From: Candidatus Pelagisphaera phototrophica
GTDB lineage: Bacteria; Verrucomicrobiota; Verrucomicrobiia; Opitutales; Opitutaceae
Assembly (NCBI RefSeq): GCF_014529625.1
Contig: NZ_CP076039.1
Span: forward strand, 558,001-622,000
DNA length: 64,000 nt
Direction: 5' to 3'
Both the position numbers and the translations under genes were made by a program. Of this stretch, positions 1-64,000 are shown in pieces (positions within the stretch are counted from its first letter, which is position 1; every line of letters starts with the position of its first letter). Under the pieces are notes generated by a model. The model had not been told where the DNA came from. It did no database searches and saw only the letters and a program-made list of their open reading frames with translations.

Positions 1-1184
1 AGCAATTATTGCAAAGACGCAAAGATAATTCTGGCTTGGAGATCTCATCCTTAGAAAGTCAACTTACCGCAAGAGAAGACGAAATAGCTTATATTTCAAA
101 TCTTCTTCTTGATTATGCAAATCGCTTAAATGCATCAGTTCATCCGAGTGAAATGCAATTGTACCAAGACGACCTTCTGGCTGTTTTAAATGCAAGCGAG
201 AAGGGTGGTGTCGCGACTGATGATCTGATTCAGATAAGATTATCGGCAGTAAAGATGGGTTTAGAAAGGATCGATAAAAATGCGGCAGGATTCTCTTTCC
301 CTGGGGAAGCTATTTCAGCAGATGGCAGCGTAGTTGAAGGAAAATTCGCTCACCTGGGTCCCGTATCATTTTTCGCTTCTTCCGACGGTAGTTCAGCTGG
401 TTTAGTTGAGCGGGGTGCTTCAATAGAACCAAGAATTCTCACGTTCGATCCAGACTCCAATATGGCAATTGCTAATTTCGTTCAAGCAGGAGAGGGCGAA
501 ATCCCCTTGGACACCTCGGGCGGCAGAGCAACTGCGATTTCAGCCACGAAGGAAACCCTCGTCGAGCACATAGGAAAAGGGGGTCTCTGGATGTACCCGA
601 TTTTGAGTTTTGCATTTCTTTCGCTATCCATTGCGGCCTTCAAATTCTTGGAGCTAAGCAAATACAAACTGTTGTCGCCATCAATAGTTTACGACGTTTT
701 AGAGCACCTTCAAAAATCAGATAATGCTGGAGCGGAGAGAATAGTGAAAAGCTATGGCGGAACGGAATCTCGCATACTATTGAAGGGCATCAAAAACCAC
801 CATTTACCCAAAGAACTTTTAGAAGAAATTTTATTCGAGGATTTGCTCGAAGAGAAACCTAAATTAGAGAGGGGCCTGTCTTTTATAAGCGTTACAGCAG
901 CTGTCGCACCATTACTCGGGCTGCTTGGGACTGTGACAGGCATGATAAATACATTTAAGTTAATTACTCTTTTTGGTACCGGAGACGCAAAGTCTCTATC
1001 GTCGGGGATTTCGGAAGCACTTATCACCACAGAATTTGGTTTGGTTGTAGCAATACCTTCACTTTTGCTATCAGCCTTTCTCAGTAGGAAAGCGAATTCG
1101 ATGATCGCTAAGATGGAGAAAACTTCTGTAATATTTGTGAATGGAGTATCTCTGTTGGAGGCACCGACTAATGACAATTCCTAG
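1..1184 (+). CDS. TtpC-like MotA/TolQ/ExbB proton-channel protein (5' partial)
   Basis: The reading frame is open to the left window edge, so the true start lies outside. The first ~100 residues are polar and helical, the middle is a periplasmic-looking stretch, and the last ~190 residues carry three hydrophobic segments of the MotA/TolQ/ExbB fold (around WMYPILSFAFLSL, AAVAPLLGLLGTVTGMI and LITTEFGLVVAIPSLLL). This long form, followed by a short ExbB, ExbD, TonB and a TPR protein, is the order of the TonB2 systems known from Vibrio, where TtpC is an extra inner-membrane component needed for TonB2-dependent uptake. Inferred role: part of the proton-driven complex energising the two outer-membrane proteins downstream. 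A plain ExbB duplicate is the alternative, but the N-terminal extension argues for TtpC. Confidence 0.8.
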   Translation, partial: QLLQRRKDNSGLEISSLESQLTAREDEIAYISNLLLDYANRLNASVHPSEMQLYQDDLLAVLNASEKGGVATDDLIQIRLSAVKMGLERIDKNAAGFSFPGEAISADGSVVEGKFAHLGPVSFFASSDGSSAGLVERGASIEPRILTFDPDSNMAIANFVQAGEGEIPLDTSGGRATAISATKETLVEHIGKGGLWMYPILSFAFLSLSIAAFKFLELSKYKLLSPSIVYDVLEHLQKSDNAGAERIVKSYGGTESRILLKGIKNHHLPKELLEEILFEDLLEEKPKLERGLSFISVTAAVAPLLGLLGTVTGMINTFKLITLFGTGDAKSLSSGISEALITTEFGLVVAIPSLLLSAFLSRKANSMIAKMEKTSVIFVNGVSLLEAPTNDNS

Positions 1185-1209
1185 AAGTCTTTTTGGTTAG
1201 CGGGTAAAA

Positions 1210-1821
1210 GTGATAGAATTTATTACAGAAGATGCTCTTAAGATTTGGACTGAGGGCGGCTGGTTGATGGGACCATTATTTATACTGGGCTTATTGATAT
1301 ACTATTCAATTTTCGAAATATACTTTCGGCTATCTTCTAAGAGTTATATCAAAACTGATAGCAATATATGGAGGCATTGGGTAGAGAAGCCAGCAGATGC
1401 CCAGGGGGATATAGGGCGAATTATAAACTTTGTCTTAGCAGATAAAAAGACTACGCAAGATGTAAGTCTGAGATTTCAGGAGGTCCGCCGCACTCTTGTT
1501 GAGAGTATCGGTAGACGTATCAAATTTGTCGCCATCATAGTAAGTGCCGCGCCTTTGACTGGACTCCTTGGAACTGTGGGAGGAATGCTCACTACTTTCA
1601 GCGGTCTTTCTTCAAGCGAAGGATCAAACACCGTTGGGCTGATAGCGGGAGGTATCTCGGAGGCACTTATAACCACTGAAACCGGATTAGTTTTAGCTAT
1701 ACCAGCAATTGTAGTCATTTCAACAATAAGGAAAAAACTCGATGCATTGGATTTGTTTTTAAAAAAATTAGAAAACTCAATAAACCAACACCTTCTCGAT
1801 GCAAAGCGCAGTCAAGCCTAG
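1210..1821 (+). CDS. exbB: ExbB-type biopolymer transport protein
   Basis: This 203-residue protein has the size and three-helix layout of a minimal ExbB/TolQ. One helix lies near residues 17-37 and two near 105-130 and 145-170, with the conserved AAPLTGLLGTVGGML and ALITTETGLVLAIPAI blocks. It uses a GTG start 25 bases after the preceding gene and stops 10 bases before exbD, so the genes are clearly co-transcribed. ExbB forms the pentameric proton channel that works with ExbD and TonB in the inner membrane. It shares the GxxGTVxGM block with the upstream long paralogue, consistent with the ExbB2 position of a TonB2 cluster. Confidence 0.9.
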   Translation: MIEFITEDALKIWTEGGWLMGPLFILGLLIYYSIFEIYFRLSSKSYIKTDSNIWRHWVEKPADAQGDIGRIINFVLADKKTTQDVSLRFQEVRRTLVESIGRRIKFVAIIVSAAPLTGLLGTVGGMLTTFSGLSSSEGSNTVGLIAGGISEALITTETGLVLAIPAIVVISTIRKKLDALDLFLKKLENSINQHLLDAKRSQA

Positions 1822-1831
1822 GTAAAAAATT

Positions 1832-2242
1832 ATGCCCAGAGCCAGAACACTCACAAATTCATCTTCCGGCAGTGATGAGATAAATATCTCACCACTAATC
1901 GATATGGTGTTTATTCTTCTTATTTTCTTTATCGTAACAACGGTCTTCGTGGAAGAGACTGGAGTGGAAGTCAGTAAGCCTCAAGCTGCGTCGGCTATAG
2001 ACTTGGATAAGAATAGCATATTGATAGCGATAACCTCAAATGGACAAGTGGTATATGGAGGGAAAGACGTTGGCATTGGAGGTATTCGATCCACCGTACA
2101 GAGGCTTACTTCGGAAGAAGATATGCCAGTTATAATTCAAGCAGATAGAACAGTACCAACGGAACTTTTAGTCCGGGTCATCGATGAGGCAAAGCTTGGT
2201 GGAGCAATGTCTGTTAGTATTTCTACAGACGATATGAAGTGA
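1832..2242 (+). CDS. exbD: ExbD/TolR-family biopolymer transport protein
   Basis: A 136-residue protein with a short cytoplasmic N-terminus, one transmembrane helix (about residues 20-42) and a periplasmic domain. The proton-carrying aspartate of ExbD/TolR is present at D24 in the motif SPLIDMVF. It lies between exbB and tonB with gaps of 10 and 7 bases, so it belongs to one operon. It couples proton flow to movement of TonB. Family and role follow from the motif, size and neighbours; nothing is unusual. Confidence 0.92.
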
Positions 2243-2249
2243 ATGGTTT

Positions 2250-2927
2250 ATGGTCGAAAATACCGAACATAGAGTTCCTAGATTCACAGAAGAGAATTCT
2301 TCTAATGGTCTAAAGACAATCATCGCGATGTTGCTTTGCGCTTCAGGAGTATTTTTAATTTTGCCCTTCACCCAATATATAAGCGGTGGCGGGAACGATA
2401 AATCAGATATTGTCACGGTTGATGTGTCGCTTCCTCCGCCACCACCGCCTCCACCGGAACCTCCGCCCCCCGAAGAGGAAATAGTGGACGAACCGCCTCC
2501 AGAAATGAGTCGGAACGTCCAACAGCTTTCGCTAAGCCAGATGAGTTTGGCTCTCAATCCAGGGATTGGAGATGCTTTAGCAGGTGCTTTTGCCTTTGAA
2601 GGGTTTGGAGTGGAGCCAGACACGGTTGGAGATCTTAAAATATTTGATGTTTCTGATCTCGACCAACCACCGCGGCGGTTGAAAACGGTTTTGCCTGTTT
2701 ATCCAGCTGAGTTGCGGCGACTACGCATTAGCGGAAATGTTTCTTTAATACTCATCATAAATACCGATGGGAGAGCTGAGGTAGAAAAAGTGGTTAAAGC
2801 GACAGCCAGAGAATTTACACAGCCAGCGATCGACGCGGTCGAAGAATGTCTTTTTGAAACTCCGACAAAAGACGGTAAGCCTGTTAGGGCCCGTTACGAA
2901 ATCAATATACCTTTTCGCATGCAGTAG
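2250..2927 (+). CDS. tonB: TonB energy transducer
   Basis: The 225-residue protein has one N-terminal membrane anchor (about residues 28-46), a proline/glutamate-rich rod (a run of Pro around residues 62-85, followed by EEEIVDEPPPEM) and a C-terminal TonB domain. The domain is recognised by VYPAELRRLRISGNVSLILIIN and the final GKPVRARYEINIPF block. It spans the periplasm and contacts the TonB box of outer-membrane receptors. Its short rod and its position after TtpC-ExbB-ExbD fit the TonB2 class. It ends with TAG, the same codon that interrupts two pseudogenes in this window. Confidence 0.9.
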   Translation: MVENTEHRVPRFTEENSSNGLKTIIAMLLCASGVFLILPFTQYISGGGNDKSDIVTVDVSLPPPPPPPPEPPPPEEEIVDEPPPEMSRNVQQLSLSQMSLALNPGIGDALAGAFAFEGFGVEPDTVGDLKIFDVSDLDQPPRRLKTVLPVYPAELRRLRISGNVSLILIINTDGRAEVEKVVKATAREFTQPAIDAVEECLFETPTKDGKPVRARYEINIPFRMQ

Positions 2928-2957
2928 CTAAATGAATTGTTTATTTACCAATTAAAT

Positions 2958-4322
2958 ATGAATCGATTTTTAACAAACCTATCACTCCTAACAAGCTTAC
3001 TCTTTGCAGTAACATCTCATAGTTCCGTCTACGACTTAGAGGAAATTAGCTGGGAGAATCCTAAATTTGTCAAAGCGTTTACGGGATCATACGCTTTTGA
3101 TACTGCGAAGACACCTAGCATCACTAGCGATGAGAAAACACTTTTCGAGACCCTGACTCCACTCATCAGCTCTAGTCCCCAAGATGCTATTGCAATGCTG
3201 GAGAGCTCAATAACTGAGGAATCAAGTGGGGCACTAGATTACACCTTGGCAAATTTGCATTTTCAAGCGGCCAACAGCGAAAAAGCTATTATTGCATACA
3301 ATGCTGCTTTGGGTAAATTTCCTGGCTTCGCGCGTGCTCACAAAAACCTTGGAATTCTTTATGTTCAGACGGGAAATTATGATGCGGCTCTTTCTTCCCT
3401 CTTAAAGACTGCTGCCCTTGGAAGTCTGGATGGATCTTTGCTAGGACTTATTGGATACGTTTACCTTAATAAGGGAGAAACCGCGAGTGCATTGGACGCT
3501 TACAGGCTTGCTTTGATTTTCGATCCTGAAAGTCGAGATTGGAAGCTCGGTAAGGCCCAATGTCTAATTAATGTTGGCAACAACGAAGAAGCAATTAGTA
3601 TACTTGATGAGCTCATCGCAGTTAACCCTGGAGACACGAGCCTTCTAATGCTTCAAGCAAACGCTTTTATCGGAGAAGATGAGGAGATGAAGGCAGCTGC
3701 TAATTTGCAGATTGTTAATGAGCTTGGGAAATCTTCGGGGACTAGCCTCACTCTACTTGGGGACATCTTTATTAATAGAGATGCGCCAGACCTAGCGGTG
3801 GAATACTACATCGAGGCTTTGACGCTAGATGATCTAAACAAAAGCCGTTTAATGCGCACAATAAACGCCCTAGCGATCAGAGAGGCATGGGTCCAACTCG
3901 GTCAATTAGTTAAAGCTACACGAGAGATTGTCGGAAGCGAACTCAGTCCTGATGAGCAAACTACTTTGCTCAATTACGAGGCACAAGTAGCCCTTGGGAC
4001 GGGTAACGATGCGGAAGCGATGATAGTTTTAACAGAAGTTGTCGAAAAAGATCCACTAAATGGGCAGGCCCTGCTTCTATTGGCTAACTACTATAGCCAG
4101 CAGAATGAGATAGAGAAAGCGATTATCTATTACGAGCGAGCACAGGATGTTGAGGAAACAGAGGTCGATGGCTTGATTCAGCACGCCCGTTTACTAGTTC
4201 GCAGTCGAGATTTTCCAGAGGCAGCTAGGCTTTTGCAAAGAGCCCAATCGATAAGGCCTCAAGGTAATGTCAAAGACTTCCTAGAAAAAGTGGAGTCAGC
4301 TGCCAGAAGCATGAGATATTGA
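2958..4322 (+). CDS. Exported TPR-repeat protein of the TonB2 cluster
   Basis: I choose the ATG at 2958 because it gives a clean signal peptide (residues 1-21, MNRFLTNLSLLTSLLFAVTSHS); an in-frame TTG at 2937 would only add seven residues. The mature ~430 residues are largely alpha-helical tetratricopeptide repeats, for example AFRAHKNLGILYVQTGNYDA-like units from about residue 90 and again near 360-440. TPR proteins are the usual last member of TonB2 operons, and in Vibrio a TPR partner (TtpB-type) is encoded there. Likely role: periplasmic scaffold linking the TonB complex to outer-membrane partners. The partner is not evident from sequence. Confidence 0.8.
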   Translation: MNRFLTNLSLLTSLLFAVTSHSSVYDLEEISWENPKFVKAFTGSYAFDTAKTPSITSDEKTLFETLTPLISSSPQDAIAMLESSITEESSGALDYTLANLHFQAANSEKAIIAYNAALGKFPGFARAHKNLGILYVQTGNYDAALSSLLKTAALGSLDGSLLGLIGYVYLNKGETASALDAYRLALIFDPESRDWKLGKAQCLINVGNNEEAISILDELIAVNPGDTSLLMLQANAFIGEDEEMKAAANLQIVNELGKSSGTSLTLLGDIFINRDAPDLAVEYYIEALTLDDLNKSRLMRTINALAIREAWVQLGQLVKATREIVGSELSPDEQTTLLNYEAQVALGTGNDAEAMIVLTEVVEKDPLNGQALLLLANYYSQQNEIEKAIIYYERAQDVEETEVDGLIQHARLLVRSRDFPEAARLLQRAQSIRPQGNVKDFLEKVESAARSMRY

Positions 4323-4433
4323 TTGGGTAAAGGAAACGTCTTTTCAGATCAGTTATTCCGACCGACAGGACTTAATATTACTCACAAAATATGTCGAAGG
4401 CGACAAAGCTTTCGGAGTCTTTTGTCGTATTTA

Positions 4434-6683
4434 ATGAGGTTTTTCATTCCAATCATCGCGGTATTCCTTATCGGAACCCAAGAGTCCATTGCCCAGGAAA
4501 TAAGCAGCGAAGAGTCGCTTCGCGACAGAAGCCGTATCTTAAAAAAAGTAAACCCTGTTTCCTCCGAGACGGCAGAATTTTCAGACTTTAGCGAGCTTAG
4601 TGCGTCAGAAGATGCAGAAGGTTTCTTGGCCCTAGGATACCTTTGGTCCGCTTATCAACAAAACGATCAGAAAAATATTCTTAGTTTATTGTCTCGATAT
4701 AATAATCTGACGGGAAATTTTGGATATGGGACGAATCTGCAATACTCTTTTTATAATAGAGGCAAAAAATCATCGAGGGTTTCTATAGACATCGGTTCGA
4801 ATAAATATGATAGACGCTTCGAATCTCTCCAGTATCTGTGGGACTCAGAAAAGGTTCCCTCAATAGATCGTTATTTGCCCAATACAGCACGGTTTGATGT
4901 CCGAAATCTGGAAACTCGAACTAGGCACCTAAGATTACAAGGACAGACTTCCATCGGGCCGCACAAATTTTTCTTAGCATCTAGCCAGGAAATTATTGAA
5001 GAGATTGAAGAAAGATTGCGGCTAGAATTCAAAATGGCTCGTCCTCTTTTCATTGAAGATTCAGAGGTGACATTCGGTGAGAGCCGAAAGAGAAAAAGTT
5101 TTCGTAAAGGTCCGGACTCAAGAACGGAGACTGTCTTCGGTTCGGGCTTTATTTTGGACTTTGACCAATTGAAGATCCGATTAGGTGCAGTTAATCGTCA
5201 ATGGAAGCGCCTCCGTCCAGGAATATCAACAATTCAGTTCGAAGACAGACTCAACGAAGGGATAACTTTGAATGTGATCAATCAAAAAGAGCCTGTTATT
5301 GAGGGGAATATTGCTGAGCAAAACCTGCATCAGTTTGATTTTCTGGAAATTCGGTTTGAGAGCAAGAGTACTGAAGACAGCGATGATGTGGTTTACTTAG
5401 ATACGAATTGGAGCGGGAATCATTCGTTATTCAAAATCGATTTATCGTTCGGGTCCCTTTTCAGAGAAAAAGTAAGGGAAAATTTTGAAGTCAGAAGAAA
5501 TTTTAATGGATATGATGGGAGCTACAGATTGTCTGAGGTTGGAAGAAATGAGGCCGAAGGACCAATCCTTGGCAGGGATTATGAACTTGGGTATTTTCCG
5601 TCCGAAAATGAGATCCATGCACATTTTCTTTCCAACGAATCTAACTACAGTTTCGACACAGTTTCGTCACAGCAAGACTCCCTATCTCAGGACTATACTT
5701 CTTACGAGCGAGTCTTTGGCATCTATTCAAATGCTACTTTCACTCTAGGAGATTGGGTTTTCTTATCTGGACTTCGAAATGAGAATACAAAAATAGAAAC
5801 TTTCGGTTTTGAAGTAATTGCTCAAGATGATGGCTCGATCGAGGTTTCGCCCAAGGCAGGTTTCCAAGACTATTCGAATACTTTCCCAACCTTTTCGGCA
5901 TCATATCGGCATTCAAAGTCCTCAACCTCAAACCTTAGTTGGCAACGAACGATAGCTCGGCCGGATTACTACGACCTGATACCTTACAGGATAATCTCGC
6001 GGACGAGCGACATTGTAACTGCAGGAAACCCATTCCTGAAGCCTACTTTTTTTGAAGCAATATCGGCTTCTTGGACGAAGCAAATACCCACTGGTGTTTC
6101 GGTTAGTGCGAAACTTACCAGTATTGGCATCAATGACTTTTTCTACTCGGTTGAGGATACTATCAAAAGTGGACCCTACGCAGGTTTCAGGTCTCGCTCA
6201 CAATCAAACGGCACAAACGCTAGTATACGAGGGTTTGATTTCTCAATGTCCAAAACCTTCTCCTCTAATTTCTTCGGGAAAGAAAAGACTAATATCCGGC
6301 TTGTTCATGAGTACAGAGAATCGGATGCAGATACGAATTTAGAGTATGTTCTTCCTACGATGTTACCTGAAGTGGCACGGAATAAATTTCGTTTTTCTCT
6401 AGAGCAGTCGATAGGCAAATTCCGGTGGCTCTTGCAGATAGATCATAAAGACAAATCTATTGATAAGTACGGTCCAAATTTAAGCACTTTTGAGTACCTT
6501 GATGATAAAATGACCAGTAACGCCCGCTTCGTGTATAATTTTGATCAAAATTGGGAAGCGTTGATTGATTTTATAAACTTCGGGAAAACAAGGCTGAACG
6601 AAACGATAGGTGCCGACGGGAGAATCGGTCAAACAACCGTCGACTGTTGGCAAAGCAGAATGAAGATCACCAGAAGATGGTAG
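4434..6683 (+). CDS. Plug-less TonB-receptor-like outer-membrane beta-barrel protein
   Basis: The ATG at 4434 starts a good signal peptide (MRFFIPIIAVFLIG...SIAQ), with a GGAG about 14 bases upstream; a TTG at 4323 would add 37 charged residues. The C-terminal half resembles the barrel of TonB-dependent receptors, especially the TARPDYYDLIPY / TAGNPFLKPT blocks that in Caulobacter/Xanthomonas-type receptors read ARPxFxDLxP and GNPxLKP. It ends in an aromatic residue as outer-membrane barrels do. The ~100 residues before the barrel show none of the plug-domain motifs (no xxVEVxKGP, no YGSGAIGG). It may be a passive pore or structural partner of the complete receptor downstream. The lack of a plug is not explained by a frameshift, because the TPR gene ends immediately upstream. 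Confidence 0.7.
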   Translation: MRFFIPIIAVFLIGTQESIAQEISSEESLRDRSRILKKVNPVSSETAEFSDFSELSASEDAEGFLALGYLWSAYQQNDQKNILSLLSRYNNLTGNFGYGTNLQYSFYNRGKKSSRVSIDIGSNKYDRRFESLQYLWDSEKVPSIDRYLPNTARFDVRNLETRTRHLRLQGQTSIGPHKFFLASSQEIIEEIEERLRLEFKMARPLFIEDSEVTFGESRKRKSFRKGPDSRTETVFGSGFILDFDQLKIRLGAVNRQWKRLRPGISTIQFEDRLNEGITLNVINQKEPVIEGNIAEQNLHQFDFLEIRFESKSTEDSDDVVYLDTNWSGNHSLFKIDLSFGSLFREKVRENFEVRRNFNGYDGSYRLSEVGRNEAEGPILGRDYELGYFPSENEIHAHFLSNESNYSFDTVSSQQDSLSQDYTSYERVFGIYSNATFTLGDWVFLSGLRNENTKIETFGFEVIAQDDGSIEVSPKAGFQDYSNTFPTFSASYRHSKSSTSNLSWQRTIARPDYYDLIPYRIISRTSDIVTAGNPFLKPTFFEAISASWTKQIPTGVSVSAKLTSIGINDFFYSVEDTIKSGPYAGFRSRSQSNGTNASIRGFDFSMSKTFSSNFFGKEKTNIRLVHEYRESDADTNLEYVLPTMLPEVARNKFRFSLEQSIGKFRWLLQIDHKDKSIDKYGPNLSTFEYLDDKMTSNARFVYNFDQNWEALIDFINFGKTRLNETIGADGRIGQTTVDCWQSRMKITRRW

Positions 6684-6710
6684 GTAGCAAGAGAGAGGTA
6701 ATTTTGCTAC
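6684..6710 (+). terminator. Weak terminator-like hairpin
   Basis: Seven-base arms gtagcaa (6684-6690) and ttgctac (6704-6710) pair perfectly across a 13-base loop directly after the stop codon, followed by acttttattc. The loop is long and the T-run short, so termination would be partial at best. Confidence 0.35.
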
Positions 6711-6999
6711 ACTTTTATTCAAATAGAACGCGGTCTTTTAGATTAATACTCAATAAGAGCGAAGAAAGAATATTTGGCATCTCATTTGCTCGAAGTGTCT
6801 TTGATGATTGAATACAGAAAGCTCTTATCTCATTTGGCTAATTTCACTAAGTGATTTGAAACCTGCATCAAACGGTACCTAAACCTTATACTTTTGCTCA
6901 AGTCGTTTAGTAGCTTTTAGACTAATTTTCAATAAAAGCGAGGAAAGGGTAGTTGGCATCTCAACTGCTAAAGCCGTCGTAACCACACGAATACAAAAA
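6711..6999. repeat. Imperfect direct repeat, two ~110-bp copies offset by 179 bp
   Basis: Copy 1 is about 6711-6820 and copy 2 about 6890-6999. Matching blocks keep a constant offset of 179: acttttRYtcaa at 6711/6890, a 56-base block at 6735-6790/6914-6969 with 46 identities by my count, and gaatacaRaaa at 6810/6989. Copy 2 ends 17 bases before the start of the full TonB receptor, so it probably contains that gene's promoter or leader, and copy 1 is a decayed duplicate of it. No gene is seen in 6684-7016. Confidence 0.7.
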
Positions 7000-7016
7000 C
7001 AGAATACACAAGTAAT

Positions 7017-9686
7017 ATGAACGAAAACCAACACCCTAACCTTGCTTTGAAGGTAGGTCATTTATTTCGACTGTCAAGCTTTGCGCTAATTGTAGCGATT
7101 TGCACAAAGCAAGCGCAGTCTCAAGACGTCGAGGGATCACTAGAAGATCTGGTAACGTACGGAGCCGGTGACCCAAACTTCGTTTTGCCTAACCAGCCCA
7201 TAGAAGGAGTCTTAGGGTTCTCTAAATCCATATTAGAAACGCCTAGGTCCGCTACTGTCGTGAGTTCCGAAATGATTTCGGAGTTGTCGATAAGTGAGGT
7301 GGCTGACTTAGCTCGTATTGCCCCAAGCACCAATACTGTAACCCGTTGGGGGGTACAGGGTAACATAGATATTCGTGCAATGACGGCAGACACCTACTTT
7401 CGGGGTATGAAACGAATAGAGCCCCAAGGCAATTCTCGGACGGTTTTAGGTGCGAATGATCAGATCGAAGTTGTTCGTGGTCCTGCTCCTGCTTATTTTG
7501 GATCTGGCAAAATTGGAGGATATACCAATATGACGCCGAAATCGGGTCGTTCACGGCAAGGGGCGTACCTAGAAGAGGACGAAGGTTTTGTTCAGGGAAT
7601 ATTTGGATCGTACGGCAAGCGCGAAGTTTCGCTTGGCTTCGGTGGACCAATTAACTTCACGGGCAATTCGGAGCGCCGAGGCGGTTATTATGTTTATGCT
7701 CTAGAGGAGGACTCTGAGTCGTTTTATGAGAATATTCCTATTGGGCAAAAGATTCTTCAAGGGGCGATATCTCAAGAGCTTACTGAAAGTTGGCGGCTTG
7801 AAACAGGTTTTAACCTCCAGGAAACACGTACAGCCGGCGGATTTATGACACGCATAACGCAGGACCTTATCGACAACGGTAACTACTGGGGTGGAACCTT
7901 TTTGGTCGATCTTGATCTCGATAAAAGCGGGAAGATCGGGCACTTGGAGTTCGAAACAGCTTCCCCTATAGTGTCAGGTCGTACGAACTCATCTGGGAAT
8001 AATTCACTAAGACAACGCTTCGATTCTCGTTATACAGACGCACTCGCTGGCGAAGTACCGGTCGTGGCTAACGCTAATAGTGCTTTGGAGGCTTTTCAAA
8101 CGATGCGGCCAGAATTTGCGGGAATGCTAGGGGATGCGAATATGAAGCTTTTGAACCAGCTGCCTCGGGGATTTGTAATGGACCCTGACACGGTAGAATT
8201 GACTAAAGTCGATTGGGGTCACGTATCGCTCGAGAAGGAGTTGTATGCAAAACTAGGTCTTTTTTACCTAGATTTCATCAACGATGGGGGTGACGTTAAA
8301 ATGAAGAATCAAATGATCTTGGATTCACAGGATCAATTTAAGGACTCGGAACTACCTTTCTATCAGAAGCAAGATATATGGGCTTTCGAGAACAAATTTT
8401 CTTTGGAAACAGAACTATACAGCGATAACTCGGTAACAGTCAATTCCATATCTGCTGTCAACTTTAGACATACGGATGCGCAGCGTCACTGCAACTTTGG
8501 TGATTACGACAACCGCCCAAACCTTGCGATGCCAAAGAACGAGCGGACTCCAAGGGACCTTTTCATAACTCCCAGAGAAAACTCGGATTATTATAATGGT
8601 GGAGCCCCCTACACAAGATGGCGACACAGTAAGTATGACGAGTATGGAATTGGAACTATGCTGGATATTACCGTCGGCGAAAACTTAAGCGTAATCCTTG
8701 GAGCAAGATACGACTACATCGATGCAGAGACTGCTGACTATGCGGACGTTGACGGAGAAGGAATATACGTTTTTGCTTCTGGAGCTGATGGCACACCGAG
8801 CTTCCGCACAGCAGACACATCAACTCGGGATACTGACGATGGAGTTTCGTACACGGGCAGTGTTTACTACAGTCTCCCGAACAATCTGAATTTATATGGA
8901 ACCTATGGTTTACAAACCGCGTTGTCTGACGGATCTGCTTTGACTTTAGCTCAGAACTTGATTGGAGACGGAGCGTACGCTGAAGCGAGCATAGAGGAGA
9001 TTGGAATTAAAGGGTCACACTTTGATGGAAAACTCTACTGGGCATTAGCTGGTTATCGTCAAGAGCGAGCGACTGTTGACGAGGATCCGAACGGTAATCC
9101 GCTGATCGGTAGTTTGGGTGTTCTCACTGGAGAAGGTGTAGAGCTCGAAGTTCGTTGGGTTCCTAACGAAAAGTTTTACTTGAGTGGATTCAGTGTAGCC
9201 CAAAAGACTCTCGACGTTTCAGGCCGCGCAGGTTGGCTGAGGCTTCATGGGACGACACACGGGTTCGAAGATGTACTTGATCCGGTAACTGGTGAGGTTA
9301 TTTACCCAGCTGAAGCGTTTACGTGGGGTGGTCAGGCTGGCCACAGGGTTCAAGCGGGAGAAAAAATCGAAAGGCCCGCGTATCCAAATACTAGCCACGG
9401 CATCGCTATGGGATATAAAGCCCCGTACGGTCTAAATTTTACGCTCAGCGGGAACTACATCTCTGAGGTACAATCAGGTCGCTATGGCGTGGTCATGCTC
9501 CCGGAGGCAACGACAGCCAACCTTGCAATTGGTTGGAAACGTGGAAGTTTTGCAGCTAAGCTGGATATTTTTAACCTTACAGATGAGCTCTATTTCAGAG
9601 GACGTAGCGGTAGTACATCTGGGGATGAGCTGATATCTGTAATGCTACCCCGTCGTTGGCAGGTAACGATCTCGAAGACTTTCTGA
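7017..9686 (+). CDS. TonB-dependent siderophore-type outer-membrane receptor
   Basis: An 889-residue protein with a signal peptide ending near residue 36 (AICTKQAQSQ), a plug domain and a 22-strand-type barrel. Plug evidence: ETPRSATVVSSEMISEL, RIAPSTNTVTRWGVQGNIDIR, then NDQIEVVRGPAPAYFGSGKIGGYTN, the conserved pore-plug sequence of FhuA/FepA-like receptors. The barrel ends in SKTF with terminal Phe. It binds a ligand outside the cell and imports it using TonB energy. The family is called siderophore receptor by resemblance, but this gene sits between a TonB2 module and an operon of exported amidases. A nitrogen-containing amide ligand is an equally good guess. A strong hairpin follows the gene. 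Confidence 0.88.
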   Translation: MNENQHPNLALKVGHLFRLSSFALIVAICTKQAQSQDVEGSLEDLVTYGAGDPNFVLPNQPIEGVLGFSKSILETPRSATVVSSEMISELSISEVADLARIAPSTNTVTRWGVQGNIDIRAMTADTYFRGMKRIEPQGNSRTVLGANDQIEVVRGPAPAYFGSGKIGGYTNMTPKSGRSRQGAYLEEDEGFVQGIFGSYGKREVSLGFGGPINFTGNSERRGGYYVYALEEDSESFYENIPIGQKILQGAISQELTESWRLETGFNLQETRTAGGFMTRITQDLIDNGNYWGGTFLVDLDLDKSGKIGHLEFETASPIVSGRTNSSGNNSLRQRFDSRYTDALAGEVPVVANANSALEAFQTMRPEFAGMLGDANMKLLNQLPRGFVMDPDTVELTKVDWGHVSLEKELYAKLGLFYLDFINDGGDVKMKNQMILDSQDQFKDSELPFYQKQDIWAFENKFSLETELYSDNSVTVNSISAVNFRHTDAQRHCNFGDYDNRPNLAMPKNERTPRDLFITPRENSDYYNGGAPYTRWRHSKYDEYGIGTMLDITVGENLSVILGARYDYIDAETADYADVDGEGIYVFASGADGTPSFRTADTSTRDTDDGVSYTGSVYYSLPNNLNLYGTYGLQTALSDGSALTLAQNLIGDGAYAEASIEEIGIKGSHFDGKLYWALAGYRQERATVDEDPNGNPLIGSLGVLTGEGVELEVRWVPNEKFYLSGFSVAQKTLDVSGRAGWLRLHGTTHGFEDVLDPVTGEVIYPAEAFTWGGQAGHRVQAGEKIERPAYPNTSHGIAMGYKAPYGLNFTLSGNYISEVQSGRYGVVMLPEATTANLAIGWKRGSFAAKLDIFNLTDELYFRGRSGSTSGDELISVMLPRRWQVTISKTF

Positions 9687-9722
9687 TCATAGTTGGTTTC
9701 TGACCGAAAACCCTATTAGCCA

Positions 9723-9754
9723 TCTGTTAGAGCGGGCATCCCCGCTCTAACAGA
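9723..9754 (+). terminator. Strong 14-bp stem-loop between receptor and amidase operon
   Basis: The arms tctgttagagcggg (9723-9736) and cccgctctaacaga (9741-9754) are perfect complements around the loop catc. There is no immediate T-run, but the stem is long and GC-rich. It should end receptor transcription and separate it from the amidase operon. Confidence 0.75.
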
Positions 9755-9774
9755 CACTTATAAACTTAATCGTT

Positions 9775-9825
9775 TTTACGGTCTTTGGTAATTTTTTCGG
9801 AGTTGAAATTTCAGATCTCCGTAAA
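9775..9825. promoter_or_regulatory. Nested inverted repeats in the leader of the amidase operon
   Basis: Between the terminator and the first amidase ATG, tttacgg (9775-9781) pairs with ccgtaaa (9819-9825), and ggag/ctcc lies inside. A perfect 10-base palindrome tgaaatttca sits at 9804-9813, about 35 bases before the ATG. This is the natural place for the operon promoter and for an operator, perhaps of the LysR regulator at the other end. It could also be only an mRNA leader structure. Confidence 0.4.
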
Positions 9826-9846
9826 TCTCGTTTCCCTAATTTTAGT

Positions 9847-11418
9847 ATGAATATAATAAAGTATTTTTATCACACCGGATTTTTTCTGTCGATATTTTGG
9901 TTTAGTGGATACGCTTTTTCAAAGAGTTTTTCACTAGAAAAAGCTACTATAGAAGACATAAATGAAGCCTTCGATTCTGGATCCTTGAACGCAGAAAAGC
10001 TAGTCTCCATGTACTTAAAGCGCATAGAGGCTTACGATAAAAAGGGACCTAAAATAAATACTGTTATAACGCTACAACCGAATGCAATTGAGATTGCTCG
10101 TAAGCTAGATATAGAAAGGTCTGAATCTGGACCGCGTTCGAAACTACATGGAATTCCGGTGGTATTAAAGGATTTATTCGATACTTACGATATGCCAACC
10201 TCCTCAGGTTTTCTTCCTTTAAAGAATTCTCAGCCCTTGTATGATGCGACCGTTGTCAAGAGACTTCGCGAAGCAGGAGCTATAATATTTGCAAAGGTCA
10301 ACATGAGCGACTGGTTTGGAAGCCCTGCTGATCCCAAGGACCAAAGTTCTGTACTCGGTCGCACGAATAACCCTTACAATCTCGAATTAACGCCTGGCGG
10401 GTCAAGTGGAGGAACGGGGGCAGCACTTGCTGCGGTTTTCGCCCAAATAGGACTGGGAACTGAAACCGGGGTTTCCATTCGCAATCCAACTTCAAACAAT
10501 AGCCTTGTGGGATTGGCTCCAACGCGAGGTCTAATACCACGAACGGGAATGGTGATGACTTCTTTCACACAAGAGCGCTGCGGACCAATGGGCAGGACTG
10601 TTTACGATGTGGCTGCAATGACGGATGTTGTTCAAGGCTTTGACGCAGAGGATCTCCTAACTATGAATTCACCCGGAAGAGTTCCTAAATCTTCGTACAC
10701 AACTTTTCTCGACAAAGATGGCCTTCGAGGAGCTCGTATAGGTATCTTTCGGGACCTTTTCCGTGTGGGTGAAGATCACGAAGAGGCTGTAGCATTGGTC
10801 GAATCGGCAATTCATCGGATGCACGATGCAGGTGCGACCGTGATTGATAATCTCAGTATTGGCTTGGATCTTTTTCCGTTGCTTTCAGAAACGCGGACTA
10901 ATTACTACGAGGCTCAATTTTCTTACGATATTTATTTCCGTCGGCTCGGTCCAGATGCGGTCATAAAAAATGTCGATGAGCTGATCGAGAAGGGGGGTAG
11001 CCTTGTCAAAGAAAGTATAATTCAAGGTAGGAGAGAAATAGATTCTCTCATGCATGACGCCGAGTTTTTAGCAAAGCGTGATAGTCAAGAATCTCTGAAA
11101 GCAGCAGCTCTTGATCTGATGGATAAATACCGTCTTGATGCCTTAGTATATCCTTTCAAATCCATACCTGCTGAGCCTCACGGTGAAAGGCATGACGAGA
11201 GAGATAACCCTTTCAGTTCCGTCACAGGCTTGCCGGCTTTGCTAGTACCAGCCGGTTATACTTCCGAAGAAAACGGACCTATTTCCGTAGAATTTCTGGG
11301 CAGGCCCTACAGCGAATCAATCCTTTTTAAATTGGGATATGCTTATGAGCAGCTAGGTCCAGTTCGCAAGACTCCGGAAACTACGCCTCCGCTCTCGGGT
11401 GAGACGTTTGAATACTAA
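9847..11418 (+). CDS. Exported amidase-signature hydrolase, paralogue 1 (peptide-amidase-like)
   Basis: The 523-residue protein has a signal peptide (about residues 1-25) and the full amidase-signature fold. The Ser-cisSer-Lys triad is visible as K108 (GIPVVLKDLFDT), the serine pair S186/S187 (PGGSSGGTGAA) and nucleophile S210 (TETGVSIRNP). The helix SLNAEKLVSMYLKRIEAYD and the C-terminal sequence TPPLSGETFEY recall peptide amidase (Pam) of Stenotrophomonas, which removes C-terminal amide groups from peptides. Such enzymes release ammonia from carboxamides; the signal peptide puts it in the periplasm. It is the first of eight closely spaced hydrolase genes, with 17 bases to the next. The exact substrate is unknown. 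Confidence 0.88.
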   Translation: MNIIKYFYHTGFFLSIFWFSGYAFSKSFSLEKATIEDINEAFDSGSLNAEKLVSMYLKRIEAYDKKGPKINTVITLQPNAIEIARKLDIERSESGPRSKLHGIPVVLKDLFDTYDMPTSSGFLPLKNSQPLYDATVVKRLREAGAIIFAKVNMSDWFGSPADPKDQSSVLGRTNNPYNLELTPGGSSGGTGAALAAVFAQIGLGTETGVSIRNPTSNNSLVGLAPTRGLIPRTGMVMTSFTQERCGPMGRTVYDVAAMTDVVQGFDAEDLLTMNSPGRVPKSSYTTFLDKDGLRGARIGIFRDLFRVGEDHEEAVALVESAIHRMHDAGATVIDNLSIGLDLFPLLSETRTNYYEAQFSYDIYFRRLGPDAVIKNVDELIEKGGSLVKESIIQGRREIDSLMHDAEFLAKRDSQESLKAAALDLMDKYRLDALVYPFKSIPAEPHGERHDERDNPFSSVTGLPALLVPAGYTSEENGPISVEFLGRPYSESILFKLGYAYEQLGPVRKTPETTPPLSGETFEY

Positions 11419-11435
11419 AGCCGTTGATCCAGAAT

Positions 11436-12998
11436 ATGAGATCTAGAATTTGTATAATTTGCATATCATTAACTCTATTCTTTGCTCAGTCGGCTAGATC
11501 TGAGTTGAATCTGACTACGGCAACTATAGACGACATACAGCGTGCGGTTGGAGAAGGATTACTCACGTATGAGGATCTTTGCGAAAAGTATCTTCAGCGA
11601 ATCGCTGCCTACGAGCTTAGCGGCCCAAAGCTGCATTCAATAATTTCTATCAACCCCCATTGGAGGCAGGAGGCTAAACTACTGGATAGGGAACGCCAGA
11701 CAAATGGAATACGGGGACCTCTTCATGGAATTCCGATCGCCGTAAAAGATAACATTGATACACTAGGCATTCAGAATTCCGGGGGTGCAATCGGTCTGGC
11801 TAATAACTTCGCTCCTGATGATGCGTTCGTTATAAAACAACTTAGAAAGGGTGGAGCTATAATATTTCTCAAAACTAACCTGAGCGAATTCGCCTCAGGG
11901 TCACCGGGTCTCCCGGGAGCTAGCACGCTCGGCGGGCAGCCTCGCAATCCTTATAATCTAAGAAGACATAGCGATGGTTCGAGCTCAGGAACAGGATCGT
12001 CCCTAGCAGCAGTGTTTGCGGTATCAGGGCTTGGTACAGAAACAGGATCGTCCGTCCGTGGACCATCGAGTGCTAATAATCTCGTGGGATTAGCACCAAC
12101 GGAGGGCTTAATCAGCCGCGACGGGGTAATACCGCTTTCCACAACGCTAGACCGCGTCGGTGTTATGGCGAGAAACGTGTACGACGTAGCGGTAACGTTG
12201 AATTACACCACCGGGGTAGACCCGGCGGACGCAATAACCTCTTTGAGTGATGGCAAGCTGAGCCCAGAGCCCTACCAATCTTTTTTAGACAAAAGCTCTT
12301 TGGACGGTGCTAGGCTAGGGGTGGTTAGCGAGTTATTCGTCGAGGATGATCCCGTTTGTGCCGAGGCAGTTTCGATCGTGAAAGATGCTGTATCAGACTG
12401 CGAAGCAAATGGTTCAACAATTGTCGAGGTGAATACAGGATATACGGATCTTATGGATCAGCTTTCCCTTAGTAATATAACACCCACGGAGATTGGCCCC
12501 GCCCTTGAAAGCTACTTTGCGTCTCTTGACGAATCGTATGGAGTCAAAACTTTAGAACAATTCTACAAGACAGGCGGCTTTGTGATTGGGAAATGGGAAC
12601 GCTACGAGAATGCTTTGGCTTCGGCCTCTAACTTTGATTCTCCAGATTACAAGGAGCACGTGCAGCGGCGGAAGGAAATGAGATCTGTCCTCCTAGACCT
12701 TTTAAACGACAACGGCCTGGATGCACTAGTCTACATTCACAACAACTATCCCTCAGAACTAGTTAATGAGCCGTCCACCTACACAAAAATCCGACTTAGC
12801 TCAGTCTCTGGTCTACCTGCTGTAGTAGTTCCCGCTGGAATAACGACACTTGGCCAGCCGGTTGCTGTCGAATTTCTCGGTCGAGCTTTTGATGAAGCAG
12901 CCATACTTTCGTTGGCTTATTCGTACGAGCAATCAACCGGACACCGTACTTTGCCACCAAGCACTCCCCCTCTTCTATCTGATTATGTTTCGCGGTAA
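11436..12998 (+). CDS. Exported amidase-signature hydrolase, paralogue 2
   Basis: ATG 11436 gives a signal peptide (ICIICISLTLFFAQSARS); the upstream in-frame TTG adds only four residues. At 520 residues it has the triad K104 (IPIAVKDNIDT), S182/S183 (DGSSSGTGSS) and S206 (TETGSSVRGP). It is more divergent than paralogues 1 and 4: the signature has Asp in place of the first Gly (SDGSSSG), and the C-terminus is TPPLLSDYVSR rather than the shared GEXFEY ending. The stop codon overlaps the ATG of the next gene by 14 bases, which suggests translational coupling. It is probably a periplasmic amidase with a different substrate range from its siblings. Confidence 0.87.
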   Translation: MRSRICIICISLTLFFAQSARSELNLTTATIDDIQRAVGEGLLTYEDLCEKYLQRIAAYELSGPKLHSIISINPHWRQEAKLLDRERQTNGIRGPLHGIPIAVKDNIDTLGIQNSGGAIGLANNFAPDDAFVIKQLRKGGAIIFLKTNLSEFASGSPGLPGASTLGGQPRNPYNLRRHSDGSSSGTGSSLAAVFAVSGLGTETGSSVRGPSSANNLVGLAPTEGLISRDGVIPLSTTLDRVGVMARNVYDVAVTLNYTTGVDPADAITSLSDGKLSPEPYQSFLDKSSLDGARLGVVSELFVEDDPVCAEAVSIVKDAVSDCEANGSTIVEVNTGYTDLMDQLSLSNITPTEIGPALESYFASLDESYGVKTLEQFYKTGGFVIGKWERYENALASASNFDSPDYKEHVQRRKEMRSVLLDLLNDNGLDALVYIHNNYPSELVNEPSTYTKIRLSSVSGLPAVVVPAGITTLGQPVAVEFLGRAFDEAAILSLAYSYEQSTGHRTLPPSTPPLLSDYVSR

Positions 12999-14577
12999 GG
13001 TTGAAAAGCTTATTGGTGCGTCGTTTGTGATTGCGGCTCTGATATCTCTTAATGCCAAAGAGTTCAACCTCCAGACGGCATCGGTAGAAGATATTAATGA
13101 TGCGTTTGAAGCGAAGGCTTTGACAGCAGAGGAACTAGTAAAACTTTGTATAGCTAGAATAGAGGCCTATGACCAAAAAGGTCCGAAGCTTAATTCAGTA
13201 ATAGCTATCAACCCGAATGCTTTGGAATTAGCTCGGAAACTTGATGAGGAAAGAAATATTTCTGGTCCTCGAAGTCGTATACACGGAATTCCAGTTCTTC
13301 TTAAAGACAATTACGATACCTATGACATGCCAAACACTGGGGCATCGAAGGCTTTAGTGGGAAGTATTGCTCCGGATGATGCATTCACAGTCGAAAGACT
13401 TAGAGATGCGGGGGCCATTATCTTTGCAAAAGTAAACCTTAGTGAACTTGCCCGCAGTGGGGTATCGATAAGCTCTTTAATGGGACAGACCCTGAATGCT
13501 TTTGATCAAAGCAGAACACCGGGAGGTTCAAGCGGTGGTACGGGAGCCGCCATTGCTGCTACTTTTGGTATCCTCGGAACAGGATCTGATACGGGCCAAT
13601 CTACGAGATCGCCTGCATCGGCAAATAATCTCGTTGGGATCCGTCCTACATTTGGTCTCATCAGCCGCGATGGAATTATACCTATTTCTTACACGCAGGA
13701 TACCGCGGGGCCGATAACTCGCTACGTTGCTGACGCGGCCGTCATGATGGATTATTTAGTCGGTTTCGATCCGAAAGACAAGGCGACTTGGGAGGGAATT
13801 GATAAATATCCAGAAAGTTACACATCTTATCTTCAAAAAGATTCATTGGATGGTGCTCGTATTGGTTTTGTTCCGCAGCTGCTTGGCGATGGAAGCCACC
13901 CTGATCATCCCATCGTAACAAAGGTTACTATGAAAGCTATAGAGGACATGAAGTCGGCTGGTGCTACTGTCTTCCCGGTAAGCATTCCGCTACTTGATGA
14001 CATTGCCGCTGGTAGCTTTGTGCTGAGTGTGAGTGGCTTTGAGTCGATGTGGACTATGGATGAATATTTTACTAGCCTTGGGCCCGATTCGAAATTTAAG
14101 AATTTGAAAGAATTTGTTGCTGCCGGTCTCACCTACAAACCGATTTTGGATCGCCTTAAAGAAGATATAAAATTGGAAAACGCATTGGACAATTCTGAGT
14201 ACGCTAAGCGCCTTATCAATCAATCGCGCTTCCAAGATAAACTTGTAGCGACGATGGATGAGTATGCTCTAGACGTTCTTTTTTACACTCATCAAAAGCG
14301 TTTGGTCGTCCCGGCAACTAAAAACCCTGATCAAGTGGAGCGCAACGGGTTTATGGGCTCAAGCTCGGGTCTTCCAGCGATAACGTTTCCCGGGGGATTC
14401 TCCCCTGCTAGTAATGAAGCTCCTGCTGGGGTCCCAATAGGCATAGAGTTTTTAGGGCGACCGTTCAGCGAAGCTAAGCTAATAAAACTGGCCTACAGTT
14501 ACGAGCAATTTACCAAACATCGTACCACCCCACCAGCTACTCCTTCTCTTCCCGGAGAAGCATTTGAATACCAATAA
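12985..14577 (+). CDS. Exported amidase-signature hydrolase, paralogue 3
   Basis: The start at ATG 12985 lies inside the end of the previous gene and yields a signal peptide (MFRGKVEKLIGASFVIAALISLNA). The 530-residue protein carries K107 (IPVLLKDNYDT), S182/S183 (PGGSSGGTGAA) and S206 (SDTGQSTRSP). The usual hydrophobic residue after the nucleophile Ser is Thr here. The block LISRDGIIPISYTQDTAGP closely follows Pam-type peptide amidases. An insertion-free C-terminus ends GEAFEYQ. Probable role: periplasmic deamidation within the operon. Confidence 0.87.
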   Translation: MFRGKVEKLIGASFVIAALISLNAKEFNLQTASVEDINDAFEAKALTAEELVKLCIARIEAYDQKGPKLNSVIAINPNALELARKLDEERNISGPRSRIHGIPVLLKDNYDTYDMPNTGASKALVGSIAPDDAFTVERLRDAGAIIFAKVNLSELARSGVSISSLMGQTLNAFDQSRTPGGSSGGTGAAIAATFGILGTGSDTGQSTRSPASANNLVGIRPTFGLISRDGIIPISYTQDTAGPITRYVADAAVMMDYLVGFDPKDKATWEGIDKYPESYTSYLQKDSLDGARIGFVPQLLGDGSHPDHPIVTKVTMKAIEDMKSAGATVFPVSIPLLDDIAAGSFVLSVSGFESMWTMDEYFTSLGPDSKFKNLKEFVAAGLTYKPILDRLKEDIKLENALDNSEYAKRLINQSRFQDKLVATMDEYALDVLFYTHQKRLVVPATKNPDQVERNGFMGSSSGLPAITFPGGFSPASNEAPAGVPIGIEFLGRPFSEAKLIKLAYSYEQFTKHRTTPPATPSLPGEAFEYQ

Positions 14578-14593
14578 TTAATTTCCTTCAATT

Positions 14594-16159
14594 ATGCACC
14601 TAAATAGTTTTACCGCAATCCTCATACTCTTTCTTCAAGGGTATTCCGCCAACACACTGCTCGGGTCCAACTCTGTTGATCTCGCTGATGCAACGATTGA
14701 GGACATTAATAAGGCCTTCGATGCGGGTACGCTTAATTCGGAGCAGCTCGTTCAGATGTACTTATCTCGGATAGAGGCTTACGATCAATCGGGACCGGCG
14801 ATTAATGCAATGATATTCGTCGAGCCAAACGCTTTGGAAATTGCTCGGAACTTAGATAAAGAGCGCTCCGAGAGCGGACCCCGCTCGAAAATACATGGGA
14901 TACCTTTTATATTAAAAGATCTCTTCGATTCCTTTGGTCAGCCAACCACTGCCGGCTTCATTGGATTAAAAGGATCGATGCCCTGGAGAGACGGATGGGT
15001 CGCCAAAAAACTTAAGGAAAATGGAGGTATAATCCTTGGAAAAACGAATATGAATGATTGGTTCGCAGAGGCTCCATGGGGTGCGAGCACACTTGGAGGT
15101 CAAACTCTCAACCCCTATGCACTAGAATATGTGCCTGGAGGGTCTAGTTCCGGATCGGGAGCTGGAATTGCTGCTGTTTTCGCACAAGTGAGCTTTGGAA
15201 GCGAAACGGGCGTATCGATAAGAAATCCAACCTCAGAAGCAAACCTGATTGGCCTCGCACCTACTCTTGGGCTTGTCAGCCGAACAGGTATGACAATGAA
15301 CGCATTAACCCATGAACGCGGCGGTCCGATGTGTCGGTCTGTTTATGACCTCGCAGCAACGTTGGAGGCGGTTGCGGGTTTTGATCCAGAGGATTTAGTA
15401 ACCATGGCTTCGAGAGGTAAGATTCCGGAAGGAGGGTATACTCAATACGTTGATCCGGACACAGGTTTGGTAGGCGCTCGAGTTGGGGTTCTTCGCGAAA
15501 TGTTCCGGCCTGGTGAGGTTCATGAGGAGGCAACTTCTTTGATAGAAAATGCAATAGATCAGCTAAAACAAGCTGGAGCAACTGTGATAGACCCAATTAG
15601 CACCGGTCTACCTTTACTAAGTCTGGCTACCAACACTCGAGTTTCAGCTTGGGAAAAGAAAGCGGCCACTGACTACTACTTATCTGGTCTAGGTCCGGAC
15701 GCTATGTATAAAAATATGACAGAGATGATCGAAGAAAATCCAGAGCATCTCGAACGGCTTCGGGAACGCGATAATATTGGCGTTCTAGATTTTAATGAAA
15801 GCTACATAAGCAGACTAAAAAATCGTGAGATGCTGGGTGATGCCCTAATTAGAGTTATGGACGAATTCCAATTAGATGCCCTTGTTCACCCTTTTAAAAC
15901 GTTACCGGCTACTAAAATTGTTGATGGTTGGAGTAATAGTGAGGGGGACAATGCATTGTCTTCGCAGACTGGTTTTCCCGGCCTCTTGGTCCCGGCTGGT
16001 TTCACAAACAAAAATCTGCCGATAGCTTTAGAGTTCCTAGGTCGTCCCTTTAGTGAACCTACTCTCATCAAGTTAGCGTCCGGATATGAAGCTGTCTCGA
16101 AAAACAGAAAGCTTCCTGAAACAACACCTCCCCTCAACGGAGAAGTCATTACGTATTGA
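14594..16159 (+). CDS. Exported amidase-signature hydrolase, paralogue 4
   Basis: A 521-residue amidase with a signal peptide (HLNSFTAILILFLQGYSAN). The catalytic residues are K108 (IPFILKDLFDS), S184/S185 (PGGSSSGSGAG) and S208 (SETGVSIRNP). It is closest by eye to paralogue 1: both share RSESGPRSK(I/L)HGIP, ETGVSIRNPTS and a (M/N)DWF segment about ten residues after the TNM/VNM block. This suggests a recent local duplication. It starts 17 bases after paralogue 3. Likely the same chemistry as its neighbours. Confidence 0.87.
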   Translation: MHLNSFTAILILFLQGYSANTLLGSNSVDLADATIEDINKAFDAGTLNSEQLVQMYLSRIEAYDQSGPAINAMIFVEPNALEIARNLDKERSESGPRSKIHGIPFILKDLFDSFGQPTTAGFIGLKGSMPWRDGWVAKKLKENGGIILGKTNMNDWFAEAPWGASTLGGQTLNPYALEYVPGGSSSGSGAGIAAVFAQVSFGSETGVSIRNPTSEANLIGLAPTLGLVSRTGMTMNALTHERGGPMCRSVYDLAATLEAVAGFDPEDLVTMASRGKIPEGGYTQYVDPDTGLVGARVGVLREMFRPGEVHEEATSLIENAIDQLKQAGATVIDPISTGLPLLSLATNTRVSAWEKKAATDYYLSGLGPDAMYKNMTEMIEENPEHLERLRERDNIGVLDFNESYISRLKNREMLGDALIRVMDEFQLDALVHPFKTLPATKIVDGWSNSEGDNALSSQTGFPGLLVPAGFTNKNLPIALEFLGRPFSEPTLIKLASGYEAVSKNRKLPETTPPLNGEVITY

Positions 16160-16212
16160 TTTTCATGGTCTGCAAAAACGTAAGTACGATTATAAACCAT
16201 ACAACTTTAAAT

Positions 16213-17808
16213 ATGCTTAAGCTCGGAAGAATACACCTTATCTATTTTGCATTATCGGCCTTTTTTTTAAGCAAGGTCTCTTCAGAAACTTTTGACCTTT
16301 CTACGGCTACTATTACGGACATCAATGATGCGATTGATGCAGGTGTCCTATCTTCCGAAAAGCTGGTGCAGCTATACCTCAAGCGTATAGATGCATACGA
16401 CAAGAAGGGCCCTGCAGTAAATTGCGTAATTCACATTGATGAGAACGCTCTGGAGCTGGCTAGGGAGCTAGATATCGAAAGAATTGAAAAAGGAAGACGC
16501 TCACCCATCCACGGTATCCCAATCCTTCTAAAAGATCTCATTGATGTAGCTGGCCAACCGACTACGGGAGGATTCGTTCCCTTGGGGGCTCCAATACCTG
16601 ACCGTAATGCGACGATCGTTACTAGAATGCAAGAGGCAGGCGGGATTATACTTGGCAAGGTATCTACCTCTAATTGGTTCGGCAACGATTTCGATGAAAC
16701 ACATCCAATAGGTGCGAGCAAAAACCCTTACAATTTAGAGTATTCGCCGGGTGGCTCGTCAAATGGTAGTGGAGTGGCGATGGCGGCCTACTTCGCAACT
16801 CTTGCCATCGGAACTGATACTAGCGTTTCTGTTCAAAATCCATCTGCTAACTGCAGTCTTGTTGGAATGGTTGGTACATATGGCATGGTAAGTCGTTCAG
16901 GGATAATTCCGCGCGGAGCTACACAGGATCGTCCTGGACCGATGGGCCGTAGTGTCTTCGATGTTGCAACCTTATTTAGCGTTATCTCCGGATGGGACGC
17001 GGAGGATTTTACTACTTTTAATCCGATTGGACATTTCCCGATGAGTGATTGGGCAGAAGAGCTGTCGAAGGATTCGCTCGTCGGAAAACGAATTGGTGTA
17101 CTCAGGGAAATGATACCCGTAGCCGACGAATATAAAGAGGCACTCTCAATTTTTGACGAAGCATTAATCGACTTGCGAAAGGCCGGTGCATTCATTGTTG
17201 ATCCAATTCTAACGGGAAACCCCACAATCGCTGATGATACTTCCCAACCCCGACTTCGTACGGCTGAGTATGAAAAAATACACTACACGAACGCTTATCT
17301 GGCTCGTCTTGGTGCTAAAGCACCTTTCAAAAACGTCGCCGATTGGATGGAAGCGGTAGGAGAGGACAAATTTACTCAGCGTATGGTTGATGCCATGTCA
17401 CTTGAATCACCAGACAAGAGTCTCGACTATCAGGCCCGGTACCGCACAAGAAAGATGTATATAGCTTTGATCGAAGAACTTTTTGAGCGTTATGATCTAG
17501 ATGCTATTGCCCAACCGTTTCAAGTTGCCCCCGCGCCGCGTCTAGATCGAAAGCGTGGGCCAAGCAGAGAATGGTGGATTGCTAGTCCAGCAACAAACAA
17601 TCTTTCTTCTTCATTAGGTTTTCCAGCGGTAGTTGTCCCTGGAGGTTATACTCAAGCTGAAGGGCTTCCAATAGCTATCCAATTTATGGGAAAACGGTTT
17701 ACGGATCTAGAGGTACTTAAAGTCGCTCATGGCTACGAGCAAACGACGATGAAACGCAAAACGCCCGCTTCTACTCCACGTTTAAACGGAGAAATTATAA
17801 AATATTAA
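16213..17808 (+). CDS. Exported amidase-signature hydrolase, paralogue 5, with altered signature
   Basis: ATG 16213 starts a signal peptide (LGRIHLIYFALSAFFLSKVSS); an upstream TTG would overlap the previous stop and adds an unlikely leader. The 531-residue protein keeps K107 (IPILLKDLIDV), S182/S183 (PGGSSNGSGVA) and S206 (TDTSVSVQNP). Two signature positions differ from nearly all family members: the Gly of GGSS(G/S)G is Asn, and the Arg two residues after the nucleophile is Gln. The active site is probably functional but reshaped. Ninety-one bases separate it from the asparaginase-like pair. Confidence 0.84.
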   Translation: MLKLGRIHLIYFALSAFFLSKVSSETFDLSTATITDINDAIDAGVLSSEKLVQLYLKRIDAYDKKGPAVNCVIHIDENALELARELDIERIEKGRRSPIHGIPILLKDLIDVAGQPTTGGFVPLGAPIPDRNATIVTRMQEAGGIILGKVSTSNWFGNDFDETHPIGASKNPYNLEYSPGGSSNGSGVAMAAYFATLAIGTDTSVSVQNPSANCSLVGMVGTYGMVSRSGIIPRGATQDRPGPMGRSVFDVATLFSVISGWDAEDFTTFNPIGHFPMSDWAEELSKDSLVGKRIGVLREMIPVADEYKEALSIFDEALIDLRKAGAFIVDPILTGNPTIADDTSQPRLRTAEYEKIHYTNAYLARLGAKAPFKNVADWMEAVGEDKFTQRMVDAMSLESPDKSLDYQARYRTRKMYIALIEELFERYDLDAIAQPFQVAPAPRLDRKRGPSREWWIASPATNNLSSSLGFPAVVVPGGYTQAEGLPIAIQFMGKRFTDLEVLKVAHGYEQTTMKRKTPASTPRLNGEIIKY

Positions 17809-17899
17809 TTTTTCAATTACTTAAACATTGCTCCGACTAGTCCTTACGTTTGGCGAGAAAATATTCCTCCGTGAGAAGGCAACATATATAATAGCAGAA

Positions 17900-18955
17900 A
17901 TGATGTTAAATTTATTCTCAAACTTAAGGCGATTGGTATTAGGCTCATTCATATTGCTGTCATCGATGACAATGTCTGCATCGAAATCTAATATACATGT
18001 CTTGGGAACCGGCGGAACAATTTCGGGAGCAGCTCCGAGCCCAGAAATGCTTTCAGGATACGAGTCTGGCACTTTTCCAGTAGTGGAGCTTTTGAAGGAA
18101 GTGCCAGAAGTATCTGATTTCGCTCGGGTAACAAGCGAGCAGATAATAAACGTTGGATCAGGTAGTATTAATGGGGAAGTTCTTCTGAAGCTTGCTAATC
18201 GAATAAATAAACTCTGCAAAGAAAAGCCGGAAATTGATGGTTATGTTGTTACCCATGGAACAGGAACATTAGAAGAGACCGCATATTTTCTAAATCTAAC
18301 AATTTTAAGTGACAAGCCAGTTGTGATTGTCGGTGCGATGCGTCCTTGGACTGCAACGAGTGGAGATGGACCTTTAAATCTCTACAATGCCATAAGAGTC
18401 GCTTCAGCCCCGGAATCTCGCGGAAAAGGGGCTTTGATAGTCCTGAACGATGAAATAAACTCCGCCAGAGATGGAACGAAAACGGATACTTACCGCGTGG
18501 AGACTTTCAATTCAAGAGAGTATGGATTTCTCGGATATGCCGACCCAGATAAGGTCGTTTATTATCGCAAACCGCTTAAACGGCATACTTTTCAAACGGA
18601 GTTTGATATTACGGACGTTGTCTCTCTTCCGAAAGTTGACATTGTTTACGGTTATCAGGAAGGATCCAGAGGGTCGGTTGATGGCCTTGTTGCTTCGGGG
18701 TCAGTGGGAATCATCGCAGCATCTAGGTCGCCGGATATTTCAGTCGCATTAGAAGAAGCTCAGCGAAAAGGAATAACTGTCGTTCGCAGCGATCGTAAGG
18801 GCCAAGGTCGAGTCCTCAATAGTGAGAGCCGGCTAAAGGAGGGAACAATCAGTGGTGATAATCTGAGACCACAAAAAGCAAGGATACTACTTCAACTTGC
18901 TTTGACCAAGACTAGCGAACCAACCGAGATTCAAAGGATTTTTAATCAGTATTGA
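17900..18955 (+). CDS. Type II asparaginase-like exported hydrolase, paralogue 1 (THGTG variant)
   Basis: ATG 17900 gives a signal peptide (residues 1-27). At 351 residues it has the asparaginase/glutaminase type I fold: first nucleophile T40 (VLGTGGTISG), the second-motif Thr T121 in THGTGTLEETAYFL, and the triad Lys K194 (ARDGTKTD). In E. coli AnsB the residue after the second Thr is Asp90 and the substrate carboxylate is held by Ser58-Gln59. Here they are Gly122 and Ser-Gly. Both contacts to the free alpha-amino and carboxylate groups are thus changed, so free asparagine may not be its best substrate. It is followed at 15 bases by a second copy. Confidence 0.87.
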   Translation: MMLNLFSNLRRLVLGSFILLSSMTMSASKSNIHVLGTGGTISGAAPSPEMLSGYESGTFPVVELLKEVPEVSDFARVTSEQIINVGSGSINGEVLLKLANRINKLCKEKPEIDGYVVTHGTGTLEETAYFLNLTILSDKPVVIVGAMRPWTATSGDGPLNLYNAIRVASAPESRGKGALIVLNDEINSARDGTKTDTYRVETFNSREYGFLGYADPDKVVYYRKPLKRHTFQTEFDITDVVSLPKVDIVYGYQEGSRGSVDGLVASGSVGIIAASRSPDISVALEEAQRKGITVVRSDRKGQGRVLNSESRLKEGTISGDNLRPQKARILLQLALTKTSEPTEIQRIFNQY

Positions 18956-18970
18956 GAAATTAAAAACAGC

Positions 18971-20035
18971 ATGATAAGTAAGAAAATATTACAGGTATTT
19001 TTAATACCTTCCGTTGTTTTAATTTCCTTCGCCTCAGCTTATGCTGGTTTGCCAAAAGTCGTTGTCCTCGGGACGGGGGGTACTATCCAGAGCAAAGGTG
19101 ACACTCGTATGACGCGGTACGACTATCGCGCGGGCCGATTCGATATTTCTGAGATAATAGATTTAATTCCACAAGTTAAAAAAATAGCTGAACTTGAAGC
19201 CGAACAGTTTACGAATATTGGAAGCCCGAGTATGACCCCTGATATTTGGAAGAGTCTAGCGGAAAGAATCAACGAAACTGCACTGCGTTCAGATGTATCC
19301 GGTTTTGTACTAACACACGGGACCAACACACTAGAGGAAACCGCTTATTTTCTGCATCTTACTGTGCAGACAGACAAACCGGTTGTGATCGTGGGTGCTC
19401 AGCGTCCTTCAACTTCGATCAGCGCAGACGGACCCATGAATTTTTACAACGCCGTTCAGGTTGCTGCATCACCTGAAGCGCGCGACAAGGGGGTTCTGAT
19501 CTGCATGAATCAGCAGATCAATAGTGCGAGAGAGGGCACAAAAACGAGTGCGTATAAAGTGGAAGCTTTCCAGTCGAGAGACCTCGGGTTATTGGGGGTT
19601 GTCGACCCAGATGGGGTTCATTTTCTGAGGGCACCTGTGCGTCGCCATACCTACCTATCCGAATTTGATGTGAGCGATATTTCCTCTTTCCCACGAATTG
19701 ACGTAGTACCGTCTTTCGCGGACGCGGCGGGGGACCTCATTACCTTCCTGGCTAGTGCGGGAGCGGAAGGGATAGTCCTTGCGGGTCATGGTGCTGGAGG
19801 AGCATCGCCGGCTCAAGGCGAAGCTTTTAAGACTGCAACAAGCAATGGAGTTATAGCTATCGCCTGTTCCAGAACTGGAAGCGGCCGAGTGATAGAAAGC
19901 TCGCGGATGCTGGAGTATGGTTTGATCGCAGGAGATAACCTTCTGCCTCACAAGGCACGCATTCTTCTCATGCTGGCTATAGCAAGCGGGAAGAGCGAAA
20001 GATCTGAGCTCATTCGCATCTTTGACCAATACTAA
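18971..20035 (+). CDS. Type II asparaginase-like exported hydrolase, paralogue 2 (THGTN variant)
   Basis: The 354-residue protein has a signal peptide (VFLIPSVVLISFASAYA). It carries T38 (VLGTGGTIQS), T118 in THGTNTLEETAYFL, DGPMNFYNAVQVA and K191 (AREGTKTS). The Asp after the second catalytic Thr is Asn119, and the carboxylate-binding Ser-Gln is Ser-Pro (NIGSPSM). Like paralogue 1 it keeps the catalytic threonines but not the canonical recognition residues, and the two replacements differ (Gly against Asn). It lies between paralogue 1 and amidase 6 with gaps of 15 and 25 bases. Role inferred: periplasmic hydrolysis of amides related to Asn or Gln. Confidence 0.87.
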   Translation: MISKKILQVFLIPSVVLISFASAYAGLPKVVVLGTGGTIQSKGDTRMTRYDYRAGRFDISEIIDLIPQVKKIAELEAEQFTNIGSPSMTPDIWKSLAERINETALRSDVSGFVLTHGTNTLEETAYFLHLTVQTDKPVVIVGAQRPSTSISADGPMNFYNAVQVAASPEARDKGVLICMNQQINSAREGTKTSAYKVEAFQSRDLGLLGVVDPDGVHFLRAPVRRHTYLSEFDVSDISSFPRIDVVPSFADAAGDLITFLASAGAEGIVLAGHGAGGASPAQGEAFKTATSNGVIAIACSRTGSGRVIESSRMLEYGLIAGDNLLPHKARILLMLAIASGKSERSELIRIFDQY

Positions 20036-20060
20036 ACTAGGCTAACCAGATTAATATCAA

Positions 20061-21677
20061 ATGACTTATAGCAGATTCATAAGTTTAATACTTTTATCCA
20101 TTATTCTGATTGCATCAGCAGTAGCCGAACGAGTTAGGATTCCTTTGCATGAGGCCACGATCTTCGATATCCAAAAAGCCTTCGATCAAGGAACTTTGAC
20201 GTCGGAAGAGTTGGTCGGAATGTATTTAAAGAGGATTGAAAAATACGATCAACAAGGACCGGCTTTGAATTCGATTCTTACTCTTAACGAAGAAGCAATA
20301 ACAGAGGCAAGGAAACTAGATATTGAGCGTTCAAAAACGGGTGCCCGCAGCTTGTTGCACGGTATTCCCATAATTCCGAAGGACAACTTTGACACCGCGG
20401 ATATGCCTACAACTGGTGGTTTCAAGGGACTAAAAGATTCTATTCCGGTACGAGATGCTTTTACCATTCGAAGGCTAAGGGAAAGTGGAGCAATAATCCT
20501 GGCTAAATCAAATCTGGACGAGTTTAACAGTGGCTCAAGTGGGACAAGCGGTCTGGGTGGTCAGGTACTCAACCCTTACAATCTTTCTAAAGTTCCTGGT
20601 GGCTCGAGTGCAGGGTCGGGAGCAGCGATAGCGGCAGTGTTTGGCCAGGTCGGTCTAGGAACGGAAACGGGTTCTTCAATCCGTAATCCTTCTACTAAAA
20701 ATAATCTAGTGGGTATAGCGTCTACCAATGGTTTGGTTAGTCGAGCGGGTATTGTTCCTAGTTCCATAATTCTCGACCGTGCTGGGCCGATGGCACGAAG
20801 CGTAACGGATGCAGCGATTGTACTTCAATACATGGCTGGAATGGACGCGGCCGATCTAACGACGATTGCAAGCGTTGGCAAAATGCCGGTAAATGGCTAT
20901 CATTCGTTCCTTGATGTGGACGCCCTGAAGGGTTCGCGGATCGGAGTTCTTCGAGCCAACTTTGGAAGTGATCCAGAGGATGCAGAAGCACTTTCTCAAA
21001 TCGATAAAGCCATCGATTCTCTAGCAGAGGGCGGGGCGACTCTGTTAGATCCAATCCCTGTCGGAAGTATAGATATGTTTGAAATGCTCCGAACGGTTAG
21101 TGGCTCTAGCGGTGAGCGTGCAGAAGCTATGAATCATTATCTCGCTGGTCGCGGGCCGGATGTTCCGGTAAAAACAATGCAGGAAATAGTCGGCAGTGGA
21201 TTGGCACTCGGCAAACTTCAAGAAAGGTTGGATGAATCTCTTCGTGAGGCGCCAATGTACAGAAATCCGGACTACGCTAACTTCGTTCGAAACCGGGAAG
21301 CATTCAAGAAGCTAGTAATATCATGGTTCAAAAATTACGAGCTAGACGCGATTATTTACCCATACCAAACAAAGCCAGTTTACACAATAGAACAAGCCGC
21401 ACCAAATCAGGGCGAAACGCGGTCCGAATTCAATAATTATGATGTAATGGGTCGCGGCACTCGAATGAGCACGGCCACGGGTTTTCCTGGTATCACCGTG
21501 CCTGCAGGATTTACTGCCAGCGATGGCATGCCTGTAGGATTGGAATTTCTTGGTAGACCATTTGATGAGGGAAAATTAATCGGTATTTGCTTCGCTTATG
21601 AGCAGGGTTTCAGTATGAGGAAGCTTCCCTCGATTACACCCCCTCTTGAAGCAGAATGGATTGAGTTCGATAAATAA
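20061..21677 (+). CDS. Exported amidase-signature hydrolase, paralogue 6
   Basis: The last hydrolase of the run, 538 residues, with a signal peptide (FISLILLSIILIASAVA). The triad is K107 (IPIIPKDNFDT), S182/S183 (PGGSSAGSGAA) and S206 (TETGSSIRNP). It has the TSEELVGMYLKRIEKYDQQGP helix and ends TPPLEAEWIEFDK, a variation of the ending common to the group. It starts 25 bases after the second asparaginase-like gene, so the asparaginase pair is embedded inside the amidase array. This supports a common task. No strong terminator is seen in the 142 bases before the convergent gene. Confidence 0.87.
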   Translation: MTYSRFISLILLSIILIASAVAERVRIPLHEATIFDIQKAFDQGTLTSEELVGMYLKRIEKYDQQGPALNSILTLNEEAITEARKLDIERSKTGARSLLHGIPIIPKDNFDTADMPTTGGFKGLKDSIPVRDAFTIRRLRESGAIILAKSNLDEFNSGSSGTSGLGGQVLNPYNLSKVPGGSSAGSGAAIAAVFGQVGLGTETGSSIRNPSTKNNLVGIASTNGLVSRAGIVPSSIILDRAGPMARSVTDAAIVLQYMAGMDAADLTTIASVGKMPVNGYHSFLDVDALKGSRIGVLRANFGSDPEDAEALSQIDKAIDSLAEGGATLLDPIPVGSIDMFEMLRTVSGSSGERAEAMNHYLAGRGPDVPVKTMQEIVGSGLALGKLQERLDESLREAPMYRNPDYANFVRNREAFKKLVISWFKNYELDAIIYPYQTKPVYTIEQAAPNQGETRSEFNNYDVMGRGTRMSTATGFPGITVPAGFTASDGMPVGLEFLGRPFDEGKLIGICFAYEQGFSMRKLPSITPPLEAEWIEFDK

Positions 21678-21819
21678 TACATTCGAAGCGGAGATTGTTG
21701 TTCAGGTGTACCTGTGGAGACCCCTTCTATTTTACTTCAGAATCTTAGACCAAAAACGTAGCTGTTTCAGATTGAAGTCCTTGGGACTCGCAATTTTCAG
21801 CTAGTCTGAATTTTTCGTC

Positions 21820-22770
21820 CTAGGAAATATAGTAAAGATCATAAACCCAATCTGGAATCGGAATATTGTTGGCGAATCCACGGTCATCAACACTGCAATT
21901 GTACCAATTCCAAAAAGAGCGAATGTCCTCATTAGACAGGTTGATCGATCGCGTGGTCAAAGCTCCACATTGGAAGCCAGTTTGTAAGTTCGTCGAGTTT
22001 TCTCGGCCTTTAAAAAGGCTAAGGATCTCTTCCTTAGTCAAAGGCCATTCCTCTTGCTTTAGAATTTCATACAGTTCGTCAGCATTACTTGGATTACAGA
22101 TCCAGTCTGACGCTTTTTCTATTATAGCTCTTAAATCTTCTAAAAAAACTCGATCGCGCCCAATTAGCTGATCATCGAATACAAGGATCCTTGAAGCATG
22201 GCATGCCGTCTTATTTTCCTCAATACTTATATTGTATCCCACACCTTTTTTTTCTGCGATTTTTATCCATGGCTGGTAGGTGTAGTACATGTCAATGAAA
22301 CCTGATTCTATCAGTTCCACGCCACAACAGGCTGGAACAGGAACCTTTTCAATTTGTTGGATGAAAGAACCTGAATAACCAATAGGATGCAGTGATTTTA
22401 CCGCACAAAAGTCTGGAAAATCTGGGCTGAAGGTGCCGAAACGAATTTTCTCATCAATTGACGCTAAAGTTAGTTGCTCTCTACGACTGGTTTTTCCAAC
22501 TAGTCCGTCTCCCCCAAACCCAACGACCAAACAACCCCTAACGCTAAGAGTGTTGCCTAGCGAATGGGCTGCTTTTGCGATTAGCATCGATGGATGCATT
22601 ATTGAGGCAGATAGTTCCCCACCAAATAAGTTTTTCGCCAAGGACGACCAACCGATTTGACGTCTCGGCTTTAGCTCAAAACCAAGCTCATTGAACCATC
22701 CCTTTTGCTCACAAACGAGCAATGGAGTAGCTGATAAAGAGCTTAAATAACCAACACTGAGTACTTTCAT
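21820..22770 (-). CDS. Cytoplasmic NrtA/NasS-like ligand-binding protein
   Basis: The 316-residue protein has the fold signature of NrtA/CmpA/SsuA-type periplasmic binding proteins. It starts VGYLSSLSATPLLVCEQKGWF and continues with an SWSSLAKNLFGGELSASIMHPSML-type segment, then domain-2 repeats. It has no signal peptide or lipobox, because the beta-strand begins at residue 2, so it should stay in the cytoplasm. Cytoplasmic NrtA-like proteins are known as sensors: NasS binds nitrate and releases the antiterminator NasT. No NasT/ANTAR gene is present here. Instead a LysR regulator is divergent 57 bases away. It likely senses a substrate or product of the amidase pathway, perhaps through the LysR protein. 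No ABC permease or ATPase is nearby. Confidence 0.72.
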   Translation of the reverse strand: MKVLSVGYLSSLSATPLLVCEQKGWFNELGFELKPRRQIGWSSLAKNLFGGELSASIMHPSMLIAKAAHSLGNTLSVRGCLVVGFGGDGLVGKTSRREQLTLASIDEKIRFGTFSPDFPDFCAVKSLHPIGYSGSFIQQIEKVPVPACCGVELIESGFIDMYYTYQPWIKIAEKKGVGYNISIEENKTACHASRILVFDDQLIGRDRVFLEDLRAIIEKASDWICNPSNADELYEILKQEEWPLTKEEILSLFKGRENSTNLQTGFQCGALTTRSINLSNEDIRSFWNWYNCSVDDRGFANNIPIPDWVYDLYYIS

Positions 22771-22775
22771 TAATA

Positions 22776-22812
22776 AAGTGAGACAAAGTCACTTCGATTT
22801 ACAAAAAATCGA
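22776..22812. promoter_or_regulatory. Two abutting palindromes in the binding-protein/LysR divergent promoter
   Basis: In the 57-base gap, aagtga-N7-tcactt (22776-22794) is directly followed, sharing one base, by tcgattt-N5-aaatcga (22794-22812). Both inverted repeats have perfect arms. LysR proteins usually bind such paired dyads between divergent genes, so this is the probable operator controlling both genes. The second dyad ends 15 bases before the LysR ATG, consistent with autoregulation. Confidence 0.6.
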
Positions 22813-22827
22813 ATTTGACAGAGTTAA

Positions 22828-23823
22828 ATGGCACGAGTCATGCAATTGCTCGCAGTAGCACTAGGCATGCCAATTGATCATAAAAATTTCGAACCAATCG
22901 ACACTAGACAAATCCAAATTTTTGTCGCGCTAGCACAAGGGGGTAGCCTGAAAGCGGCTGCATCAAAGATTGGTATAACACATTCAGCTGTGAGCCATGC
23001 GGTCAGTAATCTTGAGCGAGATCTTAACGCCAAGTTGTTTCAGAGAAAAGGAAAAGGCCTTAAACTTACTGGTCTCGGCGAAATATTCCTTCCAGAGGCG
23101 GTCAATATTCTTCGTCTTCTAGGCGAAATGCGATTAAAAATCAATAGCAAGAATGCGAGCGTTGGTAAATGTATACGCATTGCTTGTGCACATTCTTTTA
23201 TTCAGTTTGCGATGCCAGACATTCTTTGTGAGTTCCAAAGATGCTTTCCGTTCGCTGAGATTCAGCTAATTCCTGCTGATCGAGCTACGTGTATTAATAA
23301 GTTGGAGGGTGGCGAAGTCGATGCGGCGATATTGGTCAATTTGCCAAAACGCATAAAGAACTTAGTCGATTACCACCTTTTTGATGACGAACTCAAAGCA
23401 GTGATGTCTTCAGAACATAAGCTTGCTAAATCATCAGCTATCCCTCTTCACGAGTTTGTTAAAACAAGTGTTTATTTGCACAACAGCAACAGTTTCACTT
23501 CTCATTTGATCATCAATGAAATCCACAGATGGTCGTTTAGATCCCCAGATACTCAATACGTTTCGAATCCAGAGGCCCTTCGAGAGCTTGTTAAAATGAA
23601 ACTCGGTATTTCTGTGTTACCTCAATGGGGTTTTAGATTGGGAACTGACAGTGAAAGATTCGTATGGAGGGAAATAGAAGGCTTGAATTTAAAGAGGTCT
23701 TGGCACTTCGCTCATTTGCAAAGGAGTGTTCCAGATGTGTTTGTAAATACTTTAGTAGGACTATGCAAAAGTTTCCCTTTGGTGGGCGAGCAGAGATACT
23801 ATGAAACTCATCGAGCCTCGTAA
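22828..23823 (+). CDS. LysR-family transcriptional regulator
   Basis: A 331-residue LysR protein. The winged HTH covers about residues 26-85 (IDTRQIQIFVALAQGGSLKAAASKIGITHSAVSHAVSNLE), followed by the effector-binding type 2 periplasmic fold. The ~25 residues before the HTH are longer than usual; an internal Met at residue 14 is a possible later start. Its position at the end of the deamidase locus, divergent from a cytoplasmic binding protein, suggests that it controls these genes in response to amide or nitrogen status. That is inference from context. Confidence 0.85.
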   Translation: MARVMQLLAVALGMPIDHKNFEPIDTRQIQIFVALAQGGSLKAAASKIGITHSAVSHAVSNLERDLNAKLFQRKGKGLKLTGLGEIFLPEAVNILRLLGEMRLKINSKNASVGKCIRIACAHSFIQFAMPDILCEFQRCFPFAEIQLIPADRATCINKLEGGEVDAAILVNLPKRIKNLVDYHLFDDELKAVMSSEHKLAKSSAIPLHEFVKTSVYLHNSNSFTSHLIINEIHRWSFRSPDTQYVSNPEALRELVKMKLGISVLPQWGFRLGTDSERFVWREIEGLNLKRSWHFAHLQRSVPDVFVNTLVGLCKSFPLVGEQRYYETHRAS

Positions 23824-23964
23824 TTGGCGTCCGATATGTTTAAATTGGCTAGAGCATCATACACAAGATATAGCCATTGAATTTTGGATATTAGATCAAA
23901 ATTTTAATACAGTTTTCTAATAAATAGATTTTTAGAGCAGTAGAATAGGAATTATAACAAAGAC

Positions 23965-24702
23965 TTGGATATGATTTCAGAGCTTTTCTTAGATACGAAA
24001 CCTAATCCAACCGTTAGTGCCTTCGTGAATCTAGCGGATGCCTATGAGCCCAGCACCGCTGTCAATCCGGATACCGGCGATTTCTTCACTCCGCAGACGA
24101 ACGACGCGATCGAAGTGGGAGTCAAGTTCGTCGACTTGTACGATGGACGGCTTAGCGGCTCCATAGCTACCTTCAATATACAAAAGGAAAATTTGGTGCG
24201 AAACGATTTCAATCCGGTGACCTTTATGACGGACTAGGCGATTACTAGTGATGAGAGCGAGGGCATTGAGCTCGAGCTGTTCGCCAACCCCATTGACAAT
24301 TGGAATATAACCTTCGCCTACAGTTACATCGACGGCCGAGTCGTTGGTGCGATTTCGCCGGAGCTCGAAGGACTTCGATTAGAAGGCACCACGCCGCATC
24401 GCCTAACGTTCTTCAACAGCTATACGATTAGCGAAGGATCCTTGCAGGGGCTTTGCTTTGGCGGCGGAATCGTCTATGCGAAATGCCCTATCCAGCAATT
24501 CGGAACTCCCGTTAATGCCCTCGTGGCCGAAAACGGCTATAATACGATTGATTTGTTTGCTCGCTATCCGACGGAGATCGGTGGTCGGCAAGTTACGTTT
24601 GGCGTGAATATCGATAACGTGAACGACGCGTTTTTCGCTCGATCGTGGGGTGCTTTCAGCTCTCCCCGAACGGTTCTGTTTTCCGTCTCAACCGATTTGT
24701 AG
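23965..24702 (+). pseudogene. C-terminal remnant of a TonB-dependent receptor with an in-frame TAG
   Basis: From 23965 the frame reads receptor barrel sequence (SAFVNLADAYEPSTAVNPDTG, TNDAIEVGVKFVDLYDGRLSG). It meets TAG at 24235-24237, then continues in the same frame (ITSDESEGIELELFANPIDN, FSYIDG-like strands) to a barrel-type end RTVLFSVSTDL and a stop at 24702. Only about 245 codons of a normally 700-900-codon receptor are left, and there is no signal peptide or plug. Codon choice and GC content match the sulfatase region to its right rather than the amidase region. It may be the relic of a receptor that served the sulfatase locus. Confidence 0.82.
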
Positions 24703-24746
24703 ATCGACCCGAGTTTTTTCAGTTAGTTGAATTTAGTGCAAACAAA

Positions 24747-24777
24747 CCCTCTTCTGTGTTCGCGGGAGAGGCTTTTT
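24747..24777 (+). terminator. Possible rho-independent terminator after the receptor remnant
   Basis: Five-base arms cctct and agagg enclose a loop of about 15 bases and are followed by gc and six Ts. The stem is short, so this is moderate evidence. Apart from this, no gene is seen in the 207 bases before the first sulfatase. Confidence 0.4.
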
Positions 24778-24909
24778 TGTGGTATGGCATCCAGACAAAC
24801 GAATCATCTGGCCCAGTCGGTGTCGCCCCGGCCGCCCAAATTAATTTCGATTATGAGCTTGGCGAGGCTTCAAAAATTCACCCCTAGATTGGCTTAAAGA
24901 AATAGGCAT

Positions 24910-26352
24910 ATGAATAAGATTTATATAAACAAAAAATGGATACGATTAATCGCAATTCCGCTACTGGTTATTGGGATTACAAATGCACAATCTGAAGCTG
25001 AACGACCCAATGTTATCCTTATAATGACCGACGACCAGGGTTGGGGGGACACAGGATACAACGGGCACCCACACCTGAAAACGCCAAACCTCGATCGAAT
25101 GAGTCGGGAAGGAGTCCGATTCGATCGCTTCTACTCGGCCGCCGCAATGTGCTCTCCAACCCGTGGCAGTGTTTACACCGGCCGCAACCCTTATCGTTTT
25201 GGAATTACCTTCGCTATGAAAGGAAGGCTCGAAGAGACCGAGATTCCGATCACATCAGTGGTCAAGGAAGCGGGCTATACAACGGGGCACTTTGGCAAAT
25301 GGCATTTGGGCACTCTTTCTAGAACGAAGGGCGACCAGTCGCGTTGGGGGGCTTTCGAAGAGGATCCGGTTCGCTATTACTGCCCACCTTGGGAGCGTGA
25401 TGTTGACCAAAGCTTTGTTACCGAATCGAAAGTGCCCACGTGGGACCCACTCCTCCATCCGGGACAGATTATAACGAGACCCACGGATGGTGCTTCCGTA
25501 GCAGGTCTTAAAGGTAGTTCGTATGGAAACGACTATTTTGTGGGCGAAGGACAAATTGAAACTGAAAACATGGAGGGCGATGATTCGCGGATAATCATGG
25601 ATCGCGCCATTCCGTTTATCCAAAAGGCAGTTGATCGCGAGCGGTCTTTCTTCGCGGTTATATGGTTTCACACCCCTCATTCGCCTGTAGTGGGTGGAGA
25701 CAAATACCGGGCCATGTACAAAGAGCACCCGGAAGATACGCAGCACTACTATGCGTGCGTGACTGCTATGGACGAGCAAGTCGGAAGATTGCGGTCGACG
25801 CTTTCCGAGCTCGGAGTAGCCGATAATACTATGCTCTGGTTTTGCTCAGACAATGGCCCGGCCCGCCAAGGGTCCCCCAGGCATGTCGGATCGCCTGGGC
25901 ACCTTTCTGGGTACAAACTTTCCATTCAGGAAGGTGGCATCCGAGTTCCCGGATTGCTGGTTTGGCCAGACCAGATCAAAAAGCCCATTACCATTTCAGA
26001 GCCCTGTGTCACTTCCGACTACTTCCCGACGATACTGAGCAGTCTCGGTATCGATCTTCCCAATGACCGCATTTACGATGGGATCAATCTATGGCCACTC
26101 ATAAAAGGGGAATCGAACGAGCGGACGAAGCCCATTGGTTTTCTAAACAAGGAGGCCGCTGAAGCGGTTTGGATGGGCTCGCGTTACAAATTAGTCTCAA
26201 CACCTAAAGGCGATCAGCTTTTCGACATCATTGAGGATCCGGCCGAACGAGCAGATCTATCCGCTAGCCTGCCCTCATTAACACAAGCGATGAAACACCA
26301 ACTCATTCTGTGGAAGACAGGTGTGCTGGCTGAACTGGATTCGATTCCATGA
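24910..26352 (+). CDS. Exported Cys-type sulfatase (family S1)
   Basis: The 480-residue protein has an N-terminal signal peptide (IRLIAIPLLVIGITNAQS). Sulfatase motifs are in order: metal-binding D41-D42 (IMTDDQGWGDTGY), the formylglycine site C81 in MCSPTRGSVYTGR, GKWHLG, and FCSDNGP. C81 must be oxidised to formylglycine for activity. Such enzymes cleave sulfate esters from algal or animal polysaccharides after export. The preceding gene is a broken TonB receptor and the next a second sulfatase. The substrate cannot be told from sequence; arylsulfatase A-like proteins of PVC bacteria look like this. Confidence 0.92.
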   Translation: MNKIYINKKWIRLIAIPLLVIGITNAQSEAERPNVILIMTDDQGWGDTGYNGHPHLKTPNLDRMSREGVRFDRFYSAAAMCSPTRGSVYTGRNPYRFGITFAMKGRLEETEIPITSVVKEAGYTTGHFGKWHLGTLSRTKGDQSRWGAFEEDPVRYYCPPWERDVDQSFVTESKVPTWDPLLHPGQIITRPTDGASVAGLKGSSYGNDYFVGEGQIETENMEGDDSRIIMDRAIPFIQKAVDRERSFFAVIWFHTPHSPVVGGDKYRAMYKEHPEDTQHYYACVTAMDEQVGRLRSTLSELGVADNTMLWFCSDNGPARQGSPRHVGSPGHLSGYKLSIQEGGIRVPGLLVWPDQIKKPITISEPCVTSDYFPTILSSLGIDLPNDRIYDGINLWPLIKGESNERTKPIGFLNKEAAEAVWMGSRYKLVSTPKGDQLFDIIEDPAERADLSASLPSLTQAMKHQLILWKTGVLAELDSIP

Positions 26353-26539
26353 GAGGCAAGAGGCGCTCCAAACTCCTGCCGGCCTTTCTCAAGCCGATCA
26401 GGTAGGATTCAGATATGGCCCGCTCGCCGCCGCTGAGAGTGTAGGATCCGATATGCTCGCGGGGGGTTGGCCTTAATACAATCAATTCCAAGTTTTAATA
26501 ACACGAACTTTGAACATCCTCGTTGATCATAACCTAATT

Positions 26540-28012
26540 ATGAGACCTTTCAAAATAGACTTCTCTAGACATCTGCCTATCTACGTCGTGCTCCTGCTAG
26601 CTGCGTTCCTGAGCTCCTGCTCGATTGAGCGATCAGGACCTCCCAACATCCTCGTCTTTCTCGTCGATGATTTGGGCTATATGGATATCGGGGCGAATAA
26701 CCCGGACTCTTTCTATGAGACGCCGCATATCGATGGCTTGGCGGATTCCGGCATGCTATTTACGGATGGCTACGCGGCGAATCCGGTATGCTCGCCGACC
26801 CGGTATGCTCTCATGACCGGGAAGCATCCCACCCGAGCCGACGCGACCAATTTCTTTTCAGGAAAGCGAAGCGGCAAATTCGATCCCGCTCCGCTGGTTG
26901 ACAATATGCCCTTGGACGAAGTGACGGTTGCCGAGGTATTGAAAGCGGAGGGATACCGTACCTACTTCGCGGGGAAGTGGCACTTGGGCGAATCAGAGAA
27001 ATATTATCCCCAAAATCGAGGTTTCGATATCAATATTGGCGGACACACTCGTGGTGGACCGTATACAGGAAACAAATACTTTTCACCCTTTGATAACCCG
27101 CAAATGGAAGTGGATAGCCCGGAAGGGGATCACCTGCCGGATCGGCTCGCAAGGGATACTGCCAAGTTTATAGATGAGAATAAGGACGGACCACTCTTCG
27201 CCTATCTCTCTTTCTACTCTGTGCACACGCCGCTCATGGGTCGACCGGACTTGGTCGAAAAATACGAAAAACGGGCCAAGGAAATCGAAGGGACAGAATT
27301 TGCAACTGAGGAGCAGATTTACGGGGACAAGCCACGTCAAGTACGGGTTTTGCAAAAGCACGCCGTCTACGCCGCTATGGTGGAAGCGATGGATGAAGCG
27401 ATTGGCAAGGTGTTGCAGCAGCTCGAGGACTCAGGAGTAGCGGGTAACACGATTGTCGTTTTCACTTCCGACAATGGTGGTCTTTCGACTTCTGAGGGTC
27501 TCCCCACCAGCAATCTGCCTTTGCGGGGAGGTAAAGGGTGGGTTTATGAAGGTGGTATCCGCGAACCTTGGATTGTCCGCTATCCAGGGGTTACGAAACC
27601 GGGGAGCGTTAGCGACGTGCCGATCAATTCGATTGATCTATTACCCACTTTGGCCGCAGCGGTGGGTGCGGAGGTGACGCATGAAATTGACGGATTGAAT
27701 TTGAAACCGGCTTTGGAAGGGGGTTCGTTAGAACAGCGATCCCTGTATTGGCATTATCCTCACTACAGTAATCAGGGGGGAATACCGAGTGGAGCGATTA
27801 GGGAAGGCGACTTCAAACTGATCGAACGCTACGAGGATGGTCGGGTCCATTTGTACAATTTGAAAGAGGATATCGGCGAGCAAAACGACCTGGCTCAGAA
27901 GTATCCGGAAAAAGTGTCGAAACTGCGGTCCCAGCTCCATGCGTGGTACGAAGAAGTGGACGCGAAGTTCCTCCAGCAAAAAGAGGATGGGCCCGAACCG
28001 TGGAGACCCTAG
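26540..28012 (+). CDS. Lipoprotein Cys-type sulfatase (family S1)
   Basis: ATG 26540 gives a lipoprotein signal with lipobox LSSC (C27), so the 490-residue enzyme is probably anchored to a membrane. A TTG at 26510 would add ten residues. Sulfatase motifs: VDDLGYMDIGANN, formylglycine site C84 in NPVCSPTRYALMTG, GKWHLG and FTSDNGG. It differs from the upstream enzyme in its anchor and in the NNPDSFYETP segment, pointing to a different sulfate position or polymer. It is codirectional with the esterase, ThuA, SGNH and heme-protein genes that follow. Confidence 0.92.
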   Translation: MRPFKIDFSRHLPIYVVLLLAAFLSSCSIERSGPPNILVFLVDDLGYMDIGANNPDSFYETPHIDGLADSGMLFTDGYAANPVCSPTRYALMTGKHPTRADATNFFSGKRSGKFDPAPLVDNMPLDEVTVAEVLKAEGYRTYFAGKWHLGESEKYYPQNRGFDINIGGHTRGGPYTGNKYFSPFDNPQMEVDSPEGDHLPDRLARDTAKFIDENKDGPLFAYLSFYSVHTPLMGRPDLVEKYEKRAKEIEGTEFATEEQIYGDKPRQVRVLQKHAVYAAMVEAMDEAIGKVLQQLEDSGVAGNTIVVFTSDNGGLSTSEGLPTSNLPLRGGKGWVYEGGIREPWIVRYPGVTKPGSVSDVPINSIDLLPTLAAAVGAEVTHEIDGLNLKPALEGGSLEQRSLYWHYPHYSNQGGIPSGAIREGDFKLIERYEDGRVHLYNLKEDIGEQNDLAQKYPEKVSKLRSQLHAWYEEVDAKFLQQKEDGPEPWRP

Positions 28013-28370
28013 ATGGGTTCGCAGTCTTGTCTTACTCTCGATTTTGGCTAGTGCGACTACATCAAATATTTTTGCATGTGGTGTAAGGTATTTACGAGAG
28101 TCGTAGTCGAAGAAGTTTCAAAAACCGATTCTCTATCTTCTCGTTACCGCAAACATTGTTTTGTCATCTAACTCGCTCTCTGTTTGTCTGTTTTTAAGAG
28201 AAAGCGGCTATCGCATGGTCGGGAAAAGAGACCTCATGAAAGAATACCCTCGTTTGTTTGTTTTGTTTTTTGCGTGTCCGTTTGTGCCGGCTACGCGTAC
28301 TCGTAGAATTGGCTTAAGCACGTCATTATGGAACAAGGTCATTGCAATACGGAAAACGATTAGACTCAAA
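28013..28370. other. Gene-free leader (358 bases)
   Basis: No gene, tRNA or clear terminator is seen. The frame of the following esterase stays open back to 28161, but the extra 70 codons encode basic, unlikely sequence before a normal signal peptide at 28371. I treat this stretch as an intergenic leader. Confidence 0.5.
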
Positions 28371-29585
28371 ATGCCCGCATTATTTACAAATCTCTCCAAG
28401 CTACTGTTGTTTGTGGTAGCCTTGGCAGGCTTCAGCATTCGGGCCAGCTCTGCTGGACCATGGGATCTGGTTAGTCTATATAAGGTCCCTGTATGGGAAG
28501 AAACGGCCAAAGCGGCAAAGCCTGGCATTAAAGGCGTCTTGTACGATTCGATACAGGTGAATGGCGACCGGGTCCAGGTGTTTGCGTACTATGGTGTGCC
28601 TGAAGGAGAAACCCCGCAGGGTGGATGGCCTGCAGTCGTTTGCGTGCATGGGGGAGGCGGGACTGCGTTTGATGAATGGGTGAAGAAGTGGAACGATCAC
28701 GGCTATGCGGCGATCAGCATGGATCTCGAGGGGCATTATCCGATGCGCGAAACTGAGGACCGGCGAAGCCCTCGCATTCCAACGGAGAACCCAGGGCTGC
28801 GTCGGCTAGGGATCTTTAAGAACTATGACGATCCGATTGGGAAGCAGTGGTACTATCATGCAGTGGCCCAGTCGATCTTGGCCCATTCGCTTATTCGATC
28901 CTTTCCTAAGGTGAATCCAGACAAGACGGGGGTCACCGGTATCAGTTGGGGTGGAACGCTCACGAGTACAATCATGGGCGTGGATGACCGGTTTCAATTT
29001 GCCATACCGGTCTATGGGTGTGGCTTCCTTGCGGACTCGGATGGGAATCAGGGACTGGCGATCAAGCCCGGCCGCTATACGGAGGTCGTAAACCAGTTTT
29101 TCGACGGGTCCGCCTATTTTGAAAACGTGAAGATCCCAACGCTCTGGGTCAATGGGACTAATGATAAGCATTTCCCGATGCCTTCCACTCAGCAATCGGC
29201 TCGTGCGGTTCAAGGCCCCACCACAATGCGTTATGAATTGAGAATGCGACATGGACATGGTCCCGGTTGGGCCCCGGAAGAGATCTATGCTTTTGCGGAT
29301 AGCATTGTTAGAGATGGCACGCCGCTTACTCGATTTGAGGTGCCTGAGCTGGATGGAGATCGGGCATGGGTCGATTTCGAATCAGCGGCCAAGGTGACCG
29401 GAGTGAATGTTTACTTCACTCGGGATGCGGGCCTTTGGCCTGAGCGAGAGTGGGAGGAAGCTCCTGCCAGTCTTTCGGGTTCGACGATTTCCGCGGCAAT
29501 GCCTGAGGGCGCAACCGTCTACTACTTTTCCGCGACCGACGAACGAGGTTTGATGGTCAGCTCAGAAATTGGATTGGTTGAATGA
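28371..29585 (+). CDS. Exported alpha/beta-hydrolase (acetylxylan-esterase / PhoPQ-like)
   Basis: ATG 28371 starts a signal peptide (LSKLLLFVVALAGFSIRASSA). The 404-residue protein is an alpha/beta-hydrolase. It has the oxyanion segment CVHGGGGTAFDEWVKKW, nucleophile S192 in GISWGGT, an acid region near WVNGTNDKHFP and a His-rich MRHGHGPGW near the end of the catalytic domain. A ~90-residue C-terminal beta-sandwich-like tail follows. In PVC genomes such proteins sit among sulfatases and probably remove acetyl or other esters from polysaccharides. Activity and substrate are inferred from fold and neighbours. Confidence 0.78.
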   Translation: MPALFTNLSKLLLFVVALAGFSIRASSAGPWDLVSLYKVPVWEETAKAAKPGIKGVLYDSIQVNGDRVQVFAYYGVPEGETPQGGWPAVVCVHGGGGTAFDEWVKKWNDHGYAAISMDLEGHYPMRETEDRRSPRIPTENPGLRRLGIFKNYDDPIGKQWYYHAVAQSILAHSLIRSFPKVNPDKTGVTGISWGGTLTSTIMGVDDRFQFAIPVYGCGFLADSDGNQGLAIKPGRYTEVVNQFFDGSAYFENVKIPTLWVNGTNDKHFPMPSTQQSARAVQGPTTMRYELRMRHGHGPGWAPEEIYAFADSIVRDGTPLTRFEVPELDGDRAWVDFESAAKVTGVNVYFTRDAGLWPEREWEEAPASLSGSTISAAMPEGATVYYFSATDERGLMVSSEIGLVE

Positions 29586-29689
29586 AGGCTTTGTATCCTA
29601 AGAAAGAGGGAGATCGCCGAGCGCCCGCTACCTAGAGTTCTTTACTCGATAGCATACATCGCTAAGATTGGTTTTTCAATATACACAAT

Positions 29690-30553
29690 ATGAAGAAGAT
29701 ACCCCTCAACGGTTTCCTAGTCGGAGTTTCTCTTTTGATCGGAGCACCAGTTCACGCGGCAGCCGACGAACCGCACGTCGTGCTCATAGCGGGAACGTTG
29801 CATTACTCTCCAGAGCTGACCTTACCTGTTTTTGCCAAGGAGCTGGAGCGCTTCGGTTTTAGAACCACGGTAGTTATGGGAGAAGGGGATCCGGAAAAAA
29901 AGACGGAGAATGTGCTCCCTGGGATTGAAGCCTTGGCAGATGCGGATGCGGCCATTTTTTTCCTGAGATTTCTGAACCTGCCTGATGAAGAGTGGCAGCC
30001 CATCGAAAATTACATAAAGTCCGGCAAACCGGTCATCGGGCTGCGGACCGCTAATCACTCCTTCAAGTTTCCGCAAGGCCACAAACGATTTGAATGGAAT
30101 AATGGATTCGGAAGGAGAGTTATCGGAACGCCCTATATTGTGCACCAATCGAGTGTGACGGATATCAGCGTTGTCGATAAGCACTTGAAGCATCCCATTA
30201 TGACTCATGTTGACACGGCGAACTGGGACTCGTTAGGGACTCTCTATTTAACGCGCCTTCAACCGGGCTGCATTCCTCTGATGTCTGGGACGGGAACGGG
30301 CAAAATGCGGTTGCTAGAGCGGAGTTTTGGAACGACCCTCGTGAACGAAACCGAAGCGGACATTGTCGCTTGGGCGTGGGAAAATGAGTGGGGTGGAAAG
30401 GTATTTGGCTCGACCCTCGGCCATCCGGGTGACTTCGGAGAAGAGGCCTTCACGCGTATGCTGGTCAACAGTGTCTGCTGGGCAGTCGGCAAGCAAATGC
30501 CGAGCGCGGACACGGCAATTAGCACTTGGGACATCAAGAGAGCCGATAAGTAG
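29690..30553 (+). CDS. Exported ThuA-domain protein
   Basis: The 287-residue protein has a signal peptide (LVGVSLLIGAPVHAAA) and the ThuA (trehalose-utilisation-like, glutamine-amidotransferase-like) fold: HVVLIAGTLHYSPE, DAAIFFLRF, GLRTANHSFKF, then a terminal FGSTLGHPGDFGEEAFTRML block. In Verrucomicrobia and Planctomycetes ThuA proteins accompany sugar dehydrogenases and heme proteins. Recent work links some ThuA proteins to 3-keto-glycoside metabolism, but this member cannot be assigned. It ends seven bases before the SGNH gene. Confidence 0.85.
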   Translation: MKKIPLNGFLVGVSLLIGAPVHAAADEPHVVLIAGTLHYSPELTLPVFAKELERFGFRTTVVMGEGDPEKKTENVLPGIEALADADAAIFFLRFLNLPDEEWQPIENYIKSGKPVIGLRTANHSFKFPQGHKRFEWNNGFGRRVIGTPYIVHQSSVTDISVVDKHLKHPIMTHVDTANWDSLGTLYLTRLQPGCIPLMSGTGTGKMRLLERSFGTTLVNETEADIVAWAWENEWGGKVFGSTLGHPGDFGEEAFTRMLVNSVCWAVGKQMPSADTAISTWDIKRADK

Positions 30554-30560
30554 ACAAGAG

Positions 30561-31805
30561 ATGAATACACGTACAATCGCACGGTTTCTTTTTTCCTTTG
30601 GCTGTCTCCTGGGATTGGCGAAGGCGGACTCTCCCCTGCTGCCTGGGATCCGCATCGCTATTGTGGGCAATACCTTTGCCGATCAGCTTCGCTCCCACGG
30701 ATACTTGGAGACACTTCTATTACAGCATTGGCGGGAAGAGCCAGTTTCGATTCGGAACTTGGGCTGGGCGGGTGACATGCTCTCGGCCCGCGATCGGCCC
30801 ACCAATTTTCCGACCGAGGAGTCTACCTTGCGGGATCATCAAACCGATGTAATCATCGCCTGTTTTGGGATGGGGGAGTCCTTCGAGGGAGAGGCGGGTA
30901 TCGAGAATTTCAAGTCAGACCTGAAGGCGTTCATCGCGTCTCATAGGGGGAAGCGGTACAATGGCGAATCGGAGGTACGTCTGATTCTAGTTTCCCCGAT
31001 TGCTTACGAGAACCTTGGAGAGTTGACCCCAAAGCTTGTTGAGAGAAACCGTGATTTGCAATTGTACACAGAGTCCATGCGCTCTGTGGCAGCGGCGAAG
31101 AACGTTCCTTTTGTGGATCTGTATGGGCCTACGAGCACAATGATGTCTGAACCTGATGCGATTCCCCTGACTACAAACGGCATTCATTTGAGTGAATATG
31201 GGTACTGGGTGGTCTCGCGTGCTCTTTATGAAGGGTTCTTTGAAAATGAAAGCGTGCCCAGTGGACGGCCCTGGTGGCTCACCATCGATGCCAAAACGCA
31301 AAAGGGTGATGGGATTGGGCTTTCTCTTTCAGATCTATCCTCGAACCGTCGCGAGCTCAGTTTTAGAGTAACGGAGGAAACAAGCCCGTCATTACCACCT
31401 CCGACGCAACGTGAATTGCCAGCTAGTCTGAACTCGAGGCGGGATACGGTGGTTGTTAAAAACCTGCAGCCGGGGAAATACGTGCTTATGATTGGTGGCG
31501 AACGTGTGGCATCCGCTAGCCAAGATGAATGGGCGAAAGGAGTGGCGATGGATTCTTCACCGGCTCATCGCGATGGCGAAATATTTCGCCAAGCAGTTAA
31601 AGATAAAAACCTTCAGTTCACCTATAGTTGGAAAGCTCTCAACCAAGTCCATATCGTGGGCGAACGACGTAATTCGCCTAGTGGACAGGCCTTGCCTGCG
31701 GAGATCCTGGCTTTCAAGGAGCTAGCGGACCAGAAAGACGTCGCTCTTGAGGGAGGTATTGAGCTCAAGACTCGCGAGTGGCGTTTAATTCCGGATACAA
31801 ACTGA
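30561..31805 (+). CDS. Exported SGNH-fold protein with non-canonical catalytic blocks
   Basis: ATG 30561 gives a signal peptide (IARFLFSFGCLLGLAKA); the longer frame back to 30363 overlaps the ThuA gene and is unlikely. The 414-residue protein follows the SGNH pattern (IRIAIVGNTFADQL, IRNLGWAGD, IIACFGMGESFEG, TNGIHLSEYGY). The catalytic Ser of block I is replaced (GNTFA instead of GDS), and the Asp three residues before the block V His is Asn. PVC proteins of this type commonly precede the heme-binding CxxCH protein, as here. It may be a binding rather than hydrolytic protein. Confidence 0.75.
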   Translation: MNTRTIARFLFSFGCLLGLAKADSPLLPGIRIAIVGNTFADQLRSHGYLETLLLQHWREEPVSIRNLGWAGDMLSARDRPTNFPTEESTLRDHQTDVIIACFGMGESFEGEAGIENFKSDLKAFIASHRGKRYNGESEVRLILVSPIAYENLGELTPKLVERNRDLQLYTESMRSVAAAKNVPFVDLYGPTSTMMSEPDAIPLTTNGIHLSEYGYWVVSRALYEGFFENESVPSGRPWWLTIDAKTQKGDGIGLSLSDLSSNRRELSFRVTEETSPSLPPPTQRELPASLNSRRDTVVVKNLQPGKYVLMIGGERVASASQDEWAKGVAMDSSPAHRDGEIFRQAVKDKNLQFTYSWKALNQVHIVGERRNSPSGQALPAEILAFKELADQKDVALEGGIELKTREWRLIPDTN

Positions 31806-31838
31806 GGGTATGTGCATGAACTTGATCGAGCATTGTCT

Positions 31839-31932
31839 GAACCCCACGCCGCTTTGCGACGTGGCTATGCGAGGGACTAGTATGGATATCCTCCTTCCCG
31901 AACCCCACGCCCGTTGCGACATAGCCACGTCG
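31839..31932. repeat. Compound direct and inverted repeat upstream of the heme-protein gene
   Basis: A 22-base unit gaaccccacgccgctttgcgac (shown here as 31839-31860) recurs with small changes at 31900-31920. In addition cgacgtggctat (31857-31868) is perfectly inverted as atagccacgtcg (31921-31932). The two 12-base arms are 52 bases apart. It lies in the 194-base gap before the next gene and could be a small palindromic mobile repeat or a regulatory element. Confidence 0.65.
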
Positions 31933-31999
31933 AGTTCAGCTCGTAGAGCTAGGCCAGCCATTCGGCTTGGAATCTGCAAATAAAGATAACTCAAATTTT

Positions 32000-34900
32000 A
32001 TGAAACGCCTTCTAGTTATATCTGTTTTACTCTCTTTTTTATCGATTCCCTTGTCGGGCCAGGACGCGAGCGGCATCAGGACGGCAAACCTTCAAGGTGC
32101 CGACTTGGATTTGATGAACAATCATGACCCTGCATCAGAGCTCGAGAATTTCGAATTACTACCGGGGTACGAAGCCAACCTCTTTGCGGCGGATCCCATG
32201 TTGGCCAATCCTATCCACATGGTATGGGACTCGAGGGGCCGACTGTGGGTGGCCTGTTCCTGGGCCTATCCCCAGATCAAGCCGGGTGATATCGCGAATG
32301 ACAAAATCATCATTCTTGAGGATACGGACAACGATGGAGTCGCGGACAAGTCGACCGTGTTTGCCGATGGTCTCTACCTGCCAACGGGAATCGAACTGGC
32401 GAATGGAGGTTGTTTTGTGGGTCAGTCTCCAGATGTGTTGTTTTTGAAGGACACCGATGGCGATGACGTGGCTGATGTGAGACAGTTAGCGCTAACAGGA
32501 TTCGGAATTGAGGACAACCACCACTCGATCAGCGCCTGGCGGCGCGGTCCGGGCGGGTGGATTTACTTCCAGGAAGGCATCTTTCTCCACACTCAAGTCG
32601 AAACCCAACATGGGGTCGTGCGCAATTTCAATGGCGGGGTCTACCAATATAATCCGCGCACGCATGAATTGAGAATGTTCTGTCGGGGGACGGGTGGAAA
32701 TCCCTGGGGACATGTATTTGATTATTGGGGCCAGTCGTTCATGGTTAACAATCCGCGTATCATGTATCTGACCCCAGGCACGGGCTCTTCGAATGAGCCT
32801 TCCCGTATCCCACCGCTCATAACGACGGAGAAGCAATGCGGTGGGGATATTGTGACCGGTACCCATCTTCCCGATGAAATCCAAGGACAGCTTTTGACGG
32901 GGCGTTTTAAAAGCCGGGCAGTGGTGCGTTACGAGTTTATCGATGATGGTGCGGGTTTTAGCGCCAATGTTCTTGAGCCGCTGATTAAGTCAAAACACCC
33001 TAACTTCAGACCAGTAGACACAAAGATAGGTCCCGATGGAGCAATCTACATTGCCGATTGGTACAACTCGATCATCAATCACGCTCAGCATGACTTTCGA
33101 GATCCACGCCGTGACCACGACCATGGTCGCATATGGCGGATTACTTACAAAGATCGCCCACTTGTAAAGAAGCCCCAACTGGTGGGAATACCTGTTCACA
33201 GGCTAGTGGATCACCTTAGTAGCCCGGAAGGCTGGACGCGGCATCAGGCTCGAAAGGAATTGAGCGAGCGAAATCCTGATGAAGTACTGGCTGCGGTAGA
33301 GAGTTGGGTCGAAGCCTTGGACACCAAAGAGAATCAATACGATCATCATCTGGTTGAAGCGATGTGGGCCTGCCAAAATGTGGAACGGGTTAGCGAACCT
33401 ATATTAAGTAGAGTTTTGTCATCAAAGAATGGACACGCCCGTACAGCGGGAGCCCGCGTGATCCGTTACTGGCAGGACGAGCTATCGGATCCAGTGGGAA
33501 TGATTGGCCAGCTAGCGAGGGACAGCTTCCCACGCACCCGTATGGAAGCGATCTTGTCAGCGGGATTCATTCCACAGGCTGAGGCGGCCCCTGCCGCCCT
33601 AATGGCATTGGATCGTGATCGTGATCGATTTATTAATGCGACCCTTCCCTCAACGATGAAAGGGCTCGAAAAGTATTGGGTTCCTGCTCTCGAAAAAGAT
33701 GCCTTGGATTTTGCCAAGCCCGCTCATCGCGAGTATGCAGAGCAGTTCGCCGGGATAGGAATTGACAAACGCTTGATCGCTTTAATGGGTGATCCGACTC
33801 CGACTCCGGCGGAAATAGCGGCGGTCAAGAAGCAATTTGTATCTACTCCAAGTTCGAAGCTTGTCCGGCTTGTGGTCAATGCCGTAGGGAAGAATGCAGT
33901 GCAATCGGATGCGGTTTCGATAGATATTCTAGATGGTTTGAGGCAGGTGGGTGAAAGGACTGTGCTGGAAACTTCTCGAAACTTCGCTACCCTGATACCC
34001 GCTCTTTCCCATTCGAATGATGACGTCGTGGTACAGGTGGTGGCGAGTTTGGGATCATGGCAAGTGCTATCGGCCGGTCCCGAGTTGCTTGGCATTCTTA
34101 AGGATAGTGGAAGAGCTCCAGATGTCCGGAAGGCAGCAGCGATAGCCTTAGGGAAACTGAGGCAAACGAAGTATGTAAATGCAATAAAGTCTCTCGCGAC
34201 ATTGAGCGACATTACCACGCGGTATCATGCAGTCACGGGTTTAGTCGCTGGTGATCTTGAAGAAGCGAAAGTGATGGTTGGGGATGTCTTGATTCAGGAA
34301 CCGCTCGATGCGGATCCGGTAGCTTTGGTCTCCGAGTTTACGAAAATTAGAAGAGGGGACGCTGTGCTTGCGGACTTGCTTGAAAACGTTCCCATCCATC
34401 CGGAGGTGAAAAGGAGCGTATCGACTTACCACCGACAGACCGGTCAGCTTCCCAAAAGACTGGTCAAGCTATTCAGCGATAGTCACCAGGATTCCTTGAG
34501 CCTCGCTCTAATGAGTGAAGATAGAGATGAACTTGCCCTCGATGTGAATCGCTTGGGCGATGCGGTAAGAGGGGAGATGATCTTTCGTCGAGCATCGCTC
34601 GCTTGCACGAGTTGTCACGGCATCGGATCCGTGGGGCCAACGATTGGGCCGAATCTGGTAGCGGTGGGGACAGCGGCCTCTGCGAGTTATATGATCGAGT
34701 CCATTCTAGAGCCCAACGCCTCGATTGCGGAGCACTATGAAAACATGCTGTTTACCATGACGGACAACAAGGTTCGCATGGGAGTCATCGCCTATCAGGA
34801 TGAAAGCGAAGTTATTATACAGGACTCTGCTCTGGGAAAGGAAGTGAAGCTCCCAGTAGGAAAAATCCGATCGAAACAAAGTGTGCCCTCGCTTATGCCT

Positions 34901-35389
34901 GCGGGGCTTGCGGATCAATTGAAGGGTCGGGACGAGTTCCTCGATCTCGCCAAGTTCCTGTCGGTCCTTGGAAACCCGGGCCCGTTTCAGAATGACGAGA
35001 GACCCTTCATACGGAAGTGGCGTGTGGCGGCAGCCGAAGGAGCCGAACCGCCGATTGAAGGCGAGCTTTGGAAACCCGCCTACAGCAAAGTCAGTGGCGA
35101 GCTGCCTTTCGCTGATTTCAATTTGGGGAAACGTGTTTTCGTCAGAGGCTTTGTGGAGGTGCAAACTCCGGGCCCGGTTTTCTTGGACATCAACCATCGC
35201 GATGGACTAGAGCTCTGGATCGATGGCGAGGCGGTGCCCGACCCTTCAAAGCCCATCGATTTGAGCAAAGGGAGGAAGGAGATTACTTTTGCGTTCGACC
35301 CATCGAAAAGGGGAAAGAAGGGCTTGAGTGTGCTTTTTGGTACTCAGTCGGGGTCACCCACCAAATTTAAAGTTGAGGGTGGGATATGA
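32000..35389 (+). CDS. PVC-type heme-binding CxxCH protein / membrane-bound dehydrogenase-like
   Basis: ATG 32000 starts a signal peptide (LLVISVLLSFLSIPLSG). This 1129-residue protein has the architecture found almost only in the PVC superphylum. An N-terminal propeller-like dehydrogenase domain (about residues 50-430) contains calcium-loop repeats such as DTDNDGVADKS and KDTDGDDVADV, and IADWYNSIINHAQHDFRDP. An alpha-helical HEAT-like region follows (about 430-830), then a c-type cytochrome module with CTSCHG (C869, C872, H873) and later Met ligand candidates, and a small beta domain. It probably oxidises a sugar or polyol in the periplasm and passes electrons to its heme. It likely works with the SGNH and ThuA neighbours. 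Confidence 0.88.
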   Translation: MKRLLVISVLLSFLSIPLSGQDASGIRTANLQGADLDLMNNHDPASELENFELLPGYEANLFAADPMLANPIHMVWDSRGRLWVACSWAYPQIKPGDIANDKIIILEDTDNDGVADKSTVFADGLYLPTGIELANGGCFVGQSPDVLFLKDTDGDDVADVRQLALTGFGIEDNHHSISAWRRGPGGWIYFQEGIFLHTQVETQHGVVRNFNGGVYQYNPRTHELRMFCRGTGGNPWGHVFDYWGQSFMVNNPRIMYLTPGTGSSNEPSRIPPLITTEKQCGGDIVTGTHLPDEIQGQLLTGRFKSRAVVRYEFIDDGAGFSANVLEPLIKSKHPNFRPVDTKIGPDGAIYIADWYNSIINHAQHDFRDPRRDHDHGRIWRITYKDRPLVKKPQLVGIPVHRLVDHLSSPEGWTRHQARKELSERNPDEVLAAVESWVEALDTKENQYDHHLVEAMWACQNVERVSEPILSRVLSSKNGHARTAGARVIRYWQDELSDPVGMIGQLARDSFPRTRMEAILSAGFIPQAEAAPAALMALDRDRDRFINATLPSTMKGLEKYWVPALEKDALDFAKPAHREYAEQFAGIGIDKRLIALMGDPTPTPAEIAAVKKQFVSTPSSKLVRLVVNAVGKNAVQSDAVSIDILDGLRQVGERTVLETSRNFATLIPALSHSNDDVVVQVVASLGSWQVLSAGPELLGILKDSGRAPDVRKAAAIALGKLRQTKYVNAIKSLATLSDITTRYHAVTGLVAGDLEEAKVMVGDVLIQEPLDADPVALVSEFTKIRRGDAVLADLLENVPIHPEVKRSVSTYHRQTGQLPKRLVKLFSDSHQDSLSLALMSEDRDELALDVNRLGDAVRGEMIFRRASLACTSCHGIGSVGPTIGPNLVAVGTAASASYMIESILEPNASIAEHYENMLFTMTDNKVRMGVIAYQDESEVIIQDSALGKEVKLPVGKIRSKQSVPSLMPAGLADQLKGRDEFLDLAKFLSVLGNPGPFQNDERPFIRKWRVAAAEGAEPPIEGELWKPAYSKVSGELPFADFNLGKRVFVRGFVEVQTPGPVFLDINHRDGLELWIDGEAVPDPSKPIDLSKGRKEITFAFDPSKRGKKGLSVLFGTQSGSPTKFKVEGGI

Positions 35390-35411
35390 TTCATATCGGG
35401 GAGGTACTCAA

Positions 35412-36842
35412 ATGAACCGAGAACCCGAGAGCATTGGGAACTTTCTTCTTATTATGAAATTGAAATCGACCTTCTTTTGCCTGGCTTTGCTATCCTTTGT
35501 TCCACTACGCGGTGACGACCGTGCCAACATTCTTTTTATTTTTGCGGATGATTGGGGATGGGGAGATTTGAGCTGCCATGGACATCCTTACGTGAAGACG
35601 CCGAATATCGATCGTCTTGCAGCGGAAGGAACCGATTTCCATCGATTTACGGTAGCGAGTGGCGTTTGCTCGCCGAGTCGGACAGCGGTGATGACGGGCC
35701 ACTTCCCCGCGCGGTACAATATTGATGGCCACTTTGCTTGGGTGCCGAGCAATGCGAAGCGCAACATGCCGGACTGGTTGAGTCTAGATGTACCTTTGCT
35801 CCCAAGGTTGCTACAGCAAAGCGGATACGCAACCGCGCACTATGGGAAATGGCATCTGGCGAACAATATGATTCCCGACTCTCCCTTGCCTAGCGAGTAT
35901 GGGTACGACGAATACGGTGCCTTTAACTGCGCGGGAGAGCAGATTCCCGTGCACGAGGATTCCCAGCGAGCTAGCGCATTTATCGAAAAATCGGCGAAGG
36001 CAGGAAAACCTTTCTTTATAAACCTTTGGCTGCATGAGCCGCACACGCCTTTTCATACCGTTCCTAAATACGAGTGGCGATTTCGCGAGATGGAGAGCGA
36101 GGAGGATCGAATTTACGCTTCTGTCCTTTCTCATGCGGATGATCGAATTGGAGAAATTCTGGATACACTTGACAATCTAGGCCTGACAGACAACACGCTC
36201 GTGATATTCAGTTCTGATAACGGACCTGCGAGAGCCTCTGGTCCCACCGAGCTCAAGTTGATGTACGATACGGCAACCGGAGCGGGATGGGGAATTGCGG
36301 CTGCCAAGGGAATAACGGGAGGCCGAAAGGGCTACAAGAGCGCCTTGTTCCAAGGGGGTATCAATGTTCCCTTCATTGTTCGTTGGCCGGGCAAGGTTGG
36401 GGACGGAGAAATCGATGATCGGTCGCTGATTTCGGCGGTGGATCTACTGCCAACCTTTTGCGAAATTGCAGGGGTTAAATTGCCAGCCAGCTATGTGCCG
36501 GATGGCGTTAGCCAAGTTGAGGCCCTAAAAGGGAAAAGTTCAAGAATAAGGGAGAAGCCGCTGTACTGGAAAATGGGTTCGGCTTGGCCCATCCCCGAGA
36601 GCCGGCCTTATCACTGGGTGTCCTATGCCATCGTGGACCAAAAGTGGAAGCTTATGGCGAACCAGGATTTGGATTATTTCGAACTATATGATATTGTGGA
36701 AGACCCTTTCGAGAAGGTCGATCGCGCTAAGGGAGAACCCGAAGTGATAAAACAACTACTTGGTAAAGTAAATCGTTGGAAAGCGACCCTTTCAGAAAAG
36801 CCAACTGGCAACGTCTTTTCGGAAGAGAGGAAACAATTGTAA
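35412..36842 (+). CDS. Exported Cys-type sulfatase (family S1)
   Basis: I start at ATG 35412 because a strong ribosome site ggggagg lies eight bases upstream. ATG 35454 would give a shorter, more usual signal peptide (MKLKSTFFCLALLSFVPLRG) and is a real alternative. The 476-residue enzyme has FADDWGWGDLSCHGHPYVKTPN, formylglycine site C86 in GVCSPSRTAVMTG, GKWHLA and FSSDNGPA. It belongs to the arylsulfatase A-like group. It starts 22 bases after the heme-protein gene and converges on the next sulfatase with only a four-base gap. Confidence 0.92.
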   Translation: MNREPESIGNFLLIMKLKSTFFCLALLSFVPLRGDDRANILFIFADDWGWGDLSCHGHPYVKTPNIDRLAAEGTDFHRFTVASGVCSPSRTAVMTGHFPARYNIDGHFAWVPSNAKRNMPDWLSLDVPLLPRLLQQSGYATAHYGKWHLANNMIPDSPLPSEYGYDEYGAFNCAGEQIPVHEDSQRASAFIEKSAKAGKPFFINLWLHEPHTPFHTVPKYEWRFREMESEEDRIYASVLSHADDRIGEILDTLDNLGLTDNTLVIFSSDNGPARASGPTELKLMYDTATGAGWGIAAAKGITGGRKGYKSALFQGGINVPFIVRWPGKVGDGEIDDRSLISAVDLLPTFCEIAGVKLPASYVPDGVSQVEALKGKSSRIREKPLYWKMGSAWPIPESRPYHWVSYAIVDQKWKLMANQDLDYFELYDIVEDPFEKVDRAKGEPEVIKQLLGKVNRWKATLSEKPTGNVFSEERKQL

Positions 36843-36846
36843 AGGG

Positions 36847-38400
36847 CTACTGCTTCGCTTTAGCCGCTGGGTCCTTCCACCAGCCGGTGGCGTTGACGGT
36901 GCTGGTTACGAACCATTCGGATAGATCCCGTCGAAGCTTGACCTTGACCTCGGCGTAGTCAGGTGAGTCCCAAACATCGTTTAGCTCATCCGGATCCTCC
37001 CCCAAATCGAAGAGCTGTCCATTGCCTTTTCCTATGTATTCAATCAGCTTGTACTTCTTGCTCCGGATCATGAGCGAGTGATCGAGGTCTTGCAGCATTA
37101 AGTCCTTAGCATGTTCGGAATACACGTATTCGCGCTCTTCGGCTTCCGGATCTTTTTCGAGAAATGGGAGTAGGGTTTCCGCCTCCATTTTAGCGGGTGG
37201 CTCGAGTCCGGCCAGTTCTAGAATCGTTGGCCCGATATCGAACCATTGTGTCAGCGACGAAACTTTTCGGTTTCCCTCAAATCGATCGGGGCTCCAAACA
37301 ACTAGTGGAACACGGACTGATTGATCGTACATGGTCCACTTTTCTACTAGTCCATGGTCGCCGAGGCATTCCCCATGATCGGATGTGAAAATGACGACGG
37401 AGTTTTCCAACAGCCCGGTTTCTCCCAATCGATCCATAATGCGGCCTACTTGCTCGTCGATCATGGTGACGTTGGCCAGGTAGTAGGCCCGCTGCAGCTT
37501 TCGTGAAGCTTCGGAGGCATTGGGGTCGAAGGCAATGGAATCGGCGAAGCGCTGGGTGAGGCGCTTGCGGAAGGAGTGAAGGGTTTCCGGCTGCGCGTCC
37601 ATTTCTTCCTGGGTAACGGGTAGCATCGGCAGGTCTTTCTCCATGTACTCCTTGGTGTACCGTTCAACGGGGTCGAATGGAGGGTGAGGTCCAGGGAAGC
37701 CGATCTCGAGGAAGAGTGGTTCGTCCTCGAGCGAAGGGCGCTTGTCTTTGTCGATCCACTGCATGAGTTTGGACTGGTCCGCTGCCCAGGGTGACTTGTT
37801 GATCCATCGAAGAGCGAGATCGCCAATGAAGACGTCGGGATGAAGGTCGTCAGGTAGTTTCCACTCGTAGGCTCCTTGGCGTTCTTGCACGTCGGGCCAG
37901 TCTTTGTAAAAGGGCTTCTCCGGACGGTCGAAGCCGCGTAAATCGAGAGCCTTATCCCATTCATCTTCGAAAATGTGTGGATTCTTCTTCCACATGAGTT
38001 CTGATTCGCGACGTTGTTTATTCTCCACGACAAAGCGCTCGTGAAATCCATGATTCTCGTTGTAGGGATCCGCGTGCATTTTACCTATGTTAACGCAGTA
38101 GTAGCCGCTGTCGCGCAGATCTTGTACCCAGGTCCGCGGCCAGGCGTCGTTATTTTTCAAGGCTCCGGAATTATGGGGAAAGTATCCGGTGAACAGGCTT
38201 GCTCTGGAGGGACCGCAGGAAGGTGCCGTCACGTGGCACTGCTCGAAGGCGACTCCCTCTTTGACGAGACGATCGGTATGCGGCGTGTTGAGGTGAGGGT
38301 ATCCAAGGGCCGCGATCGTGTCGTATCGCTGCTGGTCCGTTATGATGAGGATGATGTTGGGGCGTTTTTTAGACATTAGCGCGAAATAATGAGAATCCAT
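36847..38400 (-). CDS. Sulfatase without a signal peptide (choline-sulfatase/iduronate-sulfatase-like)
   Basis: The 517-residue protein begins either at 38400 or at Met9 (MSKKRPNIILIITDQQRYDT). Neither start provides a signal peptide, so it may act in the cytoplasm, unlike the other sulfatases here. The motifs are ITDQQRYDT (Asp-Gln in place of Asp-Asp, as in choline and some heparan sulfatases), the formylglycine site C62 in PSCGPSRASLFTG, NIGKMH and FTSDHGECLGDHGL. It is the only convergent gene in the sulfatase region. A cytoplasmic sulfatase would act on small imported sulfated sugars or sulfate esters. Confidence 0.9.
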   Translation of the reverse strand: MDSHYFALMSKKRPNIILIITDQQRYDTIAALGYPHLNTPHTDRLVKEGVAFEQCHVTAPSCGPSRASLFTGYFPHNSGALKNNDAWPRTWVQDLRDSGYYCVNIGKMHADPYNENHGFHERFVVENKQRRESELMWKKNPHIFEDEWDKALDLRGFDRPEKPFYKDWPDVQERQGAYEWKLPDDLHPDVFIGDLALRWINKSPWAADQSKLMQWIDKDKRPSLEDEPLFLEIGFPGPHPPFDPVERYTKEYMEKDLPMLPVTQEEMDAQPETLHSFRKRLTQRFADSIAFDPNASEASRKLQRAYYLANVTMIDEQVGRIMDRLGETGLLENSVVIFTSDHGECLGDHGLVEKWTMYDQSVRVPLVVWSPDRFEGNRKVSSLTQWFDIGPTILELAGLEPPAKMEAETLLPFLEKDPEAEEREYVYSEHAKDLMLQDLDHSLMIRSKKYKLIEYIGKGNGQLFDLGEDPDELNDVWDSPDYAEVKVKLRRDLSEWFVTSTVNATGWWKDPAAKAKQ

Positions 38401-38775
38401 ACGTCAGCTACAAGGCTACATTGAGAAGGCCGACCCGGACGGAGGGCGTTGGACGTACTTTTAGGCAAAAACGTTTATGTGCTAAAGTGCGTTAGAAACT
38501 TCAAGAGGTCCGGTATTTATGCGGGCCATATTATTAGCAAAGGTTAGAAAGCTGCCTCCTTTCTGTCATCTTTGAGGTGGTATGTTCTTTTCAGGAAATT
38601 GAGCAGTGGGGGACTGCCTGCAGGGATGAGGATCTGTCCGAAATGTTTTCCGGGAGAGCAATGCGGACCGAATGAGCGTAGAACGTTGGAGTGGATTGCG
38701 AGAATATCGTAGACTGGTTAGCAGAATATCGCTTTAATCTCTCCGGTCTTTCGTTTTAACACCCCAATCATCCTT
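38401..38775. other. Gene-free divergent region (375 bases)
   Basis: The region lies between the start of the minus-strand sulfatase and the start of the transporter. It must carry both promoters. I see no reliable open frame, hairpin or repeat in it. Confidence 0.5.
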
Positions 38776-40107
38776 ATGTCAGATGTTGCAAATGCCCCGA
38801 AAACCTGGGCTGGAATTCGAAGACAACTAGGTCCTGGGTTGATTATCTCAGCTAATATTGTTGGCTCGGGAGAGTTGATCGTGACCACGAAGCTCGGAGC
38901 GGATGTGGGCTTCATCATGCTGTGGTTTATTATTCTTGGCTGCATCATTAAGGTATTTGTTCAGCTCGAGCTCGGCCGATACGCGATTTCAAAACGTAAA
39001 ACGACCTTGGAAGCATTCAACTCGGTGCCTGGTCCTAAGCTTATTGTATCATGGCTTATATGGCTCTGGTCGATTATGTGGTTGGCCATCTTTTTTCAGC
39101 TTTCCGGGATGGTGGGAGGCATCGCCCAGGTTTTCGGCCTAGCCGGTTCGGAGTTGTCCCACACTGTATTGGCAATTCTGATAACAGGATCCTGCGCAAC
39201 CCTACTTTATATCGGGCAGTACAAGTTTATCCAGAACTTCTCTTCGATCATGGTGGCCTCGTTTACGGTCTTCACGATATTCGCGGTGTTTTCACTTTAC
39301 TGGACTGACTATGGAATAACGGGGGTTCAACTGTCTGAAGGACTTAGCTTTCATTTGCCTGACGACTTTGTGATCGCTTTTGCGGCCTTTGGAGTCATTG
39401 GGGTGGGTGCCTCGGAATTGATTACCTATCCCTATTGGTGTTTAGAAAAAGGATACGGCCGAAACGTCGGACCCGACGACGGAACGGAGGCTTGGATTGA
39501 GCGGGCAAAAGGGTGGATACGAGTGATGAAGTACGACGCCCTATTGTCTTTGGCTATCTATACAGGTGCCACGGTGGCGTTCTACTTGCTCGGCGCTGCA
39601 GTCCTCAATGGGAGAAACATCGAGGTGGATAATGAAAACCTGATGGTCAATCTATCGAATCTTTACAGTACCTCTTTTGGTGAAGTTGGATTGTGGATAT
39701 TTATTGTAGGAGCCTTTGTGGTCATGTATTCAACGGTATTCATTGGCACAGCATCAAATAGCCGATTGGGGACAGACTTTTTTAATCTGCTAGGTATTCT
39801 GAATCTTAAAACGGACGAGCAACGACAAAAAGCGGTGCGAATCGCGTGTATCATCCTCCCCGCGTTATTCTGTATATTCTACCTGTCTTTCAGCAAGCCG
39901 GTCACCTTGATTGCCATCGGAGCGATCGCTCAGGCTCTGATGCTGCCGATCATCAGCTTCGCCGCGCTTTATTTTCTCTACTTTCAAACCCACAAGCAAC
40001 TGAGACCCCGGGGTAGTTGGATCGTCTTTCTTTGGATTTCCGCGTTCGCTATGACCTCGGTCGGAGCCTTCCAACTGTTTCGGGCGGTTGGAAACTTTTT
40101 GGAATAA
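38776..40107 (+). CDS. Nramp-related membrane transporter lacking the DPGN and MPH motifs
   Basis: The 443-residue protein has 11-12 hydrophobic segments and the overall order of Nramp (LeuT-fold) transporters: GPGLIISANIVGSGELI for TM1, AFGVIGVGASELITYPYW for TM6. Canonical metal-binding motifs are absent. DPGN of TM1 is replaced by a GSGE-type sequence, and the Met-Pro-His of TM6 by a Ser-Glu-containing stretch. It may therefore not carry Mn2+ or Fe2+; another cation or an organic solute is possible. It stands alone next to sulfatases, just left of the first ssrA-like att copy. Confidence 0.7.
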   Translation: MSDVANAPKTWAGIRRQLGPGLIISANIVGSGELIVTTKLGADVGFIMLWFIILGCIIKVFVQLELGRYAISKRKTTLEAFNSVPGPKLIVSWLIWLWSIMWLAIFFQLSGMVGGIAQVFGLAGSELSHTVLAILITGSCATLLYIGQYKFIQNFSSIMVASFTVFTIFAVFSLYWTDYGITGVQLSEGLSFHLPDDFVIAFAAFGVIGVGASELITYPYWCLEKGYGRNVGPDDGTEAWIERAKGWIRVMKYDALLSLAIYTGATVAFYLLGAAVLNGRNIEVDNENLMVNLSNLYSTSFGEVGLWIFIVGAFVVMYSTVFIGTASNSRLGTDFFNLLGILNLKTDEQRQKAVRIACIILPALFCIFYLSFSKPVTLIAIGAIAQALMLPIISFAALYFLYFQTHKQLRPRGSWIVFLWISAFAMTSVGAFQLFRAVGNFLE

Positions 40108-40162
40108 AGCTTCCGGCTCTTAAAGTTAGGTTCGATTTTGAGGCCGCTTTCGGAGCTGAAAA

Positions 40163-40186
40163 TGGTGGCGGTGGCGGGAGTCGAAA
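40163..40186 (-). other. att copy 1: decayed ssrA 3' end
   Basis: The sequence tggtggcggtggcgggag followed by tcgaaa matches the tmRNA 3' terminus at 60343 (tggtggaggtggcgggag, tcgaac) with two differences over 24 bases. It lies in the same orientation. No tmRNA body follows on the right, so it is a fragment left by site-specific integration. Confidence 0.72.
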
Positions 40187-40270
40187 TCGCTAAGATATTA
40201 GTCTGCAACGCTTTGTGGGGATAAATTTCGGCATTGCGTGCACTTTGGTTGCATTAGCTTGTGCCATTTA

Positions 40271-40292
40271 TGACATGAAAATGACATGAAAT
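40271..40292. repeat. 11-bp tandem repeat, probable integrase arm-type sites (island B left end)
   Basis: tgacatgaaaa and tgacatgaaat stand head to tail, beginning 108 bases right of the att core start. An equivalent pair starts exactly 108 bases right of att copy 2, and the flanking tagtc/agact plus G-run matches too. This constant spacing suggests binding sites for the tyrosine integrase arm-binding domain. Confidence 0.65.
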
Positions 40293-40732
40293 AAATAGTC
40301 GGGGGAGGGCGTCTTGTCGATGGCACCAGGGGATATTATTACACATCGATAACCCCCTAAAAAATTAAGATATTCATGGGATTTCAATTGGATCGAGAAA
40401 AGCGCATGAGGCTTTCATTAGTACCTCCTAAAGGGTATTGGGATTGAGTGAGGCGACACTTTTACGGAGATACACAAAGATAGTCATTACTTCCTGCAAG
40501 AAACCTTGATAAATCGAGCGGGTTGAATTCAGGGGTCGGTCTTTGTTAAGTTTGTGTTGCTTGGATAAGAGGTGCACTCATTTATGTTTGTGCACGGGCT
40601 TCGAGCTCTGCCCTTGGAATCTTCGAAGCGTTTTTGATAGAGAAACTGACGAACAGTTAGCCTTCCAATCCATAGTGGTAACCGCTGATTACGCTACGCT
40701 GCACAAACAGCCACAATTCGCTAGTAAACGAA
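40293..40732. other. Gene-free stretch inside island B left end
   Basis: After the arm-type repeats there is a G-rich run (ggggga) and then about 430 bases in which I see no reliable coding frame, RNA or repeat before the stop of the TetR gene. Confidence 0.45.
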
Positions 40733-41350
40733 CTAACGATCGCAGCATGGCCAATTACTTACGGCTATCGAAACGGTTTTTAAAAGATCGGGTTTTTTAT
40801 GGCCTGCCTTTGCTTGCAGGGCGAGTCCACGATCGAGCATAATAAGGTAGTTTGCGAGTGCTGACGGGTCTGCATTCTTTGGCAAATCACCCTCTTCTAT
40901 TGATCTTTCGAATCGCTTAACATACCGCAAAGTAAGGTCAGAAAATATATCATTTAAATAATGTCGAATAGGGTCGGACGAAGGGCTGGATAAAGCTGCG
41001 CCCAAAGCGACAAGGCAACCCTCGGGATAGTCCTCAGATGTCATGAGTTCAACCAAACCTTCGAGACAACATTTAGCTACAAGCCGCGAATCTGGTTGAC
41101 TTATTGCTTTGTCGTGGATCGGCCGAGCTTTTTCGCGATAATTTTCAATGCACGTTTCAAAAAGTTGCTGTTTGTTGCCGAATGCACCGTATATGCTCGG
41201 TGCTTCTAGACCCGTTGCCGATTCGAGTATGCGCATGCTAGTCCCGTCATACCCATGCGTCCAGAAGGCTTTCATGGCAACATTGACGACCTTGTCGCGA
41301 TCGAATTTACGCGGTCTTCCCACGGGTCTCGTTTTGTTCTTAAGGGGCAT
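40733..41350 (-). CDS. TetR/AcrR-family transcriptional regulator
   Basis: A 205-residue TetR protein. The N-terminal HTH (about residues 16-62) reads FDRDKVVNVAMKAFWTHGYDGTSMRILESATGLEAPSIYGAFGNKQQLF when taken in pieces, with the usual GTS turn and YxxFxxKxxL close. The C-terminal ligand domain ends in an amphipathic helix typical of dimerisation. It resembles the TetR members whose targets are adjacent divergent genes; the nearest is the secreted protein at 41876. A decayed copy of its HTH lies about 210 bases upstream on the same strand. Confidence 0.87.
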   Translation of the reverse strand: MPLKNKTRPVGRPRKFDRDKVVNVAMKAFWTHGYDGTSMRILESATGLEAPSIYGAFGNKQQLFETCIENYREKARPIHDKAISQPDSRLVAKCCLEGLVELMTSEDYPEGCLVALGAALSSPSSDPIRHYLNDIFSDLTLRYVKRFERSIEEGDLPKNADPSALANYLIMLDRGLALQAKAGHKKPDLLKTVSIAVSNWPCCDR

Positions 41351-41493
41351 AATAAAGAAGTTGTCACGTTTCAGTTACAAAGTCAACAAAACCAATATTA
41401 TTTTAACGGTTATTAAGGTATTATTGACATAGGATTTAAAATCATGCTGGCTAAATTTTCTAGGTTGGCATTTTTTGCCGACATTCATCATGG

Positions 41494-41518
41494 GCCCCCT
41501 GCCGTGTGGGCAGGGGGC
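41494..41518. terminator. GC-rich 10-bp stem-loop
   Basis: gccccctgcc (41494-41503) pairs perfectly with ggcagggggc (41509-41518) around a five-base loop, followed on the plus strand by ttt. The shape is that of an intrinsic terminator. It lies in the 525-base region upstream of the TetR gene, next to the TetR remnant, and may be the terminator of a lost gene. Confidence 0.6.
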
Positions 41519-41561
41519 TTTGTACAAAAAACACAACAATTGATATCGGTGAGAAGCTATC

Positions 41562-41680
41562 AATTAAACCTGCCATCGACTCCAGTAGGGTGATGCTGGT
41601 GCCTTCGTAACAGTGTTGCCAAAAGGTCTTCATAAAAGTGCTTAGATGCCATAATGGCCAAAACCCCTTTGGTTGCGAAG
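41562..41680 (-). pseudogene. Fragment of a second TetR HTH domain
   Basis: The minus strand from 41633 to 41562 encodes MKTFWQHCYEGTSITLLES followed by MAGL. This aligns with MKAFWTHGYDGTSMRILES and ATGL of the TetR protein at 40733-41350. Upstream codons in a neighbouring frame (TKGVLAIMAS) look like its first helix after a frameshift. Homology stops abruptly after the second helix of the HTH. It is a relic of a tandem duplicate or of the gene's former copy. Confidence 0.6.
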
Positions 41681-41875
41681 GGATTAACAGCCGGTATGGG
41701 AAGGCAGGCTTTAAGAGGCTTACCTTTCGGAACGGACAGGAGGTTGCACACAAAATTAGCGTAAATCTAATTTTATTGGAGTAGTAAGATCATACAAAAC
41801 GTGTGCAGCAATGCGCAAATTATTTAGCGATCTTTAAATAAATATTGACAAAACCTCTGTGGATTTGATCGTCAT

Positions 41876-42610
41876 ATGTTTATGACCAAAAATATATTAC
41901 CCCAAATCAGAATATCGTTACTGTTGGCAGTTTTTCTAGCCGGTAGTGCGAATCTTTACTCGCAACAAACTGACCGATTAATTACCGTAAGAAAGCTCGC
42001 GGTTAAGCCGGATAGGATCGAGGAATTCAGAGCCTTACAGACGGAAATGTCTGAGGCATGGGATAAAGCTGGAAGAGGCAGGCGCTGGATTTGGAAACGA
42101 ATGGATGGCGATCTGCACACGTTTCACATAATATCTGAAAGTGATAGTTTTGCCGAAAGGGGAAGCGGGGAGCCAATAATGGATCAAGCACATAGGGATC
42201 TGTGGTTAAACGCGATGAATGAGACCATTCGTAGTAGGGAATTAATCACGACCCGGAGAGTTTTATCAATACCGTTAAAGGGGAAACCCAAATATGTTGT
42301 CGTTACCCAAAGAACGATCCTACCAGGCAAAACCTCAGAATACTTCGACTTTATAGAAAGTAGATTGCCAACTTTTGAAAAAAGCGGGAGCAATGGAAGG
42401 GTTTGGGACCGGGTTTTGTACGGAGGTAGCAACCACACTACCTCCACTGGACGTTTCATCGATTCCTGGGCGGAGCTAGACGGCCCCCCCATTGACCTTC
42501 CTGCCGAAGAGAGGCAGCGAATATTTGAGGGAGTTACTGATTTTTTCGCAGGAGACTACGATAGGTACGTTTTGAGGTTCGAAGAGGAGATGAGTACGGG
42601 AAGTTTCTAA
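41876..42610 (+). CDS. Exported protein of unknown function with two alpha/beta-barrel-like halves
   Basis: The 244-residue protein has a signal peptide (ISLLLAVFLAGSANLYSQ). The mature part contains two similar halves starting DRLITVRKLAVKPDRIEEFRAL and KYVVVTQRTILPGKTSEYFDF. Each has a beta-strand ending in V(K/L)PG- or VKP-like turns and a helix, the pattern of ferredoxin-like dimeric alpha-beta-barrel domains (NIPSNAP/ABM type). No catalytic motif can be named. It follows the TetR gene divergently and is followed by an AT-rich hairpin, so it is probably a monocistronic TetR target. Function unknown. Confidence 0.65.
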   Translation: MFMTKNILPQIRISLLLAVFLAGSANLYSQQTDRLITVRKLAVKPDRIEEFRALQTEMSEAWDKAGRGRRWIWKRMDGDLHTFHIISESDSFAERGSGEPIMDQAHRDLWLNAMNETIRSRELITTRRVLSIPLKGKPKYVVVTQRTILPGKTSEYFDFIESRLPTFEKSGSNGRVWDRVLYGGSNHTTSTGRFIDSWAELDGPPIDLPAEERQRIFEGVTDFFAGDYDRYVLRFEEEMSTGSF

Positions 42611-42618
42611 TATTTCTA

Positions 42619-42640
42619 TTTTTCCTGGTGGTAGGAAAAA
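42619..42640. terminator. AT-rich hairpin after the secreted protein gene
   Basis: tttttcct (42619-42626) and aggaaaaa (42633-42640) are perfectly complementary around a six-base loop, nine bases after the stop codon. On the minus strand the stem also ends in a T-run. A weak bidirectional terminator is likely. Confidence 0.5.
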
Positions 42641-42767
42641 ACTGCGGGCGGATCAGAACACAGAACGATCTGCTCGCTTCAAAAAGGTTATTATTCAAAT
42701 CATTCACACAGATGAAACTAAGCTCTCAGTCAAAGTTTTTAGAAAAGAGATTTAAACCTGTTAAGTC

Positions 42768-44321
42768 ATGCAAAATAAAAATAAACACCGGATGGAGATC
42801 TTAAAATCAGTAACATTGGCTTTTATGAGAAGCGTTTCAACTGTATCAGCTGCCGTCTTCCTGTTCTCATCCGACGCTCAAGAATTACGCAATAGTAGGG
42901 AATCAGCAGTATTTCCGCCTCTTACGTCTGAGCAACAAGCAGCGAAGGAGGCCCTATTAGATTCAATACAACTGTCCCCGGATGCACCGCGCCCTAACAT
43001 TATTATGCTATTCGCAGACGACTTAGGTTACGCGGATATTGGGTGCTACGGTTCCAACGATATTCCCACTCCGAACATCGACAGCCTTGCTGCTCAGGGC
43101 ATGAAGTTCACCAACGCATATGTCACAGCAGGAACCTGCAGTCCATCTCGTGCCGCCCTCCTAACTGGACAGTACCAGCAGCGATTCGGTTTCGAGTTCA
43201 ACACCAGCAATAGAGCTATAACTGAACGGCTGGGACGCGGACTAGATCCATTCGCCCCTATTATTTCGGACGTACTCAGCAAGGCTCTGTACAAGACAGG
43301 TATGGTAGGAAAATGGCACCAAGGAACGCGGGACCAATTCCATCCGGTAAATCGTGGATTTGACGAATTCTATGGGTTCCTGGCCGGTGCTCACGCCTTC
43401 CTTGATCCAAAACGCCTAACAAAGGAAGAGAGAGCCGTGGCTGGAGGTGGCGGCAATACCGGTCCCCTCCTCCGCGGTTTTAATCCAGAAGTCGAAGACG
43501 AATATCTTACCGACGCGTTCGCAAGGGAGGCCGTCGACTTCATCAGCCGACAATCAGCCAATCAGCCGTTTTTCCTCTACGTGCCATTCAATGCCGTGCA
43601 TACGCCCCTCGAGGCAACGCAAAAGTATAAGGATCGATTCTCCAATGTCGCCGATCTCAAGCGTCGTATCTACTACGCAATGACTAGTGCCATGGACGAC
43701 GCGGTCGGGGATATCATGGCGGCCGTTAATAGCAGCGGCTTCTCTGACAACACTCTGGTTGTGTTTTTCAACGACAACGGTGGCCCGATTTATACGGAAG
43801 TTCAAAGCAACGGTCCTTTGCGAATGGGCAAGCTTTTCCTGTTCGAGGGGGGTATCCGCGTCCCGTTGATCATTAAATGGCCGGGCCAAATCGATGCTGG
43901 CAGTGTGAGCGACGCTACAGTCAGTGCTCTCGACTTGTTTCCAACTTTTGCAAGTGTCGCCGGGGCGAAGTTGCCCGAAGAAATAAAGATGGACGGCTTC
44001 GATCTCACCGAATGGCTATTAGGAGCACGCACTGATAATGTTCATGATACGCTCTTCTGGCGGAACGGCGATAACAAGGCGATGCGAAAAGGCAAATGGA
44101 AGATGGTCGAAGTACCCGGGCACGTATGGTTGTTTAATCTAGAGGCCGACATCAGCGAGAAAAATAATCTAGCCGAACAACGCCCAGAAGTCGTAAACGA
44201 ACTGCAGCAGGCCTTTCGCGATTGGGAAACTACAATCGAAGACCCAGCTTGGCCAGCGAAGCCAAACACAAACAGCCCTCCAACAATTATCGACGGAGTG
44301 GAATATCGCTTCAAAGTTTAA
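42768..44321 (+). CDS. Exported Cys-type sulfatase carried on island B
   Basis: The 517-residue enzyme has an N-terminal export signal around residues 14-36. A ~40-residue linker ([20 protein letters not shown]) precedes the sulfatase domain. Motifs: [24 protein letters not shown], formylglycine site C124 in [19 protein letters not shown], and FFNDNGGP. It is the arylsulfatase A type with a PLTS(E/D)QQA-like linker seen in several marine bacteria. This fifth sulfatase of the window is separated from the others by the island boundary, so it probably arrived independently. Confidence 0.92.
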
Positions 44322-44395
44322 GCTTCCCCGAATCAAATTGGAAGAGTTGGAGGAATGAATTATCCGTTAAGCCTAGATTTAAAATCTTATCTCAA

Positions 44396-46324
44396 ATGAA
44401 GTCTTTAATCGAAAATGATGGATGGAGTAAACGTATCCATTATATGGATAATTTAAGAGCGATAGCTATGTTCCTAGGAGTTATTTTGCACGCAGGTGTT
44501 TTTTACAATAGCTGGCCTATTCCGGGAATCAACCTTCACGCAGAGACCTCCGAGACACTACACCTGATTATAGAAACTATTCATGTATTCCGAATGGAAT
44601 TATTTTTCCTTGTTTCGGGCTTCTTTGCGTCTCTATTCCTGAGCCGAAAGGGGCTTAAAAATCTTTTTGAGAACAGGATTAAACGCATCTTGTTGCCTTT
44701 AATTGTATGCGTACTACTCCTACAACCTTGGTGGTCTGCCATTACCGTTGATTTAGTAAATAATGGAAATCTTAATTTCTGGGAACTTTACTTCTCACAT
44801 CTATTAGATCCGCTGACAGTTTTTAGATACGAGCGTCCAATTGGTCAGTGGTTTCAACACATATGGTTTCTAGAAGTACTATTTATTTTTGTTACGTTTC
44901 AAATATTAATTAATTTTTTATCTCTTAAGTTCAGTAGGTTTAGCGAGGCAACTTCTTATACAATCCAAAGACTGCTTTCAGGGAGATTTGGAATATATTG
45001 GATGGTTGCAATTACCTATGGAACCTTGCTTCTAAGTCCTCCTTGGTCCGACGTACCAGCGGTTGGTGTTTCGCTGAGCACGCTTGGATTTTTCGGGTTA
45101 TTTTACTTTTTCGGTTACTTCGCGTTTAAATCCCCAAAAATACTAGGTTCTGCTTTAAAAAATTTAAAATATAATTGGATTCCTCTTTTTCTAGGTTTCG
45201 GTTTCTTGGTAACGAAGACTAGCTTTGTATTTTTATCTATACCGATCGAAATATTGGGCCAGGATATGGCCTTTTTCAAAGGTACAGAAGTTGATGGGAA
45301 AATTGCTTGGACTTTTCCAATAGTTAATAATATCTTTAGTTTCGCTGGTTGGAGTTTTGGCGATATAAAGTGGCACGCTTTTTCTTTAGTAAAATCGTAT
45401 ACTGCTTGGTTTGCCGTGATCGGTTTCATCTTTTTGTTTAAGAAGTTTTGGAATAAAGAAAATGCGGTTTGGAAATATTTATCACAGTCATCTTATTGGG
45501 TATATATCTTGCACTTTCCTCTTCAATGGTCTTTGTATACTTATTTATTTAACAACGATGAACAGAGTCCTATTGTAGGATTCGTGGGAATACTCGCTAT
45601 AAGCACAACTATTTGTTTAATTTCATACCATTTTCTTGTTCGAGGAAGTTTTGTTGGAGTTTTTCTGAATGGGCGTAAATATTCATACTCCCTCCGAGAA
45701 GAATGGAAAATAATAAAAGTTTACTTATGTGGCAGAGCTTTGGTGCCAGTCCTAGCTACTGCACTAGCTTTGTTTCTGATAGGCTACATTGAGCGCGAGC
45801 CCGGTATTCGAATAACGCAGTACGCCAGTTGGAGCGATGAGGAAAAATTAAAAGAAGTATTAGTGTCTAATCCTAATGCGATCGCTAACGGAAAAAGACC
45901 TGATGGTCGCAACGCGTTACACATGGCGAGCACTACGTTGCATCAACAGGCTTCGATGCAGCCAAATTTTGAAGAATTAGATAGGATAATTAGGCTTCTG
46001 GTCGAGAGTGGTATAAATCTTAATGCTGTAGATAAAACTGGACAGACTGCCCTTCATTATGCCGCAAAAACGGGTAACTTGGCAGCAATCGATATTTTAT
46101 GTAGTCTAGGTGCAAACCCAAACATACCATCCGATTGGATAGGGGAAACACCTTTGCACATAGCAGCTGCTCTAGGTCATCCAGAAATGATAAAAGTTCT
46201 AATTTCTAGCGGAGCTGACCCGAGCCTAAAGCGGAAAACTGGGCATACTCCCGAGGCCCTCCACTTCAAATTTCATGGGAATGGATTTGATCAAGACCTT
46301 ATCGCAGGCGTGACCAATAGATAA
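44396..46324 (+). CDS. Acyltransferase-3 membrane protein fused to C-terminal ankyrin repeats
   Basis: ATG 44396 starts a 642-residue protein; the longer frame overlaps the sulfatase and is rejected. Residues ~15-440 form an acyltransferase-3 (OpgC/OafA-like) domain with about ten membrane helices. It starts RIHYMDNLRAIAMFLGVILHAG (catalytic His in the first helix) and continues with FFLVSGFFASLFLSRKG. After a basic loop and another helix near 500, residues ~545-640 carry three ankyrin repeats (DGRNALHMAS, TGQTALHYAAKTGNLAAIDIL, GETPLHIAAALGHPEMIKVL). The topology leaves the repeats as a soluble tail, perhaps binding a partner protein. Acyltransferase plus ankyrin is an unusual combination. 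Substrate unknown. Confidence 0.82.
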   Translation: MKSLIENDGWSKRIHYMDNLRAIAMFLGVILHAGVFYNSWPIPGINLHAETSETLHLIIETIHVFRMELFFLVSGFFASLFLSRKGLKNLFENRIKRILLPLIVCVLLLQPWWSAITVDLVNNGNLNFWELYFSHLLDPLTVFRYERPIGQWFQHIWFLEVLFIFVTFQILINFLSLKFSRFSEATSYTIQRLLSGRFGIYWMVAITYGTLLLSPPWSDVPAVGVSLSTLGFFGLFYFFGYFAFKSPKILGSALKNLKYNWIPLFLGFGFLVTKTSFVFLSIPIEILGQDMAFFKGTEVDGKIAWTFPIVNNIFSFAGWSFGDIKWHAFSLVKSYTAWFAVIGFIFLFKKFWNKENAVWKYLSQSSYWVYILHFPLQWSLYTYLFNNDEQSPIVGFVGILAISTTICLISYHFLVRGSFVGVFLNGRKYSYSLREEWKIIKVYLCGRALVPVLATALALFLIGYIEREPGIRITQYASWSDEEKLKEVLVSNPNAIANGKRPDGRNALHMASTTLHQQASMQPNFEELDRIIRLLVESGINLNAVDKTGQTALHYAAKTGNLAAIDILCSLGANPNIPSDWIGETPLHIAAALGHPEMIKVLISSGADPSLKRKTGHTPEALHFKFHGNGFDQDLIAGVTNR

Positions 46325-46343
46325 TTGCAAACGCGTTCTTCAG

Positions 46344-46400
46344 GATTACAAGCAAGCGGTTAAGTGGTACACGAAAGCCGCCGAGCAAGGGTTCGCCTCC
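46344..46400 (+). pseudogene. Relic of a Sel1-type repeat
   Basis: Nineteen codons read DYKQAVKWYTKAAEQGFAS, which is a textbook Sel1-like repeat (xxAxxWYxKAAEQG). No start codon or continuing repeats are found, and the frame is lost soon after. It lies 19 bases after the ankyrin-repeat gene, so a second repeat-protein gene has mostly been deleted here. Confidence 0.65.
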
Positions 46401-46677
46401 TTCAATCATTTGGAATTGCCAGAAACGAGAAGGGGTTATTGTCAGGATCTCTTACGGAATACAATAAAAACTTGACCCTATGTTGAGGAATGACTAAGGG
46501 ATTTTTCTAGCCAATCTCACATCTGGCTTGTCGGAAACCCTTACAGTTCGATAGGAGCGGCGATTTATAACGATTATTGAGTAGATCCACAAGAAACGCT
46601 CTCCGTAGTATTAAAGTTAACTGTTCAAAGATCCAGAGATGGAATCATCTGGATAGAATTGAAATAAATAAATAAAT
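46401..46677. other. Gene-free stretch
   Basis: About 280 bases between the Sel1 relic and the small membrane protein. I see no coding frame or strong hairpin; it presumably holds the promoter of the next gene. Confidence 0.4.
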
Positions 46678-47040
46678 ATGAAAGCTCATAACGTATCTTT
46701 AGTAAATTCGGTAATACTCATCGCGATGAGTGCCTGGGGTTACTTGGCCTCAGAGGCCCCTTCTATTACCGCGTTAATCCCTTTATTTTTTGGTGTTATA
46801 TTATTGCTCTGCTACCAAGGTGTAAAAAAACAAAACAAGGTTATTGCTCATGTCGCTGTTTTATTGACTCTAGTAGTTCTTGTTGCCTTGTTCATGCCGT
46901 TAAAAGGAGCCATCGGTCGGTCTGATACAGAAGCGACTGTTAGGGTCGCGTTAATGATTGTAACCTCCGCTTTGTCTATGGTTTATTTTATCAAAAGTTT
47001 CATAGACGCTAGAAAAGATAAAGAAGCGGCAGATGCGTGA
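46678..47040 (+). CDS. Small four-helix membrane protein, function unknown
   Basis: A 120-residue protein almost wholly composed of four hydrophobic helices (LVNSVILIAMSAWGYLA, ITALIPLFFGVILLLCYQGV, VIAHVAVLLTLVVLVALFMPL, VRVALMIVTSALSMVYFIKSF) with a short charged C-terminus (DARKDKEAADA). Small uncharacterised membrane proteins with this layout are common in PVC and Bacteroidetes genomes. No functional motif is visible. It precedes the photolyase gene by 142 bases on the same strand, but a shared operon is not certain. Confidence 0.7.
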   Translation: MKAHNVSLVNSVILIAMSAWGYLASEAPSITALIPLFFGVILLLCYQGVKKQNKVIAHVAVLLTLVVLVALFMPLKGAIGRSDTEATVRVALMIVTSALSMVYFIKSFIDARKDKEAADA

Positions 47041-47182
47041 ACGGAAGCTCCGGTTGCTGTAAAGATCCGCCTCCAGCTTTAGCGTTACAGCACTGGCATT
47101 CTCCCAAGGCCTTTTGGTCACTCTCGTCCCTCGCGCTCTTCCTCCTCTATTCAATCAGCGGATCATAAAAACCTACGCTCCT

Positions 47183-48688
47183 ATGCCCTCTCGCCCTCGG
47201 CGCAGATCTCTCCTTGTTTTTCCTCATCAGCTCTTCGCAGAGCATCCCGGACTCGCGGAGGAACCGTCCCAGATCTACCTGATCGAAGACAGTCTTTTCT
47301 TTGGCGACAACGAGCATCCAGCCCGCTTTCACAAGCAAAAGCTCTGGCTGCACCGGTCCTCCATGAAGCACTTTGAGACCAGGCTAAGGAAGGCCGGGCA
47401 CACCGTTACCTATATCGAGCATGTTCCCGGAACCTCTGCCCTGAAGCTCCTCTTCGAAGAGATGATTCAGCATACCAATGAGGATCTCCTCGTGGCCGAG
47501 GTTCACGATTTTCTTCTCCAAAAGAGATTGGATCGCTTTTGCTCCCTGTATTCCAAAGACATCGAATCCCTCAAAACGCCCATGTTTATCAATGACGGGG
47601 CGACCAACCGGGGATTTAGGGACGGCAAAAAACGCTGGTTTATGGCGGACTTTTACAAGTTTCAAAGACGGAGACTGGGTATCTTGATGGACGGGGACAA
47701 GCCCACCGGGGCCGAGTGGAGCTACGACGAGCAGAATAGGAAGAAAGTTCCCAAGCGTATGCTAAGTGAGATCCCCGGTATACCTTTCCCTGAGCGGGAC
47801 GCTCTCGACCTGGAGGCACGCAGCCACATCCTCGCAAACTATCCTGACAACCCCGGTAGCCTCGACTCTCTCTATTACCCAACCCGTCACGAGGACAGCG
47901 AAGAATGGCTCCAGCAATTCCTCACTTCACGTTTCACCCTCTTCGGGGATTTTGAGGATGCCATGGTGGAGGGAAAGAACTGGCTCTGGCACAGTGTCCT
48001 GACCCCCATGTTGAATATCGGGCTCCTGACTCCAGAACAGATCCTTCGCTCCGCCCTCGCCCATTCCAACAGCCACGAGATCCCACTCAATTCTTTGGAA
48101 GGATTTATCCGGCAGATTATTGGCTGGAGGGAATTTATGAGGGCCACCTATGTCGATCTTGGCGTAACAATGCGCACCTCCAATCACTGGAAACATTCCC
48201 GGAAGATCCCGATCTCTTTTTATGAAGGTACCACCGGAATTGCGCCCATCGATGACGTCATTGCACGGTTAAAAAAAACCGGCTATTGCCACCATATTGA
48301 GCGGCTCATGACCCTCGGGGGATTCATGTTCCTCTGCGAATTTGACCCAGATGAAATCTACCGATGGTTCATGGAGATGTTTGTCGATAGCTATGACTGG
48401 GTCATGGTTCCCAACGTCTACGGCATGAGCCAGCATGCCGATGGCGGTGGAGTTGCGACGAAACCCTATTTTTCCGGTTCCGCCTACATACGCAAGATGA
48501 GCAACTACCCTGCCGGCGACTGGACTTCCGTATGGGACGGGCTCTACTGGCGCTGGATTCTCAGCCACGCCGACTCTCTCGCGAAAAACCCCCGTTGGGC
48601 GATGATGTGCGCAACCGCGAGGCGCATGGCCCCGGGAAAAAAGGCCTCCCATCTGGAAGCGGCCAACGGCTTTCTCGCTCAGCTCTGA
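47183..48688 (+). CDS. Cryptochrome/photolyase-family protein, FeS-BCP clade but without the cluster cysteines
   Basis: ATG 47183 begins the family's usual N-terminus (RRSLLVFPHQLF); an upstream GTG/ATG frame adds 23 unlikely residues. The 501-residue protein matches the PhrB-type (6-4) photolyase/cryptochrome family (QIYLIEDSLFF, HKQKLWLHRSSMKHF, QIIGWREFMR, YGMSQHADGG). PhrB has Cys residues binding a 4Fe-4S cluster around the MSDYCxxC and ACPFN segments. Here these read KMSNYPAGDW and VWDGLYWRW, so the cluster should be missing. It would repair UV lesions or sense light. Third codon positions are strikingly C/G-rich compared with its neighbours, which hints at transfer. Confidence 0.88.
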   Translation: MPSRPRRRSLLVFPHQLFAEHPGLAEEPSQIYLIEDSLFFGDNEHPARFHKQKLWLHRSSMKHFETRLRKAGHTVTYIEHVPGTSALKLLFEEMIQHTNEDLLVAEVHDFLLQKRLDRFCSLYSKDIESLKTPMFINDGATNRGFRDGKKRWFMADFYKFQRRRLGILMDGDKPTGAEWSYDEQNRKKVPKRMLSEIPGIPFPERDALDLEARSHILANYPDNPGSLDSLYYPTRHEDSEEWLQQFLTSRFTLFGDFEDAMVEGKNWLWHSVLTPMLNIGLLTPEQILRSALAHSNSHEIPLNSLEGFIRQIIGWREFMRATYVDLGVTMRTSNHWKHSRKIPISFYEGTTGIAPIDDVIARLKKTGYCHHIERLMTLGGFMFLCEFDPDEIYRWFMEMFVDSYDWVMVPNVYGMSQHADGGGVATKPYFSGSAYIRKMSNYPAGDWTSVWDGLYWRWILSHADSLAKNPRWAMMCATARRMAPGKKASHLEAANGFLAQL

Positions 48689-48719
48689 GGAGAGCTGCTG
48701 TAGAGCCTGTTTCAGGGAC
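48687..48719 (-). pseudogene. Remnant of a VPDSG-CTERM-type sorting tail
   Basis: On the minus strand these 33 bases encode VPETGSTAALL, nearly the same as VPDTGSTAALL in the remnant at 52937-53221. The hydrophobic helix that should follow is replaced by sequence antisense to the photolyase 3' end. The junction lies exactly at the photolyase stop codon. It looks like a break point where the photolyase region joined an older exported-protein gene. Confidence 0.6.
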
Positions 48720-48861
48720 CATTGATAATGATGCAGGGGCGATAGGTATTCCTAAACTCTTCAGTTTTGGTATGGCATTGAGCACAACAAATCAAGCGTC
48801 CAAGAGAGTATTCTGGTTAGGTCGGGCTGAAGACGATTGGGGACCGCGAAGATATTCAAAA

Positions 48862-48889
48862 AAAAGCTAAGCAAGTCTGCTTAGCTTTT
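48862..48889. terminator. Bidirectional intrinsic terminator
   Basis: aaaagctaagca (48862-48873) and tgcttagctttt (48878-48889) form a perfect 12-bp stem with a four-base loop and A/T tails on both sides. It lies 19 bases after the stop of the minus-strand YRG gene and also faces the photolyase side. Confidence 0.85.
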
Positions 48890-48908
48890 AAAACTCTATC
48901 GAGAAAGG

Positions 48909-49151
48909 TTACCCGTAAATTTCTGAATATTTTGCCGTTGAACCGCGATAGCTGATTTCTGGGTCGCTAGCACGAAGTTCGTTACTGTGCTTTTCGTTGG
49001 CGTTTGAGACGTCAGCCCAATTGTAACTTAGACCCCTGTAAAAAAGCTCGGGATTTGTGACATCAAGAGAATCCGTTCGTTTTGAGTTACCAGCCTGAAT
49101 TTCATTGAGCGTTGTTGAGGCCCCGCGATATGTTATTACTTTTTCTTGCAT
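48909..49151 (-). CDS. Small YRG-repeat protein (DUF4278-like), probable sigma-54 target
   Basis: An 80-residue hydrophilic protein without signal or membrane segments. YRG occurs at residues 8-10, 38-40 and 68-70, so there are two and a half 30-residue repeats (ITYRGAST..., LFYRGLSY..., ISYRGSTA...) with NPEL/DPEI just before each later YRG. Short YRG motifs are the mark of the uncharacterised DUF4278 family known mostly from cyanobacteria; I make that link with caution. A -24/-12 sigma-54 promoter precedes the gene, and a strong terminator ends it, so it is a monocistronic unit. A divergent sigma-54 activator gene lies 241 bases away. Function unknown. Confidence 0.72.
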   Translation of the reverse strand: MQEKVITYRGASTTLNEIQAGNSKRTDSLDVTNPELFYRGLSYNWADVSNANEKHSNELRASDPEISYRGSTAKYSEIYG

Positions 49152-49196
49152 TGTGCTTTTGGTTTAGGTTTTCGATTTTACTTCTCACACCCATTA

Positions 49197-49213
49197 AGCA
49201 TCATCTATGCCAA
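49197..49213 (-). promoter_or_regulatory. Sigma-54 (-24/-12) promoter of the YRG gene
   Basis: On the minus strand the sequence is TTGGCATAGATGATGCT. It matches the consensus YTGGCACGRNNNTTGCW at the invariant GG and GC, which are exactly 12 bases apart, and at most other defined positions. Transcription would start near 49186, leaving a leader of about 35 bases before the ATG at 49151. A divergent sigma-54 activator gene makes the match meaningful. Confidence 0.72.
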
Positions 49214-49304
49214 TTTTTCCTAAAATATACTAGTTAATGATAATCAATTACTTACGTTTTTAAAATTACTCAGGCTAACACTTAAAGGCTAATGACTTGC
49301 CAAG

Positions 49305-49327
49305 AAGTGGTAAGACACTTACCACTT
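49305..49327. promoter_or_regulatory. Palindromic enhancer (UAS) candidate
   Basis: aagtggtaag-aca-cttaccactt is a perfect dyad with ten-base arms. Its centre is about 130 bases upstream of the predicted sigma-54 start and about 77 bases before the activator ATG. This is the usual distance for dimeric Fis-type enhancer-binding proteins, and it could also serve autoregulation. Confidence 0.7.
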
Positions 49328-49392
49328 GTCGACATTTCGTCTAACCACTATCCCAGCACACAACTCTAACCTTCTCGCTCAAATCTTAGTCA

Positions 49393-50811
49393 ATGATTCA
49401 ATCGAGTATTAACGTTGTTTACTTAGGACACAGCCAAGCGATTCAGCTGAAGGTTGAGAAGCTCCTACAAGATGGGTCTTTGCTCTCGTTTTTCGATAGT
49501 ATGACTTCTGCACTTGAGCACATAAAGATTCATCCCGGCAAAACGGATATCTTCATCGCAAGTGATTTAAAAGATATGGATCCGTTAGAATTGGTCCTAT
49601 TATTGAAGGAGAAACATCCAAGCCTCCCGATAATAGTACTGAGCGAGATCAGGAAGAGCAGCTTGGCGATAGAAATCATAAAAGCTGGAGCTCACGATTT
49701 CTTTCTCTTGCCGATTAGTTCCTCCGAACTGATGGATTCCTTAAAACAGGTAGTCGTCAATTCTCGTTTGAGCTCCAAACCGGTTGAAATTGGGGAAGTT
49801 TACAGCGAGCAAGATACCATTATCGGCCGCAGCAAAGCTATGCGTGACATCTACAAGCAACTCGGCCGGATTGCATCACAATCAGTGACTGTGCTTTTGC
49901 GAGGCGAAACTGGTACTGGCAAGGAACTAATTGCCCGTGCAATTTATCAGCACGGACATCGGGCTCACAAAGGCTTTATTACTGTAAACTGTGGAGCCAT
50001 TCCAGAGAACCTGCTTGAGAGCGAGCTCTTTGGACATGAAAAAGGTGCTTTTACCGGTGCAAGTCAGTTGCGTGTTGGGCGCTTCGAGCAAGCTCACGGC
50101 GGCACTATTTTCCTCGATGAAATCGGAGACTTAGATCTCTCGCTACAAGTTAAAATTTTACGCGTTCTGCAAGAAAGAACGATTCAGCGCTTAGGGAGTT
50201 CCAAAGATATCTCAATTGATGTCCGTATCATCGCAGCGACGCATCGTAGCTTAGAGGCTATGATATCGGAGGGAACGTTTAGAGAAGATCTATTTTATCG
50301 TTTGAATGTGATATCAATTTCAATTCCTCCGCTTCGAGATCGACGAGACGATATTCCAGACTTGATTAATTATTTTTTGCAGAGGTTTGCAAAAGAGTAC
50401 GGACTAAGCGTCCCGAGCATATCTGCAAAAGCGTTGGAATTCTTGAAGCGATTAGAATGGCCTGGAAATATACGCCAGCTTCAAAATGTAGTGAGCAAAG
50501 CACTGTTAGATTCTACTGGCCCTTCACTCGGGTGGGAGCGTTTTGACAGCATAGTTCGGGAGTCTCAACTTATTGCAAAAAAGCAGACAAGCCTCACACA
50601 AATGATTGAGCAAGAGTTGAATCGAGCAGCAAACAACGAGACCGATGCAGCACTGCCAATCTTGACCCATAATTTCGAGCGAGAAGTCTTCGATATGGCT
50701 ATAAAAAGAACAGATGGAAATCAGACGAAGGCAGCGCGATTACTGGGCGTCTCGCGCCTAACGCTGCGAGCGAAGCTTCGACTTTTTGGAAAGCACCCCA
50801 AAGGACAGTGA
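49393..50811 (+). CDS. NtrC-family sigma-54 activator with degenerate receiver domain
   Basis: The 472-residue protein has three parts. Residues ~5-125 fold like a receiver, but the acidic pair after the first strand is missing (VVYLGHSQ instead of xVDDE), and the conserved Lys is Leu (LLPIS); D58 may be the only acceptor left. Residues ~142-375 are an AAA+ domain with Walker A GETGTGKE (171-178), GAFTGA (218-223) for sigma-54 contact and Walker B IFLDEIGD. Residues ~425-470 are a Fis-type HTH (NQTKAARLLGVSRLTLRAKL). No histidine kinase is nearby. It probably binds the dyad upstream and activates the divergent YRG gene, independently of normal phosphorylation. Confidence 0.9.
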   Translation: MIQSSINVVYLGHSQAIQLKVEKLLQDGSLLSFFDSMTSALEHIKIHPGKTDIFIASDLKDMDPLELVLLLKEKHPSLPIIVLSEIRKSSLAIEIIKAGAHDFFLLPISSSELMDSLKQVVVNSRLSSKPVEIGEVYSEQDTIIGRSKAMRDIYKQLGRIASQSVTVLLRGETGTGKELIARAIYQHGHRAHKGFITVNCGAIPENLLESELFGHEKGAFTGASQLRVGRFEQAHGGTIFLDEIGDLDLSLQVKILRVLQERTIQRLGSSKDISIDVRIIAATHRSLEAMISEGTFREDLFYRLNVISISIPPLRDRRDDIPDLINYFLQRFAKEYGLSVPSISAKALEFLKRLEWPGNIRQLQNVVSKALLDSTGPSLGWERFDSIVRESQLIAKKQTSLTQMIEQELNRAANNETDAALPILTHNFEREVFDMAIKRTDGNQTKAARLLGVSRLTLRAKLRLFGKHPKGQ

Positions 50812-51376
50812 TTGTGATGACTCCATAGAGTTTTGACCGTATTATATCGGTAATTATCATGTGCTCGCTCCTCGTTTCTTCTTTCCTCTAACTAATGGCG
50901 TGATCTTGACGCCAACTTTTTCTCTTAACTGTTGAGAGGTGGTATATTTCGCGGAACACACCCTTCATTTTACCGCTCTAATTACACTCTTTCACTGGCT
51001 CAATGATACATTTCTCAAGGCTTTTCAAATTGAGGAAAAATAGGTTTTGAATTCTCGTTTTAATGAATGCGTCCCATCGACGCCTTAGAACCTTGGGAAC
51101 TGGGCTCGTAGAAGCTCCAATGTACCCGCGAAGGTCTCTTCATTTTCTGCAAACGTATGCCGATTGAGAGCAGACTTTCAAGTAGAAGGACCAGCGGATT
51201 GATCGCAGTGGCCAACCGTTTTAGGAGATGTTGTTTTTCTTTGCTGCCACAGATGGGTGAGGTGACTGCGAGTGTCATTTGTTTTGCCTCTACTTGCTGC
51301 ATCTTGAAACCGAATTTCCAGCTTATCTCCATGGTGGGTATTCATTGCTTTATAACGAAAACTTCACTAACTTAGA
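50812..51376. other. Mostly gene-free region next to the integrase; one doubtful 90-codon frame
   Basis: A minus-strand frame at 51060-51332 could encode a 90-residue basic protein (starting MEISWKFGFKMQQVEAK) 44 bases downstream of the integrase relic. It matches nothing I recognise. Its position would fit a lost excisionase-type or cargo gene, but coding potential is weak. No RNA gene or strong hairpin is seen in the rest. Confidence 0.35.
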
Positions 51377-52636
51377 TTAGTTGTCTGGAGGGGCGGTAGA
51401 GAAAAACTTATCGCCATCACCGTTGGAGACTAATGCACGATAGTTGGAGAAGAGAACCTCGTCGCTGTCCTTGTGGCCGAGCTGGCGAGCCGTTTCCATT
51501 GAATCCTTGAATTTGTTCAAGTTGTACGACGCGAAGCTGTGCCGCATACCGTTTTGCTGGCTTTCAACCCTAGCGGCAGCCAGAAGCTTGAATCGCAGGT
51601 TATTGAATGGAGTGGATGCCTTCGGCCAAATTCGTCCATCCTCGGATTTGCAAAGGCTTAACCATTTCTGAGCGTTCGGTGGAATTAGCACGGCTCTGTT
51701 CCTTCGCTTTTTCGCAATATCGGCGGGGACTTGGACGTACGGCTCATCGTCATTCAGATGAACATCCGTCCAGTTTAATTGAAGAAGTTCAGTTGTCCTA
51801 AGGCCGCAGAAAAACCCGAGAGTGAAGGCAGCTAGTGTGGGGATGAATGCCTCTTGTAGCGCGGTCTACATAATGGCCTTAACTTCGTTGATTGCATAGG
51901 TCTCAGGTATCTTCTCTACCTTGATCCCGAAAAGCATACACTTCTTGATATTGGAAAGGCCTTCCAAGGGGCTCTCATGGATATATCTTTCGCCTATCGC
52001 GTACCTCATAATATGTTTGAGGGTGTTGAAGAAGTTCTCTGTCGAGCGGCGCGATAGTTTGAGCGAATTAAGCCAAGAGGTGAGGCCCTTAGGTTTTAGG
52101 TCGGAAATAGGTACATCTCCAAACGAACCCCTTAGTCGCTGCGAGCGGTTCCTGAAATCCCTTAAACTCTCTTTCCTGAGGTCATGTTTCTCCTTGAGGC
52201 TCACTATATCATCCAAGACCACGCTGAAACTCTTCTTACCGCTAATTGGACGCATTCTTGGGACGGCGTAATCAATGGCCTCATAGAGGGAAATCTTGTG
52301 GCTTCTATGTTTCTTGGATGCTTTTTTGGCGGCTACCAGTTCTTCAGCGGTCAATTTAAATCCGCTCTCGCCTAGCTTCCGAAATCGGCCGTATTAGTCC
52401 CTGGTGCATGCTTCAGCCTCTTGGATGGTCTTGAATTGATGTAAGAGGCGACTCTTGCCAGCAGGCTTTCTGGGGATGGTTACTCGATACGAGTAGTTGT
52501 AGTCTTCTCCATTGGTTCTGTTTGATATGGGGCTAATCGTAATCCCAGAACCCTTTGGGAATTCATAGGTTTCGAGAGCCTTTGAGATAGATGGCCCTGG
52601 TCCACGGTCTACGGCAGAGCATTGTAGAGTAGGCAA
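51377..52636 (-). pseudogene. Tyrosine-recombinase integrase broken by two in-frame stops
   Basis: One continuous minus-strand frame of about 419 codons runs from ATG 52636 to the stop at 51377. It is interrupted by TAA at 52394-52396 and TAG at 51866-51868. The translated pieces are an N-terminal AP2-like DNA-binding part, a SAM-like core-binding domain (residues near LSLKLSRRSTENFFNTLKHIM) and a catalytic domain. The catalytic domain holds the Arg of FFCGLRTTELLQL, the MRHSFASY box, QLGHKD, and the nucleophile Tyr of FSNYRAL. All catalytic residues survive, so inactivation is recent. It sits beside att copy 2, as expected for an ssrA-targeting island. Confidence 0.85.
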
Positions 52637-52706
52637 TAGATATGATAGGAATTTGATAGTAAAGAGCCATCGGTATAGCTAACTTGTTGTCTTTGAGATT
52701 ATTAAA

Positions 52707-52730
52707 TGGTGGAGGTGGCGGGAATCAAAA
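52707..52730 (-). other. att copy 2: decayed ssrA 3' end
   Basis: tggtggaggtggcgggaatc is identical to the tmRNA 3' end over the first 17 bases and then decays (aatcaaaa against agtcgaac). The 30 bases to its left match those left of the real ssrA with about seven differences. It marks the junction between the two islands. Confidence 0.75.
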
Positions 52731-52814
52731 TCGGTATTTGCCTAGTTAACAAAGACTTACAAACCTATTTAGGAGTATTAGGCAGCATTTCAATGCACTG
52801 TTCTGCACCAATTA

Positions 52815-52836
52815 TGGCAGGAAATTGGCAGGAAAT
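52815..52836. repeat. 11-bp tandem repeat, probable integrase arm-type sites (island A left end)
   Basis: tggcaggaaat occurs twice head to tail, starting 108 bases right of the att core. It is the counterpart of the pair at 40271-40292, and both are followed by agact/tagtc and a run of G. Confidence 0.65.
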
Positions 52837-52936
52837 TAGACTGGGGGGCGGGGGTTATTCAAGAGGCTGCCTCTATGTTAGTATTCATCAACTAGCTCCG
52901 AAAAAATTGTCCCTCAAAGGGGGTCTGAAGGTGTTC

Positions 52937-53221
52937 TCAACCCAGCCTGCGTCTAATAAAAGCTAAAGCCACTACACCAGCTCCTAGAAGAGCTGCTGTG
53001 GAGCCTGTGTCGGGGACGGACCTATCTATAGAAAATATACCAATTTCTTGGTCGTAATCGAATGCGACGTAAGCAAGATTGTTTGTTACATCCAGTGTTA
53101 TGCCTTCTGGATCATCAAAGTCTCCACCTAGATCATCAAAGTATGTGACCCCCAGGAGTGACCAGTAAGAGTCTATCTCGTAGACTGCGTTAGTTCCCCC
53201 AGGATCATCAACAACGAAGAA
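52937..53221 (-). pseudogene. C-terminal fragment of an exported protein with VPDTG-CTERM sorting tail
   Basis: On the minus strand, 94 codons run from just after a TGA (53222-53224) to a stop at 52937. They encode a beta-propeller-like piece (DPEGITLDVTNNLAYVAFDY, IGIFSIDR) and then VPDTGSTAALLGAGVVALAL plus a basic end IRRRLG. Motif, hydrophobic helix and Arg cluster are those of the VPDSG-CTERM sorting signal typical of Verrucomicrobia. There is no start codon or signal peptide. The 5' part was cut away where the HAD-UbiA gene now ends, so only the tail is left. Confidence 0.78.
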
Positions 53222-53233
53222 TCAAATATAAGT

Positions 53234-54706
53234 TCAGCTATATAAATGCGGGAAGTAGAAATCATTACCAAATCGGGCGCAGAGGATAATAATCAATAAG
53301 ATGCCAAGGATAATTCGGCTGGGTTTATCGCTTGTCGCAAACGCAATCGGATCATTATCCAATACGCCAACCTCAACTGCTCTCCAACATCGCAATTGCC
53401 AATACAAGATTACTGGCACGCTCAAAAACAACGTTTGCTGCCCTTTGAAGACTGATGACGTTTCATTAAATCTAAAGTACATAAACAAAATTAATGCAGA
53501 TGCGAATGCTGAGCAAATACCGGCAATAGTTAAAATGTTAACATCTATTATACTGTAACCTCTTCGCCTTAAGCTCCTGCTTCCATCGGACTTCATCAGC
53601 TCGGCAACTCGCTTCATCATTGCTAGCCCTAGGAATACAAACATCCCAAAAGAAAACAGCCAAATTGAGACAGAGTGATCAGCGACATCCGCTCCTGCGT
53701 AGATACGAATCAGATAAAGAAAAGCCAAAGCAAAAACGTCTAGAAGAAACTTAGCCTTCAAAAATAGGCTATAGCATAGAGTGACCAGAACATATGCAAA
53801 AATGACTGGGAAAACTTCCAGTTGCCACGCAATCAAAAAACCTGAAGCGACAATTAAAAATAAAATACACAGACTACGCGGTATGCTGATTTTACCTGAC
53901 GCAATCGGGCGCTTCTTCTTTTTGAAGTGATGTCTATCTGCCTGAATATCTAATAGATCATTGATAATATAAGTTCCCGAAGCCACCAGCGAGAACGCGA
54001 AAAATACTCCAGCAGTCGTCAGCCAACCTTTTAAATCCCACCATTGACCAGAGGCTATTATGGGAACAAAAACCAGCAAATTTTTGATCCACTGCTTTGG
54101 TCTGAGCAGTACGAAAGACCCCCCATTGAGGTTGTCATTAGATTGAAACGAAGCCAATACCGGCGAACAGGCCTCAACTTTTTTACGTAAACGATCTTTT
54201 ACTTCAACGACCACGGCTCCAGCGGCATCTCTCCAAATAGGAAGGTCAACTTTGCTGTCCCCAACATAAATGAAACCCCGCTCACCAAACTCATGAACAA
54301 GGGCTTGCCCCTTGCACTTACCCTTAAGGTTGCTCGATCCATCGCTACAAAAAACTTGATCGAAGATCCCAAGGTGTTTCTGGACAGCGAGGGCAATTGA
54401 TTGGTCGGCTGCTGTTGCCAGAACGATTTTATGACCAGCAGCCTTTCTCAACTTCAACCAGTCTAGAAGAGACTCATTCCAAGGTAAGTTTTCTATATCT
54501 ATTTTTTGTGCGTTGGAAAGTTTGGATTTAAATACCGCTTTCCCCTTTGAAATCCAGCCAAGACAATCGAATAGCTTAAATGGTTTGTGGGCCAAAAACG
54601 CGAGAAAGCTCTCGTATAGAGTATCAGTGGCTACAAGCGTACCGTCTAAATCCACGCATATGGGCAAAATTTCTAATTTTGATTCTATTTTCGAGTCACG
54701 CTTCAT
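53234..54706 (-). CDS. HAD phosphatase-UbiA prenyltransferase fusion (DPPR-synthase-like)
   Basis: The 490-residue protein joins two domains. Residues ~15-195 are a HAD hydrolase (VDLDGTLVATD, ATAADQS, GDSKVDLPIW). Residues ~205-490 form a UbiA-type membrane prenyltransferase with eight to nine helices and the metal/diphosphate motif NDLLDIQADRHH, starting LRPKQWIKNLLVF. This second domain resembles decaprenyl-phosphate phosphoribosyltransferase, which makes a lipid-linked 5-phosphoribose. A fused HAD could then remove the 5-phosphate. It may supply polyprenyl-phospho-ribose (or a related pentose) to the GT-C-like protein encoded divergently next door. Substrate identity is inference. Confidence 0.82.
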   Translation of the reverse strand: MKRDSKIESKLEILPICVDLDGTLVATDTLYESFLAFLAHKPFKLFDCLGWISKGKAVFKSKLSNAQKIDIENLPWNESLLDWLKLRKAAGHKIVLATAADQSIALAVQKHLGIFDQVFCSDGSSNLKGKCKGQALVHEFGERGFIYVGDSKVDLPIWRDAAGAVVVEVKDRLRKKVEACSPVLASFQSNDNLNGGSFVLLRPKQWIKNLLVFVPIIASGQWWDLKGWLTTAGVFFAFSLVASGTYIINDLLDIQADRHHFKKKKRPIASGKISIPRSLCILFLIVASGFLIAWQLEVFPVIFAYVLVTLCYSLFLKAKFLLDVFALAFLYLIRIYAGADVADHSVSIWLFSFGMFVFLGLAMMKRVAELMKSDGSRSLRRRGYSIIDVNILTIAGICSAFASALILFMYFRFNETSSVFKGQQTLFLSVPVILYWQLRCWRAVEVGVLDNDPIAFATSDKPSRIILGILLIIILCARFGNDFYFPHLYS

Positions 54707-54953
54707 TTATGAAGTCTGGATAAAATGATTTAATCGTTAATTTACCCAAAAATTTTTTCAACTTTTTAAAAAAAATATAATTAGTCACAAAATTTTCGAT
54801 TAATCGAGCTATCGTTTTCATTCAAGTTACCCATTACTCGGTCGACACGAAACAATGAAAAAAGCTTCAAGAAAAAATATGATAGGCACCGAGAAACACC
54901 AAAACATATGTTCGCCGTGAGGGTTGCTACTACCTCCAAAAATCTGTATTTTA

Positions 54954-56375
54954 ATGATTAGGGCTAGCAACAAAAAAATGAAGATATCGCTAGGCCAACG
55001 GCGAGACTCGGCATCATACTTGAATCATGGAAACCTATCTCTCATGGTGGGTGTTTCCCTGTCGACCCTAGCGGGACTACTTGTCTGGCAAAGCTTCTCA
55101 GGCTTACTTGAAGGGCCGTTTTTCCGAATAGAAAATTTTGACAAGTGGTTTGATTCGGACGTCTTTCGGGTGATCTCTTCGATGTTAAGCACTGAGACAA
55201 AAGGCAGTCGATCGAACCTTCATCCCGTCTTCCCTATTTTATCGTATGCACTAACGGCGCTCGTCAACTTCGTTATCAGAGACCCTGTCGTCGCAATACA
55301 AAGCCTGATGTCTTTCAACGCATTTTTTGCGACTATGCTTCTGTGGAGGCTCCTGAATTGGTTAAGATTGGATTTGGCCGACATTTTTTTGTGTCTATCG
55401 CTTTTCATCGCTTCAGCCTCCTTCGTATTTTGGTTCCCAATAGCCGAGAGCTTTCCTATTGGAGCTACTTCCATGTTACTTAGTCTCCAACTCTTAACCC
55501 TTTCGCCAGCCCGTGAAGCTCGATCTCTTCTTCTTGATGTATTGCTATGCTCGGCAAGCTTAGCGATAACGATCTCCAATTGGATCGTTGGACTCACTGC
55601 AATCGCCTTACGGTGTGATTTTCACAAGCGAATTTTCAGCCTTCTTAAAACCTCGCCTCGTGATTACCTCCAAAGAAACAGGGAGGCTCTCTACTACCCC
55701 ATCAAAGTAATACTGCTGTCAGGGCTGGCAGTATCCATCCTGTCAATCATCCAAGATTTCGCATTCGAACACTCGGTGTCGTTTCTTCGAGTGGATCAAT
55801 TGGATCAATTGATAAAGGAAAAATGGTTTATCGATTTCAGAGGGATTATACATTTAGCTACTCGGATTATCGAACTTATTCTAAATCCAATGGTAGTTGG
55901 CGAAATCGTCTCACACAGTTATCCCACATCTTTTGATCAATCCGGCTGGGTTTTCGATGAAGTGTTTTCGCCCAAATGGAGACCGGTGCGCGATATGCAA
56001 ATTCTCTCTGCGAACAGTCTGTCGATAAAGTCGATGTCCCATTTCATCGGCGTTTCGACATGGCTGTTGCTACTAGCTATTTCTGCGAAAAATATATTAC
56101 AAGCCCCTAGATTAAACCCCATCATCTGGACGTCCATAATCACGTTAGCATCTTTCTTCGCCTTACACGCTCTCTATGGGCATCATCTATTCTTGTACTC
56201 AGCCCATTTCGTATTTTTCTACATAATCATTTCTTCTACAGCATTCCAATGCAAAAGAAAGTGGATTCCTCGCACTCTGATGTTCTTATTGATCCTTTCC
56301 GGGGGCTACCATAATTACACCTCGTTCGAACTCGCCAACACGATTCTTCTAGAAATAAGCGGTTCGCCAATGTGA
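54954..56375 (+). CDS. Multi-pass membrane protein, probable GT-C-type glycosyltransferase
   Basis: ATG 54954 (or ATG 54978) starts a ~473-residue protein with about ten membrane helices. After the first helix comes an acidic loop (RIENFDKWFDSDVFRV) where GT-C enzymes carry their catalytic Asp residues, then HPVFPILSYALTALVNF, a 'HPxF' arrangement common in PMT/ArnT-like proteins. I recognise no closer family. GT-C enzymes use polyprenyl-phospho-sugars, which fits the divergent HAD-UbiA gene. The final helices contain GHHLFLYSAHFVFFYI. Confidence 0.6.
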   Translation: MIRASNKKMKISLGQRRDSASYLNHGNLSLMVGVSLSTLAGLLVWQSFSGLLEGPFFRIENFDKWFDSDVFRVISSMLSTETKGSRSNLHPVFPILSYALTALVNFVIRDPVVAIQSLMSFNAFFATMLLWRLLNWLRLDLADIFLCLSLFIASASFVFWFPIAESFPIGATSMLLSLQLLTLSPAREARSLLLDVLLCSASLAITISNWIVGLTAIALRCDFHKRIFSLLKTSPRDYLQRNREALYYPIKVILLSGLAVSILSIIQDFAFEHSVSFLRVDQLDQLIKEKWFIDFRGIIHLATRIIELILNPMVVGEIVSHSYPTSFDQSGWVFDEVFSPKWRPVRDMQILSANSLSIKSMSHFIGVSTWLLLLAISAKNILQAPRLNPIIWTSIITLASFFALHALYGHHLFLYSAHFVFFYIIISSTAFQCKRKWIPRTLMFLLILSGGYHNYTSFELANTILLEISGSPM

Positions 56376-56590
56376 TACGGAATCTTAATACTACAGAGAA
56401 TTAAAAGAAGTAGTCGAGCGATAAAGGGCACATTTCTGTGCTCGATTGATCGCTCCTCGCCTCTTAAATCCTCTTTGATGAAAGGTTTTCGGGCAGCGAT
56501 CCAATCAACTAGATTTATCGTTGCCCAGTGCTCATTGCCCCGACCCATGATACGCTCATTCAATGACAGTCGGTCTAGAACGAAAAACAA
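56315..56590 (-). CDS. Doubtful short reading frame downstream of the membrane protein gene
   Basis: A TTG-started 91-codon frame (GRGNEHWATINLVDWIAARK) lies 41 bases after the stop of the minus-strand membrane protein and overlaps the end of the preceding plus-strand gene by 61 bases. The composition looks protein-like, but I know no homologue and the overlap is against it. It may be the 3' relic of a lost gene. Low confidence. Confidence 0.25.
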   Translation of the reverse strand: MFFVLDRLSLNERIMGRGNEHWATINLVDWIAARKPFIKEDLRGEERSIEHRNVPFIARLLLLILCSIKIPYHIGEPLISRRIVLASSNEV

Positions 56591-56631
56591 ACCAGCCTAT
56601 AATCAAAACGCAGAATGCCTTCCGCAGTATT

Positions 56632-57522
56632 CTAGGCAGGGACTCCACTTCCTTGCCCGAAAAGGCTCTTTATCCAAACTGGATTCCCTGGGGAGATTAA
56701 AAAGGACCAAGTAATATGCATATAAGTTAGTGCCAAGAAGCACTGGTAAGAAACGCTGAACAAAAACTGTACGTTCCAAACTGCAGCGAATAAAACCATT
56801 ACCAAGAAGACGGATATGCCTAACCCATTCCAAACAGCACCCTCAATCCAAAAGGTTCTGCGATTTGAATCGCTCAACATCCCCTGTTTTACAAGAGGTA
56901 AAAGTCCATAAAATCCAAAATGGTACAAGATAATCACTTTCCAATCGATCGGATACCAGACTGCAAGAACAGCCAGTGCAGGACCTATTAGAGCCCAACT
57001 GTGATTGTTCAAAAATCCAATTATTCTGGCACGCTCAGCGAATTCGCTTCTATTGAGCATAAGGAAGGCCGCTGAGCTCGCCAATGCTGTGATAAATAGC
57101 ATCGCATCGCAGACGAAGCCTAAACCTAGCTGAGCTCTCGTAGCAGAAAGATAACCGGAAAAAATACAGAGGACCAATAGCCCTTTACTCCAAGATCCAT
57201 GCCTAGAGCCCGCTTCGTTGTCGAAATAAGTTTCGGAGAGAGCATGGTGTAGTCCAAAATAAAATATCAGTGCATACACATCCCAGCCATAGGTGATAGC
57301 CAGCATCCCTAAGGGAACCGCAATCAAAATAGTAAGCTTCGCCGGCGTCCGCTCCATAGCTGCCTTTATACCTCTTCGAGAGTATTTTAACCCCAGTAGA
57401 CCGTGAGGATATCCTGTTCCTAAAATGATGGCCTCGAAGACAAGTCCCCCTCCAACGACGCGATGTAACAGCAAGCAACCGACAAGCACAGCTAAACTAA
57501 ATGAAAGCCTTCTTCTATTCAT
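56632..57522 (-). CDS. Multi-pass membrane protein of unknown function
   Basis: A 296-residue protein with about eight hydrophobic segments and an Arg-rich start (MNRRRLSF). Several histidines lie within or at the ends of helices (YFGLHHALSETYFD, ILYHFGFYGLLPLV, LTYMHITWSF), a pattern seen in membrane di-iron and carotenoid-cleaving enzymes. The match is only a resemblance. It is divergent from the MBOAT gene and lies within the surface-polysaccharide cluster of island A. I assign no function. Confidence 0.6.
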   Translation of the reverse strand: MNRRRLSFSLAVLVGCLLLHRVVGGGLVFEAIILGTGYPHGLLGLKYSRRGIKAAMERTPAKLTILIAVPLGMLAITYGWDVYALIFYFGLHHALSETYFDNEAGSRHGSWSKGLLVLCIFSGYLSATRAQLGLGFVCDAMLFITALASSAAFLMLNRSEFAERARIIGFLNNHSWALIGPALAVLAVWYPIDWKVIILYHFGFYGLLPLVKQGMLSDSNRRTFWIEGAVWNGLGISVFLVMVLFAAVWNVQFLFSVSYQCFLALTYMHITWSFLISPGNPVWIKSLFGQGSGVPA

Positions 57523-57657
57523 ATTATTTTCAATATTCGATTTAGTAGCATATCGAAGTTAATGTAAATTTACAGTCCCTGACCAACTGTTTAAAAAATA
57601 CTACGACAAATCAATTTGAGAGTTTAAATACTAATCTCATTTTGTCGATGTCCTGCG

Positions 57658-59190
57658 ATGATGGGATTCAACACCTTAGCTTTCTGGGCAGCCTTTGGGC
57701 TTTTCTTCGTTCTCTACTGGACGGCTCTGAATAAGCCTGGACGGTCGCGAATCCGCAACCTTTCCATCCTCGTAGCAAGCTACGCATTTTACGCCAGCTG
57801 GGACTGGAGGGCCTTATCTATAATTTTTATAAGCTCTATGGTGAGTTTTTGGAGTGCGATAATGATGGGTAGGTCCGCACCCAATAAAAAGTGGTGGCTC
57901 TGCCTAAGTGCGGCTACCAACCTAGGCTTTTTGGCAGCATTCAAGTACTTCGACTTTTTCATCGAATCTGCCGAGCTCATGCTATCTGTGTTTCTAGGCG
58001 AAACCAGCTTTGCCCGCACAGGCTGGATCCTACCTGTAGGGCTTAGTTTCTACACATTTCAAACCCTAGGCTACTCGATTGACGTTTACCGTGGTCGATT
58101 TCAGCCAGTGAAGGACCCTATCCTATTTCTCAGTTTCGTCGCATTTTTTCCTCAACTGATCGCAGGACCAATCGAAAGGGCTAAAGCACTTATCCCCCAA
58201 TTCCAGGAAATTAAACCATTCGACCGTGCTGCCACGAAAGATGCTATTCTACTAATTTTATGGGGGCTTTTCAAAAAGATCGTCATAGCAGACCGACTGG
58301 CCGTCTTCGTCGACACAGCCTACGCAAACCCTGCCTTACTTACAGCGGAGACAACTTGTCTCACCATATTCTTCTTTGCTATACAACTTTACTGCGACTT
58401 CTCAGGATACTGCGATATCGCAATCGGTCTCGCCCGCTTGATGGGGTTCAGACTATCTAGAAATTTCAAACGACCCCTCTTAGCTGCATCCTTTAGTGAT
58501 TTATGGAAACGATGGCACATCACAATCCACGCATGGTTTCGCGACTATCTATTCTGCCACCTGAAACGAGACAAAGCTCGTTTCTGGGTGTTTACGAATA
58601 TCCTAATCATTTTTGGCATCTCCGGACTCTGGCACGGAGCTTCGTGGAATTTCATCGGCTGGGGCTTGGTCAATGGCCTTTTTCTAGTCACCTTACAGGG
58701 GATCGTATGCGAGCCGCTACTGCGGCAAAAATCTAAAATAACGAGACTCGCAAGCACTGTAATCGGTTCTATTTTCATCTATACCTCTCTCGTTTTATTC
58801 AGAGGCCAAGATTTGGGCCAATCCATCGAAATTCTCGGGAAACTCACTGAATGGTCTCTCCCTTGGGACTTCATAGGCAACGCGAAGAGACATCTCTCCC
58901 CCTTCGGTCTCAATGGCTGGGAACTTCTTTTCACCGGGCTTTTCGTCATCGCCCTATTCGCAATTGAAATCCTGCAAGAAGTGAATCACCCAATAACCTT
59001 CAGTTTTAGATACCACAAAGGACTCCAGCGCTGGTCTGCAGCGATCCTCCTGTTTCTAACGATTACATTCTTTGGCTTCTATGACGACCGAACCTCTGCA
59101 CACCGGATGGAGCTGTTTGAAACCGAAGCATTTTTCGAAATGGACGAAATGGACGAATTGGAAGAAGCCTTTATTTACGAGCGATTTTAA
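57658..59190 (+). CDS. MBOAT-family membrane O-acyltransferase (AlgI-like)
   Basis: The 510-residue membrane protein has the MBOAT pattern: LPVGLSFYTFQTLGYSIDVYRG, FFPQLIAGPIERAKALIPQF, FSDLWKRWHITIHAWFRDYLF with a first conserved His, and the catalytic His in GISGLWHGASWNFIGWG. AlgI-type enzymes pass acetyl groups across the membrane to polysaccharides together with a periplasmic SGNH partner. The next gene, six bases later, encodes such a partner. Two adjacent ATGs (57658 and 57661) make the exact start trivial. Probable role: O-acetylation of a surface glycan. Confidence 0.93.
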   Translation: MMGFNTLAFWAAFGLFFVLYWTALNKPGRSRIRNLSILVASYAFYASWDWRALSIIFISSMVSFWSAIMMGRSAPNKKWWLCLSAATNLGFLAAFKYFDFFIESAELMLSVFLGETSFARTGWILPVGLSFYTFQTLGYSIDVYRGRFQPVKDPILFLSFVAFFPQLIAGPIERAKALIPQFQEIKPFDRAATKDAILLILWGLFKKIVIADRLAVFVDTAYANPALLTAETTCLTIFFFAIQLYCDFSGYCDIAIGLARLMGFRLSRNFKRPLLAASFSDLWKRWHITIHAWFRDYLFCHLKRDKARFWVFTNILIIFGISGLWHGASWNFIGWGLVNGLFLVTLQGIVCEPLLRQKSKITRLASTVIGSIFIYTSLVLFRGQDLGQSIEILGKLTEWSLPWDFIGNAKRHLSPFGLNGWELLFTGLFVIALFAIEILQEVNHPITFSFRYHKGLQRWSAAILLFLTITFFGFYDDRTSAHRMELFETEAFFEMDEMDELEEAFIYERF

Positions 59191-59195
59191 GATCA

Positions 59196-60260
59196 ATGGA
59201 AAAGAAATATGGCATGAAGCTATTCTTCGCAGAAATATCAGTCGGTTTATTTGCCCTGGTAATAATCATAACGGCCTGCGAACGATCAGGAGCATTCGAC
59301 TTTCACCTACGACATCATTCCGGGAAACACCGATGGGGCGAATTCTATGAATTGGCAGCAGACAACGGAATCGATGCCTTAGTTATCGGGAACTCTAAAG
59401 CCTTCTCTAGCGTTGATTGCGAACTGTTAAGCGAGCGTCTAGGCCAAAGTTTTTTTGCCATTGGCCACGGCAGCGGGACCGCCGCAACTGCTTACTGGAG
59501 CGTTCGTCACGCTCTCAACTATGCTAGCCCTTCTATTATTCTGCTGGAGACCAAGTGCTTCGGTTATTCCTCGAAGATGCACAAATACGAGGCTGCCATT
59601 CAAAGCAAAATAGATTTAGGTTTCAGGAAAAAAGACCTATCCACTATGAAAGCAACTTTAGACTTGCATGGACCTACCTCTCTTCCATCCGCCGTCTTCC
59701 CCAACGTTCTCGGATATCCCGAAAGACTCGAAATGGATCCGATCGAAACAATTATGAATATCGGGAAATGGGGTGAAGCGACCGAAGAATGGGGCACTCA
59801 GCGAGGCTTCCACAACAACTTTACAGAGGGCATAGACGATGAACTGCTAGCTCGCTACAAGGCTGGGGAATCTGGACGTGACTATGGAAGCGCTTTGCCC
59901 AGCGCAGAAGACCTAGAATACATGGATCGCCTCTTGTCTCTATGCCGAAAAAAGGGTATCCAATTATTTTTTTTCGAGACCCCTTATTACCAGGCCGACC
60001 AAAAAAATTTAATTGAGCGCCAAAGCAAACTGACCGCATTTTTCGCGGATCGTAACCAAGACTGGATGACTTTTTGGCAGGACGAAGAATTGACGACAAA
60101 CCCAGCATTTTACCAAAACAGGCTATACAACCAGCATTTAACTCAAGATGGATCTAAGGTATTTACTCAAAAACTCGCTACTTTAATTGAAGATAAAAAG
60201 CTGTTTACCAACAGATTACAACTCACCTCTCAAAAGTCGTTTCTAAAAAGGAATAATTAA
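59196..60260 (+). CDS. SGNH-type acyltransferase partner of the MBOAT protein
   Basis: The 354-residue protein has an N-terminal membrane segment ending ITAC, which could be a lipobox or just a signal anchor. ATG 59214 is an alternative start. SGNH-like blocks: ALVIGNSKAFSSVDCELLSERL (Ser in GNSK), LLETKCFGY, and the C-terminal LYNQHLTQDGSKVFTQKL with a His in the usual Asp/His block position. It follows the MBOAT gene by six bases, the common AlgI-AlgX/J type pairing. It would transfer the acetyl group to the polymer in the periplasm. Confidence 0.8.
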   Translation: MEKKYGMKLFFAEISVGLFALVIIITACERSGAFDFHLRHHSGKHRWGEFYELAADNGIDALVIGNSKAFSSVDCELLSERLGQSFFAIGHGSGTAATAYWSVRHALNYASPSIILLETKCFGYSSKMHKYEAAIQSKIDLGFRKKDLSTMKATLDLHGPTSLPSAVFPNVLGYPERLEMDPIETIMNIGKWGEATEEWGTQRGFHNNFTEGIDDELLARYKAGESGRDYGSALPSAEDLEYMDRLLSLCRKKGIQLFFFETPYYQADQKNLIERQSKLTAFFADRNQDWMTFWQDEELTTNPAFYQNRLYNQHLTQDGSKVFTQKLATLIEDKKLFTNRLQLTSQKSFLKRNN

Positions 60261-60342
60261 GAGGGCCTTTTCTATTCCTGCTTACTAGTTGATAGGAAAG
60301 CACTATCGTTATGCCTAAATTGTTGTCCATAAGATGATTAAT

Positions 60343-60702
<360 letters not shown>

Positions 60703-60896
60703 CAATTAAGGTTTAAGGCTTAGTTTAAAAAATTGGATCAGGCAGAAAAATTAGAATTCTCCTTTGCCTTATGGATTCAATCTGTCGAATGCCGTAACAG
60801 CAACTGTGACAAATCAAAGAACAGGAATGACTTATCGGTAGCGTAACCGAAGAAATCAAGTTGAATTAGTCAATGGGGTTCGGGTAAAGTTCTAAG

Positions 60897-62390
60897 ATGG
60901 CATTTTCTTCCTCATTGCTTTTGGCCGCGAATGTGAATGAGTGGTTTACTGGGATTTGGGCAGATTATTTGGCTCCTCGCTGGGATTCATTTTCGCAAGT
61001 CTTTGTAGGGGAGGATCTTCTTATCCAATTGGGTGCTATCGCAGGGGCTGTTATTCTCTCATTTGCTGTTGCTCTTGGTCTTCGACCGCTGTTCAAAAAG
61101 ATTACTGAAGCGATCGAGGAGCGCGATGATTGGATCGAGGGGGTCATTGATTGGATCAGCGACAATCTTTTGCGCCTATTGCTAGTGGCGCTTTTATGGT
61201 CGGTTTCGCTCTATCTAGATTCGAACACAATAGAGCCTTCCGTTGACGCGGCGGTCTTGAGCGACTCGGCCGAAACGGCTTCTGTAACGGTGGAGGATGA
61301 GGTAGGTGCAATCGAATCGCAAGCAGTTGCTGTCGCCAGCAAGTCAACTGCGGTAAGTAAAAACTACCTGCTTGTGCGAGCAGCTGCGAGCATCGCTACC
61401 CTGATGCTTGTGTCGGGAGCGTTGCCGCGAGCGATCAAGCAGCAGGTTTACTTCAGGACGCTGTTTTTCGTTTTAGCCATGGTGCTGATCTTGAATTTAC
61501 TAGGCATTTGGAGTGTGATTAGAGAAGGGCTTGACGGTATCGCGCTATTCCCGATTTCCGGCTCTGGTGTAACGCGGGTTACCTTGCTAACCTTAGCAAA
61601 GGGAGTCGTTGCGATTTCACTACTGATACCGTTTACTAGCTGGCTTATAAGGACATCCGAGTCGCGGGTTACGCGGATGGAGAAGGTCTCGCCTGCCTTG
61701 CAGGTATTGACGATTAAAGTGCTGAAGGTTTTGATCGCGGCAGGAGCGATCATGTTTGCGATCAGTTCCGTTGGAGTGGACCTCTCCGCCTTCGCGGTCC
61801 TCGGAGGAGCAATTGGTCTAGGGTTGGGTTTTGGCTTCCAGAAGGTCGTGTCCAACTTGATCAGTGGGGTGATACTTCTGGGAGACAAGTCGATCAAACC
61901 AGGCGATGTGATCGAAGTAGACAACACGTATGGATGGATCAATACACTGGGTGCACGCTACACTTCGGTGATTACTCGGGACGGCACCGAACATCTGATA
62001 CCCAACGAAATGATGATCACTGAAAAAGTGGTCAACTGGTCATTCAGCGATCAAAAGGTGCGGGTCAGGATTCCGTTTGGCGTGTCCTACACTTCAGATA
62101 TTCACAAAGCCATGGAACTGGCGCTGCAGGCGGCAGGCGAGGACGTCAGAATTTTGAAAGATCCGGTCCCTGCGGTTCGACTGACTGGATTTGGTGACAA
62201 TTCGGTTGATTTTGAAATGAGAGGCTGGATTGTCGACCCTACTGACGGAGTTGGAAATATAACAAGCTCGTTTTACTTGAGAATATGGGATCTGTTTAAG
62301 GAAAACGGTATCGAATTTCCGTATCCACAGCGCGATGTACACCTTAAAGAGCTCCCAACCGTAGAGGTGAATCTGAAGAGGAGCGAGTAA
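60897..62390 (+). CDS. MscS-family mechanosensitive ion channel
   Basis: The 497-residue protein has about five N-terminal helices, with an Ala/Glu/Val-rich linker near residues 110-155. The MscS core follows: pore helix FAVLGGAIGLGLGFGFQKVVSNLISG, then the beta domain starting LLGDKSIKPGDVIEVDNTYG and TRDGTEHLIPNEMMI. The C-terminal alpha-beta domain ends with FEFPYPQRDVHL-like sequence (IEFPYPQRDVHLKEL). It protects against osmotic down-shock. It is monocistronic and converges on mdh with a 15-base gap. Confidence 0.93.
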   Translation: MAFSSSLLLAANVNEWFTGIWADYLAPRWDSFSQVFVGEDLLIQLGAIAGAVILSFAVALGLRPLFKKITEAIEERDDWIEGVIDWISDNLLRLLLVALLWSVSLYLDSNTIEPSVDAAVLSDSAETASVTVEDEVGAIESQAVAVASKSTAVSKNYLLVRAAASIATLMLVSGALPRAIKQQVYFRTLFFVLAMVLILNLLGIWSVIREGLDGIALFPISGSGVTRVTLLTLAKGVVAISLLIPFTSWLIRTSESRVTRMEKVSPALQVLTIKVLKVLIAAGAIMFAISSVGVDLSAFAVLGGAIGLGLGFGFQKVVSNLISGVILLGDKSIKPGDVIEVDNTYGWINTLGARYTSVITRDGTEHLIPNEMMITEKVVNWSFSDQKVRVRIPFGVSYTSDIHKAMELALQAAGEDVRILKDPVPAVRLTGFGDNSVDFEMRGWIVDPTDGVGNITSSFYLRIWDLFKENGIEFPYPQRDVHLKELPTVEVNLKRSE

Positions 62391-62405
62391 GTTGAGTAAA
62401 TCGAA

Positions 62406-63389
62406 CTAGGGAAGCAAATTGCTGACCATGGCTTTCTCTTCACTCAGTTCGGCTTCAGTCGCTTTGATCTTCCGACTGCTGAATTCGTTGATCTCTAGGT
62501 TCTCTATAATGCTGAGGTTTTGCCCGTCGCTTTTCATAGGGTAGGAATAGATTAGTCCATTTTCGATTCCATATTCACCATTCGAGCGCACGGCCACGCT
62601 GAAGCAGTCGTCGGAAACGGTTGGAGTTGTAATGGATCGTACAGTGTCGATCGCAGCATTTGCCGCTGAGGCTGCCGAGGATAGACCGCGAGCCTTAATG
62701 ACGGCTGCTCCACGTTGTTGGACAGTTGGAATGAATTCTTGAGCAAACCAGGCTTCGTCTGTGATAACCTCGGGAACGGGTTTCCCATCTATCGTCGCGT
62801 CAAAGTAATTAGGATACATTGTCGAAGAATGGTTGCCCCAAATGGCCAGATTCTTGACCGCAGCGACATCTAATCCTGCTTTCAACGCCAATTGGGATTT
62901 GGCTCGATTCTCGTCGAGGCGAGTCATGGCGAACCATCGGTCTTTGGGTATGTCTGGGGCGTTGTTCATCGCAATGAGGCAGTTAGTATTACAAGGGTTG
63001 CCCACCACGAGTGTCCGAATATCCGAAGCGGCGTTTTCCTGGATGGCCTTCCCCTGGCTGGTAAAGATCTGGCCGTTGATTCCCAGGAGATCTTTGCGTT
63101 CCATTCCGTCTTTGCGTGGTACACTGCCGACTAGAAGGGCCCAGCTCGCTTGGTCAAAACCTTCACTTAAGTCGCAGGTGGGTACAATTCCTCTCAGTAA
63201 GGGAAAGGCGCAGTCTTGAAGTTCCATGACAACTCCCTCCAGAGCTTTCATTCCTGGCTCGATTTCGATGAGCCGGAGAACGACGGGCTGATCCGGTCCG
63301 AGGAGATGACCTGACGCGATGCGAAAGAGCAGTGAATATCCGATTTGCCCGGCGGCGCCGGTGACTGCGACATGAATGGGTGGTTTCAT
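62406..63389 (-). CDS. mdh: Malate dehydrogenase
   Basis: At 327 residues it has the size of the cytosolic-type NAD-dependent malate dehydrogenase group. The Rossmann motif is [19 protein letters not shown]; substrate and catalytic blocks are [13 protein letters not shown] (Arg), [24 protein letters not shown] and the catalytic His in [12 protein letters not shown]. It interconverts malate and oxaloacetate in the TCA cycle. It is followed on the same strand upstream by DAHP synthase. Nothing unusual. Confidence 0.95.
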
Positions 63390-63528
63390 AGGAGATTTTT
63401 ATCTAGGGACTCGAGGAAGTTAAAGCGACCAAAAAAGTAGCGGATTCAAGTTGGTTTTAAGAATCCCAATTATCGCGATAAATTTGGCGGATGTGAAACT
63501 GCGGAAGTTGAAAGCGCAGATCCAGATC

Positions 63529-64000
63529 CTAAGCCGTGGCGAATCGAGACGCCAGGTTTTCGTAGGCCTTGAGGACGGAGGCTTCTGTCGTTGTCCAGTC
63601 AATACATCCATCGGTGATCGATACGCCGTACTCGAGGGCGTCGACCGGGGCTGGGAACTTTTGGTTTCCCGCCCCAAGATTGCTTTCCATCATGGCTCCG
63701 ATGATGGAGTCGTTTCCGGATTTAATTTGTCCTATAATCGAATCGAGTACTTCTGGCTGTTTTTCTGGCTGCTTGCTGCTGTTGCCATGGCTGCAGTCGA
63801 TCATAATCGCTTTTTCCAAGCCCGCCTTTGCAAGGTCGGCTGCCGTTTTGGCCACGCTGTCGGCGTTGTAGTTCGGGCCAGAGCTTCCGCCTCGGAGAAC
63901 CACGTGGCAATTTTGGTTACCTGCGGTGGTAACGGCAGAGGCCTGTCCCTCCTGGTTTATGCCGAGAAAGGTTTGGACTCCTCGAGCCGCCTTTATGGCA
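63529..64000 (-). CDS. 3-deoxy-7-phosphoheptulonate (DAHP) synthase, class I (5' part outside window)
   Basis: The minus-strand frame ends at 63529 and runs off the right window edge. The visible C-terminal part has FLGINQEGQAS, NCHVVLRGGSSGPNY, IMIDCSHGNSSKQPE, IGAMMESNLGAGNQKFP and GVSITDGCIDW. These are the metal- and phosphate-binding blocks of AroF/AroG/AroH-type DAHP synthase. It catalyses the first step of the shikimate pathway. The feedback-inhibition region lies outside the window, so the isozyme type cannot be named. Confidence 0.93.
   Translation of the reverse strand, partial: AIKAARGVQTFLGINQEGQASAVTTAGNQNCHVVLRGGSSGPNYNADSVAKTAADLAKAGLEKAIMIDCSHGNSSKQPEKQPEVLDSIIGQIKSGNDSIIGAMMESNLGAGNQKFPAPVDALEYGVSITDGCIDWTTTEASVLKAYENLASRFATA

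Follow-up and report, generated by a model that had tools for sequence, protein, structure and literature searches.

What do eight amide hydrolases, all apparently exported and coded side by side, do next to machinery for TonB-dependent uptake? To our knowledge, the use of amide-bound organic nitrogen by bacteria is poorly understood at the gene level. The locus that raises the question lies in a stretch of 64,000 nucleotides from Candidatus Pelagisphaera phototrophica, hereafter the window. A preliminary description of this DNA had proposed that amidated compounds, perhaps peptide amides or Asn/Gln-rich oligomers, are imported through the outer membrane and deamidated in the periplasm.

Results

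Organization of the Locus

The gene set of the preliminary description was recovered at 9847-21677 (Table 1), all of it on one strand: five PF01425 amidases come first, then two genes of the asparaginase family and then the last amidase. The neighbours that it named were also present. Upstream lie the TonB2 module, a barrel protein without a plug and the TonB receptor, and downstream an NMT1-like sensor and a LysR gene, divergently arranged. Intergenic gaps within the array range from -14 to 25 bases, with 91 before ASN1 if this gene starts at the ATG at 17900. All eight hydrolases had been credited with signal peptides, and a hydrophobic stretch was indeed found within the first 75 residues of each (15-residue Kyte-Doolittle means 1.25-2.87), a heuristic that points to export. 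When the 15 amidase genes of the genome were placed at random 20,000 times, six never fell within 12 kb, which rules out chance clustering.

Table 1. Features of the locus (window coordinates except for the last row).
Feature	Position	Strand	Basis and remarks
ExbB1 (TtpC-like MotA/TolQ/ExbB), TonB2 module	9..1184	+	PF01618, 112 bits; start codon uncertain, possibly upstream of window
ExbB2	1210..1821	+	PF01618
ExbD	1832..2242	+	PF02472
TonB	2250..2927	+	PF03544
TPR protein of TonB2 module	2937..4322	+	TPR families; position same in G953, G095, G199
Outer-membrane barrel, no plug domain detected	4323..6683	+	PF14905; TIGR01782 partial, below cut-off
TonB-dependent receptor (TBDR), locus clade	7017..9686	+	PF00593 + PF07715; relatives adjoin amidases in other array loci
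14-bp perfect hairpin between receptor and AMI1	9723..9754	+	-33.9 kcal/mol, z -6.9 for 9700-9790
AMI1, predicted exported amidase, triad KSS, nucleophile motif TGVSIRNP	9847..11418	+	PF01425; partners in G114, G599
AMI2, predicted exported amidase, motif TGSSVRGP	11424..12998	+	PF01425, triad; no resolved partner in tree
AMI3, predicted exported amidase, motif TGQSTRSP (common to G599 partner)	12985..14577	+	PF01425, triad; start as in L038
AMI4, predicted exported amidase, motif TGVSIRNP	14594..16159	+	PF01425, triad; partner in G599
AMI5, predicted exported amidase, motif TSVSVQNP (Arg to Gln)	16156..17808	+	PF01425, triad; alternative start 16213; partner in G599
ASN1, asparaginase-fold, Asp90 to Gly, Asn248 loop deleted	17828..18955	+	PF00710, TIGR00520, residue table; start probably 17900
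ASN2, asparaginase-fold paralogue, Asp90 to Asn	18971..20035	+	PF00710, TIGR00520, residue table
AMI6, predicted exported amidase, motif TGSSIRNP	20061..21677	+	PF01425, triad; partner in G599
NMT1-like binding-protein-fold sensor	21820..22770	-	PF13379; no obvious signal peptide by eye
LysR-type regulator, divergent from sensor	22828..23823	+	PF00126, PF03466
DUF3450 gene of TonB2 module	L014:11890-12747		just upstream of window

A TonB2 (TtpC) system is defined by DUF3450, two ExbB/TolQ-type, ExbD, TonB and TPR genes in a row. Pfam matches confirmed the order DUF3450-ExbB-ExbB-ExbD-TonB-TPR for the module of the locus, which thus shares the arrangement of TtpC-ExbB2-ExbD2-TonB2 systems and differs from them in being tied to an amidase array. 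The module had been called dedicated; synteny (see below) speaks for this, while ten ExbD matches in the same genome leave exclusive service to the array a presumption. Only one of the genome's 18 plug-bearing receptors, that of the locus, lies within 10 kb of a PF01425 gene, and a second lies at 10.7 kb.

A single operon running from the receptor to the amidases is doubtful, because of the perfect hairpin that separates the receptor gene from AMI1 and may be a terminator or a processing site. The hairpin is not a repeat element: the genome holds a single copy of its core, which is absent from the loci fetched from other species. Scans for promoters (19 versus 26.5 in shuffles, sd 6.1) and for terminators (20 versus 16.6, sd 4.8) gave counts near those of shuffled sequences and were uninformative on operon limits.

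The Amidases Are Old Paralogues

All six window amidases matched PF01425 with 247-299 bits (cut-off 27) and carry a whole Lys-cisSer-Ser (KSS) triad. The same triad was present in 54/54 full-length amidases from G000, G114, G172, G599 and, with two sequences, G598 (G numbers are our genome handles), and in 24/24 of G953, 5/5 of G981, 2/2 of G095 and 4/4 complete pieces of G948. The nearest named sequence relatives, Pam (PDB 1m21/1m22) and the PRK08137/PRK06828 amidases, have the KSS triad in common with the array enzymes, which differ in scoring below the model cut-offs, in their diverged nucleophile surroundings and in forming clusters of 2 to 24 genes. The PRK08137-type model NF006006, which NCBI names "amidase" and which we take to be the Pam-type (peptide amidase) model, gave 299-370 bits for the window amidases against a cut-off of 534. 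Of the PDB sequences closest to AMI6, 5ewq is a protein named amidase, and 5ac3 and 1m21 are peptide amidase.

In a tree made without four fragmentary amidase ORFs of G599, 8 of the 13 placed amidases of the genome paired with another genome's gene at well-supported forks. The array paralogues are therefore old, and recent tandem duplication as their main origin is ruled out. Such pairing is expected of old paralogues with split substrates, and the earlier suggestion that the paralogues may divide substrates gains from it. AMI5/B5/B6 and some G114 pairs resemble lineage expansions. The same genome holds a second six-amidase array, at 2106304-2116005; it has no asparaginase gene, and the ORFs in the surrounding 32 kb included no recognisable receptor.

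The Asparaginase-Like Pair Has Lost Key Active-Site Residues

ASN1 and ASN2 were both matched by PF00710 and PF17763, scored 380 and 351 bits with the type II model TIGR00520 (cut-off 314), and were the only PF00710 genes found in the whole 4.09-Mb genome. Five residues, Thr12, Tyr25, Thr89, Asp90 and Lys162, are given as crucial for catalysis by type II L-asparaginase in an excerpt of PMC8256714. Both proteins keep four of them and have lost Asp90, which an excerpt of PMC6667453 calls indispensable for EcAII catalysis and reports as invariant in L-asparaginases. The same four (E. coli numbering) are kept in 25/25 intact array asparaginases, a set that excludes the frameshifted second asparaginase of L117, whereas Gln59, Asp90, Asn248 and Glu283 are absent from 25/25. 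In contrast, every one of these residues is present in 10/10 orphan type II enzymes from relatives (10 of 11 single-enzyme genomes; G260, whose enzyme is in two fragments, was excluded). The counts do not include the phylum's remaining PF00710 types (L060, L061, L072-L083). One fragment of the G260 asparaginase keeps Asn248 and Glu283. Since Gln59, Asp90, Asn248 and Glu283 are lost, the array enzymes are probably not L-asparaginases, and literal use of L-asparagine or glutamine is disfavoured. Loss of Asp90 is not unique to the arrays: among the matches listed from the phylum of G598, 6 of 19 other enzymes have Asn there, and four of these six keep Glu at 283.

An ASN2-type gene follows each of the 12 ASN1-type genes, the types being assigned by residue pattern rather than by tree. 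Two of the six asparaginase-like genes of G114 are unpaired, both ASN2-type, and pairs also occur on two contigs of the Bryobacterales MAG G598, with no amidases adjoining. Thus, ASN1 and ASN2 share with EcAII the family, an above-cut-off TIGR00520 score and most of the catalytic set, and are set apart from it by the lost residues and by their occurrence as pairs. Some Burkholderiaceae have six to eight type II asparaginase copies, according to an excerpt of PMC9500103. Against a 99%-identical copy, the pooled pN/pS was 0.136; ASN1 differed by one non-synonymous and five synonymous changes and ASN2 by one and two, respectively. A structure of ASN2 predicted from a 6-row alignment reached only pLDDT 67 and pTM 0.58.

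The Association Recurs in Other Genera

A receptor of the locus family and amidases occur together in nine genomes (G000, G114, G172, G953, G981, G948, G095, G199 and the MAG G599), eight of one order and one a Verrucomicrobia MAG, the loci having been found through these same genes and L038, from the same species, being left out of the counts. TonB/ExbB/ExbD genes are adjacent in seven of the nine, and asparaginase-like genes are present in six; G114 has 22 amidases and 6 asparaginase-like genes, G953 has 24 and 6, and one asparaginase-like copy of G599 is frameshifted. The module is ExbB1-ExbB2-ExbD-TonB-TPR in G000, G953, G095, G199 and G599 (DUF3450 was checked in G000 and G095), while G114 and G172 carry the simpler ExbB-ExbD-TonB-TPR. 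With modules of two unlike types, the link between array and TonB persists although the module differs. No TonB genes were found in 60 kb of G981, and of the module only a TPR gene in the G948 stretch; G224 has the receptor without amidases. Conserved synteny, by which the preliminary description had proposed to check its reading, is thus observed: array, receptor and TonB module stand together in other genera, and the sensor and LysR genes are present in four genomes.

Genes of the acetamidase/formamidase family occur close to the locus in G114, as identified with Pfam, and in G981 and G948, as identified with a profile of our own. An excerpt of PMC5052560 reports at least five Amd/Fmd sequences for Opitutaceae sp. 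TAV5.

The sensor profile was closest to the NrtC/CmpC regulatory domain and to CmpA/NrtA, and the protein combines PF13379 and an NrtC/CmpA-type match with no obvious signal peptide by eye. The divergent NMT1/LysR pair occurs in G000, G114 and G172, is cut by the contig end in G199, and was not found in the stretches of G953, G981, G948, G095 and G599. NasT and AmiR are ANTAR antiterminators. As in NasS-NasT and AmiC-AmiR, an apparently cytoplasmic sensor with a binding-protein fold stands beside nitrogen or amide genes, but its neighbour here is a divergent LysR gene and not an ANTAR antiterminator.

Receptors scoring above 770 bits adjoin amidases in 6/7 cases. All eight weaker relatives that were read have purine, ureide, biuret or amidohydrolase-type genes no more than 10 kb away, a count without matched control. 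Some of them, in G114, G220, G236 and G004, adjoin oxalurate (Hpx), biuret/allophanate (AtzE/AtzF type) or purine loci. The enzymes of such loci differ from the exported array enzymes; the AtzE cut-offs were passed by the AtzE-type protein of G114 and by none of the six window amidases. The array loci contained no recognisable inner-membrane importer, and no peptidase was found among the genes identified there.

Discussion

We consider it reasonably probable that the locus serves to scavenge amide nitrogen as a nutrient. The receptor, powered by the neighbouring TonB2 module, would take up amide- or ureide-type compounds, whose amide bonds six amidase-signature and two re-purposed asparaginase-fold hydrolases would then cut in the periplasm, with a different amide for every paralogue. 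The released ammonium and acids would enter the cell via transporters coded elsewhere. The apparently cytoplasmic NrtA-like protein would sense a ligand related to nitrogen, and control of the locus would fall to the LysR protein coded divergently from it.

A receptor importing peptides, Pam-like amidases stripping their C-terminal amides and asparaginases deamidating Asn or Gln would come close to the earlier proposal, and of the three PDB sequences closest to AMI6, two are peptide amidase. We nevertheless regard peptide processing as unlikely: the amidases fall short of the Pam-type model, neither a peptidase nor a peptide transporter was recognised among the genes identified in the loci, and the asparaginase-like enzymes have lost the residues discussed above. 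The wider receptor relatives, being near purine, ureide, biuret or amidohydrolase-type genes, also argue against Asn/Gln-rich oligomers or peptides as the cargo. Those same relatives count against uptake of ferric hydroxamate siderophores made by others, with amidases cutting their amide bonds, as do the nitrate/bicarbonate-like sensor and the lack of a recognised iron transporter in the loci. Xenosiderophore use is thus very improbable, even though the best PDB match of the receptor profile is a siderophore receptor (5fp1); the receptor's very weak matches to Fiu, FhuE, FoxA and ferrioxamine receptor models are all far below cut-off, and many TBDRs may give matches of this kind.

Detoxification or signal quenching, in which amide antibiotics or N-acyl signals would be hydrolysed in the periplasm, is about as improbable. 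Neither a receptor for energised import nor a sensor of the nitrogen type would be expected of it, and the loci share no recognised efflux gene, although wide paralogue sets would be compatible with diverse toxins. Lastly, the missing Asp90 and the frameshifted copy in G599 could mark the asparaginase-like members as inactive relics in an array drifting by duplication. Such decay appears quite unlikely given the four catalytic residues kept throughout, the unbroken ASN1-ASN2 succession and the low pN/pS.

The locus is built like a polysaccharide utilisation locus (PUL), with other enzymes and, in the reading that we favour, other cargo. In a PUL of the SusCD type, the receptor is accompanied by a SusD-like lipoprotein and by carbohydrate-active enzymes, and none of these was found among the 17 window genes scanned. 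PULs of Bacteroidota likewise join a TonB receptor to many exported hydrolases of related families and a local regulator; here, however, the hydrolases would cut amides instead of glycosides, and TonB/ExbB/ExbD genes lie inside the locus. The preliminary description knew of no system combining these parts, and none is described in the titles and abstract beginnings among the matches listed from the open-access literature.

The active site of a protomer of E. coli asparaginase II is completed by residue 283 of its partner protomer. Together with the ASN1-then-ASN2 order in all 12 cases, this raises the possibility of a new active site formed jointly by the two proteins. We tentatively propose, as a possibility that we hold at rather less than even, that the TonB-linked loci form a distinct, undescribed class for amide nitrogen in which ASN1 and ASN2 make an obligate mixed enzyme. 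If so, the mixed site would serve amides without a free amino-acid head, and the cargo of such loci would be, e.g., oligo-amides or ureides from dissolved organic nitrogen. A natural asparaginase-fold family without Asp90 is relevant to the mechanism of the drug enzyme and to biocatalysis. The use of amide nitrogen also becomes directly testable through a locus that is easy to recognise and that supplies a receptor, numerous enzymes and a candidate sensor.

Organization of the Locus

The source genome is a single contig of 4.09 Mb, of which the window covers bases 558001-622000. The preliminary description had placed eight exported amide hydrolases in the window, and the array was confirmed, in the order AMI1-AMI5, ASN1, ASN2, AMI6. 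Pfam recognized Amidase in six of these genes and Asparaginase plus Asparaginase_C in the other two. The Lys-cisSer-Ser triad is complete in all six amidases, and an N-terminal hydrophobic stretch, detected with a hydrophobicity heuristic, agrees with the claimed signal peptides in all eight proteins. Genes for ExbB1, ExbB2, ExbD, TonB, a TPR protein, a barrel and a plug-bearing TonB-dependent receptor (TBDR) lie upstream; an NMT1_2 protein (the putative sensor) and a LysR regulator form a divergent pair downstream. The core pattern of the hairpin preceding the array occurs once in the genome, and the hairpin points to separate, or differently processed, messages for receptor and array. GC climbs to about 51% around the sulfatase genes, as if another gene block started there.

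Features of the window and of the rest of the genome
Feature	Position	Description
DUF3450 gene	immediately outside window	upstream side of TonB2 module
Outer-membrane barrel	4323-6683	directly after TonB2 TPR gene; no plug domain detected
Perfect hairpin	9723-9754	14-bp; between receptor and array
Amidase array	9847-21677	plus strand
Two sulfatase genes	24910-28012	downstream
Second amidase array (L011/L012)	genome 2106304-2116005	six amidases, no asparaginase
Block L015	genome 3180724-3194936	TonB2 module, FmdA/AmdA acetamidase-family gene, shorter amidase, PhoD phosphatase, cytochrome P450, purine nucleoside permease, xanthine/uracil (Xan_ur) permease

Related Loci

A search with ASN1 matched 14 of 273 genomes of the order, three with array-type genes (the source genome, G114 and G172) and 11 with a single enzyme, one of them in fragments. 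No further array-type genome was found among the loci examined from a profile search of 387 genomes of the phylum. A PF01425 search of 61 family genomes revealed, among the matches listed, arrays in at least two more, G953 and G981. A receptor-profile search matched 13 of 246 genomes of the order and supplied G095, G199 and G224.

Gene content of loci in other genomes
Genome	Content
G114	LysR/NMT1, ExbB, two ExbD, TonB, TPR, two TBDRs, 22 amidases, 6 asparaginase-like genes, FmdA/AmdA gene
G172	LysR/NMT1, ExbB, ExbD, TonB, TPR, ASN1-ASN2, TBDR, 8 amidases
G953	ExbB1, ExbB, ExbD, TonB, TPR, TBDR, 24 amidases, 6 asparaginase-like genes; single strand, ~57 kb
G981	TBDR, 5 amidases, ASN1-ASN2; no TonB genes found within 60 kb read
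G948	TPR, more distant TBDR, four complete amidase pieces, FmdA-like ORFs; no asparaginase in stretch read
G095	two amidases and TBDR, divergent from DUF3450-ExbB1-ExbB-ExbD-TonB-TPR
G199	two amidases (one frameshifted), TBDR, TPR, TonB, ExbD and ExbB genes (some frame-broken), NMT1/LysR at contig end
G599 (Verrucomicrobia MAG, several contigs)	L115: amidases-TBDR, divergent from ExbB1-ExbB-ExbD-TonB; L039: TonB-TPR-ASN1-ASN2; L114: five amidases; L117: amidase-ASN1-ASN2(frameshifted)-amidase(frameshifted); L116: additional pieces

The association thus recurs: receptor and amidases occur together in nine of nine loci, with TonB/ExbB/ExbD in seven, asparaginase-like genes in six and the sensor/LysR pair in four, fractions that are descriptive rather than rates, since the loci were found through these same genes. 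Because TonB is interrupted both at the end of L115 and at the start of L039, these unjoined contigs may adjoin. Contig L038 of a MAG labelled Gammaproteobacteria, which is likely mislabelled or mis-binned, has this locus too, with proteins 98-100% identical. A Bryobacterales MAG, G598, carries ASN1-ASN2 pairs without adjacent amidases on two contigs, L118 (= L040) and L119; one pair has an outer-membrane barrel on one side and, on the other, a dihydropyrimidinase-like protein that appears to carry a signal.

Asparaginase-Like Enzymes

Residues of the ASPARAGINASE-like enzymes are numbered after E. coli asparaginase II, in which Asp90, Glu283 and Gln59 touch the substrate's alpha-amino group. 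Across the array-type enzymes that are intact, 25 in all (window 2, G114 6, G172 2, G953 6, G981 2, G599 3, G598 4), Thr12, Tyr25, Thr89 and Lys162 are always retained, and Gln59, Asp90, Asn248 and Glu283 never; all eight positions are retained in 10 of 10 orphan enzymes of family members. ASN1-type enzymes have a shortened version of the loop that bears Asn248, and because every array member is two residues short in the Glu283 loop, the alignment at position 283 is uncertain. Excerpts of published accounts term Thr12, Tyr25, Thr89, Asp90 and Lys162 crucial for catalysis (PMC8256714) and Asp90 invariant and critical for canonical substrate binding, with Glu283 supplied by the partner protomer and the alpha-carboxylate held by Ser58 (PMC6667453). 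Loss of Gln59 alone means little, since type II enzymes at large often lack Gln there (14% of orthologues, in an excerpt of PMC9500103).

An ASN2-type gene follows an ASN1-type gene in 12 of 12 cases. Compared with L038, nine genes give a pooled pN/pS of 0.136, from few changes (32 synonymous, 14 non-synonymous); AMI6 alone gives 0.63. From the invariance of the four other catalytic residues across diverged copies, the constant pairing and the low pooled pN/pS, we infer that these enzymes have altered substrates rather than being dead. Loss of Asp90 is not unique to arrays: Asn replaces it in six of 19 other enzymes examined from the phylum of G598, among the matches listed. Asparaginases with this replacement lie outside arrays at L122-L126, in genomes of that phylum; by eye, glycosyltransferase-like genes adjoin three of these five (L123, L124, L125).

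Amidase Paralogues and the Rest of the Genome

PF01425 matches 16 stretches of the genome, which correspond to 15 amidase genes: the window array, a second array of six genes at 2.106-2.116 Mb (B1-B6) and three singles. Among 54 amidases placed in a maximum-likelihood tree, the 13 own-genome members required 12 label changes, close to the shuffled mean of 11.8, and therefore do not cluster by genome. At starred forks, AMI1, AMI3, AMI4, AMI5, AMI6, B2, B4 and the single amidase S1864 pair with a G114 or G599 gene; AMI2, B1, B3, B5 and B6 do not. Group members share the nucleophile motifs TGQSTRSP, TSVSVQ, TGASIRSP or TGFSIRTP. Of the earlier proposal that the paralogues divide substrates, these pairings and motifs support an old division of labour, as read from sequence; the specificities themselves we infer.

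B3 and B4 start with twin-Arg-like signals (by eye), and the second array neighbours a DUF7133/GDSL protein, ThuA and one protein of no assigned family. ASN1 and ASN2 are the only PF00710 genes. ExbD and Plug matches number 10 and 18, respectively, and the window TBDR is the one receptor of the 18 with a PF01425 gene within 10 kb; another has one at 10.7 kb. A plug-bearing receptor lies ~4 kb from the 3.18-3.195 Mb block, which is comparable to the weaker-receptor loci described below and is a possible purine-scavenging counterpart.

Receptor Relatives and Proposed Function

Seven receptors in six genomes score >770 bits, and amidases adjoin six of them; that of G224 adjoins two paralogues of no assigned family. 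The surroundings of all eight weaker receptors (221-332 bits) were read: an adenine-deaminase-like gene (below model cut-off) and a permease-like protein of no assigned family in G004; at a second G114 locus, AtzE (over cut-off) with an HpxZ/HpxX-like protein (below cut-off), a gene of the isochorismatase family and a permease-like protein of the same kind; by our own profiles, an amidase and that permease-like protein in G236; an amidase, an isochorismatase-family gene and allophanate hydrolase in G220; Xan_ur_permease in G002; the start of an amidohydrolase, slightly below cut-off, in G063; and NMT1 binding proteins with amidohydrolases in G049 and G030, the latter also with an ABC permease and a TonB2 module. 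Counted without a matched control, these neighbours favour nitrogen compounds over iron or peptides. For the sensor profile, the match to NrtC/CmpC regulatory domains reaches 3e-31, and that to CmpA/NrtA is weaker.

No published description of such a locus was found in the open-access literature, among the matches listed. Its organization resembles that of a PUL, but the enzymes differ and so, presumably, does the cargo. Most likely, substrates would be imported by the TBDR and TonB2 system and hydrolysed in the periplasm by the paralogues, and the ammonium would then be used, with the NMT1/LysR pair as the putative control.
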